From: Sipunculus nudus
Taxonomy: Eukaryota > Annelida > Sipuncula > Golfingiida > Sipunculidae
Length of the DNA: 64,000 nt
Direction: 5' to 3'
NCBI GenBank assembly: GCA_026874595.1
Contig: CM049321.1
Location: forward strand, 4,457,479-4,521,478
Shown here: positions 1-64,000 of the stretch, piece after piece
Layout: every line of letters starts with the position of its first letter
Numbering within the stretch: the stretch's first letter is position 1
Program-made: the position numbers and the translations under genes
The notes under the pieces: model-generated
Databases searched by the model: none
Told to the model about the DNA's origin: nothing
The model's input: only the letters and a program-made list of their open reading frames with translations

Positions 1-2440
1 ACATCACCACTGATACTACATCACAACTACATCACCACTGTTACCATATTGCAGCAACATCACCACTGTCACTATATCACAAAGACATCACCACTGATAC
101 TACATCACAACTACATCACCACTGTTATCATATTGCAGCAACATCACCACTGTCACTATATCACAAAGACATCACCACTGATACTACATCACAACTACAT
201 CACCACTGTTACCATATTGCAGCAACATCACCACTGTCACTATATCACAAAGACATCACCACTGATACTACATCACAACTACATCACCACTGTTACCACA
301 TAAAAACTACATCATCACTGCTACATATCATCACTACATTACCACTGATACCACATAACAACTACATCAACACTGATACGATATAACAAGTACACAACCG
401 CTGCTACCACATAAGAACTAAATCACCACTGTTACAACATCACAACTACATCACCACTGTTACCACATAAGAACTAAATCACCACTGCTACAACATCACA
501 ACTACATCACCGCTGTTACCACAACACAACTACATCTGCACTGTTACCACATCATAATTACATCACCGTCACTACATAACAACTATATCACAACAATTAC
601 CACTTCACAACTATATCACCACTGATAATACATCAAAACTACATCACCAATGATACCAAATTACCACTCCCTCACCACTGATACCACATCATGACTACAT
701 CACTACAGATACCATATCACCACTACATTACCACTGATACCACGTAACAATAAATCACTGTCACTGCATGAGAAAGACATCACAATTGTAACTACATCAA
801 AACTACAACAACACTGTTACCACATCAAAACTACATAACCGTTACTAGATAACAAATAAACACCACTGATACCACATAACAACTACATCATAACCATTAC
901 CACATCACAACCAGATCAGCACTGATACGATATAACAACTACATCACCACTGTTACCACATACCAACCAAATCAACACTGTTACCACATAACAACTAAAT
1001 CGCCATTGTTACCACATAACAACTAAATCACCACTGTTACCACATCACAACTAAATCACCACTGTTACCACATAACAACTAAATGACCACTGTTACCACA
1101 TCACAACTAAATCACCACTGTTACCACATAACAACTAAATCACCACTGTTACCACATAACAACTAAATCACCACTGTAACCATTTAATAACAACATCACT
1201 GTCACTGCATGAGAACCACATCACCACTGTTACCACCTCAAAACTAATTACCGTTTACCACAGCACAATTACATCACCACTTTTATTGAATCACAACTAC
1301 ATCACAATTGTAACCACATCAAAAGTACATCATTTCTGTTACCACATAGCAACTACATCACCATTTCACCACATGACAACTGCATCCCCACGGTCAGTGC
1401 ATGACAACTACATCACAAATGTAACTACATCACAACTACATTTTCACTGATACCACATAACAAAATCACCACACTTACAACATCATAACAATATCCCTAC
1501 TGTTACAACATCACAACTGCATCACCACTGATACCACATCATAACCTCATCACCACTGATACCACATCACAACTACATCACTGTCACTGCACGAGAAACG
1601 CATCACCCTGACAACTACATCACAACTACAACACCATTGATACCACATCACAAGTACATCATCACTGTTACCACATCACAACTACAACTGTTAGCACATC
1701 ACAACTACAACACCACTGATACGACATAACAACTACATCGCCACTGTTACCATATTACATCTAAATCACTACTGTTACCATATCACAACTACATCACCAC
1801 TTTTACCACATCGCAACTACATCACCACTATTACCGTATCAAAACTACTACATCACACCACTGATACCACATAACAACTAGATAACCATTGATACCACAT
1901 CAAAACTACATTCACCACTGATACCACATCACAACTGCAACTGTTAGCACATCACAACTACAACACCACTGATACGACATAACAACTACATCGCCACTGT
2001 TACCATATTACATCTAAATCACTACTGTTACCATATCACAACTACATCACCACTTTTACCACATCGCAACTACATCACCACTATTACCGTATCAAAACTA
2101 CTACATCACACCACTGATACCACATTACAACTAGATAACCATTGATACCACATCAAAACTACATTCACCACTGATACCACACAAGAACTACATCACTGTT
2201 ACTGCATGATAAAAACATCACCATTGTAACCAATACTACAGAAATACTGTCAATGCATGACAACTACTTCACAAATGTAATTACATTACAATTACATCAC
2301 CACTGTTATCACATCAAAACTACATAACCGCTGATACCCCACCAAAACTACATCACCTCTGTCATTGCATGACAACTACATCACAATGTAACTACATCAC
2401 CACTATATCACCACTGATACCACAAAACAAATACAGCACC
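1..2440. repeat. 28-bp satellite, forward block
   Basis: Degenerate tandem repeat of a unit of about 28 bp, read here as ACATCACCACTGTTACCACA followed by about eight more bases. Larger periods are visible: an 84-bp trimer repeats three times near 51, 135 and 219, and a 253-bp block (about nine units) is duplicated, with starts near 1688 and 1941. The long Thr/His/Tyr-rich open frames are by-products of a 28-bp unit, which keeps a frame open over three units. There is no sign of transcription or coding. Confidence 0.95.
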
Positions 2441-2479
2441 ACTGCAGTGAGAATGGAAATGTAGTTGTCACGGCATCAG

Positions 2480-2690
2480 GACAACTACCCCCTGGACAAT
2501 TACCCCCGACAGTAACCCCCTGGGCAATTAACCCCTTAGACAAATACCCCCGAGACAATTACCCCCCAGGACAATAAACCCCCTCGGACAATTACCCCCC
2601 CCCCCCCCGACAACTACCCCCCAGGCAATTACCCCCGGTACCAATACCCCCGTGACAACTACCCCCAGGACAATTACCCCCATGGTATCA
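2480..2690. repeat. C-rich minisatellite at the satellite orientation switch
   Basis: About twelve short degenerate units of the type ACAATTACCCCC, including a run of 14 C at 2595-2608. Left of it the satellite reads ACATCACCACTG; right of it the satellite reads as the reverse complement, CAGTGGTGATGT. Spaced C-runs on one strand (G-runs on the other) could form an i-motif or G-quadruplex. That is inference from composition. Confidence 0.85.
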
Positions 2691-2699
2691 GTTGTTATG

Positions 2700-5600
2700 T
2701 AGTTGTCATGCAATAACAGTGCTGATGTAGTTGTGCTGTTATAACAGTGGTTATAAATTGTGATTTGGAATCATTCATAATGGAGTTGTGATGTGGTATC
2801 AATGGTGATGTAGTTGTGATATGTTTACAATGGTGATGTATTTGTTATGTTATAACAGTGGTGATGGTTGTATCACTGGCGATGTAATTGTTATGTGTTA
2901 ACAAAATGATGTAGTTGTGATGTGGTTAAAGCGGTGATGTAGTTGTCATGCAGTGAGAATAGTGATGTAGTTGTGATGACAAATACATCACCACTGCCAC
3001 TGCACGACAACTAATTTACCACTGTGATCATATTACAATTACCATATGCAATGACAGTGATGATGTAGTTTTGGTGGGGTATCAGTTGTCATATACTTGA
3101 GATGTGATAACATTGGTGATGTAATTGTAATGCAATTACATTTGTGAAGTAGTTGTCATGCAGGATTGGTGTAGTTGTGATGTGGTATTAGTTTTGATGT
3201 AATTCTGATATAGTTACAGTGGAGATGTAATTGTAATATGATCACAGTGGTGAAGTGTAGTCATGATGTGGTATCAGTGGTAATGCAGTTTTAATATATG
3301 TAATAGTGGTGTTGTTGTTGTTATGTGGTATCAGTGGTGATGTAGTTGTGATGTGGTTAAATTGGTGATGTATTTGTGATGTGGTAACAGTGTTGTTGTA
3401 GTTGTGATGTAGTTACAATGGTGATGTGTTTCTCATAAAGTTGACAGTGATGTTATTGGTATGTTGCATCAGTGGTAATGTAGTGGTGTTATTTTATCAG
3501 TGGTGATGTAGTTGTGATGTTGTAAGAGTGGTGGTGTTTGTTATGATGTGGTATCAGTGGTGATGTATTTGTTATGTGTTAACAGTGGTGATGTAGTTGT
3601 TCTGTCGTATCAGTGGTGATGTAATGGTACTGTGGTGTAAGTGGTGAGGTAGTTTTGATCTGGTATCAGTGGTCATGTATTTATGATGTAGTAAGTGATG
3701 TTACACTGGTGATGCGGTTGTAACTCTTCATCACCACTCTCACTGCAGTGGTGATGCAGTTGTTTTGAGGTATCAGTGGTGATCTAGTGGTGATGTAGTT
3801 ACATTTGTGACATAGTTGTCATGCAGTGACAGTATTGGTGTAGTAGTGCTGTGATAACAGTGGTAATAAAATTGTGATTTGGAATCATTCATAATGGAGT
3901 TGTGATGTGGTATCAATGGTGATGTAGTTGTGATATGTTTACAGTGGTGATGTATTTGTTATGTTATAACAGTGGTGATGGTTGTATCCCTGGCGATGTA
4001 ATTGTTATGTGTTAACAGAAATGATGTAGTTGTGATGTGGTTAAAGTGGTGATGTAGTTGTCATGCAGTGAGAGTAGTGATGTAGTTGTGATGACAAATA
4101 CATCACCACTACCACTGCATGACAACTAATTTACCACTGTGATCATATTACAATTACCATATGCAATGACAGTGGTGATGTAGTTTTGGTGGGGTATCAG
4201 TTGTCATATACTTGAGATGTGATAACATTGGTGATGTAATTGTAATGCAATTACATTTGTGAAGTAGTTGTCATGCAGGATTGGTGTAGTTGTGATGTGG
4301 TATTAGTTTTGATGTAATTCTGATATAGTTACAGTGGAGATGTAATTGTAATATGATCACAGTGGTGAAGTGTAGTCATGATGTGGTATCAGTGGTAATG
4401 CAGTTTTAATATATGTAATAGTGGTGTTGTTGTTGTTATGTGGTATCAGTGGTGATGTAGTTGTGATGTGGTTAAATTGGTGATGTATTTGTGATATGGT
4501 AACAGTGTTGTTGTAGTTGTGATGTAGTTGCAATGGTTATGTGTCTCTCATAAAGTTGACAGTGATGTTATTGGTATGTTGCATCAGTGGTAATGTAGTG
4601 GTGATATTTTATCAGTGGTGATGTAGTTGTGATGTTGTAAGAGTGGTGGTGTTTGTTATGATGTGGTATCAGTGGTGATGTATTTGTTATGTGTTAACAG
4701 TGGTGATGTAGTTGTTCTGTCGTATCAGTGGTGATGTAATGGTACTGTGGTGTAAGTGGTGAGGTAGTTTTGATCTGGTATCAGTGGTCATGTATTTATG
4801 ATGTAGTAAGTGATGTTACACTGGTGATGCGGTTGTAACTCTTCATCACCACTCTCACTGCAGTGGTGATGTAGTTGTTTTGAGGTATCAGTGGTGATCT
4901 AGTGGTGATGTAGTTACATTTGTGACATAGTTGTCATGCAGTGACAGTATTGGTGTAGTAGTGCTGTGATAACAGTGGTAATAAAATTGTGATTTGGAAT
5001 CATTCATAATGGAGTTGTGATGTGGTATCAATGGTGATGTAGTTGTGATATGTTTACAGTGGTGATGTATTTGTTATGTTATAACAGTGGTGATGGTTGT
5101 ATCACTGGCGATGTAATTGTTATGTGTTAACAGAAATGATGTAGTTGTGATGTGGTTAAAGTGGTGATGTAGTTGTCATGCAGTGAGAGTAGTGATGTAG
5201 TTGTGATGACAAATACATCACCACTGCCACTGCATGACAACTAATTTACCACTGTGATCATATTACAATTACCATATGCAATGACAGTGGTGATGTAGTT
5301 TTGGTGGGGTATCAGTTGTCATATACTTGAGATGTGATAACATTGGTGATGTAATTGTAATGCAATTACATTTGTGAAGTAGTTGTCATGCAGGATTGGT
5401 GTAGTTGTGATGTGGTATTAGTTTTGATGTAATTCTGATATAGTTACAGTGGAGATGTAATTCTAATATGATCACAGTGGTGAAGTGTAGTCATGATGTG
5501 GTATCAGTGGTAATGTAGTTTTAATATATGTAATAGTGGTGTTGTTGTTGATATGTGGTATCAGTGGTGATGTAGTTGTGATGTGGTTAAATTGGTGATG

Positions 5601-7716
5601 TATTTGTGATGTGGTAACAGTGTTGTTGTAGTTGTGATGTAGTTACAATGGTGATGTGTTTCTCATAAAGTTGACAGTGATGTTATTGTTATGTTGCATC
5701 AGTGGTAATGTAGTAGTGATATTTTATCAGTGGTGATGTAGTCGTGATGTTGTTAGAGTGGTGGTGTTTGTTATGATGTGGTATCAGTGGTGATGTATTT
5801 GTTATGTGTTAACAGTGGTGATGTAGTTGTTCTGTCGTATCAGTGGTGATGTAATGGTACTGTGGTATAAGTGGTGAGGTAGTTTTGATCTGGTATCAGT
5901 GGTCATGTATTTATGATGTAGTAAGTGATGTTACACTGGTGATGCGGTTGTAACTCTTCATCACCACTCTCACTGCAGTGGTGATGTAGTTGTTTTGAGG
6001 TATCAGTGGTGATCTAGTGGTGATGTAGTTACATTTGTGACATAGTTGTCATGCAGTGACAGTATTGGTGTAGTAGTGATATGGTATCAGTGGTGATGTA
6101 GTTGTTTTGAGGTATCAGTGGTGATCTAGTGGTGATGTAGTTACATTTGTGACATAGTTGTCATGCAGTGACAGTATTGGTGTAGTAGTGATATGGTATC
6201 AGTGGTGATGTAGTTGTGATGTGTTAACAGTGGCATGTAGTTGTGAAGTAGAATCAGTGGTAATATTGTAATAATGGTGATGAAGTTGTGATGTGGTTAA
6301 AGTGGTGATGTAGATACATTTGTGGAGTAGTTGTAATGAAGTGAGAGTGGTGATGTAGTTGTGATGTGTTATCAGTGGTCATGTAGTTGTGATGTGTTAT
6401 CAGTGGTCATGTGGCTGTGATGTGGTATCAGTAGTGATATATTTGTGATGTGAAAACAGTGGTGATGTTGTTGTGATGTAGTATCACTGGTGATGTAATT
6501 GTAATGTGTTAACAGAACTGATGTGGTTAAAGTGGTGATGTAGTTGTCACGCATTGAGAGTGGTGATGTAGTTGTAGCCCGTTGAGAGTGGTGATGTAGT
6601 TATCACCCGGTGAGAGTGGTGATGTAGTTGTGATGTGGTATCAGTGATGATGTGGAATTAGTGGTGTTGTAGTTGTGAAGTGGTAACAGTGGTGATGTAG
6701 TTGTAATGTGGTATCATTGGTGATGTGTTTTTGATGTGGAATCAGTGGTGATGTAGTGTTGATATTGTGTCAATGGTGATGTAGTTGTGATGTGGTTAAA
6801 TTGGGAAAGAAGATACATTTGTAATGTAGTTGTCATGCAGTGAGAGTGGTGATGTAGTTGTGATGTGTTATCAGTGGTGATGAAGTTATGATGTGGTATC
6901 AGTGGTGTTGCAGTGTTGATATTGTGTCAATGGTGATGGAGTTGTGATGTGGTTAAAGTGGTGATGTCGATACATTTGTGATGTAGTTGTCTACAAAGAA
7001 AGTGGTGATGTAGTTTTGATGTGGTAACAGAAATGTAGTTATGATGTGGTTTAAGTTTTGATATAGATACATTTGTGATGTAGTTGTCATGCAGTGAGGG
7101 TGGTGATGTTTTTGTGATGTGGCTTTAGTGGTGATGTAGTTGCGATGTAGTTGGGATGTACTATCAGTGGTGATGTAGTGGTAATATTGTAATGGAAATG
7201 ATGAACTTGTCATGTGGTTACAGTGGTGATGCAGTTATCTTGCAGAGACAGAGGTGATGTAGTTCTGATATGGTAATGGTTCAGATGTAGTTCTGATATG
7301 GTGTCAGTTGTGATGTAGTTGTGATGTGGAATCAGTGGTGATGTAATGTTGATTTTTTGACAATGGTGATGTACTTGTGATGTGGTTAAATTGGTGATGT
7401 AGGTACATTTATGATGTAGTTGTCTTGCAGTGAGACTGGTGATGTAGTTGTGATGTGTTATCGGTGGTGATGAAGTTATGATGTTTTATCAGTGGTGATG
7501 TAGTTGTGATGTGTTATCAATGGGGATGAAGTTATGATGTGGTATCAGTGGTGATGTGGTTGTAATGTGGTATTAGTGGTGATGTGGTTGTAATGTGGTA
7601 TCAGTGGTGATATGGTTGTGATGTAGTATCAGTGGTGATGTAGTTGTGATGTGGAATCAGTGGTGATGTAGTTTTTATGTGGTGTCAGTGGTGATATAGT
7701 TGTGATGTGATAACAG
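2700..7716. repeat. 28-bp satellite, reverse block with 1115-bp higher-order repeat
   Basis: The same unit in reverse orientation (GTGATGTAGTTGTGATGTGG plus about eight bases). A higher-order unit of 1114-1115 bp is present about three times: the landmark TGATTTGGAATCATTC starts at 2761, 3875 and 4990. The copies differ by few substitutions. The third copy ends in a local 112-bp duplication (TGTTTTGAGG at 5991 and 6103). Each copy contains a short stretch in the opposite orientation (near 2985-3050, 4095-4165 and 5210-5280) and a perfect 10-bp inverted repeat CATCACCACT / AGTGGTGATG. Confidence 0.93.
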
Positions 7717-8744
7717 ACTGGCCCAGTCCATGAAATATTTATGACTTAATTGTTGCTTCTGGCAGAGAAATCAAACGTTCCCGCGTTGTACGCACTTAGT
7801 ATCGGTACCGCCATCTTGCGGCAACTCATATAACTAATTTACCACTATATGACCCTCTTATCTCATGGATTTGTAATCTTGGACGGTGACCGGACGGGCA
7901 GCGCCACACATCACCGCCTCGCTGAATTAAGGTCTTTTCCATTGACGTCAGCGGTAGTCTTTCCTAGAATCATTTTCAAAACCAACATGGTTCATTCAGT
8001 CATCGCCTATTCCGGGCTTCCCATTTGCTACTAATATTCCCATTTAATGTGTCTTAATATATTTAGGCCGTCGCTTATGTTGTGTTCGGCGAGACTTTAA
8101 ACACAATAACCCTCAGCCTCAGTGTAAACGTTTATCGGACCACCACTCTTGACAGTAGGCCTAACAAACTCTGCCTCAGCCCATCAGCGCGAGATATTCT
8201 GGTGCACACCCGACGAGCGCAGTCAAAATGTACCGGCTGAATGAAACGATCACGATTCGCGAGTCGCAATTTGACAGTTAATACATGGGTTCAGACAAAT
8301 TCTTCCAGCTGTTCTTGTCTTCTCAGCAGAGGAAATTTTACTGGACCTGTCGGTACAAAATTGTTGCGATGGTGTCTACAATATGCACTTACGTTTAGAG
8401 CATGGACCGTTATATTCGTTCAGCAGAGATATATCATAGGAATACCTGATTTCATTGCGAATGTTACCAAGCGGGTCGAGCTGTGGGACCGCTGTTGGCG
8501 TTCTTATAGCGACGAAGCCACTCACATGAGGCGTGATGGCCTGATATGCAAATACGGGGTATCGTCAAGTCCTCAATGAGCCTTGTGACGCCTTAATATG
8601 CACATATCAGGGATTCACCCTATGGACTTTACAGGGCATTAGTGAAAAGAGCTGGCACTGAGTTTAGTCTATCGGTACATGAAATCACGATTTATTTTAA
8701 GCATTTTATTAGAAAACGCAAATACTAAAGCCCAGGCAGGGCTA
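7717..8744. other. 1-kb non-satellite island inside the satellite, possible inserted element
   Basis: About 1028 bp of complex sequence, clearly richer in GC than the surrounding satellite. The 12-mer ATGTGATAACAG stands immediately on both sides (7705-7716 and 8745-8756). It could be a target-site duplication, but similar strings recur in the satellite, so this is weak. The ends (ACTGGCCCAGTCC and CAGGCAGGGCTA) are only loosely inverted. Open frames at 7849-8034 and 8241-8579 (plus strand) resemble nothing I know. A CRE-like TGACGTCA lies near 7944. It may be a non-autonomous transposon or a gene fragment; I cannot tell. Confidence 0.5.
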
Positions 8745-10950
8745 ATGTGATAACAGTGGTTATGTAATTGTAATGTAGTTACATTTGTGAGGTAGTTGTC
8801 ATGCACTGATGGCATTCATATAGTTGTGATGTGGGTTCAGTGGTGATATAATTGTGATGTGGTTAAAGTGGTGATGTAGATGTGATGTGGTATCAGTGGT
8901 AATGTATTTGTGATGTGGTTTTAGTGGTGATGTAGTTGTGATGTGGTATCAGTGGTGATTTAGTTGCAATGTGGTATCAGTGGTGATGTAGTTGAGATGT
9001 GGTATCAGTGGTGTTGTAGTTGTAATGTGTTATAAGTGGTGATGTAGTAATATTTTTTAAGTAGTTCTTATGCAGTGACAGTGGTGATTTAGTTGTGAGT
9101 GGGTATCAGTGGTGATGTAGATGGCATGCAGTGAGAATGGCGATGTAGTTGTGATGTGGTATCAGTGGCGATGTAGTTGTAATGTGGTATCAGTGGTGAT
9201 GTAGTTGTGAAGTGGTAACAGTGGTGATGTAGTTGGGATGTGATATCAGTGGTGATGTGGTAACAGTGGTGATATAGTTGGTATGAGGTATCGGTGGCGA
9301 TGTTGTTTGCATGTGGTTTATAGTTGTGATGTGGTTTCAGTGGTGATGTGGTTATGATGTGGTTTTAGTGGTGATGTAGTTGGTATGTGGTAACAGTGGT
9401 GATGTAGTTCGGATGTGGTATCAGTGGTGATGTATTGGTATGTGGTATCAGTGGCGATCTTGTTGGTATGTGTTTTCAGTGGTAATGTGGTATCACTGGT
9501 GATGTGTTTTTGATGTGGAATCAGTGGTGATGTAGTATTGATATTGTGTCAATGGTGATGTAGTTGTGATGTGGTTAAATTGGGAAAGTAGATACATTTG
9601 TAATGTAGTTGTCATGCAGTGAACGTGGTGATGTAGTTGTCATGTGTTATCAGTGGTGATGAAGTTATGATGTGGTATCAGTGGTGTTGCAGTGTTGATA
9701 TTGTGTCAATGGTGATGGAGTTGTGATGTGGTTAAAGTGGTGATGTCGGTACATTTGTGATGTAGTTGTCTACAAAGAAAGTGGTGATGTAGTTTTGATG
9801 TGGTAACAGAAATGTAGTTGTGATGTGGTTAAAGTGGTGATATAGATACATTTGTGATGTAGTTGTCATGCAGTGAGGGTGGTGATGTTTTTGTGATGTA
9901 GTTGTAATATTGTAATGGAAATGATGAACTTGTCATGTGGTAACAGTGGTGATGTAGTTATCTTGCAGAGACAGAGGTGATGTAGTTCTGATATGGTAAT
10001 GGTCAGATGTTGTTCTGATATGATATCAGTTGTGATGTAGTTGTGATGTGGAATCAGTGGTGATGTAATTTTGATTTTTTGACATTGGTGATGTACTTGT
10101 GATGTGGTTAAATTGGTGAAGTAGTTACATTTGTGATGTAGTTGTCTTGCAGAGAGAGTGGTGATGTAGTTGTGATGTGTTATCAGTGGTGATGAAGTTA
10201 TGATGTGGTATCAGTGGTGATGTAGTTGGGATGTGGTATCAGTGGTTATGTGGTTGTGATGTGGTAACAGTGGTGATATAGTTTGTATGAAGTATCAGTG
10301 GCGTATTGTTTACATGGGGTTTCAGTGGTGATGTAGTTGTGATGTGGTTTCAGTGGTGATGTAGTTATGATGTGGTTTCAGTGGTGATGTAGTTGGTACG
10401 TGGTAACAGTGGTGATGTAGTTCGGATGTGGTATCAGTGGTGATGTAGTTGGTATGTGGTATCAGTGGCGATCTTGTTGGTATGTGTTTTCAGTGGTGAT
10501 GTAGTTGTAATGTGGTATCAGTGATGATGTAGATGCGATGTGGTATTAGTGGTGTTGTAGTTGTGATGTGGTAAAAGTGTTGATGTAGATGTGATATGGT
10601 AACAGTTGTAAAGTAGTTGTACCATGGTATCAGTGGCGATGTAGTTGTGATGTGGAATCAGTGGTGATGTAGTTGTAATGTGGTATCAGTGGTGATGTAG
10701 TTGTGAAGTAGTAACAGTGGTGATGTAGTTGTGAAGTAGTAACAGTGGTGATGTAGTTGTGAAGTAGTAACAGTGGTGATGTAGTTGTGAAGTAGTAACA
10801 GTGGTGATGTAGTTGTGAAGTAGTAACAGTGGTGATGTAGTTGGGATGTGGTATCAGTGGTGATGTAGGTGTAATTTGGTAACAAGAGTGATGTAGTTGT
10901 AATGTGGTCACAGTAGTGATGTAGTTGATCTGCAGTGACAGAGGTGATGT
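8745..10950. repeat. 28-bp satellite, continuation after the island
   Basis: Same orientation as the block before the island. Roughly 9505-10250 is a second copy of about 6726-7520 with internal deletions, so duplicated satellite flanks the island. At 10701-10840 there are five identical 28-bp units (TTGTGAAGTAGTAACAGTGG plus eight bases), the most homogeneous stretch of the array. The array ends at a (TA)n tract near 10955-10977, about 550 bp beyond the 3' end of the receptor gene. Confidence 0.92.
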
Positions 10951-10984
10951 ACTGTAAATATATATATATATATATATGTAATGT

Positions 10985-11513
10985 TATGTAAAAGTATGGT
11001 CTGTGTATCTCTTTTAAAAAGAGAGGAACCGTAAGCTTCTAATCTTGAACAGTTTAATACGTGATCATTAATATACTATTGAGATTAAGTAATTTGTTTC
11101 TTCATCCGAGGGGGGGGGGTCATTCTAACAGTTAAATACAGACCTCTATCTCGACCGTTCAAGCAGATTTAACAAATTTATCGTTTCCACATAACCATTC
11201 GGATAGGCCGGCTTTGTGAAATGTGTTTATGTCTAGTAACTATTGTAACCTGTGTTAAATGCTATTAACACCTGCAGTTAGCCAGGCTTTAAAAATGCAA
11301 TTAAAAGTAACATTAAATATTTCACCAAAGTCTTGTAATAATCTAAGTTAAAAAATCTGCAATATTGAACCCGACCTAAAATTACTGTGCCAAAAATGTT
11401 GACAATAACCGTATTATTATAAAACACTTAAGCAAGAGCACAAGGAAATGTTATGAGCTGAAGCAGAAAAATTGTATATAATACAAGTACCGAAAATCTC
11501 CTGAGGATTATAT
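10985..11513. other. Receptor 3' flank, no gene seen
   Basis: AT-rich unique sequence between the satellite and the last visible receptor exon, with a nine-G run near 11109. I looked for a P-loop or another NACHT exon on the minus strand and found none. Confidence 0.6.
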
Positions 11514-11519
11514 TTTATT
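11514..11519 (-). terminator. Candidate polyadenylation signal of the short receptor form
   Basis: AATAAA on the minus strand 10 nt after the read-through stop codon of exon 9. It would suit an intronic polyadenylation product. The hexamer is common in AT-rich DNA, so this rests on position only. Confidence 0.4.
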
Positions 11520-11528
11520 GTGATTTAT

Positions 11529-11816
11529 CTATATATTACAGGGCCCTTCTGTAAACATAATTTTATTCTGATAAAGGCTACCCTGGAAGATGTTGTTATA
11601 AATAAATACCTTGGAAAACATTTCAGTGTAGCTGGTCAGTCGATCCTGTTTCTTGCTGTCTGAGCGGACCCAGACAAGGGCAACGTAGACCTCATCCATA
11701 GGAACCATCACGCGGGCGTCATGCCAAATCCACAGGTCTATCTTGTCGTACAAATTAACCAGGGTCTCGGCTAATAGGCGCTGTAGATGGTCCCTTACAG
11801 GAACTTGTGTTGATTC
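11529..11816 (-). CDS. Receptor exon 9: cytosolic pre-NACHT-like segment, possible alternative terminal exon
   Basis: Spliced form 11816-11610, 69 codons, phase 0 at both ends, with a GTATTT donor. The pattern LVNLYDKIDLW, then VPMDEVYVALVWV, then LTSYTEMF matches what I know of the segment preceding the P-loop in invertebrate NACHT/STAND proteins (a '+Y..i.l.PW....l.DiYv.L.l' block followed by 'l.sy..lF'). The P-loop would lie in the next exon, which is not found between here and the window edge. If the donor is ignored, 26 more codons run to a TAG at 11531-11529, followed about 10 nt later by AATAAA (11519-11514), giving a short-tailed receptor. Confidence 0.7.
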   Translation of the reverse strand, partial: ESTQVPVRDHLQRLLAETLVNLYDKIDLWIWHDARVMVPMDEVYVALVWVRSDSKKQDRLTSYTEMFSKVFIYNNIFQGSLYQNKIMFTEGPCNI

Positions 11817-14800
11817 CTCTGTTTAAACAAAAAAGATGCATTTTATCGTTTTAAGGAATAATGTACATACGGATTAAAATGACTAAATATTAAACTAATG
11901 AAAACATACATGGTTATATTTTACTCAAGTGACTGGCCCTGATGATTTAATAATAATTCATTTTGTTTTTTGTTTTACTGATTTCCTTTAAATTATAGAC
12001 AGCATGCGTGTCTGGCGTATTCATTACGCCATACCAAATATTTTCTTTAGCGGACGTTTAAATAAAAGTCAAAGCGTAGTATTAGTTAAATGTTATTGTA
12101 TAATACAGACCAATCAAGGGCATTTCTTCAGCCTTTGAAATCGCAGACCTCTGCTTACTGGTGTTCTTTTTCTGTTGTAATAAAAACAGTTTGTAATTTC
12201 TAATGTATGCCATTGTGGTAAATGTTTAAAGCCACCCCTTCTTGATGTTTAAAATATATCGTCTGTGCCTTTACAAGGCTACATGGTAAAAAAATTGAAT
12301 TTATAATATCATTGTTTGTCGTTTAATACGGAGAATTATGCCAATTCAGCGATACCACCTCGATTGTATGCTGAATGCGAATTTTATACTTACTCTTTCA
12401 CAAAGGCAGTAAATCGCAGCACTGATGATAACAACGAGAACTAACAGGATTCCAACACATATCACAACAACCGTTACAAGGTTTGCACTCCTATCGCCAA
12501 TATCTGCCAGAACAAAGAGTATCTATATAAAGTTGTTAAACATTTAAATAAATGGACAAACAGTCCATGTTTAGGCTGGTTTTATGGAGTCAAAATATTG
12601 ATCGAATCATTTTCGAATCAAATGCATTATCTATCATTAGGTGTCCATGTTCTTTATACATTTTGCATACCTGCTTGGATTGTCTGATTTACGGATGGCC
12701 ATTTCGTTGATTTTATGGTTGCTACTGGAACAGAAAATGTAATCTGGTTAAACAAAGTAGGATATACATCCCAAATGAAAGGTCTCAGTGTAAACTTTAC
12801 GTAAGTAGCGACAGTTATTAGTCAATCAATTGACTACAAATTAAAAAGTATTCTAGTAATATCACAATTTATCACATACCTGCTTGGATTGTCTGATTTA
12901 CGGATGGCCATTCCGTTGATTTTATGCTTACTGCGAGAACAAAATGAAATGTGATTATACGTTGCAACATTTATCAGCCAATCAAATGCCTACCAAATGT
13001 TTACCAAGTGATATCATAAGTCATTTTTGAAATTGTGGACCTCACATAATTGTCTATAATATGCACGTCTTAATTTCACTCAGAAGGAGAGCCAAGAGTC
13101 TTCTGCTAACACACCTGACCAGCTATTTATATTTGAGGAGCACTGTCTCAGCTCTTAAAATGATTATGAGATTGGCTTGATTCGTGAAAAGTAATAACAA
13201 TTTAATTAAACATTAGTTCGTCTCACTATAGTTAGCATACATTCAAATACTGACAGTTTGCAGGATAAATTGATTGCTGCTAAGGGTGACTGCTTACGTT
13301 CTTTGTTTACACATATGACAGGCGCCTTAAATTGACACGATGTAGCTCTCAGCTTCCAGTCGGATATGGTTTTGTTGAGTGTGGCACAATGACCTCGTTC
13401 TGAGGGTTCCCCATCTGCCCACAAAGCGTTCCACAGTTCTCCTGCGTGGTACAGTATTATTAGAAATCATATTTCTGTAAAGGTACATGTTGGACCGCAA
13501 ACATTTGGTCATAGGTGTTCTTTCACGTCCTGGCGGTCCTGACCAGGAAAGAAAATACATTGAATATGCATGTTTCACTACGTGTATGATGCTGACTTTG
13601 AAAGTAATATGGTCCTATGCCTGGCCAATCAGGTGTTCAATACATTTCAATGAGGATAGCTACACAACATTAAGCATTAATTATGAACTGTAAAACAACA
13701 TTTTTTAAGATCAGTTGAAAGCATGATGTAAACACACTTCGTTTAATAATAATGTTATTCAATTTCGACATACAAAATTTACCTTCATGCTTTCTTAACT
13801 TGGACCTGAGTGCGAGTCAAATATATAAAGATTTGCAAATCAATAACGTCCTTCCTAACCTAACAAAAGGTCAGGGCTTTTATTTTTAAGATAATCGATA
13901 ATAATTTCAATCGTACTGGATAGAAAACGCTATAGACTTCAATTTGTATACACTTTCTATGATTCAGAGCAAATTTTATACTTCCTTACTTCTAAGCATC
14001 TATGGTTTTCTTTGAATCAGAAATATTAAGAGAATATGTCACATTCATGTCTAGATATCAAGAAAAGGACAGACAAGTCGAACAGGGATCAACCTGTTCC
14101 AATACACTTAATATCAAACAGGGACAACATATACATGAACATGTTACATATATCATTAAATAGTGGGCTGCCTGTCGAGTTTAATTTTGTGTGGGTTTTG
14201 CAAAGTTTTGATCAACACCATCACAGTAAACATTGAGACATCTTTTTTATAGGGTTCAAATTGTATTGGTTGAATCACACACTATTGTCATCATGTCAAC
14301 ATACATTTAGTCCTGAGGTGATCTTCCTGTGTCAGTATAGCTCTAGGTCACTATGCATTCATATCACTATTTATCCACATATCGTTGAACTCATCCCCTA
14401 GGCTATTGTAATGCTGTTCGCTCATTGGTTGCTACCTGAGCGAACTAGTCCCAGTCTGAGTTCCCACTGGGTGGCTTATGGTCTACTAGATCTACCCGAT
14501 CTGTGCTTTTAACTGACGCTTTAATCATACACAACGTGTCTAACAGGAAGTTGATTTAAATGTTAATAACAGCCTGATATAACTGGTGAAAAAACCATGG
14601 AATATATGGAAATATATGAAAAGAATAAAGAATGAAAAGGTATTTGGATATTTTACACAAGCGCATTGTGTGTGTTATGGATATGGGTATATTCTGAAAG
14701 CCTTTACCTATAATCCTTAATTTCTCAAATTCCTAAACATAATCCCTTAAAAGTTTAGTTATATTATCAGCTACAAGCTATAAGCAGACAATAACCTTGC

Positions 14801-17800
14801 ACAACAGCTGCTGACCCATGGAGAGCTAGGTCACTGGAGATAATAAAAGGTTATGCTATGACGCTGAAACAATTTTTTTCATTGGATCCTTTTACATAAG
14901 GTCAATCCTTAGTCTTTTACGGGCTCTGCTTATTAGAGAGCGCCTTATCAAATGGGGCATTGGTTTAAGTTATTTGTATATGAAAAGACTGTGGATATAT
15001 ATATTTTTTTTAATTTGGAACACAGAAGGGTTTCGAATCTGTCATCTAAATACCTGTGATTTTCGCGTCAGCATTGTATAGGTAACGATCTTTATTCTTA
15101 CCTGATTCTGTTCGAGTTTTCCTAAGAGGCAACCAGTCAATTCTTCTTAACCCAACCCAGAAGGTGTTGCAGACCCATTCTTTCATATTGAGCCGTTTCT
15201 TCAATACAGGATCAGTGACCGTTGCTAGTGGAGACCTGATTGCCTGGCAGAACACATGAGACTGGTGCCAAGTCATCTTTCTACAGTTGAACATGTAGCA
15301 CGTGCTATTGTACTCAATACAAGCCATGGGTCCTAGTCGTTTCATTAAGTCTTCACAGCCCTCTGGTAAAAAACCAAAAAAATAATTTATGTAACCATGA
15401 ATATCATATACCTGTTTTTTTTTTTTTTGTTTTTTTTTACTGTACGATGCAACACTGGCCTAAAGTTTATCATACATCGTTTGTCATAGAGAGAGGGAAA
15501 TTACTTATTCTGGTAGAGTGAACCTAACCTTATATTTAAGTTAAATCCAACTATAGTAAATAGTAAACTACAGTCTTACCTCTTTCATTCGCCAACCTTG
15601 GGACTAAGGGATTTATTGGCGGTAAGCGAGGGTGGCGGTTGATCGAGGGGTCAAAATGAGATGTGCAGAGTAGCTATAATCATACATTTCTTAGGCTTGT
15701 CTTTAACTAGTCATATTAAAAAAAATATTTTATACATTTATATAACTTTATTCACATAGAAATAAAAAAAACTACAAATAATTACTGAAAAATTCAGTGT
15801 GTACAATTTATTTGCAAAGATATACATGTATAATATATCCGGTCAAAATATAAAATTCTTCTGGTGCCATATCACTTTCATCCGAGTGTGCCCCAGAGAA
15901 TTCCGTAATGGAATGTAAAATGCGTCAGTATCGGACAGTTCCCTGTAGTTGAAGCTCTCAAAATATCATAAGACGGTGTTCTTGGCCTGACGGGCTTCAG
16001 TGGATGTGTGCGGAAGTGGGGAACTATTTCCTCAGGTTCAGAGGTTGGACCGGCTGTATCATCGTAGTCTGTCACTGTTACCACGATATCTTGATCGCTC
16101 AAAAGCTGTGCTGTTCCTATATTCTAATCGGCATTGGCGCATTCCTGATAAGACCTGCGTGCACTGTGGTCAATCTAGAGGCAATCTGTCACTCGTTGTA
16201 GAATAGGAAGGATAATGTTTATTCTGGACCGCCGTCCCGATCTGTTTCATTTTGCTGGTCACCCTTGGATAAATATCCTGTGTATTTCCAACAATTGCCG
16301 ATGGTGGAGCTACTGACAGAATTTCAGGCACGCTTCGTCCAGCGAACTGTGTCACTAAGGTAAATCCCCCTAGGTTCGCTATTGTCTTCACACGACATTT
16401 ATAAGCCGCTTGACCTCGTACCCCTGTTATTTGCTCCAAACTACTCATCCGTTTTGCTTCATTAAATGACACTTATCCAGACAACTCAAGGTGTGAAATT
16501 AACACGGGTGACTCTGCTGATGCCAGCTGGTTCCCAAAACAACTCGAGGGTGTTAAGTCATTAATTAATCAGTGGCACTTGATCCACAAGCAGTGAGGCG
16601 TGACATGTTGTAAACACAGACGCTGCCAGGTCAGCTGGGCCCAAGCGATAACACCCCGGCTTGTTAATTATTTCCGACTTGACTTAAATTGGAATGAGGA
16701 AGTTGCCGTATAATCAAGGGAATGTGGTACATAAGGTTTAAAAACCACCTGGCGGATGGCGGATTGCTAGGCTGGCAAATGAACGAGGTGAATAGGTAGT
16801 AAGGAAATCGGGACCATGTCATTTGTTGGCGATAGGCGAGGTTTTCGGATGAAGGAGGGGTGATTGAAAGAGGGTAGACTGTATTGCTTTATGTTGTACA
16901 GATTTCTGCATTTCTGAGCCTTGGTGACCATTTTATAATTCCAGGATTTTGGCTTCAAAATTTCTATCAATGTATTATATAGTAAAATGTTTTCAGACGG
17001 GATGACTCCATGGGTTATTTAAACAATTAGGTACTCTTTGAACTGATAGATTTGTCTGTAGATAAGACATGTGGTGCAACCGAATGTAGTATTATTTTGA
17101 TATTTTTGTTCTACTGAAACGTCCGGCCAAGGCCTGGATTATGAAAGGACAACTATTTCAAACCTTATATACAAAACAATGAGTATAAAAATTATACTGC
17201 ATAAAAAAATATTTACCTGATACTCCACACAACTGTCCAATATCTAGGCTGCATGGCGCCGACTTGATTTCTTCTATTTTCTGGTCGAAGAACGCACAGT
17301 CCTCGTCATGGTCACCAATGAGTTCGTCTGGAACAGAGAATTATTAAGAAACACTGAATTCTAAAATAATATTATTGTTAATGTTAAATATAATAATGAT
17401 AGATTTGGGATATTTCACACATTATGTTTATAAAAGATGTACATAAAGAGATAAACTGAATAATCTGTCCACTTTCTGTATATTCTGATCACGTAAACTG
17501 ATTTACTCATTAGCCATATCGGGGTTACAGACACACACAATTGTAAGAATAACATACCATTTAAGTATTACATAAATACATACTGACAAACCAAAGATAT
17601 AAATAAATATTGTATCATTGCTCACTATATTATTTTCATAAACTTAATAGTAATAGACACATACCTTCCTTTGTATCGTCCAGCCACGTCCATCCCGACA
17701 ACCTCGTCTTCCGTAGTGACATCCAGAGTGTTTGTATGTCCTTATCCTTGGCCGCTGATGTCACCATCTCTACCTTTGTCATGTTGTCAACAGAGGGCAG

Positions 17801-20800
17801 GGCCATGTTCTCAGACCGACAGCAGGCGGCAGCTTCATCAAACGTCATGTGTCCAACACAGGCACCTAAGAAATCAATAATAATGACGCTATGCTATTAC
17901 AATAACACTATTTCATTTCTCGTCAAAAATTAATATTTGTAAATGGTGAAAAAAGGTGGATTACGATCTTTTTAGGCTTTTTTTTTACAAACCCTTTCAC
18001 TAACTTGTTAAATGTAGCAAAAAGCGGTTTGTGGTACCTTTAAGCTGGTATTTTAAATTACTCAATTGTATTCATATATTCTATGTATTTCTCTGCTACA
18101 TTTATGGATATCAGTTAAAATATCTGGTACATAGATTTCTTGGAAAGTGAAGGGTCAGAACAGAGACATAATATGCATAAAAAAATGCCATGAGACATTT
18201 AATAGCGTTTCTCTATCATAATGTGTTGTACGCGGCTATATGGTGTCAGCCGGAAACAAAGGATGTTTAAAATAATAGAGTATGGTCTTTTTTATTTTAG
18301 TGAATACTTTGTGAAACTGATGCGCTTCTAAAAAGTTTTAACCAGTTTAAAAATTCATCCGAGAATTTAGTGGAGGTAAGTGGAAGTAATCAATTTTACA
18401 AGAAATCCTAAAGACGATTAAGTATATTTCGGCCGATTTATCCTGTAAGACCCTAACAAGGCGACCATTATATTAGCTCATATGAGAATTTAATTCAAAC
18501 AATTTGTGTTATAAATATGAGTAGGAAATGTGCAGTACTTCAAAAGTTACGATATCCAAAAGGAAGCCTATTTTTCGGCAGATTAGATCTTGGATGCAAG
18601 GTCAAGGCCAACAATTTTCAAAATCAACTGCAATATTGATGGTACAATTTGTGAATCAAATGTGCACTAAATGTAGAAGAGTCCGACTTCTCTGGTGCTC
18701 CAAAGCATGTTTGTGCTACATAGTTCGCAGAATATTGGTCATTGTGATCTCATTTTGAATTTCAAATAAGATTTTACCAAGACCTCCTTAGATGTCAAGT
18801 TAAAAGTTGCTGCGTTTTATTATTATGATTTGTGCCATGTTAACGGACGGTCGGGCGGAAGGACGATGGACCAAGACCGGTCGCTACAACCAAGCATGAA
18901 AGTCACCATGAGTACGTACAGAATGAGGGAATACCTTCTATTCACACTTTCTTTACCGTACGTTCCTTTAAATACCTTCTGTTGTCACGTAGAAAAACAG
19001 CGACGGCTCTATAAGTGAATAGTATATAGTACAATATTACGGTTGGCACACTTTTAATCTTTAACGTTGCCTTTATGACCTTATTGCCTCGATCACTTCA
19101 CAAGGGAAGATGGCACATCGAAAATGCTGTAGACTATTTATATCAGACATGATTAAATACCCGCGTCGTCTCTGGTGCTATGACCCGGCTATTCAAGCAA
19201 TATACACTCAAAGAAGAAGAAGATTACTTGCCTTGTACAAGCAGGATATAAAGTGTTTATACCTTGACATATAGTTCATGTCCCATGGTGGTGGACTAAA
19301 TGTGCATTCACATGAAAACCCTCTCATTAGTGTTTCATTAGGTCAATGTATTGCTGTTACAATGTTCATCAGCTCAACTATTTTGTTACTTTATTTTTTT
19401 AGATATTAAACAATAAGCAATGACCTGCCTGTTCATGAATTCGATATTTGAAATTAACTGTTAAAAGCATCCAAATCACAAGAATCATAACAAAATAGTT
19501 TTGAAGGGACTCATCAGGAAATATCTTTCAAAGTCAGATTTTGATTAGTCACAAAAATACCTTTGGAAGCACTCGAAATCTGGCAGATCACATTCATAAA
19601 TGGGTAATTATTCATAACCATTATTGAGGAATAATTAATAATTCATTAGATTGCGATGTGCCAGCTCGGACACAGGGGAGGGGTCAAGGGGTCCAGACCC
19701 CTCCACCCCCTCTTTCACCGCCGCAACCTTTTTTTAAGGATTTCAAACCTTTTCTTGTGGCAAGGACCCCACCCCCCCCGCCCTCCCCTTTTCCAGACCT
19801 GGGGACTTTCCTTTAGGATTAGACATTAGCCCCTGCCAAGCATGATACACGTATGTTCTCTTATCACGTTGATGCACTATCACGTTGATGCAACACATAC
19901 TAATATATCACTGACAGGTGATTAAAGAATTTCTCCAACGATCAGCATACTAAAAAAGTGGCGGGCTGAACTCGTACATGTGTTGGAGTTATCATAGGAC
20001 AGGTGCAAATCATGAGGCATGTTTTATTTTACTTAACGCCCAGTTTATTCGAAAGTCTCCTGTCGGGGCCCCCACCAAAGCTGTTGTGAATCACTTGTAT
20101 ATGTAACTTATCTGCGAATCTGTTTTCGGAACCATCACTGAAGCAGGCCTAATACGAGACTTTTATAATGCATTATAGTGTTAATTTGACTGGTACTTTT
20201 TTTCAGATTTTAAGATATATTTAAAGTGCTTCGGCTGATCTCCATTTAATGCAGAAGCGGATACAGGTGGTGGACAAACCCCCCCCCCCCCACATTTCAG
20301 ATGTAGCAAGCTTTAATGGTTTCAGGCCAATTTTTGCGGCCTAGTCCCCCCCCCCCCTTTCGGACCTGGGGACCTCCAGGTTATGTCAATAGTCCTCCTT
20401 GAGTGCACCTCTCCTTCTCCTAAATCCTAGATCTGCCTCAGCTGAGAGTGTTAATGATTTATCTCACTTTTTTACGCATGTGGCGAAGTGTGTTCTGTTA
20501 TCTAATGAATTACCGTTGTACAAATATAAGCATATTAGCCAAATACTTCAACCACCAGACACAGTTCTGCCCGGTACTATTAATGTTACGGGGCAAAATA
20601 TCTTGCATTCTTGGTCTATACATGTTATAAGAATACACTCAGTGTCTTTGCTAAGTCGAAATCATATTCATCACATGCTGATGAGAGCCCGAGTTATTAT
20701 TAAAGGTCATTCCGATGTGCACTGGCCCCAAATATATGCTCATGTAGGATACAGAGAATTTCATCATCAAGTCAGCACCTTGAAGTTTTTCTTTTCCCGT

Positions 20801-20805
20801 GTAAG

Positions 20806-20871
<66 letters not shown>

Positions 20872-21395
20872 GGTAGAGTTACCCTCCGTTGTAAAGTGCT
20901 CTATGGCCTACAGACGCAACTTGGTATGAGTATTGTAAATTTGTCTTTTATATTGCTTTTTATATTGTTTATTTGTATTGTGTATTTTCATTATATATGT
21001 GTATTTTATATTTATATCATATGTGTATACTACTGAAATGTTTACTGTACCCAGGACCCTATTAAATATCAGCTTACTTGCTACATGGGCTTCCTGGTAA
21101 AATATATTTGTATTAATTATAAACATTAAAACCACAATAAACCTCTGTGCCCTGTTATGTTCCAGTATTTCCCCGCCCAATCCTATTGTGCCCCCGAGGA
21201 CAATAGGATCAGTGTCAGTCATTTAATGCCCCCCCCCCCCCCCCAATACGCACGAAGCATAATCTCGTAATCTCGTAAAGTCTCGGCTTTTCAAACCACG
21301 CCGTTAGCTTCATTCTAACAACATTCACCTGATGATCGGGTCGCATCCCCTGAAACAGACTGTAGTGAATTTACAGTTTTGTTTTCCTTCAGAGT

Positions 21396-21459
<64 letters not shown>

Positions 21460-23507
21460 CAGATAGATATACACACACACATTTGGCCAATGTCTATAAA
21501 TATCGTCGGCCCCATTCACACTTAAAAGTAGTTTCCTGGGGAATACTCTTGACAGATGGGAAAAATTAAAAGCGACCCTTCCATAAGCATAAATAATCAA
21601 TGTTTGAAGCTTTCCGGAGTATTTTTATGTACATGTTTATCTTATTGCAAGCTGTTACAAGTTCAGAGATTTGCGTAATTACACAGTTTCAAAGTAATCA
21701 TATACTGATGGGTACATTTAGTGAATCAAGTTTGAGAGGAAATGGTGCACTACAGTTAGAAAAGTATGACTTTTGTGGTGCTCCAAAGCATGTTTGTACT
21801 GCAGAGTTTGCAGGATATAGGTCATTGTGACCTATTTTTGAGTTTCAAATGAGATTCTACCCGGACCTCCTTTAATGTAATATTTTATATTTCTGTAGAT
21901 GAGAAATTGAAATCCAAGGTCAAGGGCAACAGTTTTCAAAATCATCTTCTTTATCAATGTTAACAATCAGTGAATCAAAATTGATTAAAAGGATATGCAC
22001 CACTTTACATTAAGAAGAATTTGACTTCCATGGTTCTCCATAATATATGTTTGCTGTATAGTTCGCAGAATATATGTCACTGTGGCCTAATTGTGGGTTT
22101 TCAATGATAGATTTCCAAGACCTACCTGGATATTAAGTTGCTTTGTCTAACGGTTACGATTTGTGCCCTACTAACGGACGGAGGGGCGACGGACAAAGAC
22201 CCAGCATTAAAGTCAGCTGAGCTAAAAAGAGTATGTTAGAATACCTTCTATTCACACTGTCTTGTGTTTACGTTAACCTAACATCCCTTGAAATACTCTG
22301 CTGTCAAGTAGACAAAAAACAGTGACATCTCTATCAGATAACTGCTTACGTTTCCTTTATGATCTTATCGCCCCGATCAATACACAAGGGTACACTGGGT
22401 CTTTACAAGATGGCACATCGATATGCCTGTAGACTATTTATATCAGACATGATTAATTAACGCGTTATCTCTGGTGCTATGACCCGGCTATTCACGCAAA
22501 ACGCACTCAATGAAGACTCAATGCCTAATCTATACCTTGACATATATCTCATGACCCATGGTGGTGGTATAAATATACTCTAACATGTAAGTAAAATTAG
22601 GTTCTCATTAGGTTCTCTCTGGTATTACCTTAATGTTTTGCTGTCACAATGTTCATCAGCTCACTGCCATAACTATTCTGGTTACTTGAATATTTTGATA
22701 TTCAACAGTAAGCTATGACCAGCCTGGTCATGAATTCGATATTTGATCGTAACCGTCAAAGGCATGTAAATCACTAGACTCCTCACAAAATAGCTTTGAA
22801 TCATTCAAAATCAGGCAGATCACTTTCATAAATGGGTATTTATACATAAACATTATTCTGGGATAATAAATAATTCATTAAATTGCTATGTGCCAACTCC
22901 GACCAAGCAGAAACGGATATAGCGGAGTAGTCCTAGCGGTCTGGGGTCCCCCCCCCCCCCCCCCCCCAAGATCAGCGCACTAAAAAGTGGCAAGTTGAAC
23001 TCGTACATGTGTTGGGTGATCATAAGGCAGGTTGCAGATCCTGAGTCGGGTTTAATGTTACTGTATCTCCAGTTTATTTGAATGTCCCCTGTCGGGTCCC
23101 CAACAGAACTGTTGTGACCTATATGTATTTTGTAACTGACAATCGCCGAAAACGCGCTAAAAAGAGACCTCTATTATGCATTATTGTATTTTGGTGACTG
23201 GAACATTTTTTTCAATTTTCAAAGATATTTAAAGTGCTTCGGTTATTCTCCATTTAAAGTCACATTTTAAACAATTACAACAGTAAAACTATACCTTCTT
23301 GTGGCTCCCGTTACGTGTCCCTCCCCGTCACATGTATTTCACCTCAAGTGAGCATGTAATTGTACCCTATTATTTATTAATTATATAACATTGTTTGTAC
23401 GTGAAATCCTTTGAAATTAAGGATTTTCAATGGACCTTATGGAAATCAAACTTACCTTTAGTTATACCGAGGCTGCAAAGAAAGACAATCAGATAATTAA
23501 TCGCCAT
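11529..23507 (-). CDS. Transmembrane C-type lectin receptor with a pre-NACHT-like cytosolic segment (nine exons visible)
   Basis: Gene model built by hand from splice sites. Exons on the minus strand are 23507-23456, 17865-17665, 17327-17217, 15362-15102, 13441-13298, 12930-12880, 12724-12671, 12503-12394 and 11816-11610. All junctions are GT-AG. The extracellular introns are phase 1 and the intron after the membrane exon is phase 0. The sum is 1191 nt, exactly 397 open codons. Order of parts: signal peptide (about 1-17), CTLD1 (18-121), CTLD2 (122-256), twin stalk exons (257-273, 274-291), membrane helix (about 300-325), cytosolic segment (329-397). The likely role is cell-surface recognition of glycans or microbes coupled to a STAND/NACHT-type module inside the cell. 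The lectin folds are seen; the NACHT link is inferred from the last exon only. If the last exon is not spliced, the frame stops at 11529 (423 aa). Confidence 0.82.
12394..12503 (-). CDS. Receptor exon 8: transmembrane helix
   Basis: Residues 292-328. After a short polar lead (DIGDRSAN) comes a stretch of about 26 hydrophobic residues (VTVVVICVGILLVLVV and following), then YCLCER at the cytosolic face. The acceptor is phase 1 and the GTAAGT donor leaves a complete codon (phase 0), so the intron phase changes exactly at the membrane boundary. Together with the signal peptide this predicts a type I membrane protein. Confidence 0.88.
12671..12930 (-). CDS. Receptor exons 6-7: duplicated stalk exons
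   Basis: Two mini-exons, 12930-12880 (51 nt) and 12724-12671 (54 nt), are near-identical: both end in a shared coding block reading WPSVNQTIQA and the same GTATG donor, differing at a few residues and by one codon near the acceptor. Both are phase 1-1, so either can be skipped without shifting the frame. They form a short Thr/Ser-rich linker with an N-x-T glycosylation site each, between CTLD2 and the membrane. This is a recent tandem exon duplication. Confidence 0.85.
13298..15362 (-). CDS. Receptor exons 4-5: C-type lectin domain 2
   Basis: Exon 4 (15362-15102, residues 122-208) starts EGCEDLMKRLG, continues with CIEYNSTCYMF and MTWHQSHVFCQAI (the tW..A...C helix), and has FWVGLRR, the WIGL core. 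Exon 5 (13441-13298, residues 209-256) has WADGEPSERGHCATL and closes with DWKLRATSC...APVICV. This is a complete long-form CTLD. The EPS triplet stands where EPN would confer mannose-type binding, so calcium-dependent sugar binding is possible but altered. The phase-1 exon ends match their neighbours. Intron 4 (13442-15101) shows no other coding signal. Confidence 0.9.
15860..16472 (-). pseudogene. Frameshifted coding remnant inside receptor intron 3, unrecognised
   Basis: Two adjoining minus-strand frames look protein-like. One runs 16472-16170 and begins, after an internal Met, SSLEQITGVRGQAAYKC. A second frame (about 16190-15878) carries SDQDIVVTVTDYDD and then RPRTPSYDIL. A third frame near the end also reads plausibly (YRELSDTDAFYIPLRNS). 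Reading through needs at least two frame changes, so this looks like a decayed intronless copy of some coding sequence. Acidic, Pro- and Tyr-rich content suggests a cytoplasmic tail, but I recognise no family. No good splice sites link it to the receptor. Confidence 0.35.
17217..17865 (-). CDS. Receptor exons 2-3: C-type lectin domain 1
   Basis: Exon 2 (17865-17665, residues 18-84) carries MTFDEAAACCRSENMALPSV, the usual 'W/F..A...C......L..' start of a CTLD, and a WMSL...GWTW core like the WIGL motif. Exon 3 (17327-17217, residues 85-121) gives the C-terminal half with HDEDCAFF and two closing cysteines, ending QLCGVS. Both exons are bounded by phase-1 introns. The domain lacks the usual N-terminal strand with its CxxGW and CY cysteines and shows no EPN or QPD sugar-binding triplet, so it may be a structural or protein-binding CTLD. 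Confidence 0.85.
18560..21400. repeat. Duplicated repeat block, copy A (receptor intron 1)
   Basis: Matches copy B (about 21860-30290) in the same order over most of its length. Shared landmarks include a GATTTGTGCC...AACGGACGG end (18830 and 22147), AAGATGGCACATCGA (19107 and 22409), TGTTAATGATT (20448 and 23577), a divergent single 257-bp unit (about 20575-20830 against the array), and TCTCGTAAAGTCTCGG (21271 and 30173). Divergence is moderate, so the duplication is not recent. A poly-C-rich MITE-like insert at about 20253-20440 lies where copy B has the receptor signal exon. The open frames here are not genes. Confidence 0.75.
20810..20869. repeat. (TA)n microsatellite
   Basis: Uninterrupted TA dinucleotide tract at the end of the single-copy 257-bp homologue in copy A. 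It corresponds in position to the (TA)n that closes every unit of the array in copy B. Confidence 0.95.
21397..21480. repeat. (TA)n-(GA)n-(CA)n compound microsatellite
   Basis: A TA tract of about 26 bp runs into about 33 bp of GA, then GATA and CA repeats. It lies at the right end of duplicated block A. Confidence 0.95.
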
Positions 23508-23700
23508 CTTTTTTCTTGATGTATATCGTTTCTAACCCACATTGTTTAATACGCGGGAAGCGTTATAAGCTGACAGTGTTAATGATTAAACTCACGTTTG
23601 TTTACGAACGTGACGAAGCGTATTCTGTTATCTGATAAATTACGCTTGGCTAAAATTATAGGCATGGTAGCCTAATACTAAAACCACTATAACCACAGTA
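21860..23700. repeat. Duplicated repeat block, copy B, single-copy part
   Basis: Counterpart of about 18560-20570, carrying a 19-C run near 22950-22968. The receptor signal exon (23456-23507) lies inside a stretch of B (about 23265-23560) that has no equivalent in A. Confidence 0.7.
23456..23507 (-). CDS. Receptor exon 1: start codon and signal peptide
   Basis: ATG at 23507-23505 opens a frame reading MAINYLIVFLCSLGITK, a classic hydrophobic secretion signal with a small-residue C-end. A strong GTAAG donor follows and leaves one base over (phase 1), which fits the phase of exon 2, although intron 1 is about 5.6 kb. No clear TATA box is seen in the 190 bp upstream, where the 257-bp array begins. 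The exon is too short to appear as an ORF and is recognised by signal-like content plus the donor. Confidence 0.75.
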
Positions 23701-26700
23701 ATGGTACAATTAAAGATACGAGCGGGACAGAACATCTAGAATTCTATGTGTATACATGTTATAAAGGTAAACCCGGAGGTTTTGTTGTAAATTATAATCA
23801 TATTCATGACACGCTCATGGGAGCCTGAGTTATTAAAGGTCATTTCGAGGTGCCCTGACCTTCAGTTTTATGGTCGTATACGGTACAGAGTTTCATCATT
23901 AAATCATCACCTAATTAATTTTTCTATATAAGAACTAAATATATATATATATATATAATGGTACAATTAAAGATACGAGCGGGACAGAACATCTAGAATT
24001 CTATGTGTATACATGTTATAAAGGTAAACCCGGAGGTTTTGTTGTAAATTATAATCATATTCATGACACGCTCATGGGAGCCTGAGTTATTAAAGGTCAT
24101 TTCGAGGTGCCCTGACCTTCAGTTTTATGGTCGTATACGGTACAGAGTTTCATCATTAAATCATCACCTAATTAATTTTTCTATATAAGAACTAAATATA
24201 TATATATATATATAATGGTACAATTAAAGATACGAGCGGGACAGAACATCTAGAATTCTATGTGTATACATGTTATAAAGGTAAACCCGGAGGTTTTGTT
24301 GTAAATTATAATCATATTCATGACACGCTCATGGGAGCCTGAGTTATTAAAGGTCATTTCGAGGTGCCCTGACCTTCAGTTTTATGGTCGTATACGGTAC
24401 AGAGTTTCATCATTAAATCATCACCTAATTAATTTTTCTATATAAGAACTAAATATATATATATATATATAATGGTACAATTAAAGATACGAGCGGGACA
24501 GAACATCTAGAATTCTATGTGTATACATGTTATAAAGGTAAACCCGGAGGTTTTGTTGTAAATTATAATCATATTCATGACACGCTCATGGGAGCCTGAG
24601 TTATTAAAGGTCATTTCGAGGTGCCCTGACCTTCAGTTTTATGGTCGTATACGGTACAGAGTTTCATCATTAAATCATCACCTAATTAATTTTTCTATAT
24701 AAGAACTAAATATATATATATATATATAATGGTACAATTAAAGATACGAGCGGGACAGAACATCTAGAATTCTATGTGTATACATGTTATAAAGGTAAAC
24801 CCGGAGGTTTTGTTGTAAATTATAATCATATTCATGACACGCTCATGGGAGCCTGAGTTATTAAAGGTCATTTCGAGGTGCCCTGACCTTCAGTTTTATG
24901 GTCGTATACGGTACAGAGTTTCATCATTAAATCATCACCTAATTAATTTTTCTATATAAGAACTAAATATATATATATATATATAATGGTACAATTAAAG
25001 ATACGAGCGGGACAGAACATCTAGAATTCTATGTGTATACATGTTATAAAGGTAAACCCGGAGGTTTTGTTGTAAATTATAATCATATTCATGACACGCT
25101 CATGGGAGCCTGAGTTATTAAAGGTCATTTCGAGGTGCCCTGACCTTCAGTTTTATGGTCGTATACGGTACAGAGTTTCATCATTAAATCATCACCTAAT
25201 TAATTTTTCTATATAAGAACTAAATATATATATATATATATAATGGTACAATTAAAGATACGAGCGGGACAGAACATCTAGAATTCTATGTGTATACATG
25301 TTATAAAGGTAAACCCGGAGGTTTTGTTGTAAATTATAATCATATTCATGACACGCTCATGGGAGCCTGAGTTATTAAAGGTCATTTCGAGGTGCCCTGA
25401 CCTTCAGTTTTATGGTCGTATACGGTACAGAGTTTCATCATTAAATCATCACCTAATTAATTTTTCTATATAAGAACTAAATATATATATATATATATAA
25501 TGGTACAATTAAAGATACGAGCGGGACAGAACATCTAGAATTCTATGTGTATACATGTTATAAAGGTAAACCCGGAGGTTTTGTTGTAAATTATAATCAT
25601 ATTCATGACACGCTCATGGGAGCCTGAGTTATTAAAGGTCATTTCGAGGTGCCCTGACCTTCAGTTTTATGGTCGTATACGGTACAGAGTTTCATCATTA
25701 AATCATCACCTAATTAATTTTTCTATATAAGAACTAAATATATATATATATATATAATGGTACAATTAAAGATACGAGCGGGACAGAACATCTAGAATTC
25801 TATGTGTATACATGTTATAAAGGTAAACCCGGAGGTTTTGTTGTAAATTATAATCATATTCATGACACGCTCATGGGAGCCTGAGTTATTAAAGGTCATT
25901 TCGAGGTGCCCTGACCTTCAGTTTTATGGTCGTATACGGTACAGAGTTTCATCATTAAATCATCACCTAATTAATTTTTCTATATAAGAACTAAATATAT
26001 ATATATATATATAATGGTACAATTAAAGATACGAGCGGGACAGAACATCTAGAATTCTATGTGTATACATGTTATAAAGGTAAACCCGGAGGTTTTGTTG
26101 TAAATTATAATCATATTCATGACACGCTCATGGGAGCCTGAGTTATTAAAGGTCATTTCGAGGTGCCCTGACCTTCAGTTTTATGGTCGTATACGGTACA
26201 GAGTTTCATCATTAAATCATCACCTAATTAATTTTTCTATATAAGAACTAAATATATATATATATATATAATGGTACAATTAAAGATACGAGCGGGACAG
26301 AACATCTAGAATTCTATGTGTATACATGTTATAAAGGTAAACCCGGAGGTTTTGTTGTAAATTATAATCATATTCATGACACGCTCATGGGAGCCTGAGT
26401 TATTAAAGGTCATTTCGAGGTGCCCTGACCTTCAGTTTTATGGTCGTATACGGTACAGAGTTTCATCATTAAATCATCACCTAATTAATTTTTCTATATA
26501 AGAACTAAATATATATATATATATATAATGGTACAATTAAAGATACGAGCGGGACAGAACATCTAGAATTCTATGTGTATACATGTTATAAAGGTAAACC
26601 CGGAGGTTTTGTTGTAAATTATAATCATATTCATGACACGCTCATGGGAGCCTGAGTTATTAAAGGTCATTTCGAGGTGCCCTGACCTTCAGTTTTATGG

Positions 26701-29700
26701 TCGTATACGGTACAGAGTTTCATCATTAAATCATCACCTAATTAATTTTTCTATATAAGAACTAAATATATATATATATATATAATGGTACAATTAAAGA
26801 TACGAGCGGGACAGAACATCTAGAATTCTATGTGTATACATGTTATAAAGGTAAACCCGGAGGTTTTGTTGTAAATTATAATCATATTCATGACACGCTC
26901 ATGGGAGCCTGAGTTATTAAAGGTCATTTCGAGGTGCCCTGACCTTCAGTTTTATGGTCGTATACGGTACAGAGTTTCATCATTAAATCATCACCTAATT
27001 AATTTTTCTATATAAGAACTAAATATATATATATATATATAATGGTACAATTAAAGATACGAGCGGGACAGAACATCTAGAATTCTATGTGTATACATGT
27101 TATAAAGGTAAACCCGGAGGTTTTGTTGTAAATTATAATCATATTCATGACACGCTCATGGGAGCCTGAGTTATTAAAGGTCATTTCGAGGTGCCCTGAC
27201 CTTCAGTTTTATGGTCGTATACGGTACAGAGTTTCATCATTAAATCATCACCTAATTAATTTTTCTATATAAGAACTAAATATATATATATATATATAAT
27301 GGTACAATTAAAGATACGAGCGGGACAGAACATCTAGAATTCTATGTGTATACATGTTATAAAGGTAAACCCGGAGGTTTTGTTGTAAATTATAATCATA
27401 TTCATGACACGCTCATGGGAGCCTGAGTTATTAAAGGTCATTTCGAGGTGCCCTGACCTTCAGTTTTATGGTCGTATACGGTACAGAGTTTCATCATTAA
27501 ATCATCACCTAATTAATTTTTCTATATAAGAACTAAATATATATATATATATATAATGGTACAATTAAAGATACGAGCGGGACAGAACATCTAGAATTCT
27601 ATGTGTATACATGTTATAAAGGTAAACCCGGAGGTTTTGTTGTAAATTATAATCATATTCATGACACGCTCATGGGAGCCTGAGTTATTAAAGGTCATTT
27701 CGAGGTGCCCTGACCTTCAGTTTTATGGTCGTATACGGTACAGAGTTTCATCATTAAATCATCACCTAATTAATTTTTCTATATAAGAACTAAATATATA
27801 TATATATATATAATGGTACAATTAAAGATACGAGCGGGACAGAACATCTAGAATTCTATGTGTATACATGTTATAAAGGTAAACCCGGAGGTTTTGTTGT
27901 AAATTATAATCATATTCATGACACGCTCATGGGAGCCTGAGTTATTAAAGGTCATTTCGAGGTGCCCTGACCTTCAGTTTTATGGTCGTATACGGTACAG
28001 AGTTTCATCATTAAATCATCACCTAATTAATTTTTCTATATAAGAACTAAATATATATATATATATATAATGGTACAATTAAAGATACGAGCGGGACAGA
28101 ACATCTAGAATTCTATGTGTATACATGTTATAAAGGTAAACCCGGAGGTTTTGTTGTAAATTATAATCATATTCATGACACGCTCATGGGAGCCTGAGTT
28201 ATTAAAGGTCATTTCGAGGTGCCCTGACCTTCAGTTTTATGGTCGTATACGGTACAGAGTTTCATCATTAAATCATCACCTAATTAATTTTTCTATATAA
28301 GAACTAAATATATATATATATATATAATGGTACAATTAAAGATACGAGCGGGACAGAACATCTAGAATTCTATGTGTATACATGTTATAAAGGTAAACCC
28401 GGAGGTTTTGTTGTAAATTATAATCATATTCATGACACGCTCATGGGAGCCTGAGTTATTAAAGGTCATTTCGAGGTGCCCTGACCTTCAGTTTTATGGT
28501 CGTATACGGTACAGAGTTTCATCATTAAATCATCACCTAATTAATTTTTCTATATAAGAACTAAATATATATATATATATATATAATGGTACAATTAAAG
28601 ATACGAGCGGGACAGAACATCTAGAATTCTATGTGTATACATGTTATAAAGGTAAACCCGGAGGTTTTGTTGTAAATTATAATCATATTCATGACACGCT
28701 CATGGGAGCCTGAGTTATTAAAGGTCATTTCGAGGTGCCCTGACCTTCAGTTTTATGGTCGTATACGGTACAGAGTTTCATCATTAAATCATCACCTAAT
28801 TAATTTTTCTATATAAGAACTAAATATATATATATATATATAATGGTACAATTAAAGATACGAGCGGGACAGAACATCTAGAATTCTATGTGTATACATG
28901 TTATAAAGGTAAACCCGGAGGTTTTGTTGTAAATTATAATCATATTCATGACACGCTCATGGGAGCCTGAGTTATTAAAGGTCATTTCGAGGTGCCCTGA
29001 CCTTCAGTTTTATGGTCGTATACGGTACAGAGTTTCATCATTAAATCATCACCTAATTAATTTTTCTATATAAGAACTAAATATATATATATATATATAA
29101 TGGTACAATTAAAGATACGAGCGGGACAGAACATCTAGAATTCTATGTGTATACATGTTATAAAGGTAAACCCGGAGGTTTTGTTGTAAATTATAATCAT
29201 ATTCATGACACGCTCATGGGAGCCTGAGTTATTAAAGGTCATTTCGAGGTGCCCTGACCTTCAGTTTTATGGTCGTATACGGTACAGAGTTTCATCATTA
29301 AATCATCACCTAATTAATTTTTCTATATAAGAACTAAATATATATATATATATATAATGGTACAATTAAAGATACGAGCGGGACAGAACATCTAGAATTC
29401 TATGTGTATACATGTTATAAAGGTAAACCCGGAGGTTTTGTTGTAAATTATAATCATATTCATGACACGCTCATGGGAGCCTGAGTTATTAAAGGTCATT
29501 TCGAGGTGCCCTGACCTTCAGTTTTATGGTCGTATACGGTACAGAGTTTCATCATTAAATCATCACCTAATTAATTTTTCTATATAAGAACTAAATATAT
29601 ATATATATATATAATGGTACAATTAAAGATACGAGCGGGACAGAACATCTAGAATTCTATGTGTATACATGTTATAAAGGTAAACCCGGAGGTTTTGTTG

Positions 29701-30112
29701 TAAATTATAATCATATTCATGACACGCTCATGGGAGCCTGAGTTATTAAAGGTCATTTCGAGGTGCCCTGACCTTCAGTTTTATGGTCGTATACGGTACA
29801 GAGTTTCATCATTAAATCATCACCTAATTAATTTTTCTATATAAGAACTAAATATATATATATATATATAATGGTACAATTAAAGATACGAGCGGGACAG
29901 AACATCTAGAATTCTATGTGTATACATGTTATAAAGGTAAACCCGGAGGTTTTGTTGTAAATTATAATCATATTCATGACACGCTCATGGGAGCCTGAGT
30001 TATTAAAGGTCATTTCGAGGTGCCCTGACCTTCAGTTTTATGGTCGTATACGGTACAGAGTTTCATCATTAAATCATCACCTAATTAATTTTTCTATATA
30101 AGAACTAAATAT

Positions 30113-30125
<13 letters not shown>
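23701..30125. repeat. 257-bp tandem array, 25 near-identical copies
   Basis: Unit of 257 bp starting ATGGTACAATTAAAGATACG and ending in (TA)n. Starts are at 23701, 23958, 24215, 24472 and so on to 29871; 24 intervals of 257 bp plus a single 2-bp TA expansion near 28571 account for the full distance. I see no substitution between copies, which implies very recent amplification, strong homogenisation or an assembly effect. Each unit holds an inverted pair of AAGGTCA heptamers (AAGGTCA, then TGACCTT about 14 bp later). A divergent single copy is at 20575-20830. The array begins 194 bp upstream of the receptor ATG. Confidence 0.98.
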
Positions 30126-30169
<44 letters not shown>

Positions 30170-30297
30170 TAATCTCGTAAAGTCTCGGCTTTTCAAACCA
30201 TACCGTTAGCTTCATTCTAACAACATCCACCTGAGGATCGGGTCGCATCCCGTGAAACAGTCAGTAGTGAATTTACAGTGTTATTTTTTCTTCATCA

Positions 30298-30345
<48 letters not shown>
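30126..30345. repeat. (TA)n tracts around the right end of block B
   Basis: TA runs at about 30126-30167 and 30300-30345 bracket a 110-bp segment (about 30171-30281) that closely copies 21269-21378 (TCTCGTAAAGTCTCGG through GTGAATTTACAG). This marks the right end of the duplicated block. Confidence 0.85.
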
Positions 30346-30355
<10 letters not shown>

Positions 30356-30369
30356 GTATATTAATTATA

Positions 30370-30827
30370 CAGTGGCGTAAATTAATCTTCTATAGGGTAG
30401 TGGGATGACTTGTAGAGGCACACAACCACACACACACGCTCACATATATATAAATATATACCTTCTTAGCGTCTGTATGGCAAATTTTAAATATATTAGC
30501 GTCTGTATGACACATTTCAAATATATATACAAAGGTACTAAATCCCATTTCAAATATATTACAATTAAGTATACGGTTTAAGAAAATGAGGCATCATGTT
30601 TCAAATAGAAGTTGATAATTCTAAGCCAGGTTTAGATAAAATACTCCATAGTAAATTCATAAATGGCACCAAATTCTATAATTCTGTTTATGAATATATT
30701 TATTTGTAGTATATGAATATTATTCTCTGAACAGTGGGGGGTGTTTACATTGACCATCCCGCCCTTGCCAAAAGTGAGAGATATATACACCCATCCCCAT
30801 ATTTATATACATACACACACATTTGGC

Positions 30828-30830
<3 letters not shown>
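30370..30830. mobile_element. Degenerate hAT-type MITE
   Basis: Starts CAGTGGCGTAAATTAATC and shares its interior (GTTTAGATA, AATATTATTCTCTGAA, TTGACCATCCC, TTGCCAAAAGTG, CCCATCCCC) with the intact element at 52276-52681. The right terminal repeat is not found; a TA tract and the candidate LTR follow. Confidence 0.6.
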
Positions 30831-30869
<39 letters not shown>

Positions 30870-30873
<4 letters not shown>

Positions 30874-31494
30874 ACAGGTGCCCCTTTTTACTGTGTGCAG
30901 CGGTCTTACAGATGATTGTTTTATTGTGCACACGTATGGTCCATGTGTTGTTGGCATTTGGTTTGTGTGCCACGCGTAGCTCGTGTTGTAGCGGCCTCGC
31001 CTGGCCGGATGTTGCAGGCTCGGTTTAATCCGCATTGGTTTAACCCTAAATACACAGCGTTCTTTGTTCTAGTATGTTCTTTGAACGTGTGTACTGTGTT
31101 AGATTCTTTAGATTGTTCGAGAAATAGAAAATTCCCGGCTTGAGGTGAAAATTTATATAAAGAGACTGTGTTTTAGAGCCGGGAAAAGGGGAGAGAACAT
31201 TCCATCGGACACAGAAGTGTGTAAGTCAGTTTGTGGGACCTATTCGGATAAGTGCGGCAATTATAGATTTTCTTCGGATTTTCTTCTGGATTTGTGACGA
31301 ATCTTATTTGGTGCTCAGTTTACTTTTAGGATTGTTACAAGAGCTTTACATTGTACTGTTATTCTCCGAGAGAATGTGTGTGAACTGTTCGTCCGGCTTA
31401 TACATTTTTAAGATCAAATTATGGTTATTTGTTAACAAAAAACACTGACTTCTTTATTCATTCCCCTAGACATTTCACGCTGCCTAGTGTTACA
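30870..31494 (+). mobile_element. Candidate solo LTR (Gypsy-like)
   Basis: 625 bp running from TGTTACAGGTGCCCC to CTAGTGTTACA, so it has TG...CA ends with near-inverted termini (TGTTACA and TGTAACA). A TATATAAAG box lies at about 31152, followed by G-rich and then T-rich sequence, as expected of U3-R-U5. There is no second LTR or internal coding region nearby. A 4-6 bp target duplication is not clear because the left flank is a (TA)n tract. The short open frames inside it are not genes. Confidence 0.42.
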
Positions 31495-31589
31495 TAATCT
31501 GATTTTTTTTTATCTCCATGACAAAGTTTATGGTCATCACGCATATGTGATCTGTTGATATTAGGTTCCGAAACAATATATATATATAT

Positions 31590-31800
31590 TTATTTATATC
31601 GTCGGCACCATCCAAAATTGGAAGAGCTGTTTGCTGGGAAATACTCCTGGCAGATCGGAAAAAAAAATATAAAAAAAAATTCCCTCTAAATACCTTGTCT
31701 TTGACAATCTTATGTACAAGTTTATGTTATTGTAAACTCTTACCAGTTCCGAGAGTTTCGTAATAATACAAGAGATTCAATACATTGACTTTCATTGGAC
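31590..31800. repeat. Third partial copy of a duplicated flank
   Basis: Similar to about 21500-21700 (ATCGTCGGC, GGGAAATACTC, GGCAGATCGGAAAAA, TATGTACAAGTTTATGTTAT). This puts a fragment of the same repeat family beyond the LTR. A poly-C run follows near 31805-31819. Confidence 0.6.
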
Positions 31801-34800
31801 CCCTCCCCCCCCCCCCCCCAACAAAAATAAAAATCCACCACTATCTCCCAACCGGTCTTTATTAATGCGCAAGCGCACTGACGCACTGATTAATGTACTG
31901 ATCGGACTCTAGATGGCGCCCCATATAATATACATAATTTCGAATATAATTTTGCGGCCAGGTGAGTGTGGTTACAAAGCTTATTAGAATTCGTTGCTGT
32001 ATCCTTTATATAGTTATAAGTGTACCCTCTTCATATTTTATAAACAAATATTGAATACTCAAACAGATAGGATCTAAAAAGATCACGCTTTTCCTATCTA
32101 AAACTCAACCACATGTTTGCTGCATAAATCGTAAGGCGCCACAGAACAACACTAATTGAAGTCGTTCAGCGTTTAATATACTACATATAATATCAGTAAA
32201 TCTTAAATTTATCTGATATGTATGGTTTGAGTCTCTACTCTTTTAATTATATGTCTGTCAAGTATTTGAAATGTTGAGCAATTTTTAAATATGATTTCCT
32301 GGTCATGGATTTCTGGCTTAATTCCGGCGAGGTGTGTTGGTGGGTTGAGGTAGAGAATGTGTGGTTCGCAATTACCAGGGACCAGGAGATAATTAGGGTT
32401 CTAATTGCAAAGGAATAAAGGCTGACTTGATTATCGCATAACACAGCTGGCGGAGTCGCAAGACACGCATAACACGCATGATTCTTATGAATCAAAACAT
32501 GCTTACTCTATATTGTGTATAGTAAATTACTTTCTGATACCAGGCAATTAGCATATATGCGTCTGGTAATGAACCAGGCGTGTTGGTACAAAGTATTTTA
32601 AGTACCTTGATTTTTCGATAATTAAATAAAGAATTTAAAAAGATTGTTTAAATGTTTGTTTATTTGTGTGATGATCACTCACTGTTTAAATGAAATCTTT
32701 TTCTCACAATTTATCGACTATTTAATATTAAGCCTGTATTCTGTGTTTTTGAATTCGCTTCTATATACAGGTTCCATATATTCTTACAAATATGTTTACC
32801 CCTTCTCATTTCTTGTATAATAGCCAAATACCAGTAGCCAAAAGCATTGGCATCCGAAGCCAAGAACCCTGAACCAAATATAGCTAGTCTTAATAATTTA
32901 ATATTCAGTCCATCATGAATATTCATAAGAAATCGTGATGTTAGTCAAACACAAGATAATACTTTATGTGGCATTAGTGTAGCTGGTTATTGATGCACAT
33001 AATAGAAACATTTGGAATCCGAGCGTGTCTGAAAGCAAGGAAAAATGACCATACTTTAATTAATTCATGCTTTAATTATTATGGCAAAGGTCCCATTTGA
33101 ATTTCCGTGAGTGTATTTGTTTGTATCAATAAATGCTTAAGCCAAATATGGTGTTGTCGATTCGCTGAAATGTTATATCATGTTGGATAACTTTTCCTTA
33201 TCAAAACGTTTGCCTTTAAAACGTGCATAATGACAAGAGAGCGGCCATGTCGTGCTTCAAATACTCTGATTACTGTTCAGATCTGACACCAGGTGTCACT
33301 CCTGTAGATATGTGTATTCGTCCTTCGATTATTTGAAGTCGTTCTTTATTCTTCACATATTTTAAATTTAGAATGTTTGCGTTTACATTTTTTAAAAGTT
33401 AAGATTGACTCTAACTTCTGTTGTTAAAAAAAGCAGAAACACATTACAGACAGTAGTATATTGTTGATGCAAAACGTGTTTGGCTTCACAGATCTATATA
33501 TTCTTATACATTTGAGTGGATCGCCAACAAGGATACAAAACGATTCCATATTAAGTTGAAATATGATAAAAGTTATCGTTTAATCGAAAGATAGATATCT
33601 TAAACTTTTATATCGTTCAGCGTATGAATACTAGATGGCGCTGAGAAGCAAAAGCAGTAGTTACCGTAAATAACAATATTCTTGCACATATGTAGGACAC
33701 GTGGCTGTATTTATTTTCCCTATATAACATCTATAAAACACCTGAGGTTTGGGCCTCTTTTAAATAATTTTCAAAATAAATTCTGATATTAAACTTTTTT
33801 TTACCTGAGAATTTGTTGTTTCTTCAGTCAAACTAGACCAAGAAAAAGGGGGCTTGTGTATCTCCTTTTTTAACAATCCTGGCCCGAATGCAGTGAAGCC
33901 CAAAATACCCCACCAAGCAGTCCCAAACAAGCATTTGGACAACATCTCTTTGATTGGCCATAGATTTTAAAAAAATGACCAATACTGTCAATTTTATTGG
34001 AAATTATGCTTAACATACTTAAAAATCAAACAATGGGGTGTTTTTGATGCTCCAGCACATGATGGCTAGAGCCAACCAGAGAAAGCCAGACCATTTACTA
34101 CTCTCCTTCAGGTTCAGGGCTTGGTGACCCCAGGTCATGTAAACAAATAGGACCACGTGACCTGTACCTCGTCGATAATCCGTCTGTCTTATTAATTAGT
34201 GCTAGTTTTTCCATCATTGTAATAAAATAACCCTTCATATGAATACACCCTTACTATTGGAATTAATATTTCATATTGATCATGTTCAATGTTGAAAATT
34301 CTCCTGCATAGATATAATCTGGTAACCTTCGAGTATCACCAGGTCATAAGTTTATTTTAAATTGCATCTGGTAATTTCATCTCCAGCAAGGAGATTGTGT
34401 TTTCACCCGTGGATGTCACGTGGTCTGTTCCTGTGTTTGTTTATACGCAGAAGCTGCTGAACTAATCTCCCTGAAACACTGTGAAGGGTGAAATGGTTTC
34501 GTTGTGTTTCTTCATACGGGGCGGAACAAGTAGGATTGTTGTTTTGGCGCAGGTGTATTCGGCTTAGCTCCATTCTAGGAGAAAAAGTGGGGGGGGGGGG
34601 GGGGTGAGTCATATGACCTTACATTATTGGACGATGGTCTACCTGCATTATATAACAAAATGGTGACTGAACAAAAGGATAATTTTTAAACATTACAGGT
34701 GTGTTGTCTCATGTGGTGTCCTGAGATAAAAGGGGATGTATTCAATGTATGAGGGTGTGTACATGTGTCGCAATGGAAGGATGCACGTGTTGGAAATCTC

Positions 34801-35050
34801 TTCTGTCCGCACCTAAAACATAAATATGGGGGTGTTTCTTTAAATTCCATTTGGGCAAAAACGAGTGATAACAGGGGCCCAATCTCCCGGCCGGTATACC
34901 ACTTTTCTAGATGTTGTCTTCAAATATAACCACAAAATCGATAACCCATGAAATTCCATTAACAGCACTCTGATTGTTGTGCGATATTCGTGTACAATTT
35001 AATTTGAGAAAAATACTCAGTTTAATGATAAATTTCTTAGTATTGAATTA
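31801..35050. other. Stretch with no gene seen
   Basis: AT-rich. The short open frames (for example at 32247-32495, 32711-32926 and 33760-33945) have no recognisable content or splice context. There is a 15-G run near 34588-34602. Nothing else can be supported. Confidence 0.55.
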
Positions 35051-35053
35051 TTA

Positions 35054-35054
<1 letters not shown>

Positions 35055-35106
<52 letters not shown>
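35055..35106. repeat. (TA)n microsatellite
   Basis: Uninterrupted TA tract in AT-rich sequence. Confidence 0.95.
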
Positions 35107-35110
<4 letters not shown>

Positions 35111-35719
35111 GTATATAAATTATTCATTGTATTTAATATACTTGCAAAATATATCTAAAATAAGGAAAGATAAATTTAATATGTCCATAAAACAAACACG
35201 TAGGAATACTCTTTAGCCATTGATGCAACCCAACTGAACTACAGACTAAATACAGTAAGTATTACTAGTAAAATGACTATATTAAGCAAAACGTTCAGAC
35301 TAAAGACTAAAATCATTGAAACATGCAGCAATGACTAGTGAATGAACACCTACAAAAGTTACTTCATTAGTAAGACACACTGACATTGATGAAACTGGTA
35401 TTGCAAAGCATATATGGAAATTGGCACGAAAGATGCTGCATTCTCGTATTTTTCATGTTTGGTTCCTCAGTTTCTTACCAGATGGCAGCAGGTCATACTG
35501 CGCATTCATTGGGCGAGCGACATCGTACAATGTTTTTATCACATCAAGATCGAAATTGCCAACACGGATATCTATCACTTATTGAGATTATTTTCTTGTT
35601 CGATCTAACAGTCTGGTCTTTAAGATATCTAATCTTATCTTATATATTGATAAAGTTTCCTACAGTGTCCGTTATAACCCGTAAAGGTAAAATATTGATT
35701 GGCACAAATTAAATAATTC

Positions 35720-37715
35720 TAATGGATGTGTAAACGCGTGTTTGTTTTTGAGTGTGTGTTATCTGTGTGCATTGGCGACCGTGTGCATATATGAGAATGA
35801 GTGTTTTCCTGTGTATATCTGTGTGTATGTGTGCGTGCGTGTGTGTGTCTATGTGAAAGGGTCCGTAGTGTGCACATGTGTGTGCGTGTTGCGTAGGCTA
35901 TCTTTCCTGTTTGCATCTGAAAAGATAAAAATATAGATATTACGGTTAATACCAGACATAATACTTCATCCGAGGATACCAGGCATTGGTGATGTCTTAG
36001 TACTTCACGGTCGGACTGACGAGAATTAAAAAGACGTAACAATCCGTACAGGTCTCGAAATAAAAGGTCATGCATAGACGGGCATACATCATGCACGTGT
36101 TATATATATTTACAAAATTACACCTGAGTAGTTAGCTTAAAATTATACTTTTACTTTACCATAATTTCTTAAAGAATTTCTTTACAAGGCTCTATTATCA
36201 AGTGGGAGAAGATCAATACTGGCAAAAGAGATTTAAAATATAAAAAATAGACATTAGAACAGCATTCCCAATTGAGTTATATTGACAAGTTTATACTAAT
36301 AATACGCACTTATTTGCTTTAGGTTTATAATCCTGGCCAAGTTTCAAATTTGGAATAGGTTCTGTATACGCTATACATGTAGCCTTGTTAATACCAACCA
36401 TCCCACTCACAACAAAAGCAAGACTCGCTCCTCTAGTACTTAGCCCCTCCACCCCCCCCCCCCCCCCCCCCACCCCACCATTCACCACTTCAGGGGCCCA
36501 AACAAAGGCACTTAGACGCCTCATTTCACTCTTAAAATGTGGCCCTCATTATTATAGAGATGTGCACCCTACGTAACATTGTTATAGGCTATACCAACAA
36601 TCCTCATCCAATATATAACGTCCTGCGTGTTTATATCAACCCCCCCCCCCCCCCTTCCTAAAATAGACTTGCCAACTAAAGTGTCAGACTGTTCGACGTA
36701 GGCGCCATCTGTCGCTCTGACACTCTGTGTCATTACATGAGGGGCCGACTTGGAAATGGTCATCAGCCCAATAAATATCCCGGTGACTGAAGGTCAAAAA
36801 TGAACCGTAAGTCCATGGTGGATGTTTCTGAGGTAGAAACATTTCCGGGGAGTGGGGGGGAGGGGGCAAGAAACTGAAGTGTCAGGTGAGGTAGATACCT
36901 AATTATTTGGAACCTGCACTCCTTAAACACAGAGCAAGGAGTTCATATGGAGTTACAACTCCGCCTGTTCTTCGCGTATAAACTCCTTTCGAAAAGTTTT
37001 TACGCTGCAAATTCTGTTCGCTTAACCAATGTCTGATTCAGCAGGATTTGCTAGTTTTCACCACCAGGTGGCTGGCACAATAACCGGAATGTGAGAGACC
37101 TATAAATTGCGGGGCATCTTACTCTGCCTCAAATCTGTTATTTGAAACCAGCGATACCCTGCTCTCCTTGGTCCTGTGTCAGTCCCCTGGTGGTGAAACC
37201 CAGCAAATCTGGCAAAAGCAAGCAGTGGTTAAACTGAAAGTCAATGTAGTATTTGACACCATGTGGAATATGAGCCCACTGGCAACAACTGCAGATATAT
37301 TTCTGTTCAGTGTGTGCGAGGTCGTGTGTATACAGGAGAGAGATGGTGTGTGTGAAAGTGAGTTAGAGAGAGAGAGAGAGAGAGAGAGAGAAGACTGTGC
37401 CTGTTTATAGTTGTGTATGTGTGTGCATGATAGAAACGGTGAGTGAATGTGTTTAAGAGAGAGATATACCACGGTATGCGAGTGTGTGACTGGGAGTGAG
37501 ATGTTGTGTGGGAGGGAGAGGCGGCGTCCTTCTGTGTGTGTGTGAGAGAGAGAGAGAGGGAGAGAAGTCAATGTGTGCTCGAACTGAACACATGTATTTT
37601 GCAGGAGAGAGAGATAGGGTGGGTGGGTGCGATTGGGTGTGTCTAAGAAGAGAAACGGGGATATATGAATGTTTTGTGGCTTGTGAGAGAGACGATGTAT
37701 CATGTTGTGTATGTG

Positions 37716-37772
<57 letters not shown>

Positions 37773-38750
37773 TGACTGTGTGCTATAATTAACTTTTAGA
37801 ACGAGACGCTGTTTATTTGTTGAAAAGATGGCAGGTTTGCTTGTGTAACAGAGACTGCATGCGTGTGGGCATATGTGTGCGAGGGTGTGTGTGTGTGCTT
37901 TGGTGAAAGGGGGAGATAGGGACAGAGGCGATGTGTGTGTGTATGGTTGTTTGTTGGATAGACCATGTATGCAGTTGTGTGTCGCGGGCGCCCGCGCAAG
38001 AAAGAGAGGGGGGGGTACTGTATTCTAGAGTGTGACAAAGTGCCGGAAAAGAAAGTAACGAAAAGTCTCGCAAGAGAGAGACCGTGTTTGTGGTAGGGTG
38101 TGGCCGTGAGCGTTTGTGTGGGTGACTGTCTAGCAAGTAAATTAACTGGGTAAGCTTGGTCTTCTTTCTGCACCTGAAAAGACAATACGTTCGTCTCGAT
38201 TAATTTTTGGAAGTAAATAATTCTTCCTGTCATAATTGTCTCTGCCATGCATCAGCGGTTTAACAAAAGCATAAGCTAAACTAATAAACTCTGTAAATTC
38301 AGTGTTTTATGATGTATATATCAATTATTAGAAGTCCTTTTTACATATCAAACAATGTTTCTTCTTTTGTTAAGGTCCAAATTGTTCGTAAATTTAATAT
38401 AGAGCTATATTTATATGTCAATACAATTCTTATTAATTTTTCTTTGCTGTTACATTAAAAATCTTATATGTTACGAAATTATAACTTAAAATGAATTAAG
38501 GTAAAGAAAATCGTTGCATCAATATGACTAACGATAAAAGGGTGTTTAAGTAAGCGTTAGACTGATCATGGTTGGCCTTAAATTGTATAATATTATATAC
38601 ACCTCGCGCCATGCTTAAAGGATAGCTTTAGTATTCCAATCTGCAATTTAAAGTATTATATGAGTATATGTATGTGTGTGTGTGCACGTTTATGTAATCG
38701 TTGCTTTGGGTAGATCATATCTTCTAACTCCACCTGAAATAACAAAATTG
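35720..38750. repeat. GT/GA-rich low-complexity blocks with a repeated acceptor-like motif
   Basis: Blocks of GTGTGT and GAGAGA (35740-35890, 37300-37790, 37850-38130, 38665-38695), including pure GA near 37364-37392 and 37709-37766. On the minus strand each of three blocks is preceded by a similar T-rich, acceptor-like boundary: TCTTTTCAG then ATGCAAACAGGAAAG (about 35915), TCTTTTCAG then GTGCAGAAAGAAGAC (about 38175), TTATTTCAG then GTGGAGTTAGAAGAT (about 38735). The long His/Thr/Ser open frames arise from the simple repeats. C-runs also occur at 36451-36470 and 36641-36654. Confidence 0.6.
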
Positions 38751-39219
38751 TCGTTTCCGTTAAATCCAGTCCAAAAACGTATATAGTATAGTATCTTAAA
38801 TCACAGAATATGTCTGGAGTAAATATCATGATCTGAAATATTAAGGCAGAGACCTCAACATATGTTAGGTGCCATTAATGAAGTAATCTTTATAACTATT
38901 ACCAGATATTTTTTTCTACAGACCAATTCTAGATATTTTACTTTATAAAATATGTAAACTTTCAATTTTAATTTTTGTTAGACGAAACGATTAGGCACAG
39001 ATAAGTTCACCATAAATATGTTAAATTTATCAATTTAAAATAGAGATTCCTCTCAAATAAAATCATTTACCAAATATTAAATCACACAATAAATGAACAT
39101 GCAGATGCAAATAATGCAAACGGATCACATGAAATATTTTAATATGAAACAAGTAGAAAATGTAGAAAATGGATATGACAATCAGTATGCATTCAATGAT
39201 AATGATAAATGGCTATGAT
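38751..39219. other. 3' flank of the phosphodiesterase gene, nothing seen
   Basis: AT-rich sequence between the GT-rich blocks and the stop codon of the minus-strand phosphodiesterase. I see no feature in it. Confidence 0.5.
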
Positions 39220-40251
39220 CTAACAAAACGTCCTTGAGCACATTTCCATAATTTGACTATTTAGGAATCGCCTAGCTGACTGTGGAAAGTCAGTGAAAAA
39301 CCCATCAACCCCGGCACGCATAAAATGTTCGTATTCTGCGTGTGGGTCATGTCCATAATCCCAAGCCAGATACTGTGGCTCATTGCGGAAAGAATACGGA
39401 TGCACCTTTAAGTTATACTTGTGTGCGCGTTTGACTAGACTTGTGATCTGCTGTATACGTTTGTCTTTTGTTTCAATCACCATATCTTTAGACGGACCAA
39501 TCCCTGCGCAGAATGTAGACAGCGCGCGCAGTCGCCGATCGCTGACGTCATCAGTTTTGTGAAGCAGCAGCGCTAGGGAAACATTTGTCAGGCGCGCGAG
39601 TCGTCTCAAACTCATCTCACTGAAAGACTGGATAATGCACGAGTCGTCACGGCTCAAATACCCGAATCTACGCAGCTCAGACACTAATAAACTCTCAATA
39701 GTCGCATCAGCATTGCGTATAAAATCTAAACTATTTACCCACTCTGGATACTTGGTTTCTGGGTATATTCCCACCAGACGAGAGGCATTTTGCGCAATCT
39801 GAATAAATTCAGCAAACGTTAGCACTTGATAAAGTCCGTTGTAACCAGGATCTCTGAACGAAAACCTCTGTTTTACGCGCAAGCTCTTGAGTTCAGTCAA
39901 GGTCAGATCAACAGTGAATACATCAGTGACGTATTTACCGATATCGTCCACAAACCGCGTGGTGATTTTCTCAGGGAAAACGTCAATGGCGTCAGTGACG
40001 TTACTCAGCCAGGCGTCGTGGATACAAACCAAGATGAGATCTCTGGTGACTCCAAGGTCGCATTCTATGTAGTCAGCTCCTTGTTGTATAGCTAACCTGT
40101 GCGCTGCCGATGTATGCTCTGGACGGACCCCGCTGCTTCCGCGATGTGCGATGACCATTGGATGGTGGGTTGGGGACTGAAGCGCGCCCCGCTCCCCTCC
40201 TGCTAAACTCACAAAACAAACCGCGAACACAGCCAGCAACATCGAACTCAT
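39220..40251 (-). CDS. GlpQ-type glycerophosphodiester phosphodiesterase, secreted, intronless
   Basis: 343 aa from ATG at 40251-40249. The frame extends 15 codons further to a GTG, but an ATG start is expected in an animal and places the signal peptide (MSSMLLAVFAVCFVSLAGG) at the terminus. A single TIM-barrel GDPD domain fills the rest. Catalytic features: HRG at 36-38, ExD metal ligands E63 and D65 (YIECDLGVTRD), second catalytic His in IHD (H78-D79), GIYPETKYP, a QSF motif, KVHPYSFRNE and GVDGFFTDFP near the end. It should hydrolyse deacylated phospholipids to glycerol-3-phosphate and an alcohol, outside the cell or in a vesicle. Order and motifs follow bacterial periplasmic GlpQ closely, more than the animal GDE1/GDPD families as I know them. 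It is a single exon with higher GC than its surroundings. N-x-S/T sites (NVT, NAS, NVS) suit secretion. Confidence 0.93.
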   Translation of the reverse strand: MSSMLLAVFAVCFVSLAGGERGALQSPTHHPMVIAHRGSSGVRPEHTSAAHRLAIQQGADYIECDLGVTRDLILVCIHDAWLSNVTDAIDVFPEKITTRFVDDIGKYVTDVFTVDLTLTELKSLRVKQRFSFRDPGYNGLYQVLTFAEFIQIAQNASRLVGIYPETKYPEWVNSLDFIRNADATIESLLVSELRRFGYLSRDDSCIIQSFSEMSLRRLARLTNVSLALLLHKTDDVSDRRLRALSTFCAGIGPSKDMVIETKDKRIQQITSLVKRAHKYNLKVHPYSFRNEPQYLAWDYGHDPHAEYEHFMRAGVDGFFTDFPQSARRFLNSQIMEMCSRTFC

Positions 40252-43200
40252 CAAGATCAGCTTCTCTCTCCGTCCACTTAGCAAATGTTCCCTCACTGGT
40301 CAGTGAGACCGTACAGGTACTTGCTTACTAATGTGCAGGCTTGCCACAGATGGTGAATGCAGTGTTTCCTGGGGATCTTTTGTAGGTATCGACGTATACT
40401 CCAGTTGGGTGAGCTGGGAGCCAAGGCCAATCAGAGAACAAGCCCCGGTCAGACCAGTGACCGGTCCGAGCCGGTTTTGTTTGCCTCGCAAGTGATTGTA
40501 CGATGTTCCATCAGTGGCCCACGAGTGTAGCTCCCAATTACTCCCATACGTGGTTACATACCTGATCCAACACGTTCTATAGGTATTGCGTCATACACAG
40601 CGCACCAAGGCCAGCCGTGGGCATAATGCGCCTTTCTTTGCGATAAATGTAATAAACACTCCGTTAATAATGTGTGAGAAACGTTCAGTGTGATATGAAT
40701 CCCACCAACGTTTATTATTATTAAAATAACTTTAATTCCTTGTATTAAACACAAATGATATCTGGAGCAGTTTTTATACCTTAACGTTATGTTGACGTAT
40801 TTAATCTTAAGCAATATTTTAAATTATAATTTCATATCGAGCCCAAATTGACAGCGTTTTTTATAACTTTAATGAAATAACATTTAATGTATGGTGATTT
40901 TTATATTACATTATATAAACGTACAGTATATGTACATTAATGTGTAAACCAGCATCTAATGTAGCCTAAACATGCATAGTTTTAATAATAACATTTATAC
41001 ATGTGACATTTTCAGTTTTATTCACATATATGTTTAAATATGCATTTATGAAGCATGTATTTATTTGAAGAACGCCTACAGGCTGCTCAACACTTTATTG
41101 TATATTCAATGTTATAATTAAGAAAATAAACATATACTTTAAACTAATATATTCATATTAATTAATTAGATTTTCAAAATAATTAATACTAGAGTTAAAT
41201 TAATTATAAGTGATTCACGTAATATAGGGACGCGGGACGGTTCACCTTGCATGTTTGCACTGGTCACGGCCATATTACTTTTTTAAGTTTGTCTATACCT
41301 TTACATGCTAACGTATATGCAATAATTTAAAACAAGCAATGAATAAATTCCAATATTGATTACCAATTTTATCAACCGAGATCCAAATTTTTAAATGAAA
41401 TTCCATCGTAATACGGGGGTACTTTTTTAAAGATTTCATATATACAGACATAATGACTTACGTATGAATTAGATACAAACAAAAACATTTAAAATCTACG
41501 TCAATCACCAATTTCCATCCAGAGGGTAACTGGAGACGTGTCGTACTCAGAAATTAAAAAAAAAAACGAGGCACGAACGGGCAGAAAACAAATATACAAT
41601 AGGACAAAAGTCTACCACTGAAAATGACTGTCATCCCAAATTGTCTACATTCGACATGGTTACAGTCATTTAGCTATTTACTTATTTGTTTGTTTGCAGA
41701 TAAAGTCATTTCTTCATGATTTGTTATGTTATCTTGCATTTTGAACACGTGATAGTCCATTCAGCCCATAACGATCATGGGCTGTGTAATTTGCATGGTT
41801 GATGTATCACTTGCTCTTGTATAGTACAAGCAAGAGGATAAATTAGGTTATCACCTGCATGTTGGATAAATAATTACGGTAATCAGTATGATGAAAGGCC
41901 TTCAAAGCTCTTATTTAAATACCTGTAATTGTATATCATATATATGAAAAGTACTCTTTTAGGATCATCATTCATTCAAATATACCATGGAATTATACAA
42001 GAGTAACGTAGACGTTTGGGGAAACATCTGATAGTCATAAATCACTAATACTAACATAACTAGTATGTTTCTTATGTGATAATTGTGTTAATCATATATA
42101 TACGAATGATGTTTTATGAAAAGGGTGAATACATTGTGGGAAATATCTGATTATGAGAATAGAACTGATAGATCATATCGAGTGATAATACAGGATATGA
42201 TCGTTCCGTGTAATGCATGACGAAATATAAACAACCAATTGCACCAGTTTTTAGTATTATAAAACTACTTTACAGATAAAGATATTTGCTTAAACTTAAA
42301 TTAAGTGATTTTTCATTATAAATAACATCTCAATTTAATAAATAAATCTATGTTTGCATGTGCCGCTGTATGAGCTGATCTGTGTGTTATTACACGAGTC
42401 ACGCGTGAACATATAACAATGGTCCTTGCGTCCAGTAGTGACCACATGGCCAGCTGGACAGTGAAGGCACGAGTGAATGACCTCTGACCTCTCAGGCACG
42501 GCAGTGGACCATGAGTGACCAATTGTTCATATCGAAGCACGGCTGTACATGAGACTGCTGGAGCGTGTACAAATTGTAATCGCACAACCTGGATTTCCTT
42601 GAATTGCGTGTAGGGTGCAAATTACGTGGATATAGAAATTAATTTAAGCCAGCGAAATTAAAGTAACCCCAATCCTTCCTAAGTGCACAGTAATTAGTAC
42701 AGCTTAACTGCTTATGTGCAATACTAAAGCTAAAAATTCCGCGCAACATGGTCATGAATCACGCACACAAATATACGTATAAAAATAAACTTTAAGAACA
42801 ACATGTGTGTAACAGACGAACCGCTTTGCACTAGTAAACTAGATATGTATAAACTTTGTTCATTAGCGCATTTCTTTATATATATATATATAAAAATATA
42901 TATAGGCTTATAGAGTAAAGCGTTATAAAACATCAAGTTCACACGTTCGAATCATAAAGAAAGTTTAGAGTAACTTAATTATATTTTATACATGAAAATT
43001 ATTTCCTTTGATTAACTGTGTTATGTAAAAAATTGCCATTTTGTTGTGTTATATATCCGTGTATGTATGTGTGTTTTTTATCCATAATAACAATTCTTTG
43101 TCAAAATAAAAAATAATTCTCACTTTAAACAATTTTGAACCCTCTTTACTTACGTTCGATAAATTCATTTAATCGTTTTTTTTTTTCAAATAATATTCAT

Positions 43201-45569
43201 ACCACAAACTGTTCCATTATATTCCGTCGTGTGTTTTCATTTATCTTGACATTATTTGACGAGACTTGTGCTCCCATCTGTTGGAAAAGTGATATTTCAT
43301 GCTTGACTTGGGGGGGGGGGGGATTCTAGGGGCTAGACACGAGCCATCCCCCTTTTCGACTTAAAATATCTAGAAAATAGAACAGTAAATGATTGTTATA
43401 GAGCACTTTACCTTACCTTAGATTGGACCACTATAGGCTTTATATATTTTTTTCTAAAAAAATGTTAATATAGAGCGAGTAGACATCGTCCATACACCTC
43501 CCTCGGCTCATCATTTATACTGTCGCTAAATAAGCCCCGACCACAATTCTAAAATATGTTATCCTCCCCTGAATACAAGCTGACTAAACACTCTATATTT
43601 ACACATTTAACAGCGAAAAATTTCCATTTGTAATTAATTACTATATATGATTTTACTATCATCTGAGTATTTTAATATCCAATAAATTTGTAAAATAGAG
43701 GATGGAAAGCGTGAATGTTAACATTGCCCAACTGAAGGTATGGACTTATTAAGCAGCTTAATTTTCACCAACAGAGTCAGCTTGGGGTCTTGAGGCCCTT
43801 GGGTTTGAAAAAATTGAAGGAATAATTGTTTGTACCACCTGTTTATGATAAACAAATTATCACTCTATTCTTTATCTGCTCAATGGAACTGAATGTTGCT
43901 GAAATGCTAGCCTATATAATATATTGGTTTATAAACTAATAATCTTAATTGAGTTTCCAAAAGTATGGAATTAATGATTACGTTCACACATGCATAAATC
44001 CACACACACACACACACATATATATAGCTGAATACATTCATAGCACAATACAGCAGCGCGTCATATCCACAGTAAGTTAGTTGCACCTGTTTGCTCATGT
44101 AATTAAGCACCTGGACCTATATAAATCAAATTCATTCTGCACTCCAATTAACGTGTTCGTGAATTCTTGAACTGGGCTCGCACTTGATTTTTTTTTTTTT
44201 TTGCCTATACAGGTACGCCCCTGATCTTTTGTCGTTATAATGATAAATGAAACATATTTTTTATTATCTATTTATTATGTTTGCAAGAACTCGAGGCCGT
44301 AGTCCGCTCGGCCCTTGGTAAACCTAGTACTGCTCAAACCCGCAGATGTGCAGTTTATTGTGCACTTGAGTCTGTTCTTTTGTCTGTCCTTTGTAAATTT
44401 ACCTGTGTTTAATATATAAAGTATAGAGCGCCATTTTTCCGAAAGCGTCGGGGGTCTAGCTTTCTTTTAAAAAAAAACCGTCACTTTTCAAGCGGCAAGT
44501 TCGTACGATAAATAGGCCTAGTGATAAATTTAACCTCATTTTACTGATGGAACACCGTGTTTCTTTTCGACCAACGCAATTGATATATAAAATACTGGAT
44601 TTATTGCAGATCTTGGTTGGTAAAGATCGGCATTGGTAAAGCTATCTTATTTTCTTGGGCGCCCACAGGCGGCGCCAAAGCGGCACTCGCACAATGAGGC
44701 AAGGGAATACAAGTTTTCGAACGATCGAAGAGCCCACTAATTAAAATGGATAATATAAAATATTTAGATTCAACGAAGGTTTAAACTAATTGACTTCCCT
44801 AGCCGACGTCGCATATTGAAGACTTGTCACCACGGCAGAGCCGCTCGTCATCAAAGCAAACCGCTGTCATTTTTTTCTTATTTGACTCAATATCTCTGAC
44901 AAGTGACAGCAAGACGATTGTGTTTGAGTAATGTTCTTCTTGACAGTAAAAGTGAAACGTTGAATACGCTGAATAAAAGGGTGTCTAAGAAAATTACACA
45001 ATTGCTCTTGGGAACGAACTGCTTGTATGTATGGCCAGCCCCGCATGCTATGGTCTCGCATGAAGCTCACCTATGTTCATGCGAGTGAACTGCTCACTTG
45101 TTTGGCCTGACAGCCTAGCCCAAGCCGACGTATAATGCTTGCATGAGTACAAATAAGATATGGTTGATAACACACAAGTATTCCTGGATAAACTGCTCAG
45201 CCGCTTTCTGGGGGTATAGCCTGGTGTTGCGGGACTAGCTGTAGTTTTCACACATGTAACATACATGAAATAAACTTAATCATAAGCAAATCAATCAGTT
45301 ACCAAGCCCTTCTTGGGCTTATATGTCACCTCAAGTATATAGACAATTAATACATAGTGGTAGACTTTAACAATAGTAATTATCATTAGAATATACGGGT
45401 CCCAAGAAAGAGCGGTCCCAAGAGAGTATTCAGCTAAAATCATACAACCGACATTCATTAAATGAACCAATTGATCTGTTTTATAATGAAGAGGAAATTG
45501 TGCGTATAATTGCAAGAGGCTTTATCAAAAATAATTGTTCGGAATGCATTGTAAGTAGTACATTAAAAA
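40252..45569. other. Long AT-rich stretch with no gene seen
   Basis: Upstream of the phosphodiesterase the first 250 bp is relatively GC-rich and may hold its promoter; a possible acceptor (CTGACCAG) just upstream of the frame leaves room for a 5'-UTR intron. The rest is AT-rich with short TA and CA tracts (42876-42904, 43998-44025) and a G-run near 43310. The small open frames show no family features and no consistent splice context. Confidence 0.55.
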
Positions 45570-46235
45570 ATGAAGTGTTTTTCGTCTTCTACTTCACCAT
45601 TATTACATAAAGGACTAAAACCTTTTTTTCAATTTTTTGTTCCCCATATTTCTATTTGTAACGTCGAATTACAGAATGGATTTCGGAAAGGGCGATCTTG
45701 TACTGACCAAATTTTTGTAGTTACTTCACTATTAAGGAATCGATTATCTCAAGGTATAGAAACGCATGTCGCCCTAATGGACCTGGAAAAAGCTTTTAGT
45801 TAGGTGAATAGGAAATTACTCTTTTATCGGCTGCTAAAACTATATATATATATTGACGGTAAAATCTATAACGCCATAAAAAGTTTATATAGCGGTAATT
45901 CAGTCCATGTTAGGTAAAGTAATGTACACACAAATTGGTTTGAAGAACCATGCGGGCAAGGACAAGGTTATAATTTATCACCAACGCTTTTTAATATATT
46001 TATTAATGGTTTAGTAGAAACCTTAAATTAAGAGCCTTGTTATTGGTGTAATATTTGGAGACGACATTATATCTATGTTACTATATGCAGCTGATATTAT
46101 ATTAATGGCGAACACAGAGGCGGAACTAAAAAAATTAATTATTGCTCTTGAGTCGTGGTGTAACTCCTGGCAGCTTAAAGTGAACACTGTGAAGACAAAC
46201 ATTAAGTTCCTTACAATAAGTGTTTATTCTATAAT
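45570..46235 (+). mobile_element. Dead LINE: inverted reverse-transcriptase core
   Basis: Plus-strand reading gives NGFRKGRSCTDQI, then HVALMDLEKAFS (DxxKAFD box), GQGYNLSPTLFNIFINGL (the G.RQG..LSP.LF motif) and later WCNSWQLKVNTVKT, in order, with several stop codons and frameshifts. This is the palm region of a non-LTR reverse transcriptase. It lies in the opposite orientation to the LINE part at 46236-47740 and supplies exactly the RT section missing there. Confidence 0.8.
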
Positions 46236-47740
46236 CAGGGCACTATAAACTTTTTCAACGCATGATAAAAAAACTAATGCCCCTGTAATTCAAAGGTTCA
46301 ATGGCATCTTTGCCAGGTTTAAGAACTGGAGAGATATCGGCTTGAGACCAACATGCCGGAGTAATACCATTAGAGAAAATACAATTAGAGCGATAACTTG
46401 TACATGAATAGTTTAACATTAGAGCATGTTAGTACTTCATTGGGAATCAGGTCGGGACCTGCCGCCTCATTTACTTCAAGACGTTTTATGACCCTTTCGA
46501 TTTCATCAAAAGATATTTCTCTATTCATGTGAATGTTTTCTTGTACTGTGGTAATGACATCCAATTTTCTCGATCTCCCAATCTACCAAGCACTTCATAG
46601 TAAAACTTAAGATTGAAATTATATTCACCAAGACTGGTTCCTTGATATAAATTAGAAAAATCCTCGAACCACTTGTCTTTCACCAATTTCGGTTCAGTTA
46701 CAATTGATTGGCCAATGTGGGCGAAAGAAGGACGAGGTTTCAATGCACGGGAGGAATTCTTTGGATCAAGTTTGCGTATTCTATTCCAGAATACTTTCTC
46801 AGCCAAATTTTGACAATTTATCCTATGTTTCAAGTTGTAGGCGATTATATAACTTTTCTTTAGTCCGTAGTAACTTATCAAAATTTCTCCTGAAGAAGAG
46901 AAAGATCTAGATAACATAAGTGCATATATAGTCTTGTTCAGGACCAGGACCTTTGAACCTACGGAACAGTTTCTCTGCCTGCTTATACTCACACCAAACA
47001 TTCTTTAATTCATTGTCCCAGAAGGGTTTCTGTTTATGTTTTAGCGGCATTTGTACCTCTGTTTTAGGTCCTGTTGATTTTACTTTGTGAAAATCAATAA
47101 ATGTATCCATTTCGTTCAGAATAATGTGACAAAATTCCTCGTAACACCGATCTATATTAGAGCAATCAAAGTTTTGAGCCACATTCCCTAGGTTAATCGC
47201 TATACTATCATTATAAAAAACCCGCTTTAGGATTGTCAAATCTATATATTCGTTTACTACAGGAGTTCGCATTTTAGGCCGATGATAGAACTTTATGCCT
47301 TGAAATATTGTCAAATTCATCGTCAATTAGAATTTCTGCAAACAGAAGTGGATGTTCTGTAGCTTTATACAATTACTGGATAGCAGAGGCATCAGCTGTA
47401 ATTTTTCAATCAGTTCATTTGCCTGAACAATTTTGAAGTTTGTTACCCGTTTCAAACATTCATTAGGAATAATTAAGTAGTTAACAATAGATTTATCTCT
47501 AGTTGAGATAAAAGTGAAGTCGTTTTGTTCTGGATTCACCCTACCATTAACTATACCGGTCTTGGATTTATGTAGACATTCCTGTAAAGAAGATCCAAGC
47601 ATGTTTTTACATACATCCAGCACTTGTCTGTTTTGAATATCATCCTCTGCAATAGTATCACTCAGGTTCCCTAGTCTGGCATTGAAATCACTAGCAATGA
47701 GGAGGTAATCACCACTGGACTTAAACACCTGACTGCACGC
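46236..47740 (-). mobile_element. Dead LINE: endonuclease, linker and start of RT
   Basis: On the minus strand, 47728-47327 reads GDYLLIASDFNARLGNLSD and DFTFISTRDKSIVNYLIIP, the C-terminal half of an APE-type endonuclease. 47326-46525 is the linker between endonuclease and RT (KPFWDNELKNVWCEYKQAE, then KVFWNRIRKLDPKN). From 46525 down come ISFDEIERVIKRLEVNEAAGPDLIPNEVL, written here as ISFDEIERVIKRL and NEAAGPDLIPNEVL, then PVLKPGKDAIEPLNYRGIS with frame breaks, and finally VEKVYSALIIE. The 5' half of the endonuclease is missing and several frames are broken, so it is inactive. Confidence 0.78.
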
Positions 47741-48721
47741 CCTTGTGACTGGTAATTATATATCAGTTACAAAAAAATTATTTGAGATATTTATATACGA
47801 ATAAATTTTCGGTTCCAGATTAAAAATTTCGGAAAAACGAATTTCAGAAATTCGACATTCGGAAAACGGCGCTCTACTGTTACTCCTAAAGTGCAGGATT
47901 TATGATATTGAAATTTGTGAAGAGGGACACCAATACATGAGAAAGTGATGATGTTTCCTACTTAACTATACAGGTGGCTTCTTGATAATTATTTGTCCGT
48001 CTGGCAATTTTCAGAAAGAAATAGTATGTGGTGCTTTAACCCGATGAAATACATGTACATCGGTTTTATATATGGTATTTATTCAACCGATCAGGTAAAT
48101 TCCATTACATTGTTGTATACATGCAAGTCATACATCAGTAAAACTCTAATTGTTTTTGGTTTGGAGTAGGACGAAGATTCTTAATTAAGGGAATCTCACA
48201 TCAAAGTCACGTGATGACCCTATACACTTAATTTGGACAGTATCTTACGTCGAACGTGAGGACTGAATAACGGCAGGAGGGGTTGTCATCTGGTGGAACT
48301 GACCTGAGACATGCCTGGCAGTGCAAGCATTTGTTATGTCCAAATATTTTACATTTTAATTACTGAATTATAAATATTACCATTAATTTCAAGTATCGTT
48401 AAAATAATAGAGAAGTAACAATGCTGTATTCGTAGAGAATTAAATACTTAATTGCTTGTAATAATACCGCCCGATTTAAATAATTTTATTAAATCAAGTA
48501 TCCTTTTTACATTTATACGTGGAAGAAACCTGGCAGTGCTTATATTCGTGTTCACTGACTGCATGAAGGGAATAACAAGTGCACATGATGACAATCTAAG
48601 GAAGGAAAGTCCATACTTTAAACGCTTATATCACGCCATCGGGACATTGAAGGTCGTCTGAAGGTCGTCTCATAAATTGGACAAATAAAATATAAAACAT
48701 ATCATGTGACATGTAACATAT
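47741..48721. other. 3' flank of the sulfotransferase, no gene seen
   Basis: AT-rich. It contains a short TTCGG-rich patch at about 47810-47870 with a small palindrome (CGAATTTCAGAAATTCG). A minus-strand AATAAA at 48490-48485, about 230 nt after the sulfotransferase stop, is a candidate polyadenylation signal. Confidence 0.5.
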
Positions 48722-51700
48722 TTATATATCATATCCGAGTTGTCGTATCACTTCACCACACGCACGGTTAATTTCTGTAGCTTCCCTGTATGTTATACTA
48801 TCCATCCATTTTGTGGACGTTCTTTTGGAGTCTTTACGGCCTGTACCGAATGACCCTCCTTGACCCAATTTCCCTGTTATGTACCGTTTTACACCAAATG
48901 GCAAGTGAAGCCCGAGAAAATCGTACACTTCCCTTCCTGCTGACATCATGTCGTCTGCGAGAGATTCATATTTTAGTTCGAAAAAGTTAGTCGGGTAGAG
49001 TTTCTCTAGTTCTCTCCTCTTCAGGACGTCATCTAACATTTTCCGGGTGATAACGCATGCCTCTGTAGTGAGATTTTCTTTAGATATTTTTGACATTTGT
49101 CGTATGTTTTTTGTCGACATTGCTGTTGCTCTGGGGTCACGGAGTACATGGACAATCTTAACGTCTGGGTTTCGCCGCAAGATGGGGCTTACTATATCTA
49201 AATCTAACCGGATTGTTTTAACACTACGTATCATGCTCTTGCATGCCTTCTGGAACTCGTATGTGCAAGCGTTTACAGTAGTGGACACATTTCTGATACA
49301 TTCTTGGCGTTTTTCTGCCGACATATAATCATCATGAGTTACACCGACGTCTTTAAGTTTTTGGAGTTCGTTTGGCGGAATTAAATCCCAAGGTGTCCGC
49401 TTCCGGCCGTGGCCCACAAACTTTAAGAGAGTCCTACATTTCTCATTATTCATCGAGTTGAAAAACCTATGTTGTCCACAGGAACCGGAAAATTCATCTT
49501 GACATTTTTCTGACTGTTTCATTAAGACCCTTCTACTTGCCTTAACAGTTTTTCTTTCGGGTGGGTGAGGTGTTTTATTTAACTTTTTGTTCAATAAACA
49601 ATCAATCGTGCCGTCCGTACAATCTACGGTGGTGCCCCCTTCAGGCCATTTTGAAGTTAGCTGCGGTGGAGGCGAAGACAAGCAGTTTCTATAAGGACGC
49701 AGCGACAGCGGCGTGAGTTTATGGATAAACCGATGAGACAGCACTTCCGTTGGAATTCCGTCTACGTTGCAGTCCAAGATGTCAAGGATATGTTCTGCCA
49801 TTTCATCCACAACGTCCTGGGGCAAATTTCTGAAACAATTCATGTCTTGGAAAAATTATATCTATCGCGCATGCTACTCTACGTACCTCCCGGATTTTTT
49901 TATATTTATTTGCTTAAAAATATTTCCAATAAAGCAAAATAGACCTCGACAGGCCAAATTAAATCAAACGGGTTTCAAATTTGTAACAGCACGGTCATCT
50001 TGAAAGCTACTGCCACCTGGCGGTAAATTTGTTCACTATCATTAGATGATACCATCGTCAATCCACCAATTAACTGTGACAGCAGCTAAGTTGGAGTTGG
50101 AACATCATTTAATTACGCTTAAATCTGTATCAACCTAATCAGCATGCAGTTTTGACAATGAAACATATTTGGATACAAAGTCAATGATTCACCTTAAATA
50201 TTCAAAGAACCATTTTCATGCCATACCGGTATGTTGATGTTGACTTATAAATGCCACTTAAATTATGATCACCCGACAGTTAATGATTATGTCTTTTTAT
50301 TAAATCTCGCAGCCTATCAAGTGATCCTTATTTTTTTTTTTTTTTTTTTTACTTTTTTTTGTCACAGACCTATTTGCCCTACTGTTAAAAAAACACTATT
50401 TTCCCTACTCATTTGTTTCGTTTTGGAACAGGAGGTTCAAAATGCTGTGAATGGCTGTATGTGAAATTGTTTTTCTATGGCCAATACCTTTATAAACTTG
50501 TACTATTATGGTCAATTTGAGCACCATGTTATAAAAAAAATCCTGGTATAAAGTGGGCACCACATAAAACAGTTTAAATATGTTTTCAAAAACCTTAATT
50601 TCTAATAAGATTACCAAAAATAAGCATAAAAAGGGTATATACATTTGCGATACCAGTACTACTTGTTCTTTGTCATGAGGATTCGAATAACAGCCCGCAA
50701 ATACACCAGCTTAACCGAAATCTTAGTTGAAGAGAGCCATTATAAACGTGGGTTTAGATCGTTGGTGTAGCTCACCTGAGAGATCCATTAAGACTTGTAT
50801 AAATGTCGTACGGGCTGAGGCCGTACTTGGTGCCGTACAGGTGACCAAACAGTCCGTCTACAGGCTCAAACGAGTAGAAGGCGTCGGGGTTTCTGTTGAA
50901 CAGCTCCCCGGCGAAGCTGGATCCTCCTCGGAAGTACGCCATCACAACCACCTTCGCGGGCTCCTGAGGACCCTGGTCCAAGAAACAACATTTAATAAAA
51001 CTATAGGGCTACTGTAGAATTATAATAAGCTGCTTCACTTTGCTGAATATTGGCTCCGAGAGAAGGTTTCATGCAAAATATTACGTTTGCGTCTAGAAAA
51101 TATTGAGCTTGAGCAAAGAATGAAACACACTTCTTAAAGTCCACAAAACAAAATTTCCTTTAGCTCACCTGCGAGCTGTTTTTCGTGTCTCTATCTACCT
51201 TGAAACTTTAATTTTAAATTTATATTTAAAAAAATTCAGTTTTCAGCAAGAAGAACAATAGTTTTGAGGGGGGGGAGGGACTTTGAGAAGCTGTTATGTA
51301 GTTTTTTATTATTTTTATTTCATTTTAGTTGTTACTGTTAATAGTTTACCTTTAAATAGTTAATTTTGTTTATGTTACAAAATCATTTTAAAATAAATAG
51401 ATAAGAAATGTATACCACCAGGAAGAACACTGAACCAGATTAAAATAATCTATATTTAATGGATCTAATATTAATTTAAAACAACTTTCCGATTCATTTT
51501 AGATATAGGGGTTTACGCCAGTTCTGCTGTCATCACATTAATAAGACACTCCGACCCAGTTCAAACGAATTTAAAGTTGCACATACCTCAGGAGGCAAAC
51601 CGACAGAATCCTCAGGCGCCATCTGTTGGTCAGTCTGTACACTATCTATCCAATCTAAGGTCCAGGAAGCCAGATATATCACTGTAATAAAAACCTTAGC

Positions 51701-52369
51701 ATCTTCAGATGTAATGGTACGCTTTGCATGCTGTATCGTCGTATCGATGAAACACAAAGACAGCTCACAAATATAGAAACAAGTCATGCCATCCTAACGT
51801 GAACTTTAATCTGAGTTATTGGTGAAGTTTAAGCTGTTTTTTATTTCTTATATTGACCTTATCAGACTTAAATAAGATCATGTATTGTCGTATTATCGAC
51901 TGGATAAGCAATGTATACATAGTGTTTGGTGCTTTCATGACAAAGATAGACTAATTTTACTGTCTTTTTCATTTGTTTACGAACAACTTTAACAACAGAG
52001 ATTTTAATAAGAAATTATACACAAAGAAAAATTAAGTGTATCGTCAATACGTATCGGTGATCGCTTTAAGTGTATCGTAATACGTGTATTACCTGAATAG
52101 GCTGACCGATATCCAACCCTTGTCACAAAAATAAAAAAAAAATGCTTCAGATGACATAGTAAACTTCTTAATGTACACGAACCACTGCAGGAGATTACTT
52201 CAGCGGAAGTACAGAGAAGAGAAGCACACCAACATGATACCTCCTGCGTTCCGCATCTCCTCCGTGTACATCAACCAGTGGCGTCAATTTTTCTTCCAGG
52301 GTGGGGGGATGACTTTGTATATTTATATACACACACACATATACCACAGCGTCTATGAGTGACATATTC

Positions 52370-52419
<50 letters not shown>

Positions 52420-54914
52420 ATACCAACGTTAATCATATTTCAAATAATCATAATATTGTAATGGAAAATAAGGTTTTGTTATACAAAGCAAGGTTTAGAT
52501 ATAACATTTTTTTGTAAATGGATCCAAAGTCTTTAAATATATTTATTAATATATTTCATTTGCAATATTATAATATTATTCTCTAAAAAATGGGGGGGGG
52601 GATGATTACATTGGCCATCCCCCCTTGCCAAAAAGTGGGGGGTATATATACCCCCCATCCCCTCATATATTGACGCCCCTGACATCAACGTACTGTTTAA
52701 AGGTTGTGCATGAACACTCGTACAAACAAACAAACAAACAACAGAGAAAGTTCCGGCATCAGCATTTGTATCAAGATTTTTTTTTCAAAAACGGCTTAAG
52801 ATGCCATCTTCTTCACTGCAAAACCTGAGCGAACTACTTGAATATTCATTTCGAAACAAAATTTCATTAATATGTCTGTGACTGTAATAAAGATATCTTT
52901 TACACAGGCGGATTAATATATCAACATGTATAGATCCGTAAATGCATTACCTCCATGAAGCTGCGTTTAATTATGTATAACAGCACGCCAATCTACCTTA
53001 ATATTTAATATTTTTACCTGGATGGTTTATCTAGTTTAACTCGTTACGTAGAAATGTACATCGCTGAGACCAGAATTCTGGAATAGAACAATGCGACAGC
53101 GCCCTGTAACGTAATGTTGTAAGTAATGCCTGGTCTGATCAATTATATTCCTTTCGCGAATTTTTGCATTCGATCATTGCTTGCATGGGGTACATTTGCC
53201 GTAGACTGCCACCGGGGAAGTAGTATTTATTATTGGGGTCATGCCAAATTTTGAATTTGCCTGACACCCATGGCAGGAAAGGACGTTATTATATGCATGC
53301 AGAATGGTAATAATTATTGGAATGCACAATCTCAGTTTGAAATAACCCTTTTTTGGATGGTTATTTATATCAGTCCACCTGGTTCATATATGCGCACATC
53401 CCTTTGAGCTTTTATAAAAATAGGCCAGAAAACGTGGATATCACCGCACACAGGCTGCGTGTTTTGTTTGAATCGACGTATTTATAATATGTGGGGGCCC
53501 ACAAAAATAAAACAACTCAGAGGAAGCCAGAAATCACATAAATTGTTTTTCAAAAGGTAGGTCACAGGTCACTTTTATACATGAGACACCCACTCTCGTT
53601 TGCCTGATTACACCAGGACACCAGCTCACGTTGGTCTGATACTTGGCCCTGTGCCAGAACCGGTGTTATCAGACCAACGCTATCATTGGTCTGATCACAA
53701 TTCTTTGCTATGTGCCCACCCTGGTGGTCAAACCAAGAGAATCTTGTTCTTCAAAGCAGCGGTTACACGGAAGGACACCTGGGACGACTACAGTGTATAA
53801 CCGCTGTGTGAGGAGATAACGTATATAAGATTAAAGGAAATTATTTTCAACAAGATAAAGTAATAAATTTATTTTAAAATATGAGAAATCATTTTATTTT
53901 TTACAACAAACCCGCCCCATTTATTGCAGTCGTGATCACTAGTCACGTGAAAATAAAGCCTCATTCTAATATCTGCTGATTAGATGATGTAATGTTAACA
54001 CTCTTAAAATATAACCAATAAAAAAAGACGGCTACTCATGTAGCCTGATACAGGGACACATCTGATTTGTCAGGACATGTGAAAGAGTCAAAAATGTTGT
54101 TAAACATCGACAATTTATTTTGATATTCTGTCCATATTAGGCTATCACTACCATATGAATGAAATGGAATATTTCAGAAAATCACCTAAGAGCACAGTTG
54201 GACACGGGTTAGAAGAACAAAGAATGATCATGTTTGGTAAGAACGTTGTACTTAAATGTGTCTGGCATATGCCCTGTTGAACGGGAAAAAAACAGACCTT
54301 TTGACATGCTTCAGCTGCGCCGATGTATTGAAAGTGTCACATAATGAAGTAATTTAGGAATGATAAAAATGGATATTGGTACGATATTCTGTTGCATTCG
54401 TAGGTGGGTTAGCAGGCAGGCCTGTTTGGGTCACGTGATTAGTTCCCTCTATTCATCACATCCTACACTTCGTCAAGTACGGTGCTTCACGGAGTTGCGT
54501 CCCAGTATCAGTCGCATACAAAATGTGCTATACGGGCTGGCTGTCCACAAGTATGCGGGAACTCCTTTGGGAAATTTACGGTTGTTACAAACGTCAAAGC
54601 AGAGAGGGCTTTGGAAGACTTACGGTACTTAATCAGATTAGGTATCATGTTTCCAGTATAGACCCCTTTAGCGGCGGCAATGTTACCCCTAGTTCCTTAT
54701 CAGCCACCTGTAGCGCTGCAGTCGGGCCACCATCAGGGGGTGAATGTGACTGCCCTCATATAGCCAGTGGTCATTGACTCCTACAATGCTGTTTGCTTTG
54801 CCTCATGTGCTCTCTTTGTATTTATTCTTTACTTTCACTGATTAAAGTCATAATGGCTGGTATTCAAGCTTCTGAATGTCAATACACTGTTGCAAGGAAG
54901 TAAATTCTAAACCA

Positions 54915-54985
<71 letters not shown>

Positions 54986-55163
54986 TGAAACCTCGTTGTG
55001 TCGTACTCGCGTAAGTCGAATACACCGCTTATGTCGAAGTCACGCACTCGATATTCTGGACAACTCTAGTTAAATTATTACTAAATAAAACCCGCTTGTG
55101 TCGAACCTCGGATGTGTCAAAGTTTTCTTGGGGTCCCTCTGACTTCGACACAACGAGGTTTCA

Positions 55164-55216
<53 letters not shown>

Positions 55217-55660
55217 GATAATATTTCATAGTTAACTCATAAATGGAACCAACGTCTATAAATCTAATTATTAATATATTCAGTTTACATTTTATAAATT
55301 TTATTATCTGAATAGCAGGGGGATGTCTGATATAACATTGACCATCCCCTCCCCCCCCCCCACCCCTTTGATAAAAGTGATATATAACCCATCACCCTAT
55401 ATTGTTGCCCCGGAATATTATCTTACTGAATATATGTCAGGTAAAGCTTTGGTTTTCAATTAATTATTTACTTAATTAATCATAATAAGATTAATACAAG
55501 TTTTTAACTATTTTAGAAGGTGGGCTCCATGCACTCGAGGTAAAGGGCTCAATATATGTACAGAAAGAAATGTCTGTTTGAACTTACCTTGCAGAGTCAG
55601 TAAATAGCCGACCATAAAAAGAAAGAGGCATTGTATCATCGGAAACAACTTACGGCACAT
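48722..55660 (-). CDS. Carbohydrate sulfotransferase (6-O-sulfotransferase-like), four exons, complete
   Basis: Exons 55660-55588, 51681-51587, 50972-50776 and 49829-48722 total 1473 nt, giving 490 aa and a TAA stop. Intron phases 1, 0 and 2 all match and every junction is GT-AG. The protein is a type II Golgi protein: an N-terminal anchor (residues about 8-30, MIQCLFLFMVGYLL onward), a 5'-PAPS loop FRGGSSF (70-76) followed by FYSFEPVDGLFGHL, and the 3'-phosphate site VHVLRDPRATAMS (348-360). It is expected to transfer sulfate from PAPS to a sugar hydroxyl on a glycan or proteoglycan. The closest vertebrate type by motif is the CHST1/3 galactose/GalNAc/GlcNAc-6-O group; the acceptor sugar cannot be read from sequence. 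The segment between the two PAPS sites is long, with a Lys/Pro-rich stretch at about 185-225. Confidence 0.9.
52276..52681. mobile_element. Complete hAT-type MITE with 8-bp target duplication
   Basis: 406 bp between CAGTGGCGTCAATTTTTC and ATATATTGACGCCCCTG, an imperfect terminal inverted repeat. It is flanked by an exact 8-bp duplication ACATCAAC (52268-52275 and 52682-52689), the hallmark of hAT elements. There is no coding capacity; the interior has a (TA)n tract (about 52374-52415) and G/C-runs. It lies in sulfotransferase intron 1. Related copies lie at 30370-30830 and about 55214-55420. Confidence 0.88.
53400..53560. repeat. Dispersed repeat copy 1
   Basis: Shares ATAGGCCAG, CACCGCACACAGGCTG, CGTATTTATAA and GCCC(A/G)C(A/C)AAAATAA with about 58525-58680. 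The end (AAGCCAGAAATCACA) recurs at 62500. This is an unclassified interspersed repeat in intron 1 of the sulfotransferase. Confidence 0.6.
54918..55213. repeat. (TA)n tract split by a mariner-type MITE
   Basis: TA runs at 54918-54982 and 55167-55213 flank the element at 54983-55166. The TA tract is probably part of an older hAT-type MITE, whose right part is visible at 55214-55420. Confidence 0.85.
54983..55166. mobile_element. Tc1/mariner (pogo/Tigger-like) MITE
   Basis: 184 bp with terminal inverted repeats of at least 20 bp (CAGTGAAACCTCGTTGTGTC and its complement at 55147-55166), bounded by TA as expected for this superfamily. No coding capacity. It is nested in a TA microsatellite, which offers abundant TA targets. 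Confidence 0.88.
55214..55420. mobile_element. Right part of a degenerate hAT-type MITE
   Basis: Shares AGATAATATTTCATAG..., TTATTATCTGAA, TTGACCATCCCC and ACCCATCACCCTATATTG with the element at 52276-52681. A C-run at about 55350-55360 matches the C/G tracts there. The terminal repeat is decayed (TTGTTGCCCCGG). Confidence 0.55.
55588..55660 (-). CDS. Sulfotransferase exon 1: cytosolic tail and membrane anchor
   Basis: Begins ATG (55660-55658) MCRKLFPMIQCLFLFMVG, a short basic tail and a hydrophobic anchor. It ends with a GTAAG donor one base into a codon, which fits exon 2 (51681) where the joined codon reads Val and the hydrophobic run continues (VIYLASW). Found by splice logic because it is too short to stand out as an ORF. 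Confidence 0.82.
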
Positions 55661-56465
55661 TGTCTTTATAATTAAATTTTGTTAATTATTCAAGTTTGTG
55701 TACAGTTAACGTGGAGACAGCCAAGTTACACGTAGTCTACATGCACGCCTCATGTTTATCATATATTGGTATAGTGCGTGTTGAACCAGACCTAGCGGTA
55801 TCTCCGGGGGCCGTCAAAAAATATCAAGCACAGAATATATGTTGGACGTAAATATTGCTATATATTAACCGTTGTCGTTATTTTACCAGGTGATGGGCTG
55901 ATGTGACATGGTAATATTAATAAAGTAATATTTAGCCTGATACTTTATGGACAGATCAATTGATTATTGGCGTCATGGTCTATTAGAGAGGACGAAGGTG
56001 TAGAGATATTATAATTAAGAACTAGAGCCATGATCTTAACTCCGACATCCGACTTGAGACATCTAGATTTTCCATGGAGTGCGTTCAAACGCTTGATGAT
56101 ACACGATACGTGAACTCTCTGATAGATGGCGCGGCGATGGCTCCTTCAAAAACAAATGTTAAATTTCTCAAGCATTAGTTGATATATGGAAAAAGGTTCC
56201 CCTTAAAACACTCGGAAACTTTCTTTATAGTTCAAAAAAGAAATTGGTTATTCCAAGGAGTTACATGACAAAGGTCGATTGGAACCACGGTCCATTATAA
56301 TATTGATTATTCGTTTAATTTTACCAGAGAAGCAAACAGATTTAAATATGTAAATTTGCCACATATTTTAAGAAGTTCTTCTCAGTTAAAAAAAAAACAA
56401 GTGACCCATGGGTCATGACGCTCAGCTGACTGACATGTTGACAATATGTCCTTGCACAGGCAGCT
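55661..56465. other. Upstream region of the sulfotransferase, no gene seen
   Basis: Likely holds the sulfotransferase promoter, but no clear TATA box or other element stands out. The open frames are short and unrecognised. Confidence 0.45.
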
Positions 56466-57830
56466 AATTAAGATAATGTAGGTGGCATCATCATTCATGT
56501 TTATTAGCTTAAGTTCATCAAGACCCATAAGCACAGCAAATAAAATAACAAGCCATCCAGCCTTTCCTGAGAAATCTGGTAATTTGTATATATTTGTAAC
56601 AATATTTTTGGGGTGCTCAAACACGGCCAGTTACTCGGAGAATATAGGTCACAGTGACCTAATTTCAGGTTTCTGAGGACTATGAGGACTTACGAGGAAC
56701 TTACAGGATGCAAAGGTTCATGATTCTAGCCTTTACGGGAACGATCTGTGCCTTGTTAACAGTCCTAGTGTTCTAAAAAATACATGTAAAAAAATCGTTA
56801 AAATTAAGATAATGCAGGTAGCGTCACCATTCAGGCCAAGTGGCTAAAGTTCATTAAGACAAATAAGCACACCGAATTTGATGAAAATCCATCATGCCGT
56901 TCCTGAGGAATCTGGTAATATGTGTGCATTTTACATTATTTCTGGGTGCCCGTAACTTGAAGAATATTAGCCACAGTGACCTAATTTTAGGTTTCTGAGG
57001 AGAACTTTTGAGGAAGTCTTAGGATGCAGAGATTCATTATTCTAGTCTTTATGGGTACGATCTGTGCCTTGTTAACAGTCCTATTGTTCTAAAAAATACA
57101 GGTAAAAATTCGTAAAAGTTAAGATAATGCAGGTAGCGCCACTATTCATGCCCAGTACCTAAGCTTAATTAAGACCCTTAAACACACCAAATAAGATGAA
57201 AATACATCAGGCCGTTCCTGAGGAATCTGGCGATTAGTGTTTTTTTTTTATTGATTCCTTTTTTTTTGGGGGGGGGGGGGGGTGTTACAGGCTCTATAAA
57301 TCGAAGAATATAGGTCGCAGTGACCTAATATCAGGTTTTTCAGGATGCCGAAGTTCATGATTCTAGGCTTTATGGATACGATTTGTGTCCTACTAACGTC
57401 CGGCTGGCCGGCCGGCAGGATGGACGAACGACGGACAAAGGGTGATCGCTATAGCCCAGATAACTTTCAATCAGCTGAGCTAAAAAAAAGCGTATAATTT
57501 CGAAAAAATCAAGGTGGCGCCACCAGTCTGCAAAAACTGATGAAACACCCCATGATCAATATGCATGCACAAGAACCATGGTGATCAATGCATGCATTTG
57601 TTGTTCAGATACTGGAGCTTTTGAATCAAATTTTTAATTATTCTGGGAGGTAATTCTGAGCCCCTCAGCTCGGAGGATATGGGTAACAGAGACCTTTTTC
57701 AGGTTTCCAAGGAGATTTTTTCATGGACCTCCTTGGATGTCAAGTTAGAAGATTCTATATGAAGTGGTTACGATTTATGCCCTGTTAACGGATGACGGAC
57801 GACGGACAGAGAGAGCGATCGTTATAAAAA
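56466..57830. repeat. Four degenerate tandem copies of an interspersed repeat
   Basis: Units of about 310-340 bp start near 56470, 56808, 57120 and 57500, each beginning like AAGATAATGCAGGTAGCG(T/C)CAC, continuing with GAATATAGGTCACAGTGACC and ending with a GATTTGTGCC...TTAACGG element, in two cases with a GACGGACGACGGAC tail. The same tail closes blocks A and B (18830, 22147) and a copy near 60288. This is a transposable-element family typical of bivalve-type genomes; class unknown. A G-run lies near 57269-57282. Confidence 0.7.
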
Positions 57831-58524
57831 TAAGGCTGCATATTATGTTTCAAACGATAAGGGATCTGCAAAATATCATCTTTCAATAAATTAAATGCTT
57901 GGGGTAAAATAGTTGATATTGAAGTCATGATATAGTAAACGATGCATTTTACCGGCTTCTATGGTCTAGGCAGCACACACCAAGGACACGGACACCAGAG
58001 CACAGACCGTGAGTAAAAGGTTAACGCCATGCACATAGAACAGTATAGACTGTTTATATATTGTCCCCTCTGCTTTGACGGCCCCCTGCTGCATGTGCCA
58101 AAGTCGTCTGCCGAGATAAGCACGTGCTTACTTCTCATCGTTACCATGCCATTTCTCACGTGCCGTGGTATTTACTATCACTGCCTCGATTCGACCGGGG
58201 CACTTTTTGCCTCCCACTGCGTGTCAGGGACTTGTTTAAAGAATTAACCCAAATCACATTAATATTTGTGAGAAAATTCCCTTATTCATTAGAAGGCCCA
58301 GATCTTTTAACTATTTATAACATTTCTTCCTGTTTTATAATAAAATCTTGATAATGTTGTATATTTAATATCAGAAATGAAATTCAGATGTTATGCCATA
58401 CAAACAAAAAACAATATATTCTGCACCTAATGGTATTTCCGGGTTTTCGATTTGACTAAACTTTTAAACCAATATTTTGTAATGGCTAATTGTCTAGGTG
58501 TTTTTTTTTTTTTTTTTATAAAAT

Positions 58525-58680
58525 AGGCCAGCATATGCCAATCCCACCGCACACAGGCTGTTATTTTTTTATATCCACGTGTTTATAACACTAGGTGGCC
58601 CGCCAAAATAATCAAAACACATTCAACAAAGATATCTGACGGACTAGAGTTTTGCAGCTAGTGACCTTTCAACTTAAGCA
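58525..58680. repeat. Dispersed repeat copy 2
   Basis: Same family as about 53400-53560 (ATAGGCCAG, CCACCGCACACAGGCTG, GTGTTTATAA, GGCCCGCCAAAATAA), preceded by a T-run. Confidence 0.6.
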
Positions 58681-58719
58681 CATTTACAACAATTACCATT
58701 TCTTTCCAATCGTTAACCT

Positions 58720-59400
58720 TGCTGTGTTTTGTAGATAAACAAGATTATACATCCATCATACTAGAAGCGGATCCAAAGCCTCAATTGGTTCTTAATTTTG
58801 TGAGGGACCATACACGAGTCAAGTTTGAAATCCATATTGCTATCAAAACTGGAGATAACATAAGAGATGTGATTTTCACCAAATATGGAAATATTCAAGG
58901 TCAAGGCCACTCTCGGGGTAAAGGTCATGACCTAAACTTATATAGACCTCATCCCATAACCACTCCCTCTAATATGAAAGAAATTTGTCCATTAGGCCTA
59001 GTTTTGTTTTACTTATAATGCTCATAGTACTTTCACATGGCAATTATGGGGTATTAGAAGGAGCGAAAACAAGAAAAAGATAACAGGTGGCGCCTCCAGT
59101 TTCCGGTACATCACAAGGCTATCCAAGATCTTCGGTCACCTTGATTATTGGTCCAATCCATGCAAGCTTTCCTGCGATTTTTAAGAATTTGTGTGATTTT
59201 CAACAAAAGTGGACCTATTCAAGGTCACGGTCACTCTCCTAGCAAAGGTCATGACCCCATTTTAAATAGGCTTCGTCCTCTTACCTATATCTATACGCAT
59301 GTAAAGTTTGATAAAGATCCGTGAAATTTTGTTGAGTTATCTCAATCACAAGATTTTTCTGCGGCGGCGGCGGGACCTTCATGAAACCATAGTATCCCGA
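58720..59400. repeat. Tandem pair of a degenerate AAGGTCA-rich repeat
   Basis: Two related units (about 58780-58985 and 59150-59345) share ATTCAAGGTCA(A/C)GG(C/T)CACTCTC, AAAGGTCATGACC, a CCTC(A/T)T...CC(A/T)ATA stretch and a following AAAG. The first contains the exact palindrome AGGTCATGACCT. The plus-strand open frame at 58719-59018 falls inside it and is not gene-like. Confidence 0.55.
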
Positions 59401-60640
59401 CTTTGTTTGGGGACACAATGACTAGCTTTGCCTACCCGATCATTAATTTCCACCCGAGGACCAGTTTAGTTTGATCCAAAATACGCCAGATGGTACTTAA
59501 GTATAACGAAGACTGAATGAACTACTCTAATATGAATAAATAACACCACAACACGATGGTGACAGGTGAAAATGCTTCTAATTGCACAGGTGATAGGAAG
59601 AAGATAATTAAAAATAATTTTGTAAATTAATGAGCATTATATAAGACAAAATCTACCTGCCATATATTTTATTTTAAGAATCAAATTTAGTTCATTAGCT
59701 TGAAACTACTGAAATATAGCGTAATATCTGCATGACTCTTACGATTCTCAGAAGATGTGAAAAAAATTAACATTTTGGTTCGGCATTTCGAAATTTGCGT
59801 TATCTTTGCTTCGCTTTTGACAAATTTGAAAACTTCTGGAACTATGTGTCCTCTTCTTGCACTGCCGGCCTGAGGTCTGGATCAAGAATAAGAACTTATC
59901 TTTGAACACAATCGTAATTGGCGCTGCGATACACCCTTCAAACATTAAATTTTAAATATCTATGGGTTTATTTACAAATAAGGAAAATGACCCCCCCCCC
60001 CCTTATAGGATACAGTTTGCATCCCCCCCCCCCCTCGACAGTTCAAGACTAACAACGAGCATATCCGTAGCTTCGCCACGTGAAAAATTCAGTGACAAAG
60101 GTTCACTGCGGCCACCGTCGTTTATAATATATATTGTACAGGGAGGCATATCGGTTATAACGGTGCCTTACCATACATATTCCCTGCGCCAGAGGATGCA
60201 GGTAACAATGACAAATTATCTGCTTCCATTGAGGACCTGACAGGACTTTATAATATGTTAAGTTTCAATTTTCAGGGTTATACCGTTACACGATTTGTGC
60301 CCTTTTAAAGACGACCAATGAGACGGAGAGTCGATTGGCAAAAGAAAAGCCTGTATATAACTTAACTGTAACTTATTTGTGGTATCCTATATTTTGCTAT
60401 ACGCCATTCTTCCGTTCTTCTGTTACTTGCGGCATATCCGTAATTTCGATATGCGACCTGTGACATACAGGAATTAGAGTGTACGCAAAATGTTTGCCCC
60501 CATGGGTGGTTTCGAAAAACCAGAAGAAATATACCTGTAAGGGTTCGAGAAAGGTGCGGAGATGCAACACGAAATTACTCCGAGGACAGCGTCCTGGCAA
60601 ATAAAATCTGCGGAGAGTTTGGTGGCTAGGGGTAATTACC
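59401..60640. other. Repeat-rich stretch, no gene seen
   Basis: Poly-C runs near 59990-60002 and 60023-60034, and a degraded copy of the GATTTGTGCCC...GACGG repeat end near 60288. The short open frames on both strands show no recognisable domain. Confidence 0.5.
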
Positions 60641-60641
60641 G

Positions 60642-62410
60642 GCAATAAGATAAGATAAGATAAGAAAACATTTATTAGCCTTCAGTACCAGGAATCTGAC
60701 GTTGACTAGCAGTTCATTACATAAAAATAAATGAGTAAATAGATAGATTAATACATAAAATAATACATAAAAATACATAAAAATCACACATAACATTGAC
60801 TTTGCATGTAAAATTAAGCATGTAATTAAGCAAAATTAAGCAAAATGATAAAACAAATATTTCTGCAGGTAAAACACATAATTCAAAACATTAAATATCT
60901 AAGAGGGTTGTGAGTTAAAAAGTTTAATACTGTGGGGTACGAGAGATTTTTTAAAACGATTTGTTTATGCAGAATATTGTATCTAGGCGTTTACCTGAAG
61001 GTAAAAAACGGAACTCTGAATATAGGGGATGTGTTGTGTCATTTATGACCTTTGATATGAAGGCCATTGTTTTGGTTTCACAGATTTCCTGGTGTGTGGC
61101 AAGAGAAGTACTAGTTATTCTGCTACTTCTCTTCCTGGTATTATTTCATTGTTTCTTTAACTTATCAGATATATTTGTAAACCAGCACTCCAGTGAATAA
61201 GTAAGGACACTGGAAATTACAGAATTATAAAACATGGTAATTATGGTTTTGTGAATATTAAGCTTTCTGAGATAATAAAGGTAATATAATCTTTTGTTTG
61301 CTTTCTTGGATTGATTCAACACATGTTCTTTCCAATTCTGTCAATAACACATCCTAAGTATTTATAATTTTCTACAATATTGACATCTTCATTTTTGATA
61401 GCAACTGGGGTAATTGTAGATTTTGCTCTCCTAAAATCAAAGACTACTTCTTTAGTTTTTTTTACATTAAATTGAAGGTAGTGTTCCTCACACCAACCAG
61501 TCACATATTGAATGGTTTTCCTGTAGAGCGATTCATCATTCTTGTGTATCAGGCCTAGAATGACTGTATCGTCTGCATATTTGACAATTTTACAATCTGA
61601 AAGGCTCACAGACAAATTATTTGTATATAGAATAAAAAGGACTGCTGACAGAACATAGCTTTGTGGAGCACCAGTATTTCTGATTATATCTGAAGAAGTT
61701 TCTTTGCTTGTTCTGACATGTTGTCTTCTATCCGAGAGAAAATCTAGAATCCATAGACAGTAGGAAGGAGGAATGTTAAACCTACAGAGCTGATTGATCA
61801 TAATGTGTGGCTGTATTGTTTTGAAGGCTGAAGAATAATCAATGAAAAGTGATCTGGCATAATTTCTGGGGTCCCTGTCTAAGTGTTGACAAATATAATG
61901 AGTTAAAGTGGCAATTGCGTCGCTTGTGCATCTGTTGGATGAATGTGCCAACTGATGTTGATCTAGCATTGTTTTAACAATTGGAAGTAATTTATTACGA
62001 ACTATTCGCTCCAAAGATTTTGCGAGTATAGATGCAAGTGCAACAGGCCTAAGATCATTCATCACTTTAGGAGAGTTATTTTTGGCGACTGGAATTATTT
62101 CTGCGGTCTTCCATAATTTTGGTAGTTTACATAAGAGAGAGACAATTGAAAAATGTGATGTATGATGAAGGACAAACTATTTCTACAGGTTTTAATTAAT
62201 CTGCCACTGATTTTGTCGGGTCCACAGGCTTTCTTTACATTAGTCTTACTTAACAATTTGTTATGGATGTTAAGGATGCCATCATCACATGATTCTAAAT
62301 TTGCTCTCAGACTGCTTCGAATGTCATCTTTTTCTTTTGAGAAGTCACTTTCATCAAAACGTGCATAGAATGTATTTAATTTGTCAGTCTATGACGGAAT
62401 AAGACTTCTT
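60642..62410 (-). mobile_element. 5'-truncated CR1/L2-like LINE with short-repeat tail
   Basis: The longest intact part (62065-61316, 249 codons) is reverse transcriptase: NDLRPVALASILAKSLERIV, FIDYSSAF, GAPQSYVLSAVLFILYTNN, the catalytic YADD, and KTKEVVFDFR. Upstream frames broken by shifts give TFYARFDESDFSKE and KACGPDKISGRLIKTC; downstream come LTYSLECW and HPLYSEFRFLPSGKR, the usual C-terminal end of this clade. The element ends AATAAATGTTTTC followed by (TTATC)n. GAPQS replaces GAPQG and stops interrupt both flanks, so it is inactive. The endonuclease is absent. Confidence 0.88.
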
Positions 62411-62789
62411 TTTTTCAACGCTCAGATCCTCAAAGTACACATCCATTACAGAGGTGTTACATGAACATTTCTGAACAGGAATTAATATGTACGCAGTATA
62501 AGCCAGAAATCACACACATTCTAGAGAAAAGGTAGGTTAATTGGGAGCTCTGTCAATATAACAGACAGAACAAGCTTGACGTAGCCATGGAAGAACCATG
62601 CAGACCTCCCCACAAACCAAGTTTGCCTTAATTCATCTGAAACAAAAAGAACAATGTAAATATTTAAACAAGTGCTTTATTTAACAAGCATTTACAACAC
62701 GCCGTATACACGATCCGGTCTTCCTGACCGAGACAACAAGTTCAGATTTGTTAATAAAGATGGATACAGAAAACCCTCATATATAGCTG

Positions 62790-63045
62790 CACAGAAGTTT
62801 ATAAACCAGACTCTCCCTGGCATTACCAAGATGTTTATATACCACGTGACCCCCGGTATTACACACAAATTTTTATACCAGACGATCCCCGGTTTTACAA
62901 GAAGTTTTTATACCAGCTGATTCCATAATTTCACACAGAATTTTATGAACCAGATGATCCCTAGAATTACGCAGAAGTTTTTATACGAGACGATCCCAAG
63001 TATTACAGACAAGTTTATATATGATCCCAAGCAATACACAGAAGG
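62790..63045. repeat. Degenerate minisatellite of about 36-38 bp
   Basis: About six to seven units of the type TTTATACCAGACGATCCCCGG followed by TATTACACAGAAG. The units vary in length and have diverged. The plus-strand open frame at 62672-62920 partly reflects it (repeated ITxxFxYQTxPG). Confidence 0.75.
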
Positions 63046-63049
63046 TTAA

Positions 63050-64000
63050 ACACCGCATTAGGCATTAAGCACACAACTACCACAAACAACCGACTGCGTG
63101 TTGCCATTGCCACACGGGCTGGGGAATCGTATGATTATAATATCCATATATACACGTACATATAATTATAATATAACTATTTTACATGGGCATCAAAATA
63201 AGAGGAGACATTATTTTATAATAACTTCATACTCACTGAGTCTGTACATGTTTTTTAACAATGTCAATGTATTTCTGTTTTCTCACATCAGTTCCCGTGA
63301 GGCCACCTGTGACCAAAAGTGCAGGCCCTAGGGTAGCGCCCTCTGTCACATTAAAAAAAAACTTTCAGCTCCTGCACGTGAACAATAATACTGCAAGTCT
63401 AATGATTGTTTAAATGTGAAAATGTTCACAAAGAAACTGAAAACAAGTATGTTTCTTTTACACTCTCTAATAAAGCTCATTATTTCAGTATTAGTGTTTT
63501 TTGTCTTCCAAAACCTACATAAAAAATATCTCATTATTGTCGAGCAGCTTATAGTTATATTCCTACCCAATTTTGTTACGAATTCTAAGAATGCTATGTA
63601 CATCGCTGGTATCAAATGAATTTTTTAGAGATGATGTTTTAAAGCAATATATTATGCATAAGTTACAGTGCGTGGAAAGTCTAGTGTATCTATGTCTATG
63701 AGTGTATTCTGTGAAATGAGACGGGCTGAGATTTCTTCTTCTTCCATACCTGAATAAACATTTTGAAAGTATTATTATTCAGGGCCGGATCTGGGGGTGG
63801 TGGGTGGGTTAAGGAGCTTTATACCCTCCTAACTGGAATAATGCCTTTTTGTTGTGCCGTTTTCCTCATATTTTTATGGCTAAACATCTCCCCTCCTCCC
63901 TCTGGGAGTTGTGGACCTTTACCAGGGGATTAGTTATTTATTATACATGGTAATCATCCATACACCTACCACCCAGCCTTCCCAAAATGTCCAAGATCAG
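63050..64000. other. Window end, no gene seen
   Basis: AT-rich sequence. From about 63782 it reads CAGGGCCGGATCTGGGGG, which resembles the left end of common hAT-type MITEs; if so, the element continues past the window. Confidence 0.4.

Follow-up and report, generated by a model that had tools for sequence, protein, structure and literature searches.

The locus described here raises the question of whether a single polypeptide can join C-type lectin domains outside the cell to a NACHT module inside it. The window, a stretch of 64,000 nucleotides from contig CM049321.1 of Sipunculus nudus (C16 in coordinates below), carries on its minus strand nine exons reported in an earlier note, which join into 397 open codons with AG acceptors and GT donors at exons 1 to 8 and at the ninth exon. 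The locus very probably represents a multigene family of type I receptors ending in a NACHT domain and a leucine-rich repeat (LRR)-like tail, and the copy here appears to have decayed. The family layout would comprise a signal peptide, two C-type lectin domains, a stalk, one membrane helix, a basic piece, a linker, NACHT, and an LRR-like tail. The domain order, the exon phases, the Walker A and B motifs of NACHT, and a paralog open from start to stop are read directly from the letters.

Exon 1 (23456..23507) provides the start codon and the signal peptide MAINYLIVFLCSLGITK and leaves in phase 1; its counterpart in a paralogous gene on C2 is MAVTYLLVFLCSLRMIQ at C2:86044269. Exons 2 (17665..17865) and 3 (17217..17327) encode the two halves of the first lectin domain, and exons 4 (15102..15362) and 5 (13298..13441) those of the second. 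All four are recognized by Pfam and have relatives in the genome, and the window protein yields two Lectin_C stretches that pass the cut-off (E 5e-17), as the two lectin domains of the earlier note predicted. By sequence, the closest solved structures to these domains are those of multi-lectin receptors such as CD205/LY75 (PDB 7jpt and others). These receptors have many lectin domains and a short cytosolic tail and, unlike the receptor considered here, no NACHT. The duplicated stalk is likewise evident, with repeat 1 (exon 6, 12880..12930) and repeat 2 (exon 7, 12671..12724) being near copies of one another and both phase 1-1; the C2 gene model has no counterpart of either. Exon 8 (12394..12503) encodes the membrane helix, with a Kyte-Doolittle score of 3.59 over 19 residues. 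Together with the hydrophobic N-terminal stretch, this bears out the proposed signal peptide and single helix, and by hydropathy the arrangement of signal peptide, one helix, and then a basic exon is that of a type I membrane receptor. Extracellular sugar recognition fares less well: the lectin folds are present, but the usual motifs are incomplete. C-type lectins bind calcium and sugar through EPN/QPD and WND motifs; by eye, domain 2 has EPS at the usual EPN place (in exon 5 of the window copy, and in the C2 and C6 copies), and neither domain of the window copy or the C2 copy showed a WND.

Downstream of the helix, the exon phases do not match as perfectly as was first proposed. The acceptor of exon 9 reads CAGAG, and a direct join from exon 8 to exon 9 is in phase only through the weaker second AG. 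The first AG (11820-11819) is in phase only with an additional exon, termed 8b (12111..12171), which enters in phase 0, leaves in phase 1, and encodes the basic juxtamembrane piece KKNTSKQRSAISKAEEMPLI. Although absent from the nine-exon model, this exon has a counterpart in C2 (KKQKKKKGRYVSNEEIPLKEL) and a similar one in C6, and the C2 linker exon that follows likewise begins in phase 1. Thus, the open join and its splice sites stand, whereas the paralog places an extra exon before exon 9. In the window, the exon 8b donor (TTG|GTCTGT) is poor, scoring 2.0 bits against human base frequencies, which underlie all donor and acceptor scores; this is consistent with decay of the window copy.

Exon 9 (11610..11818; phase 1 in, 0 out) is the putative link to NACHT. 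It codes in a protein-like manner, as none of 166 open intron segments of equal length, taken with overlap, scored as high, whereas the 26 codons past its donor are not protein-like in the same codon test. Coding therefore ends at 11610, and 11529 marks the end of the open frame only. Because the window holds no next exon, exon 9 was considered as a terminal exon, a candidate overturned by the codon test and a genome search. A protein that ends here, either with a tail reaching 11531 and a poly(A) signal at 11519 or with a very short tail produced by splicing exon 8 to the first AG, is improbable. An AATAAA does lie at 11519, just beyond the stop, and the exon 9 donor is the weakest of the nine (5.4 bits by the same human matrix), but the codons past it look like intron, the relatives of exon 9 precede NACHT exons, and the C2 gene reads on into NACHT. 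Joined straight to the first AG, exon 8 would meet a stop after seven codons; exon 8b restores the phase for that AG.

Searched alone, exon 9 found nothing useful in Pfam, PADLOC, NCBIfam, or PDB; stray rows comprised one NCBIfam match at chance level (E 0.052) and three PDB entries (E 0.3-0.86), none of them NLRs. In a collection of 5.8 billion proteins, neither exon 9 nor the full chain had a match, and because even the lectin domains found nothing there, this result reflects a gap in the collection and is not evidence. Thus, the proposed profile check gave no useful hit, and the NACHT link came instead from the genome, where exon 9 has 149 matches including itself (best non-self E 2.3e-20, 69% identity).

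The lists of linker, NACHT, and lectin exons hold the best-scoring candidates only, and within them the parts lie in a consistent order. Among the 58 best of the 149 exon 9 matches, window included, a scored NACHT on the same strand lies within 2, 10, and 50 kb downstream in 23, 26, and 36 cases, compared with 0, 0, and 6 upstream and with means of 0.02, 0.13, and 0.9 under random placement; 22 have no scored NACHT within 50 kb downstream. That 26 of 58 best matches have NACHT within 10 kb downstream, against none upstream, supports the reading of exon 9 as the exon preceding the NACHT exon. For 90 linker matches (E below 1e-3, counted against 87 of 124 lectin matches), a related lectin exon lies within 12 kb upstream in 32 and downstream in 3, leaving 58 without a lectin match upstream at that distance. 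Moreover, an exon-like membrane helix, defined by a strict filter of our own making, lies within 1.5 kb upstream in 17 of 30 linker loci and downstream in one. The 98 NACHT matches, compared with 81 of the 124 lectin matches, include 20 that are preceded by a related lectin exon at no more than 20 kb and 2 that are followed by one. The order and strand of the parts are kept across unlinked loci, and the same arrangement is visible by eye at loci on C12 and at C17:19.82 Mb.

An intact member of the family was sought among the paralogs. The C6 copy was set aside for a stop between its acceptor and NACHT, and C2 was used. There, nine exons with matching phases and GT/AG sites give one open chain of 1,045 residues in a compact gene of 11.4 kb spanning C2:86044269-86055618. 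The chain runs from a signal peptide through two C-type lectin domains, one membrane helix (Kyte-Doolittle 2.53), and a linker to NACHT and an LRR-like tail. This model derives from genome sequence, with splice sites chosen by hand to keep the frame; the linker exon has no GT at the family's donor position, so a GT six bases on was used. Pfam recognizes Lectin_C twice (E 2.9e-20) and NACHT over its cut-off (E 2.6e-18), with Walker A GEPGVGKS and Walker B FIFDGYDE, and the protein also passes the cut-off of NPHP3_N, another NTPase model (E 7e-6). Against PDB, the NACHT exon matches 5irm/5irn/5irl (E 1.5e-4, residues 76-327), named uncharacterized protein in the match table, which we take to be NOD2; NACHT and the region following it are thus related to solved NLRs. 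The tail is LRR-like by eye, with LRR_4 (E 0.24) and LRR_NXF1-5 (E 0.016) both below Pfam cut-offs and nothing matching in PDB at E up to 1. The NACHT link, originally drawn from family knowledge, is therefore supported by the genome association and this single open chain.

The same parts could instead belong to two adjacent genes, a short-tailed membrane lectin and a separate cytosolic NACHT gene starting at the linker exon. The linker matches that lack an upstream lectin leave room for linker-NACHT genes of this kind, the gene models come from genome sequence, and in the C17 cluster the distance from linker to next scored NACHT is 15-48 kb in 8 of 9 cases measured. However, the C2 exons for the helix, 8b, linker, and NACHT are phase-compatible, flanked by GT/AG, and open from start to stop in one chain, and conservation of order and strand at unlinked loci further argues against separate genes, which we regard as the least probable of the alternatives considered.

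For the one-chain receptor, the lectin domains would lie outside the cell, where a glycan or a protein could be their ligand, and binding would cluster receptors. Clustering might then allow the membrane-tethered NACHT to exchange nucleotide and oligomerize, forming a signaling platform beneath the membrane. Pfam found no CARD, PYD, death, BIR, or similar effector domain in the C2 protein, and no TIR domain was found in the receptor chain, so the receptor would have to recruit a partner. That the genome holds dozens of such receptors, in which a diversified outer lectin pair drives an inner NACHT switch, is favored by a modest degree.

NLRs are generally presented as cytosolic sensors. A membrane-bound NLR, presented earlier as a departure from vertebrate NLRs, is not an unprecedented type, since sponges (PMC12909245), sea anemones (PMC5094078), and, with immunoglobulin (Ig) domains, sea cucumbers (PMC8699970) already provide published examples. 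In the sea cucumber Apostichopus japonicus, AjNLRC4 is reported to be a membrane receptor for Vibrio and resembles the C2-type receptor in placing extracellular recognition domains, membrane helix, and intracellular NACHT in one chain (PMC8699970). It differs in its Ig ectodomain, two predicted helices, and lack of LRR (PMC8699970); the receptor here has two C-type lectin domains in place of Ig, one helix, an LRR-like tail, and many loci. AjNLR-new of the same species shares NACHT with membrane helices and has Ig domains, but is reported to have its NACHT on the outer side of the membrane and its Ig domains within the cell (PMC13133943). Sea anemone proteins combine NACHT-LRR with 3-5 predicted N-terminal helices (PMC5094078), and those of the sponge Dysidea avara combine NACHT-LRR with predicted helices (PMC12909245); the sections available describe a lectin ectodomain for neither. 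Another published NACHT gene family is likewise large and partly clustered, unlike here with death or HEPN N-termini, and the term C-type lectin is absent from the main text of its report. The oyster TRADD-N expansion shares an extracellular domain, a helix, an intracellular immune module, and family expansion, but pairs a cysteine-rich ectodomain with intracellular DED and TRADD-N (PMC8195603). The literature search found no C-type lectin ectodomain on NACHT.

If the genome does hold dozens of such one-chain receptors, S. nudus would have NLRs at the cell surface that sense microbes before these enter, with receptors largely clustered on one contig for rapid turnover and broken copies arising through birth and death. 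Such a family would place NLR-style signaling at the cell surface with no adaptor between sensor and switch, and would show that the echinoderm Ig-helix-NACHT arrangement is no lone oddity but a shared layout with another ectodomain. The C2 gene, open and short, would suit direct expression studies of whether NACHT assembly follows an external ligand.

At the window locus itself, the one-chain receptor read from the C2 paralog does not apply to the copy as assembled. Neither a strict nor a loose P-loop pattern occurs in six frames of the window. The locus's own NACHT exon lies outside, at C16:4442561 and descending, approximately 14.9 kb beyond the left end of the window; the strict pattern missed it on the left flank, and it was recognized among open frames. 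Joined in phase 0 across a 26.5-kb intron, it is broken by stops, two frame changes, and a deletion, with only 108 codons before a stop that follows FLLDDYDE, just past Walker B. It does not qualify as NACHT by score (22.2 bits against a cut-off of 26.7), and nSTAND3 ranks above (23.3 against 27.2). Because this exon is broken, the locus as assembled cannot make a whole receptor. Judged by sequence, this copy has most likely decayed, and at best it would yield a shortened receptor of approximately 526 residues that might serve as a decoy.

A functional window copy, using another NACHT exon missed in the assembly or the 100-kb left flank, or using an LRR-like exon without NACHT, is unlikely, though less so than the other alternatives. 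The lectin and linker exons contain no stops, and dN/dS against C2 is low (0.27 for lectin 1, 0.18 for lectin 2, 0.14 for the linker), although a pairwise ratio cannot assign constraint to a branch. An open LRR-like exon end 14.5 kb from exon 9 would also fit. However, a search with the NACHT exons of C2 and C6 from C16:4357479 to the window end turned up no further NACHT, and the exon 8b donor is poor. Furthermore, the broken NACHT exon itself gives dN/dS values of 0.24 and 0.42 against C2, and dS approaches or exceeds 1 for most pieces, so the low ratios point to past and not present constraint. The decayed copy thus remains the preferred reading.

Two features of the left side complete the description. 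The LRR-like exon end (C16:4454544-4453780), intact and open for 255 residues, sits in the interval from exon 9 to the broken NACHT exon and tells against the proposed layout. The window portion of the long intron (1..11609, minus strand) contains 28-bp minisatellite arrays at 1-2444, 3170-7716, and 8821-10927.

The exon that follows the membrane helix in the minus-strand lectin-type receptor gene of the window (exon 9, window 11610..11818) had been taken in an earlier note for the linker that precedes a NACHT domain, and a search of the gene's own genome (1.43 Gb, 153 contigs) settled this question in favor of that reading. Profile searches with exon 9 alone, the check that the note had proposed, were uninformative, the public protein collection gave no informative match, and no P-loop pattern, strict or loose, occurs in the six frames of the window. 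As a genome query, exon 9 had at least 149 matches (150 of 155 candidates scored), the best 58 of which (E up to 1.1e-5, window included) were compared with 98 of 99 NACHT matches, all above the Pfam cut-off (98 of 417 candidates scored). A same-strand NACHT lies downstream of the linker within 2, 10, and 50 kb in at least 23, 26, and 36 of the 58, respectively, whereas among the matches listed the upstream counts are 0, 0, and 6, and random placement, with some contig sizes rounded, yields means of 0.02, 0.13, and 0.9. These downstream counts are lower bounds, and at 50 kb a neighboring gene's NACHT may enter, as the six upstream cases illustrate. Contig C17 holds 55 of the 98 NACHT matches used (among the matches listed) and, at 2.3-4.9 Mb, 23 of the best 30 exon 9 matches; it is a large receptor cluster.

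Lectin and membrane exons tend to lie upstream of the linker. An ectodomain query had at least 124 matches in the genome (122 of 777 candidates scored), of which 87 served for comparison with linkers and 81 for comparison with NACHT exons. Omitted from both were four matches of the window itself and 33 weaker than 1.1e-5, many of the latter having open frames of a different kind, about 380 residues long; the NACHT comparison additionally omits six second-half lectin exons. Among the matches listed, a same-strand lectin match lies up to 12 kb upstream in 32 of 90 linker matches (E < 1e-3, window included) and downstream in three, and within 3 kb the counts are 20 upstream versus 0 downstream. 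Lectin matches within 12, 20, and 50 kb likewise precede 18, 20, and 26 of the 98 NACHT matches and follow 2, 2, and 4, again among those listed. Moreover, an exon-like membrane helix with a basic end is found no more than 1.5 kb upstream in 17 of 30 linker loci, window included, and downstream in one of the 30.

The complete arrangement is seen in an open relative on contig C2 (C2:86044269-86055618), in which nine exons, joined through GT/AG sites in matching phase, form one chain of 1,045 residues with no inner stop. This chain comprises, in order, a signal peptide, two lectin domains, a membrane helix, a juxtamembrane piece (KKQKKKK), the linker, and a long NACHT exon. Its splice sites were picked by hand, and for the linker, where the family's donor position lacks GT, a GT six bases further on was taken. 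Pfam identifies Lectin_C twice (E 2.9e-20) and NACHT (E 2.6e-18) in the chain, but neither a death-fold nor a TIR domain. In the PDB, the NACHT exon matches 5irm, 5irn, and 5irl (E 1.5e-4), which we take to be NOD2, and the tail resembles leucine-rich repeats by eye, below every threshold in profile and PDB searches. In two loci of more distant sequence, at 16.08 Mb of C12 and 19.82 Mb of C17, open frames judged by eye show the same order, with lectin exons followed by a membrane helix, a linker, and NACHT; a locus on C6 (11.51 Mb) also has this order, yet carries a stop where the NACHT exon begins.

In the window gene, the nine exons proposed earlier are indeed all open and AG/GT flanked, with phases compatible across 397 codons. 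However, that join missed an exon revealed by the C2 paralog, exon 8b (window 12171-12111, entered in phase 0 and left in phase 1), which reads KKNTSKQRSAISKAEEMPLI and aligns with EEIPLKEL of C2. With exon 8b present, exon 9 takes its ordinary first AG, whereas a join of nine exons that skips exon 8b requires the poorer second AG. The donor of exon 8b is poor. Position 11529, given as the end of exon 9, only closes the open frame. A codon test, for which exons 1-8 plus two further open frames in the window served as training set, classes exon 9 as coding: of 166 overlapping open windows of 69 codons taken from introns, 0 reach its score. The 26 codons from its donor to the stop, by contrast, look like non-coding sequence, since 1516 of 1703 intron windows of equal length match or exceed their score. 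The exon therefore ends at 11610, although none of the nine donors is weaker than the one there and an AATAAA is present at 11519.

The ectodomain was correctly described as a lectin pair: Pfam finds two C-type lectin domains (E 5e-17), whose nearest solved relatives in a PDB comparison are those of CD205/LY75. EPN and WND are C-type lectin motifs. By eye, the second domain carries EPS in place of EPN, and WND was not seen, so calcium-dependent sugar binding is putative. Exon 8 encodes the claimed membrane helix (Kyte-Doolittle mean of 3.59 over 19 residues). Exons 6 and 7, the stalk repeats, are near copies of each other and are without counterpart in the hand-built C2 model.

In this genome the window occupies C16:4457479-4521478, and the window gene's own NACHT exon lies in the 100 kb examined to the left, on the same strand from C16:4442561 downward, with a phase 0 acceptor 26.5 kb from exon 9. 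This gap is not odd, since in the C17 cluster (2.3-4.9 Mb) at least 9 of 23 linkers are followed by a NACHT no more than 60 kb downstream, eight of the nine at 15-48 kb. The exon can be read from EPAEQRGHMIYLSGEPRVGKST as far as FLLDDYDE, where a stop follows, so that the whole chain comes to 526 codons; comparison with C2 shows four or more in-frame stops, two frame changes, and a 21-residue gap in the exon. No further NACHT was found in the left flank and window. From its sequence, the window copy is most likely a decaying family member, possibly still yielding a truncated surface protein. Values of dN/dS against C2 are 0.27 and 0.18 for lectins 1 and 2, 0.14 for the linker, and 0.54 for the membrane helix with exon 8b; most of the dS values are close to 1 or higher. 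Because the broken NACHT exon also gives low values (0.24 and 0.42), these ratios show past constraint in the family and are no proof of present function in this copy. Alone between exon 9 and the broken exon is an open 255-residue LRR-like exon end (C16:4454544-4453780), with no NACHT found in front; it is closer to C2 (dS 0.46) than is the LRR part of the broken exon (dS 0.88).

At the sequence level, the family's domain order, phases, nucleotide-binding motifs, and single membrane helix are established. The outside lectins would bind a ligand that draws receptors together, whereupon NACHT would assemble beneath the membrane; as the chain lacks a signaling domain of known type, signaling would require recruitment of a partner. 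A membrane-bound NACHT layout is already known. Sea cucumber AjNLRC4, tested as a membrane receptor, joins extracellular Ig domains to an intracellular NACHT (PMC8699970), in contrast to the two C-type lectin domains here, and AjNLR-new is a reported reversed variant (PMC13133943). NLRs with membrane helices are described in sea anemones (PMC5094078) and a sponge (PMC12909245), more than 200 NACHT genes in pearl oyster (PMC9646362), four NACHT proteins in Aplysia (PMC9334734), and, in oysters, an expanded family of membrane proteins whose intracellular part has DED and TRADD-N (PMC8195603). The accessible text of a Mnemiopsis study (PMC11797021) names NACHT and lectin architectures, never combined, and that of a cnidarian survey (PMC8260672) likewise leaves them uncombined. 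None of the titles and abstracts searched, chiefly of papers outside subscription journals, describes a NACHT protein with a C-type lectin ectodomain, and the combination is new as far as these searches go.

Minisatellites with a 28-bp period occupy window 1-2444, 3170-7716, and 8821-10927, as well as positions 4311-6142 and 5498-5894 of two fetched stretches (L059 and L010, respectively). They lie in the linker-NACHT intron of both the window gene and the C2 paralog (65 copies in C2), with similar-looking units. A 257-bp tandem repeat (window 23699-30125; 25 copies, 99% matches) begins just upstream of receptor exon 1. Elsewhere, the window contains minus-strand open frames for a glycerophosphodiester phosphodiesterase (39223-40299, E 3.7e-39) and a sulfotransferase-like protein (48725-49855, E 3.4e-13), together with reverse transcriptase pieces at 61319-62176 (minus strand, E 1.3e-26) and, weakly, at 45567-45800 (plus strand, E 0.0071).
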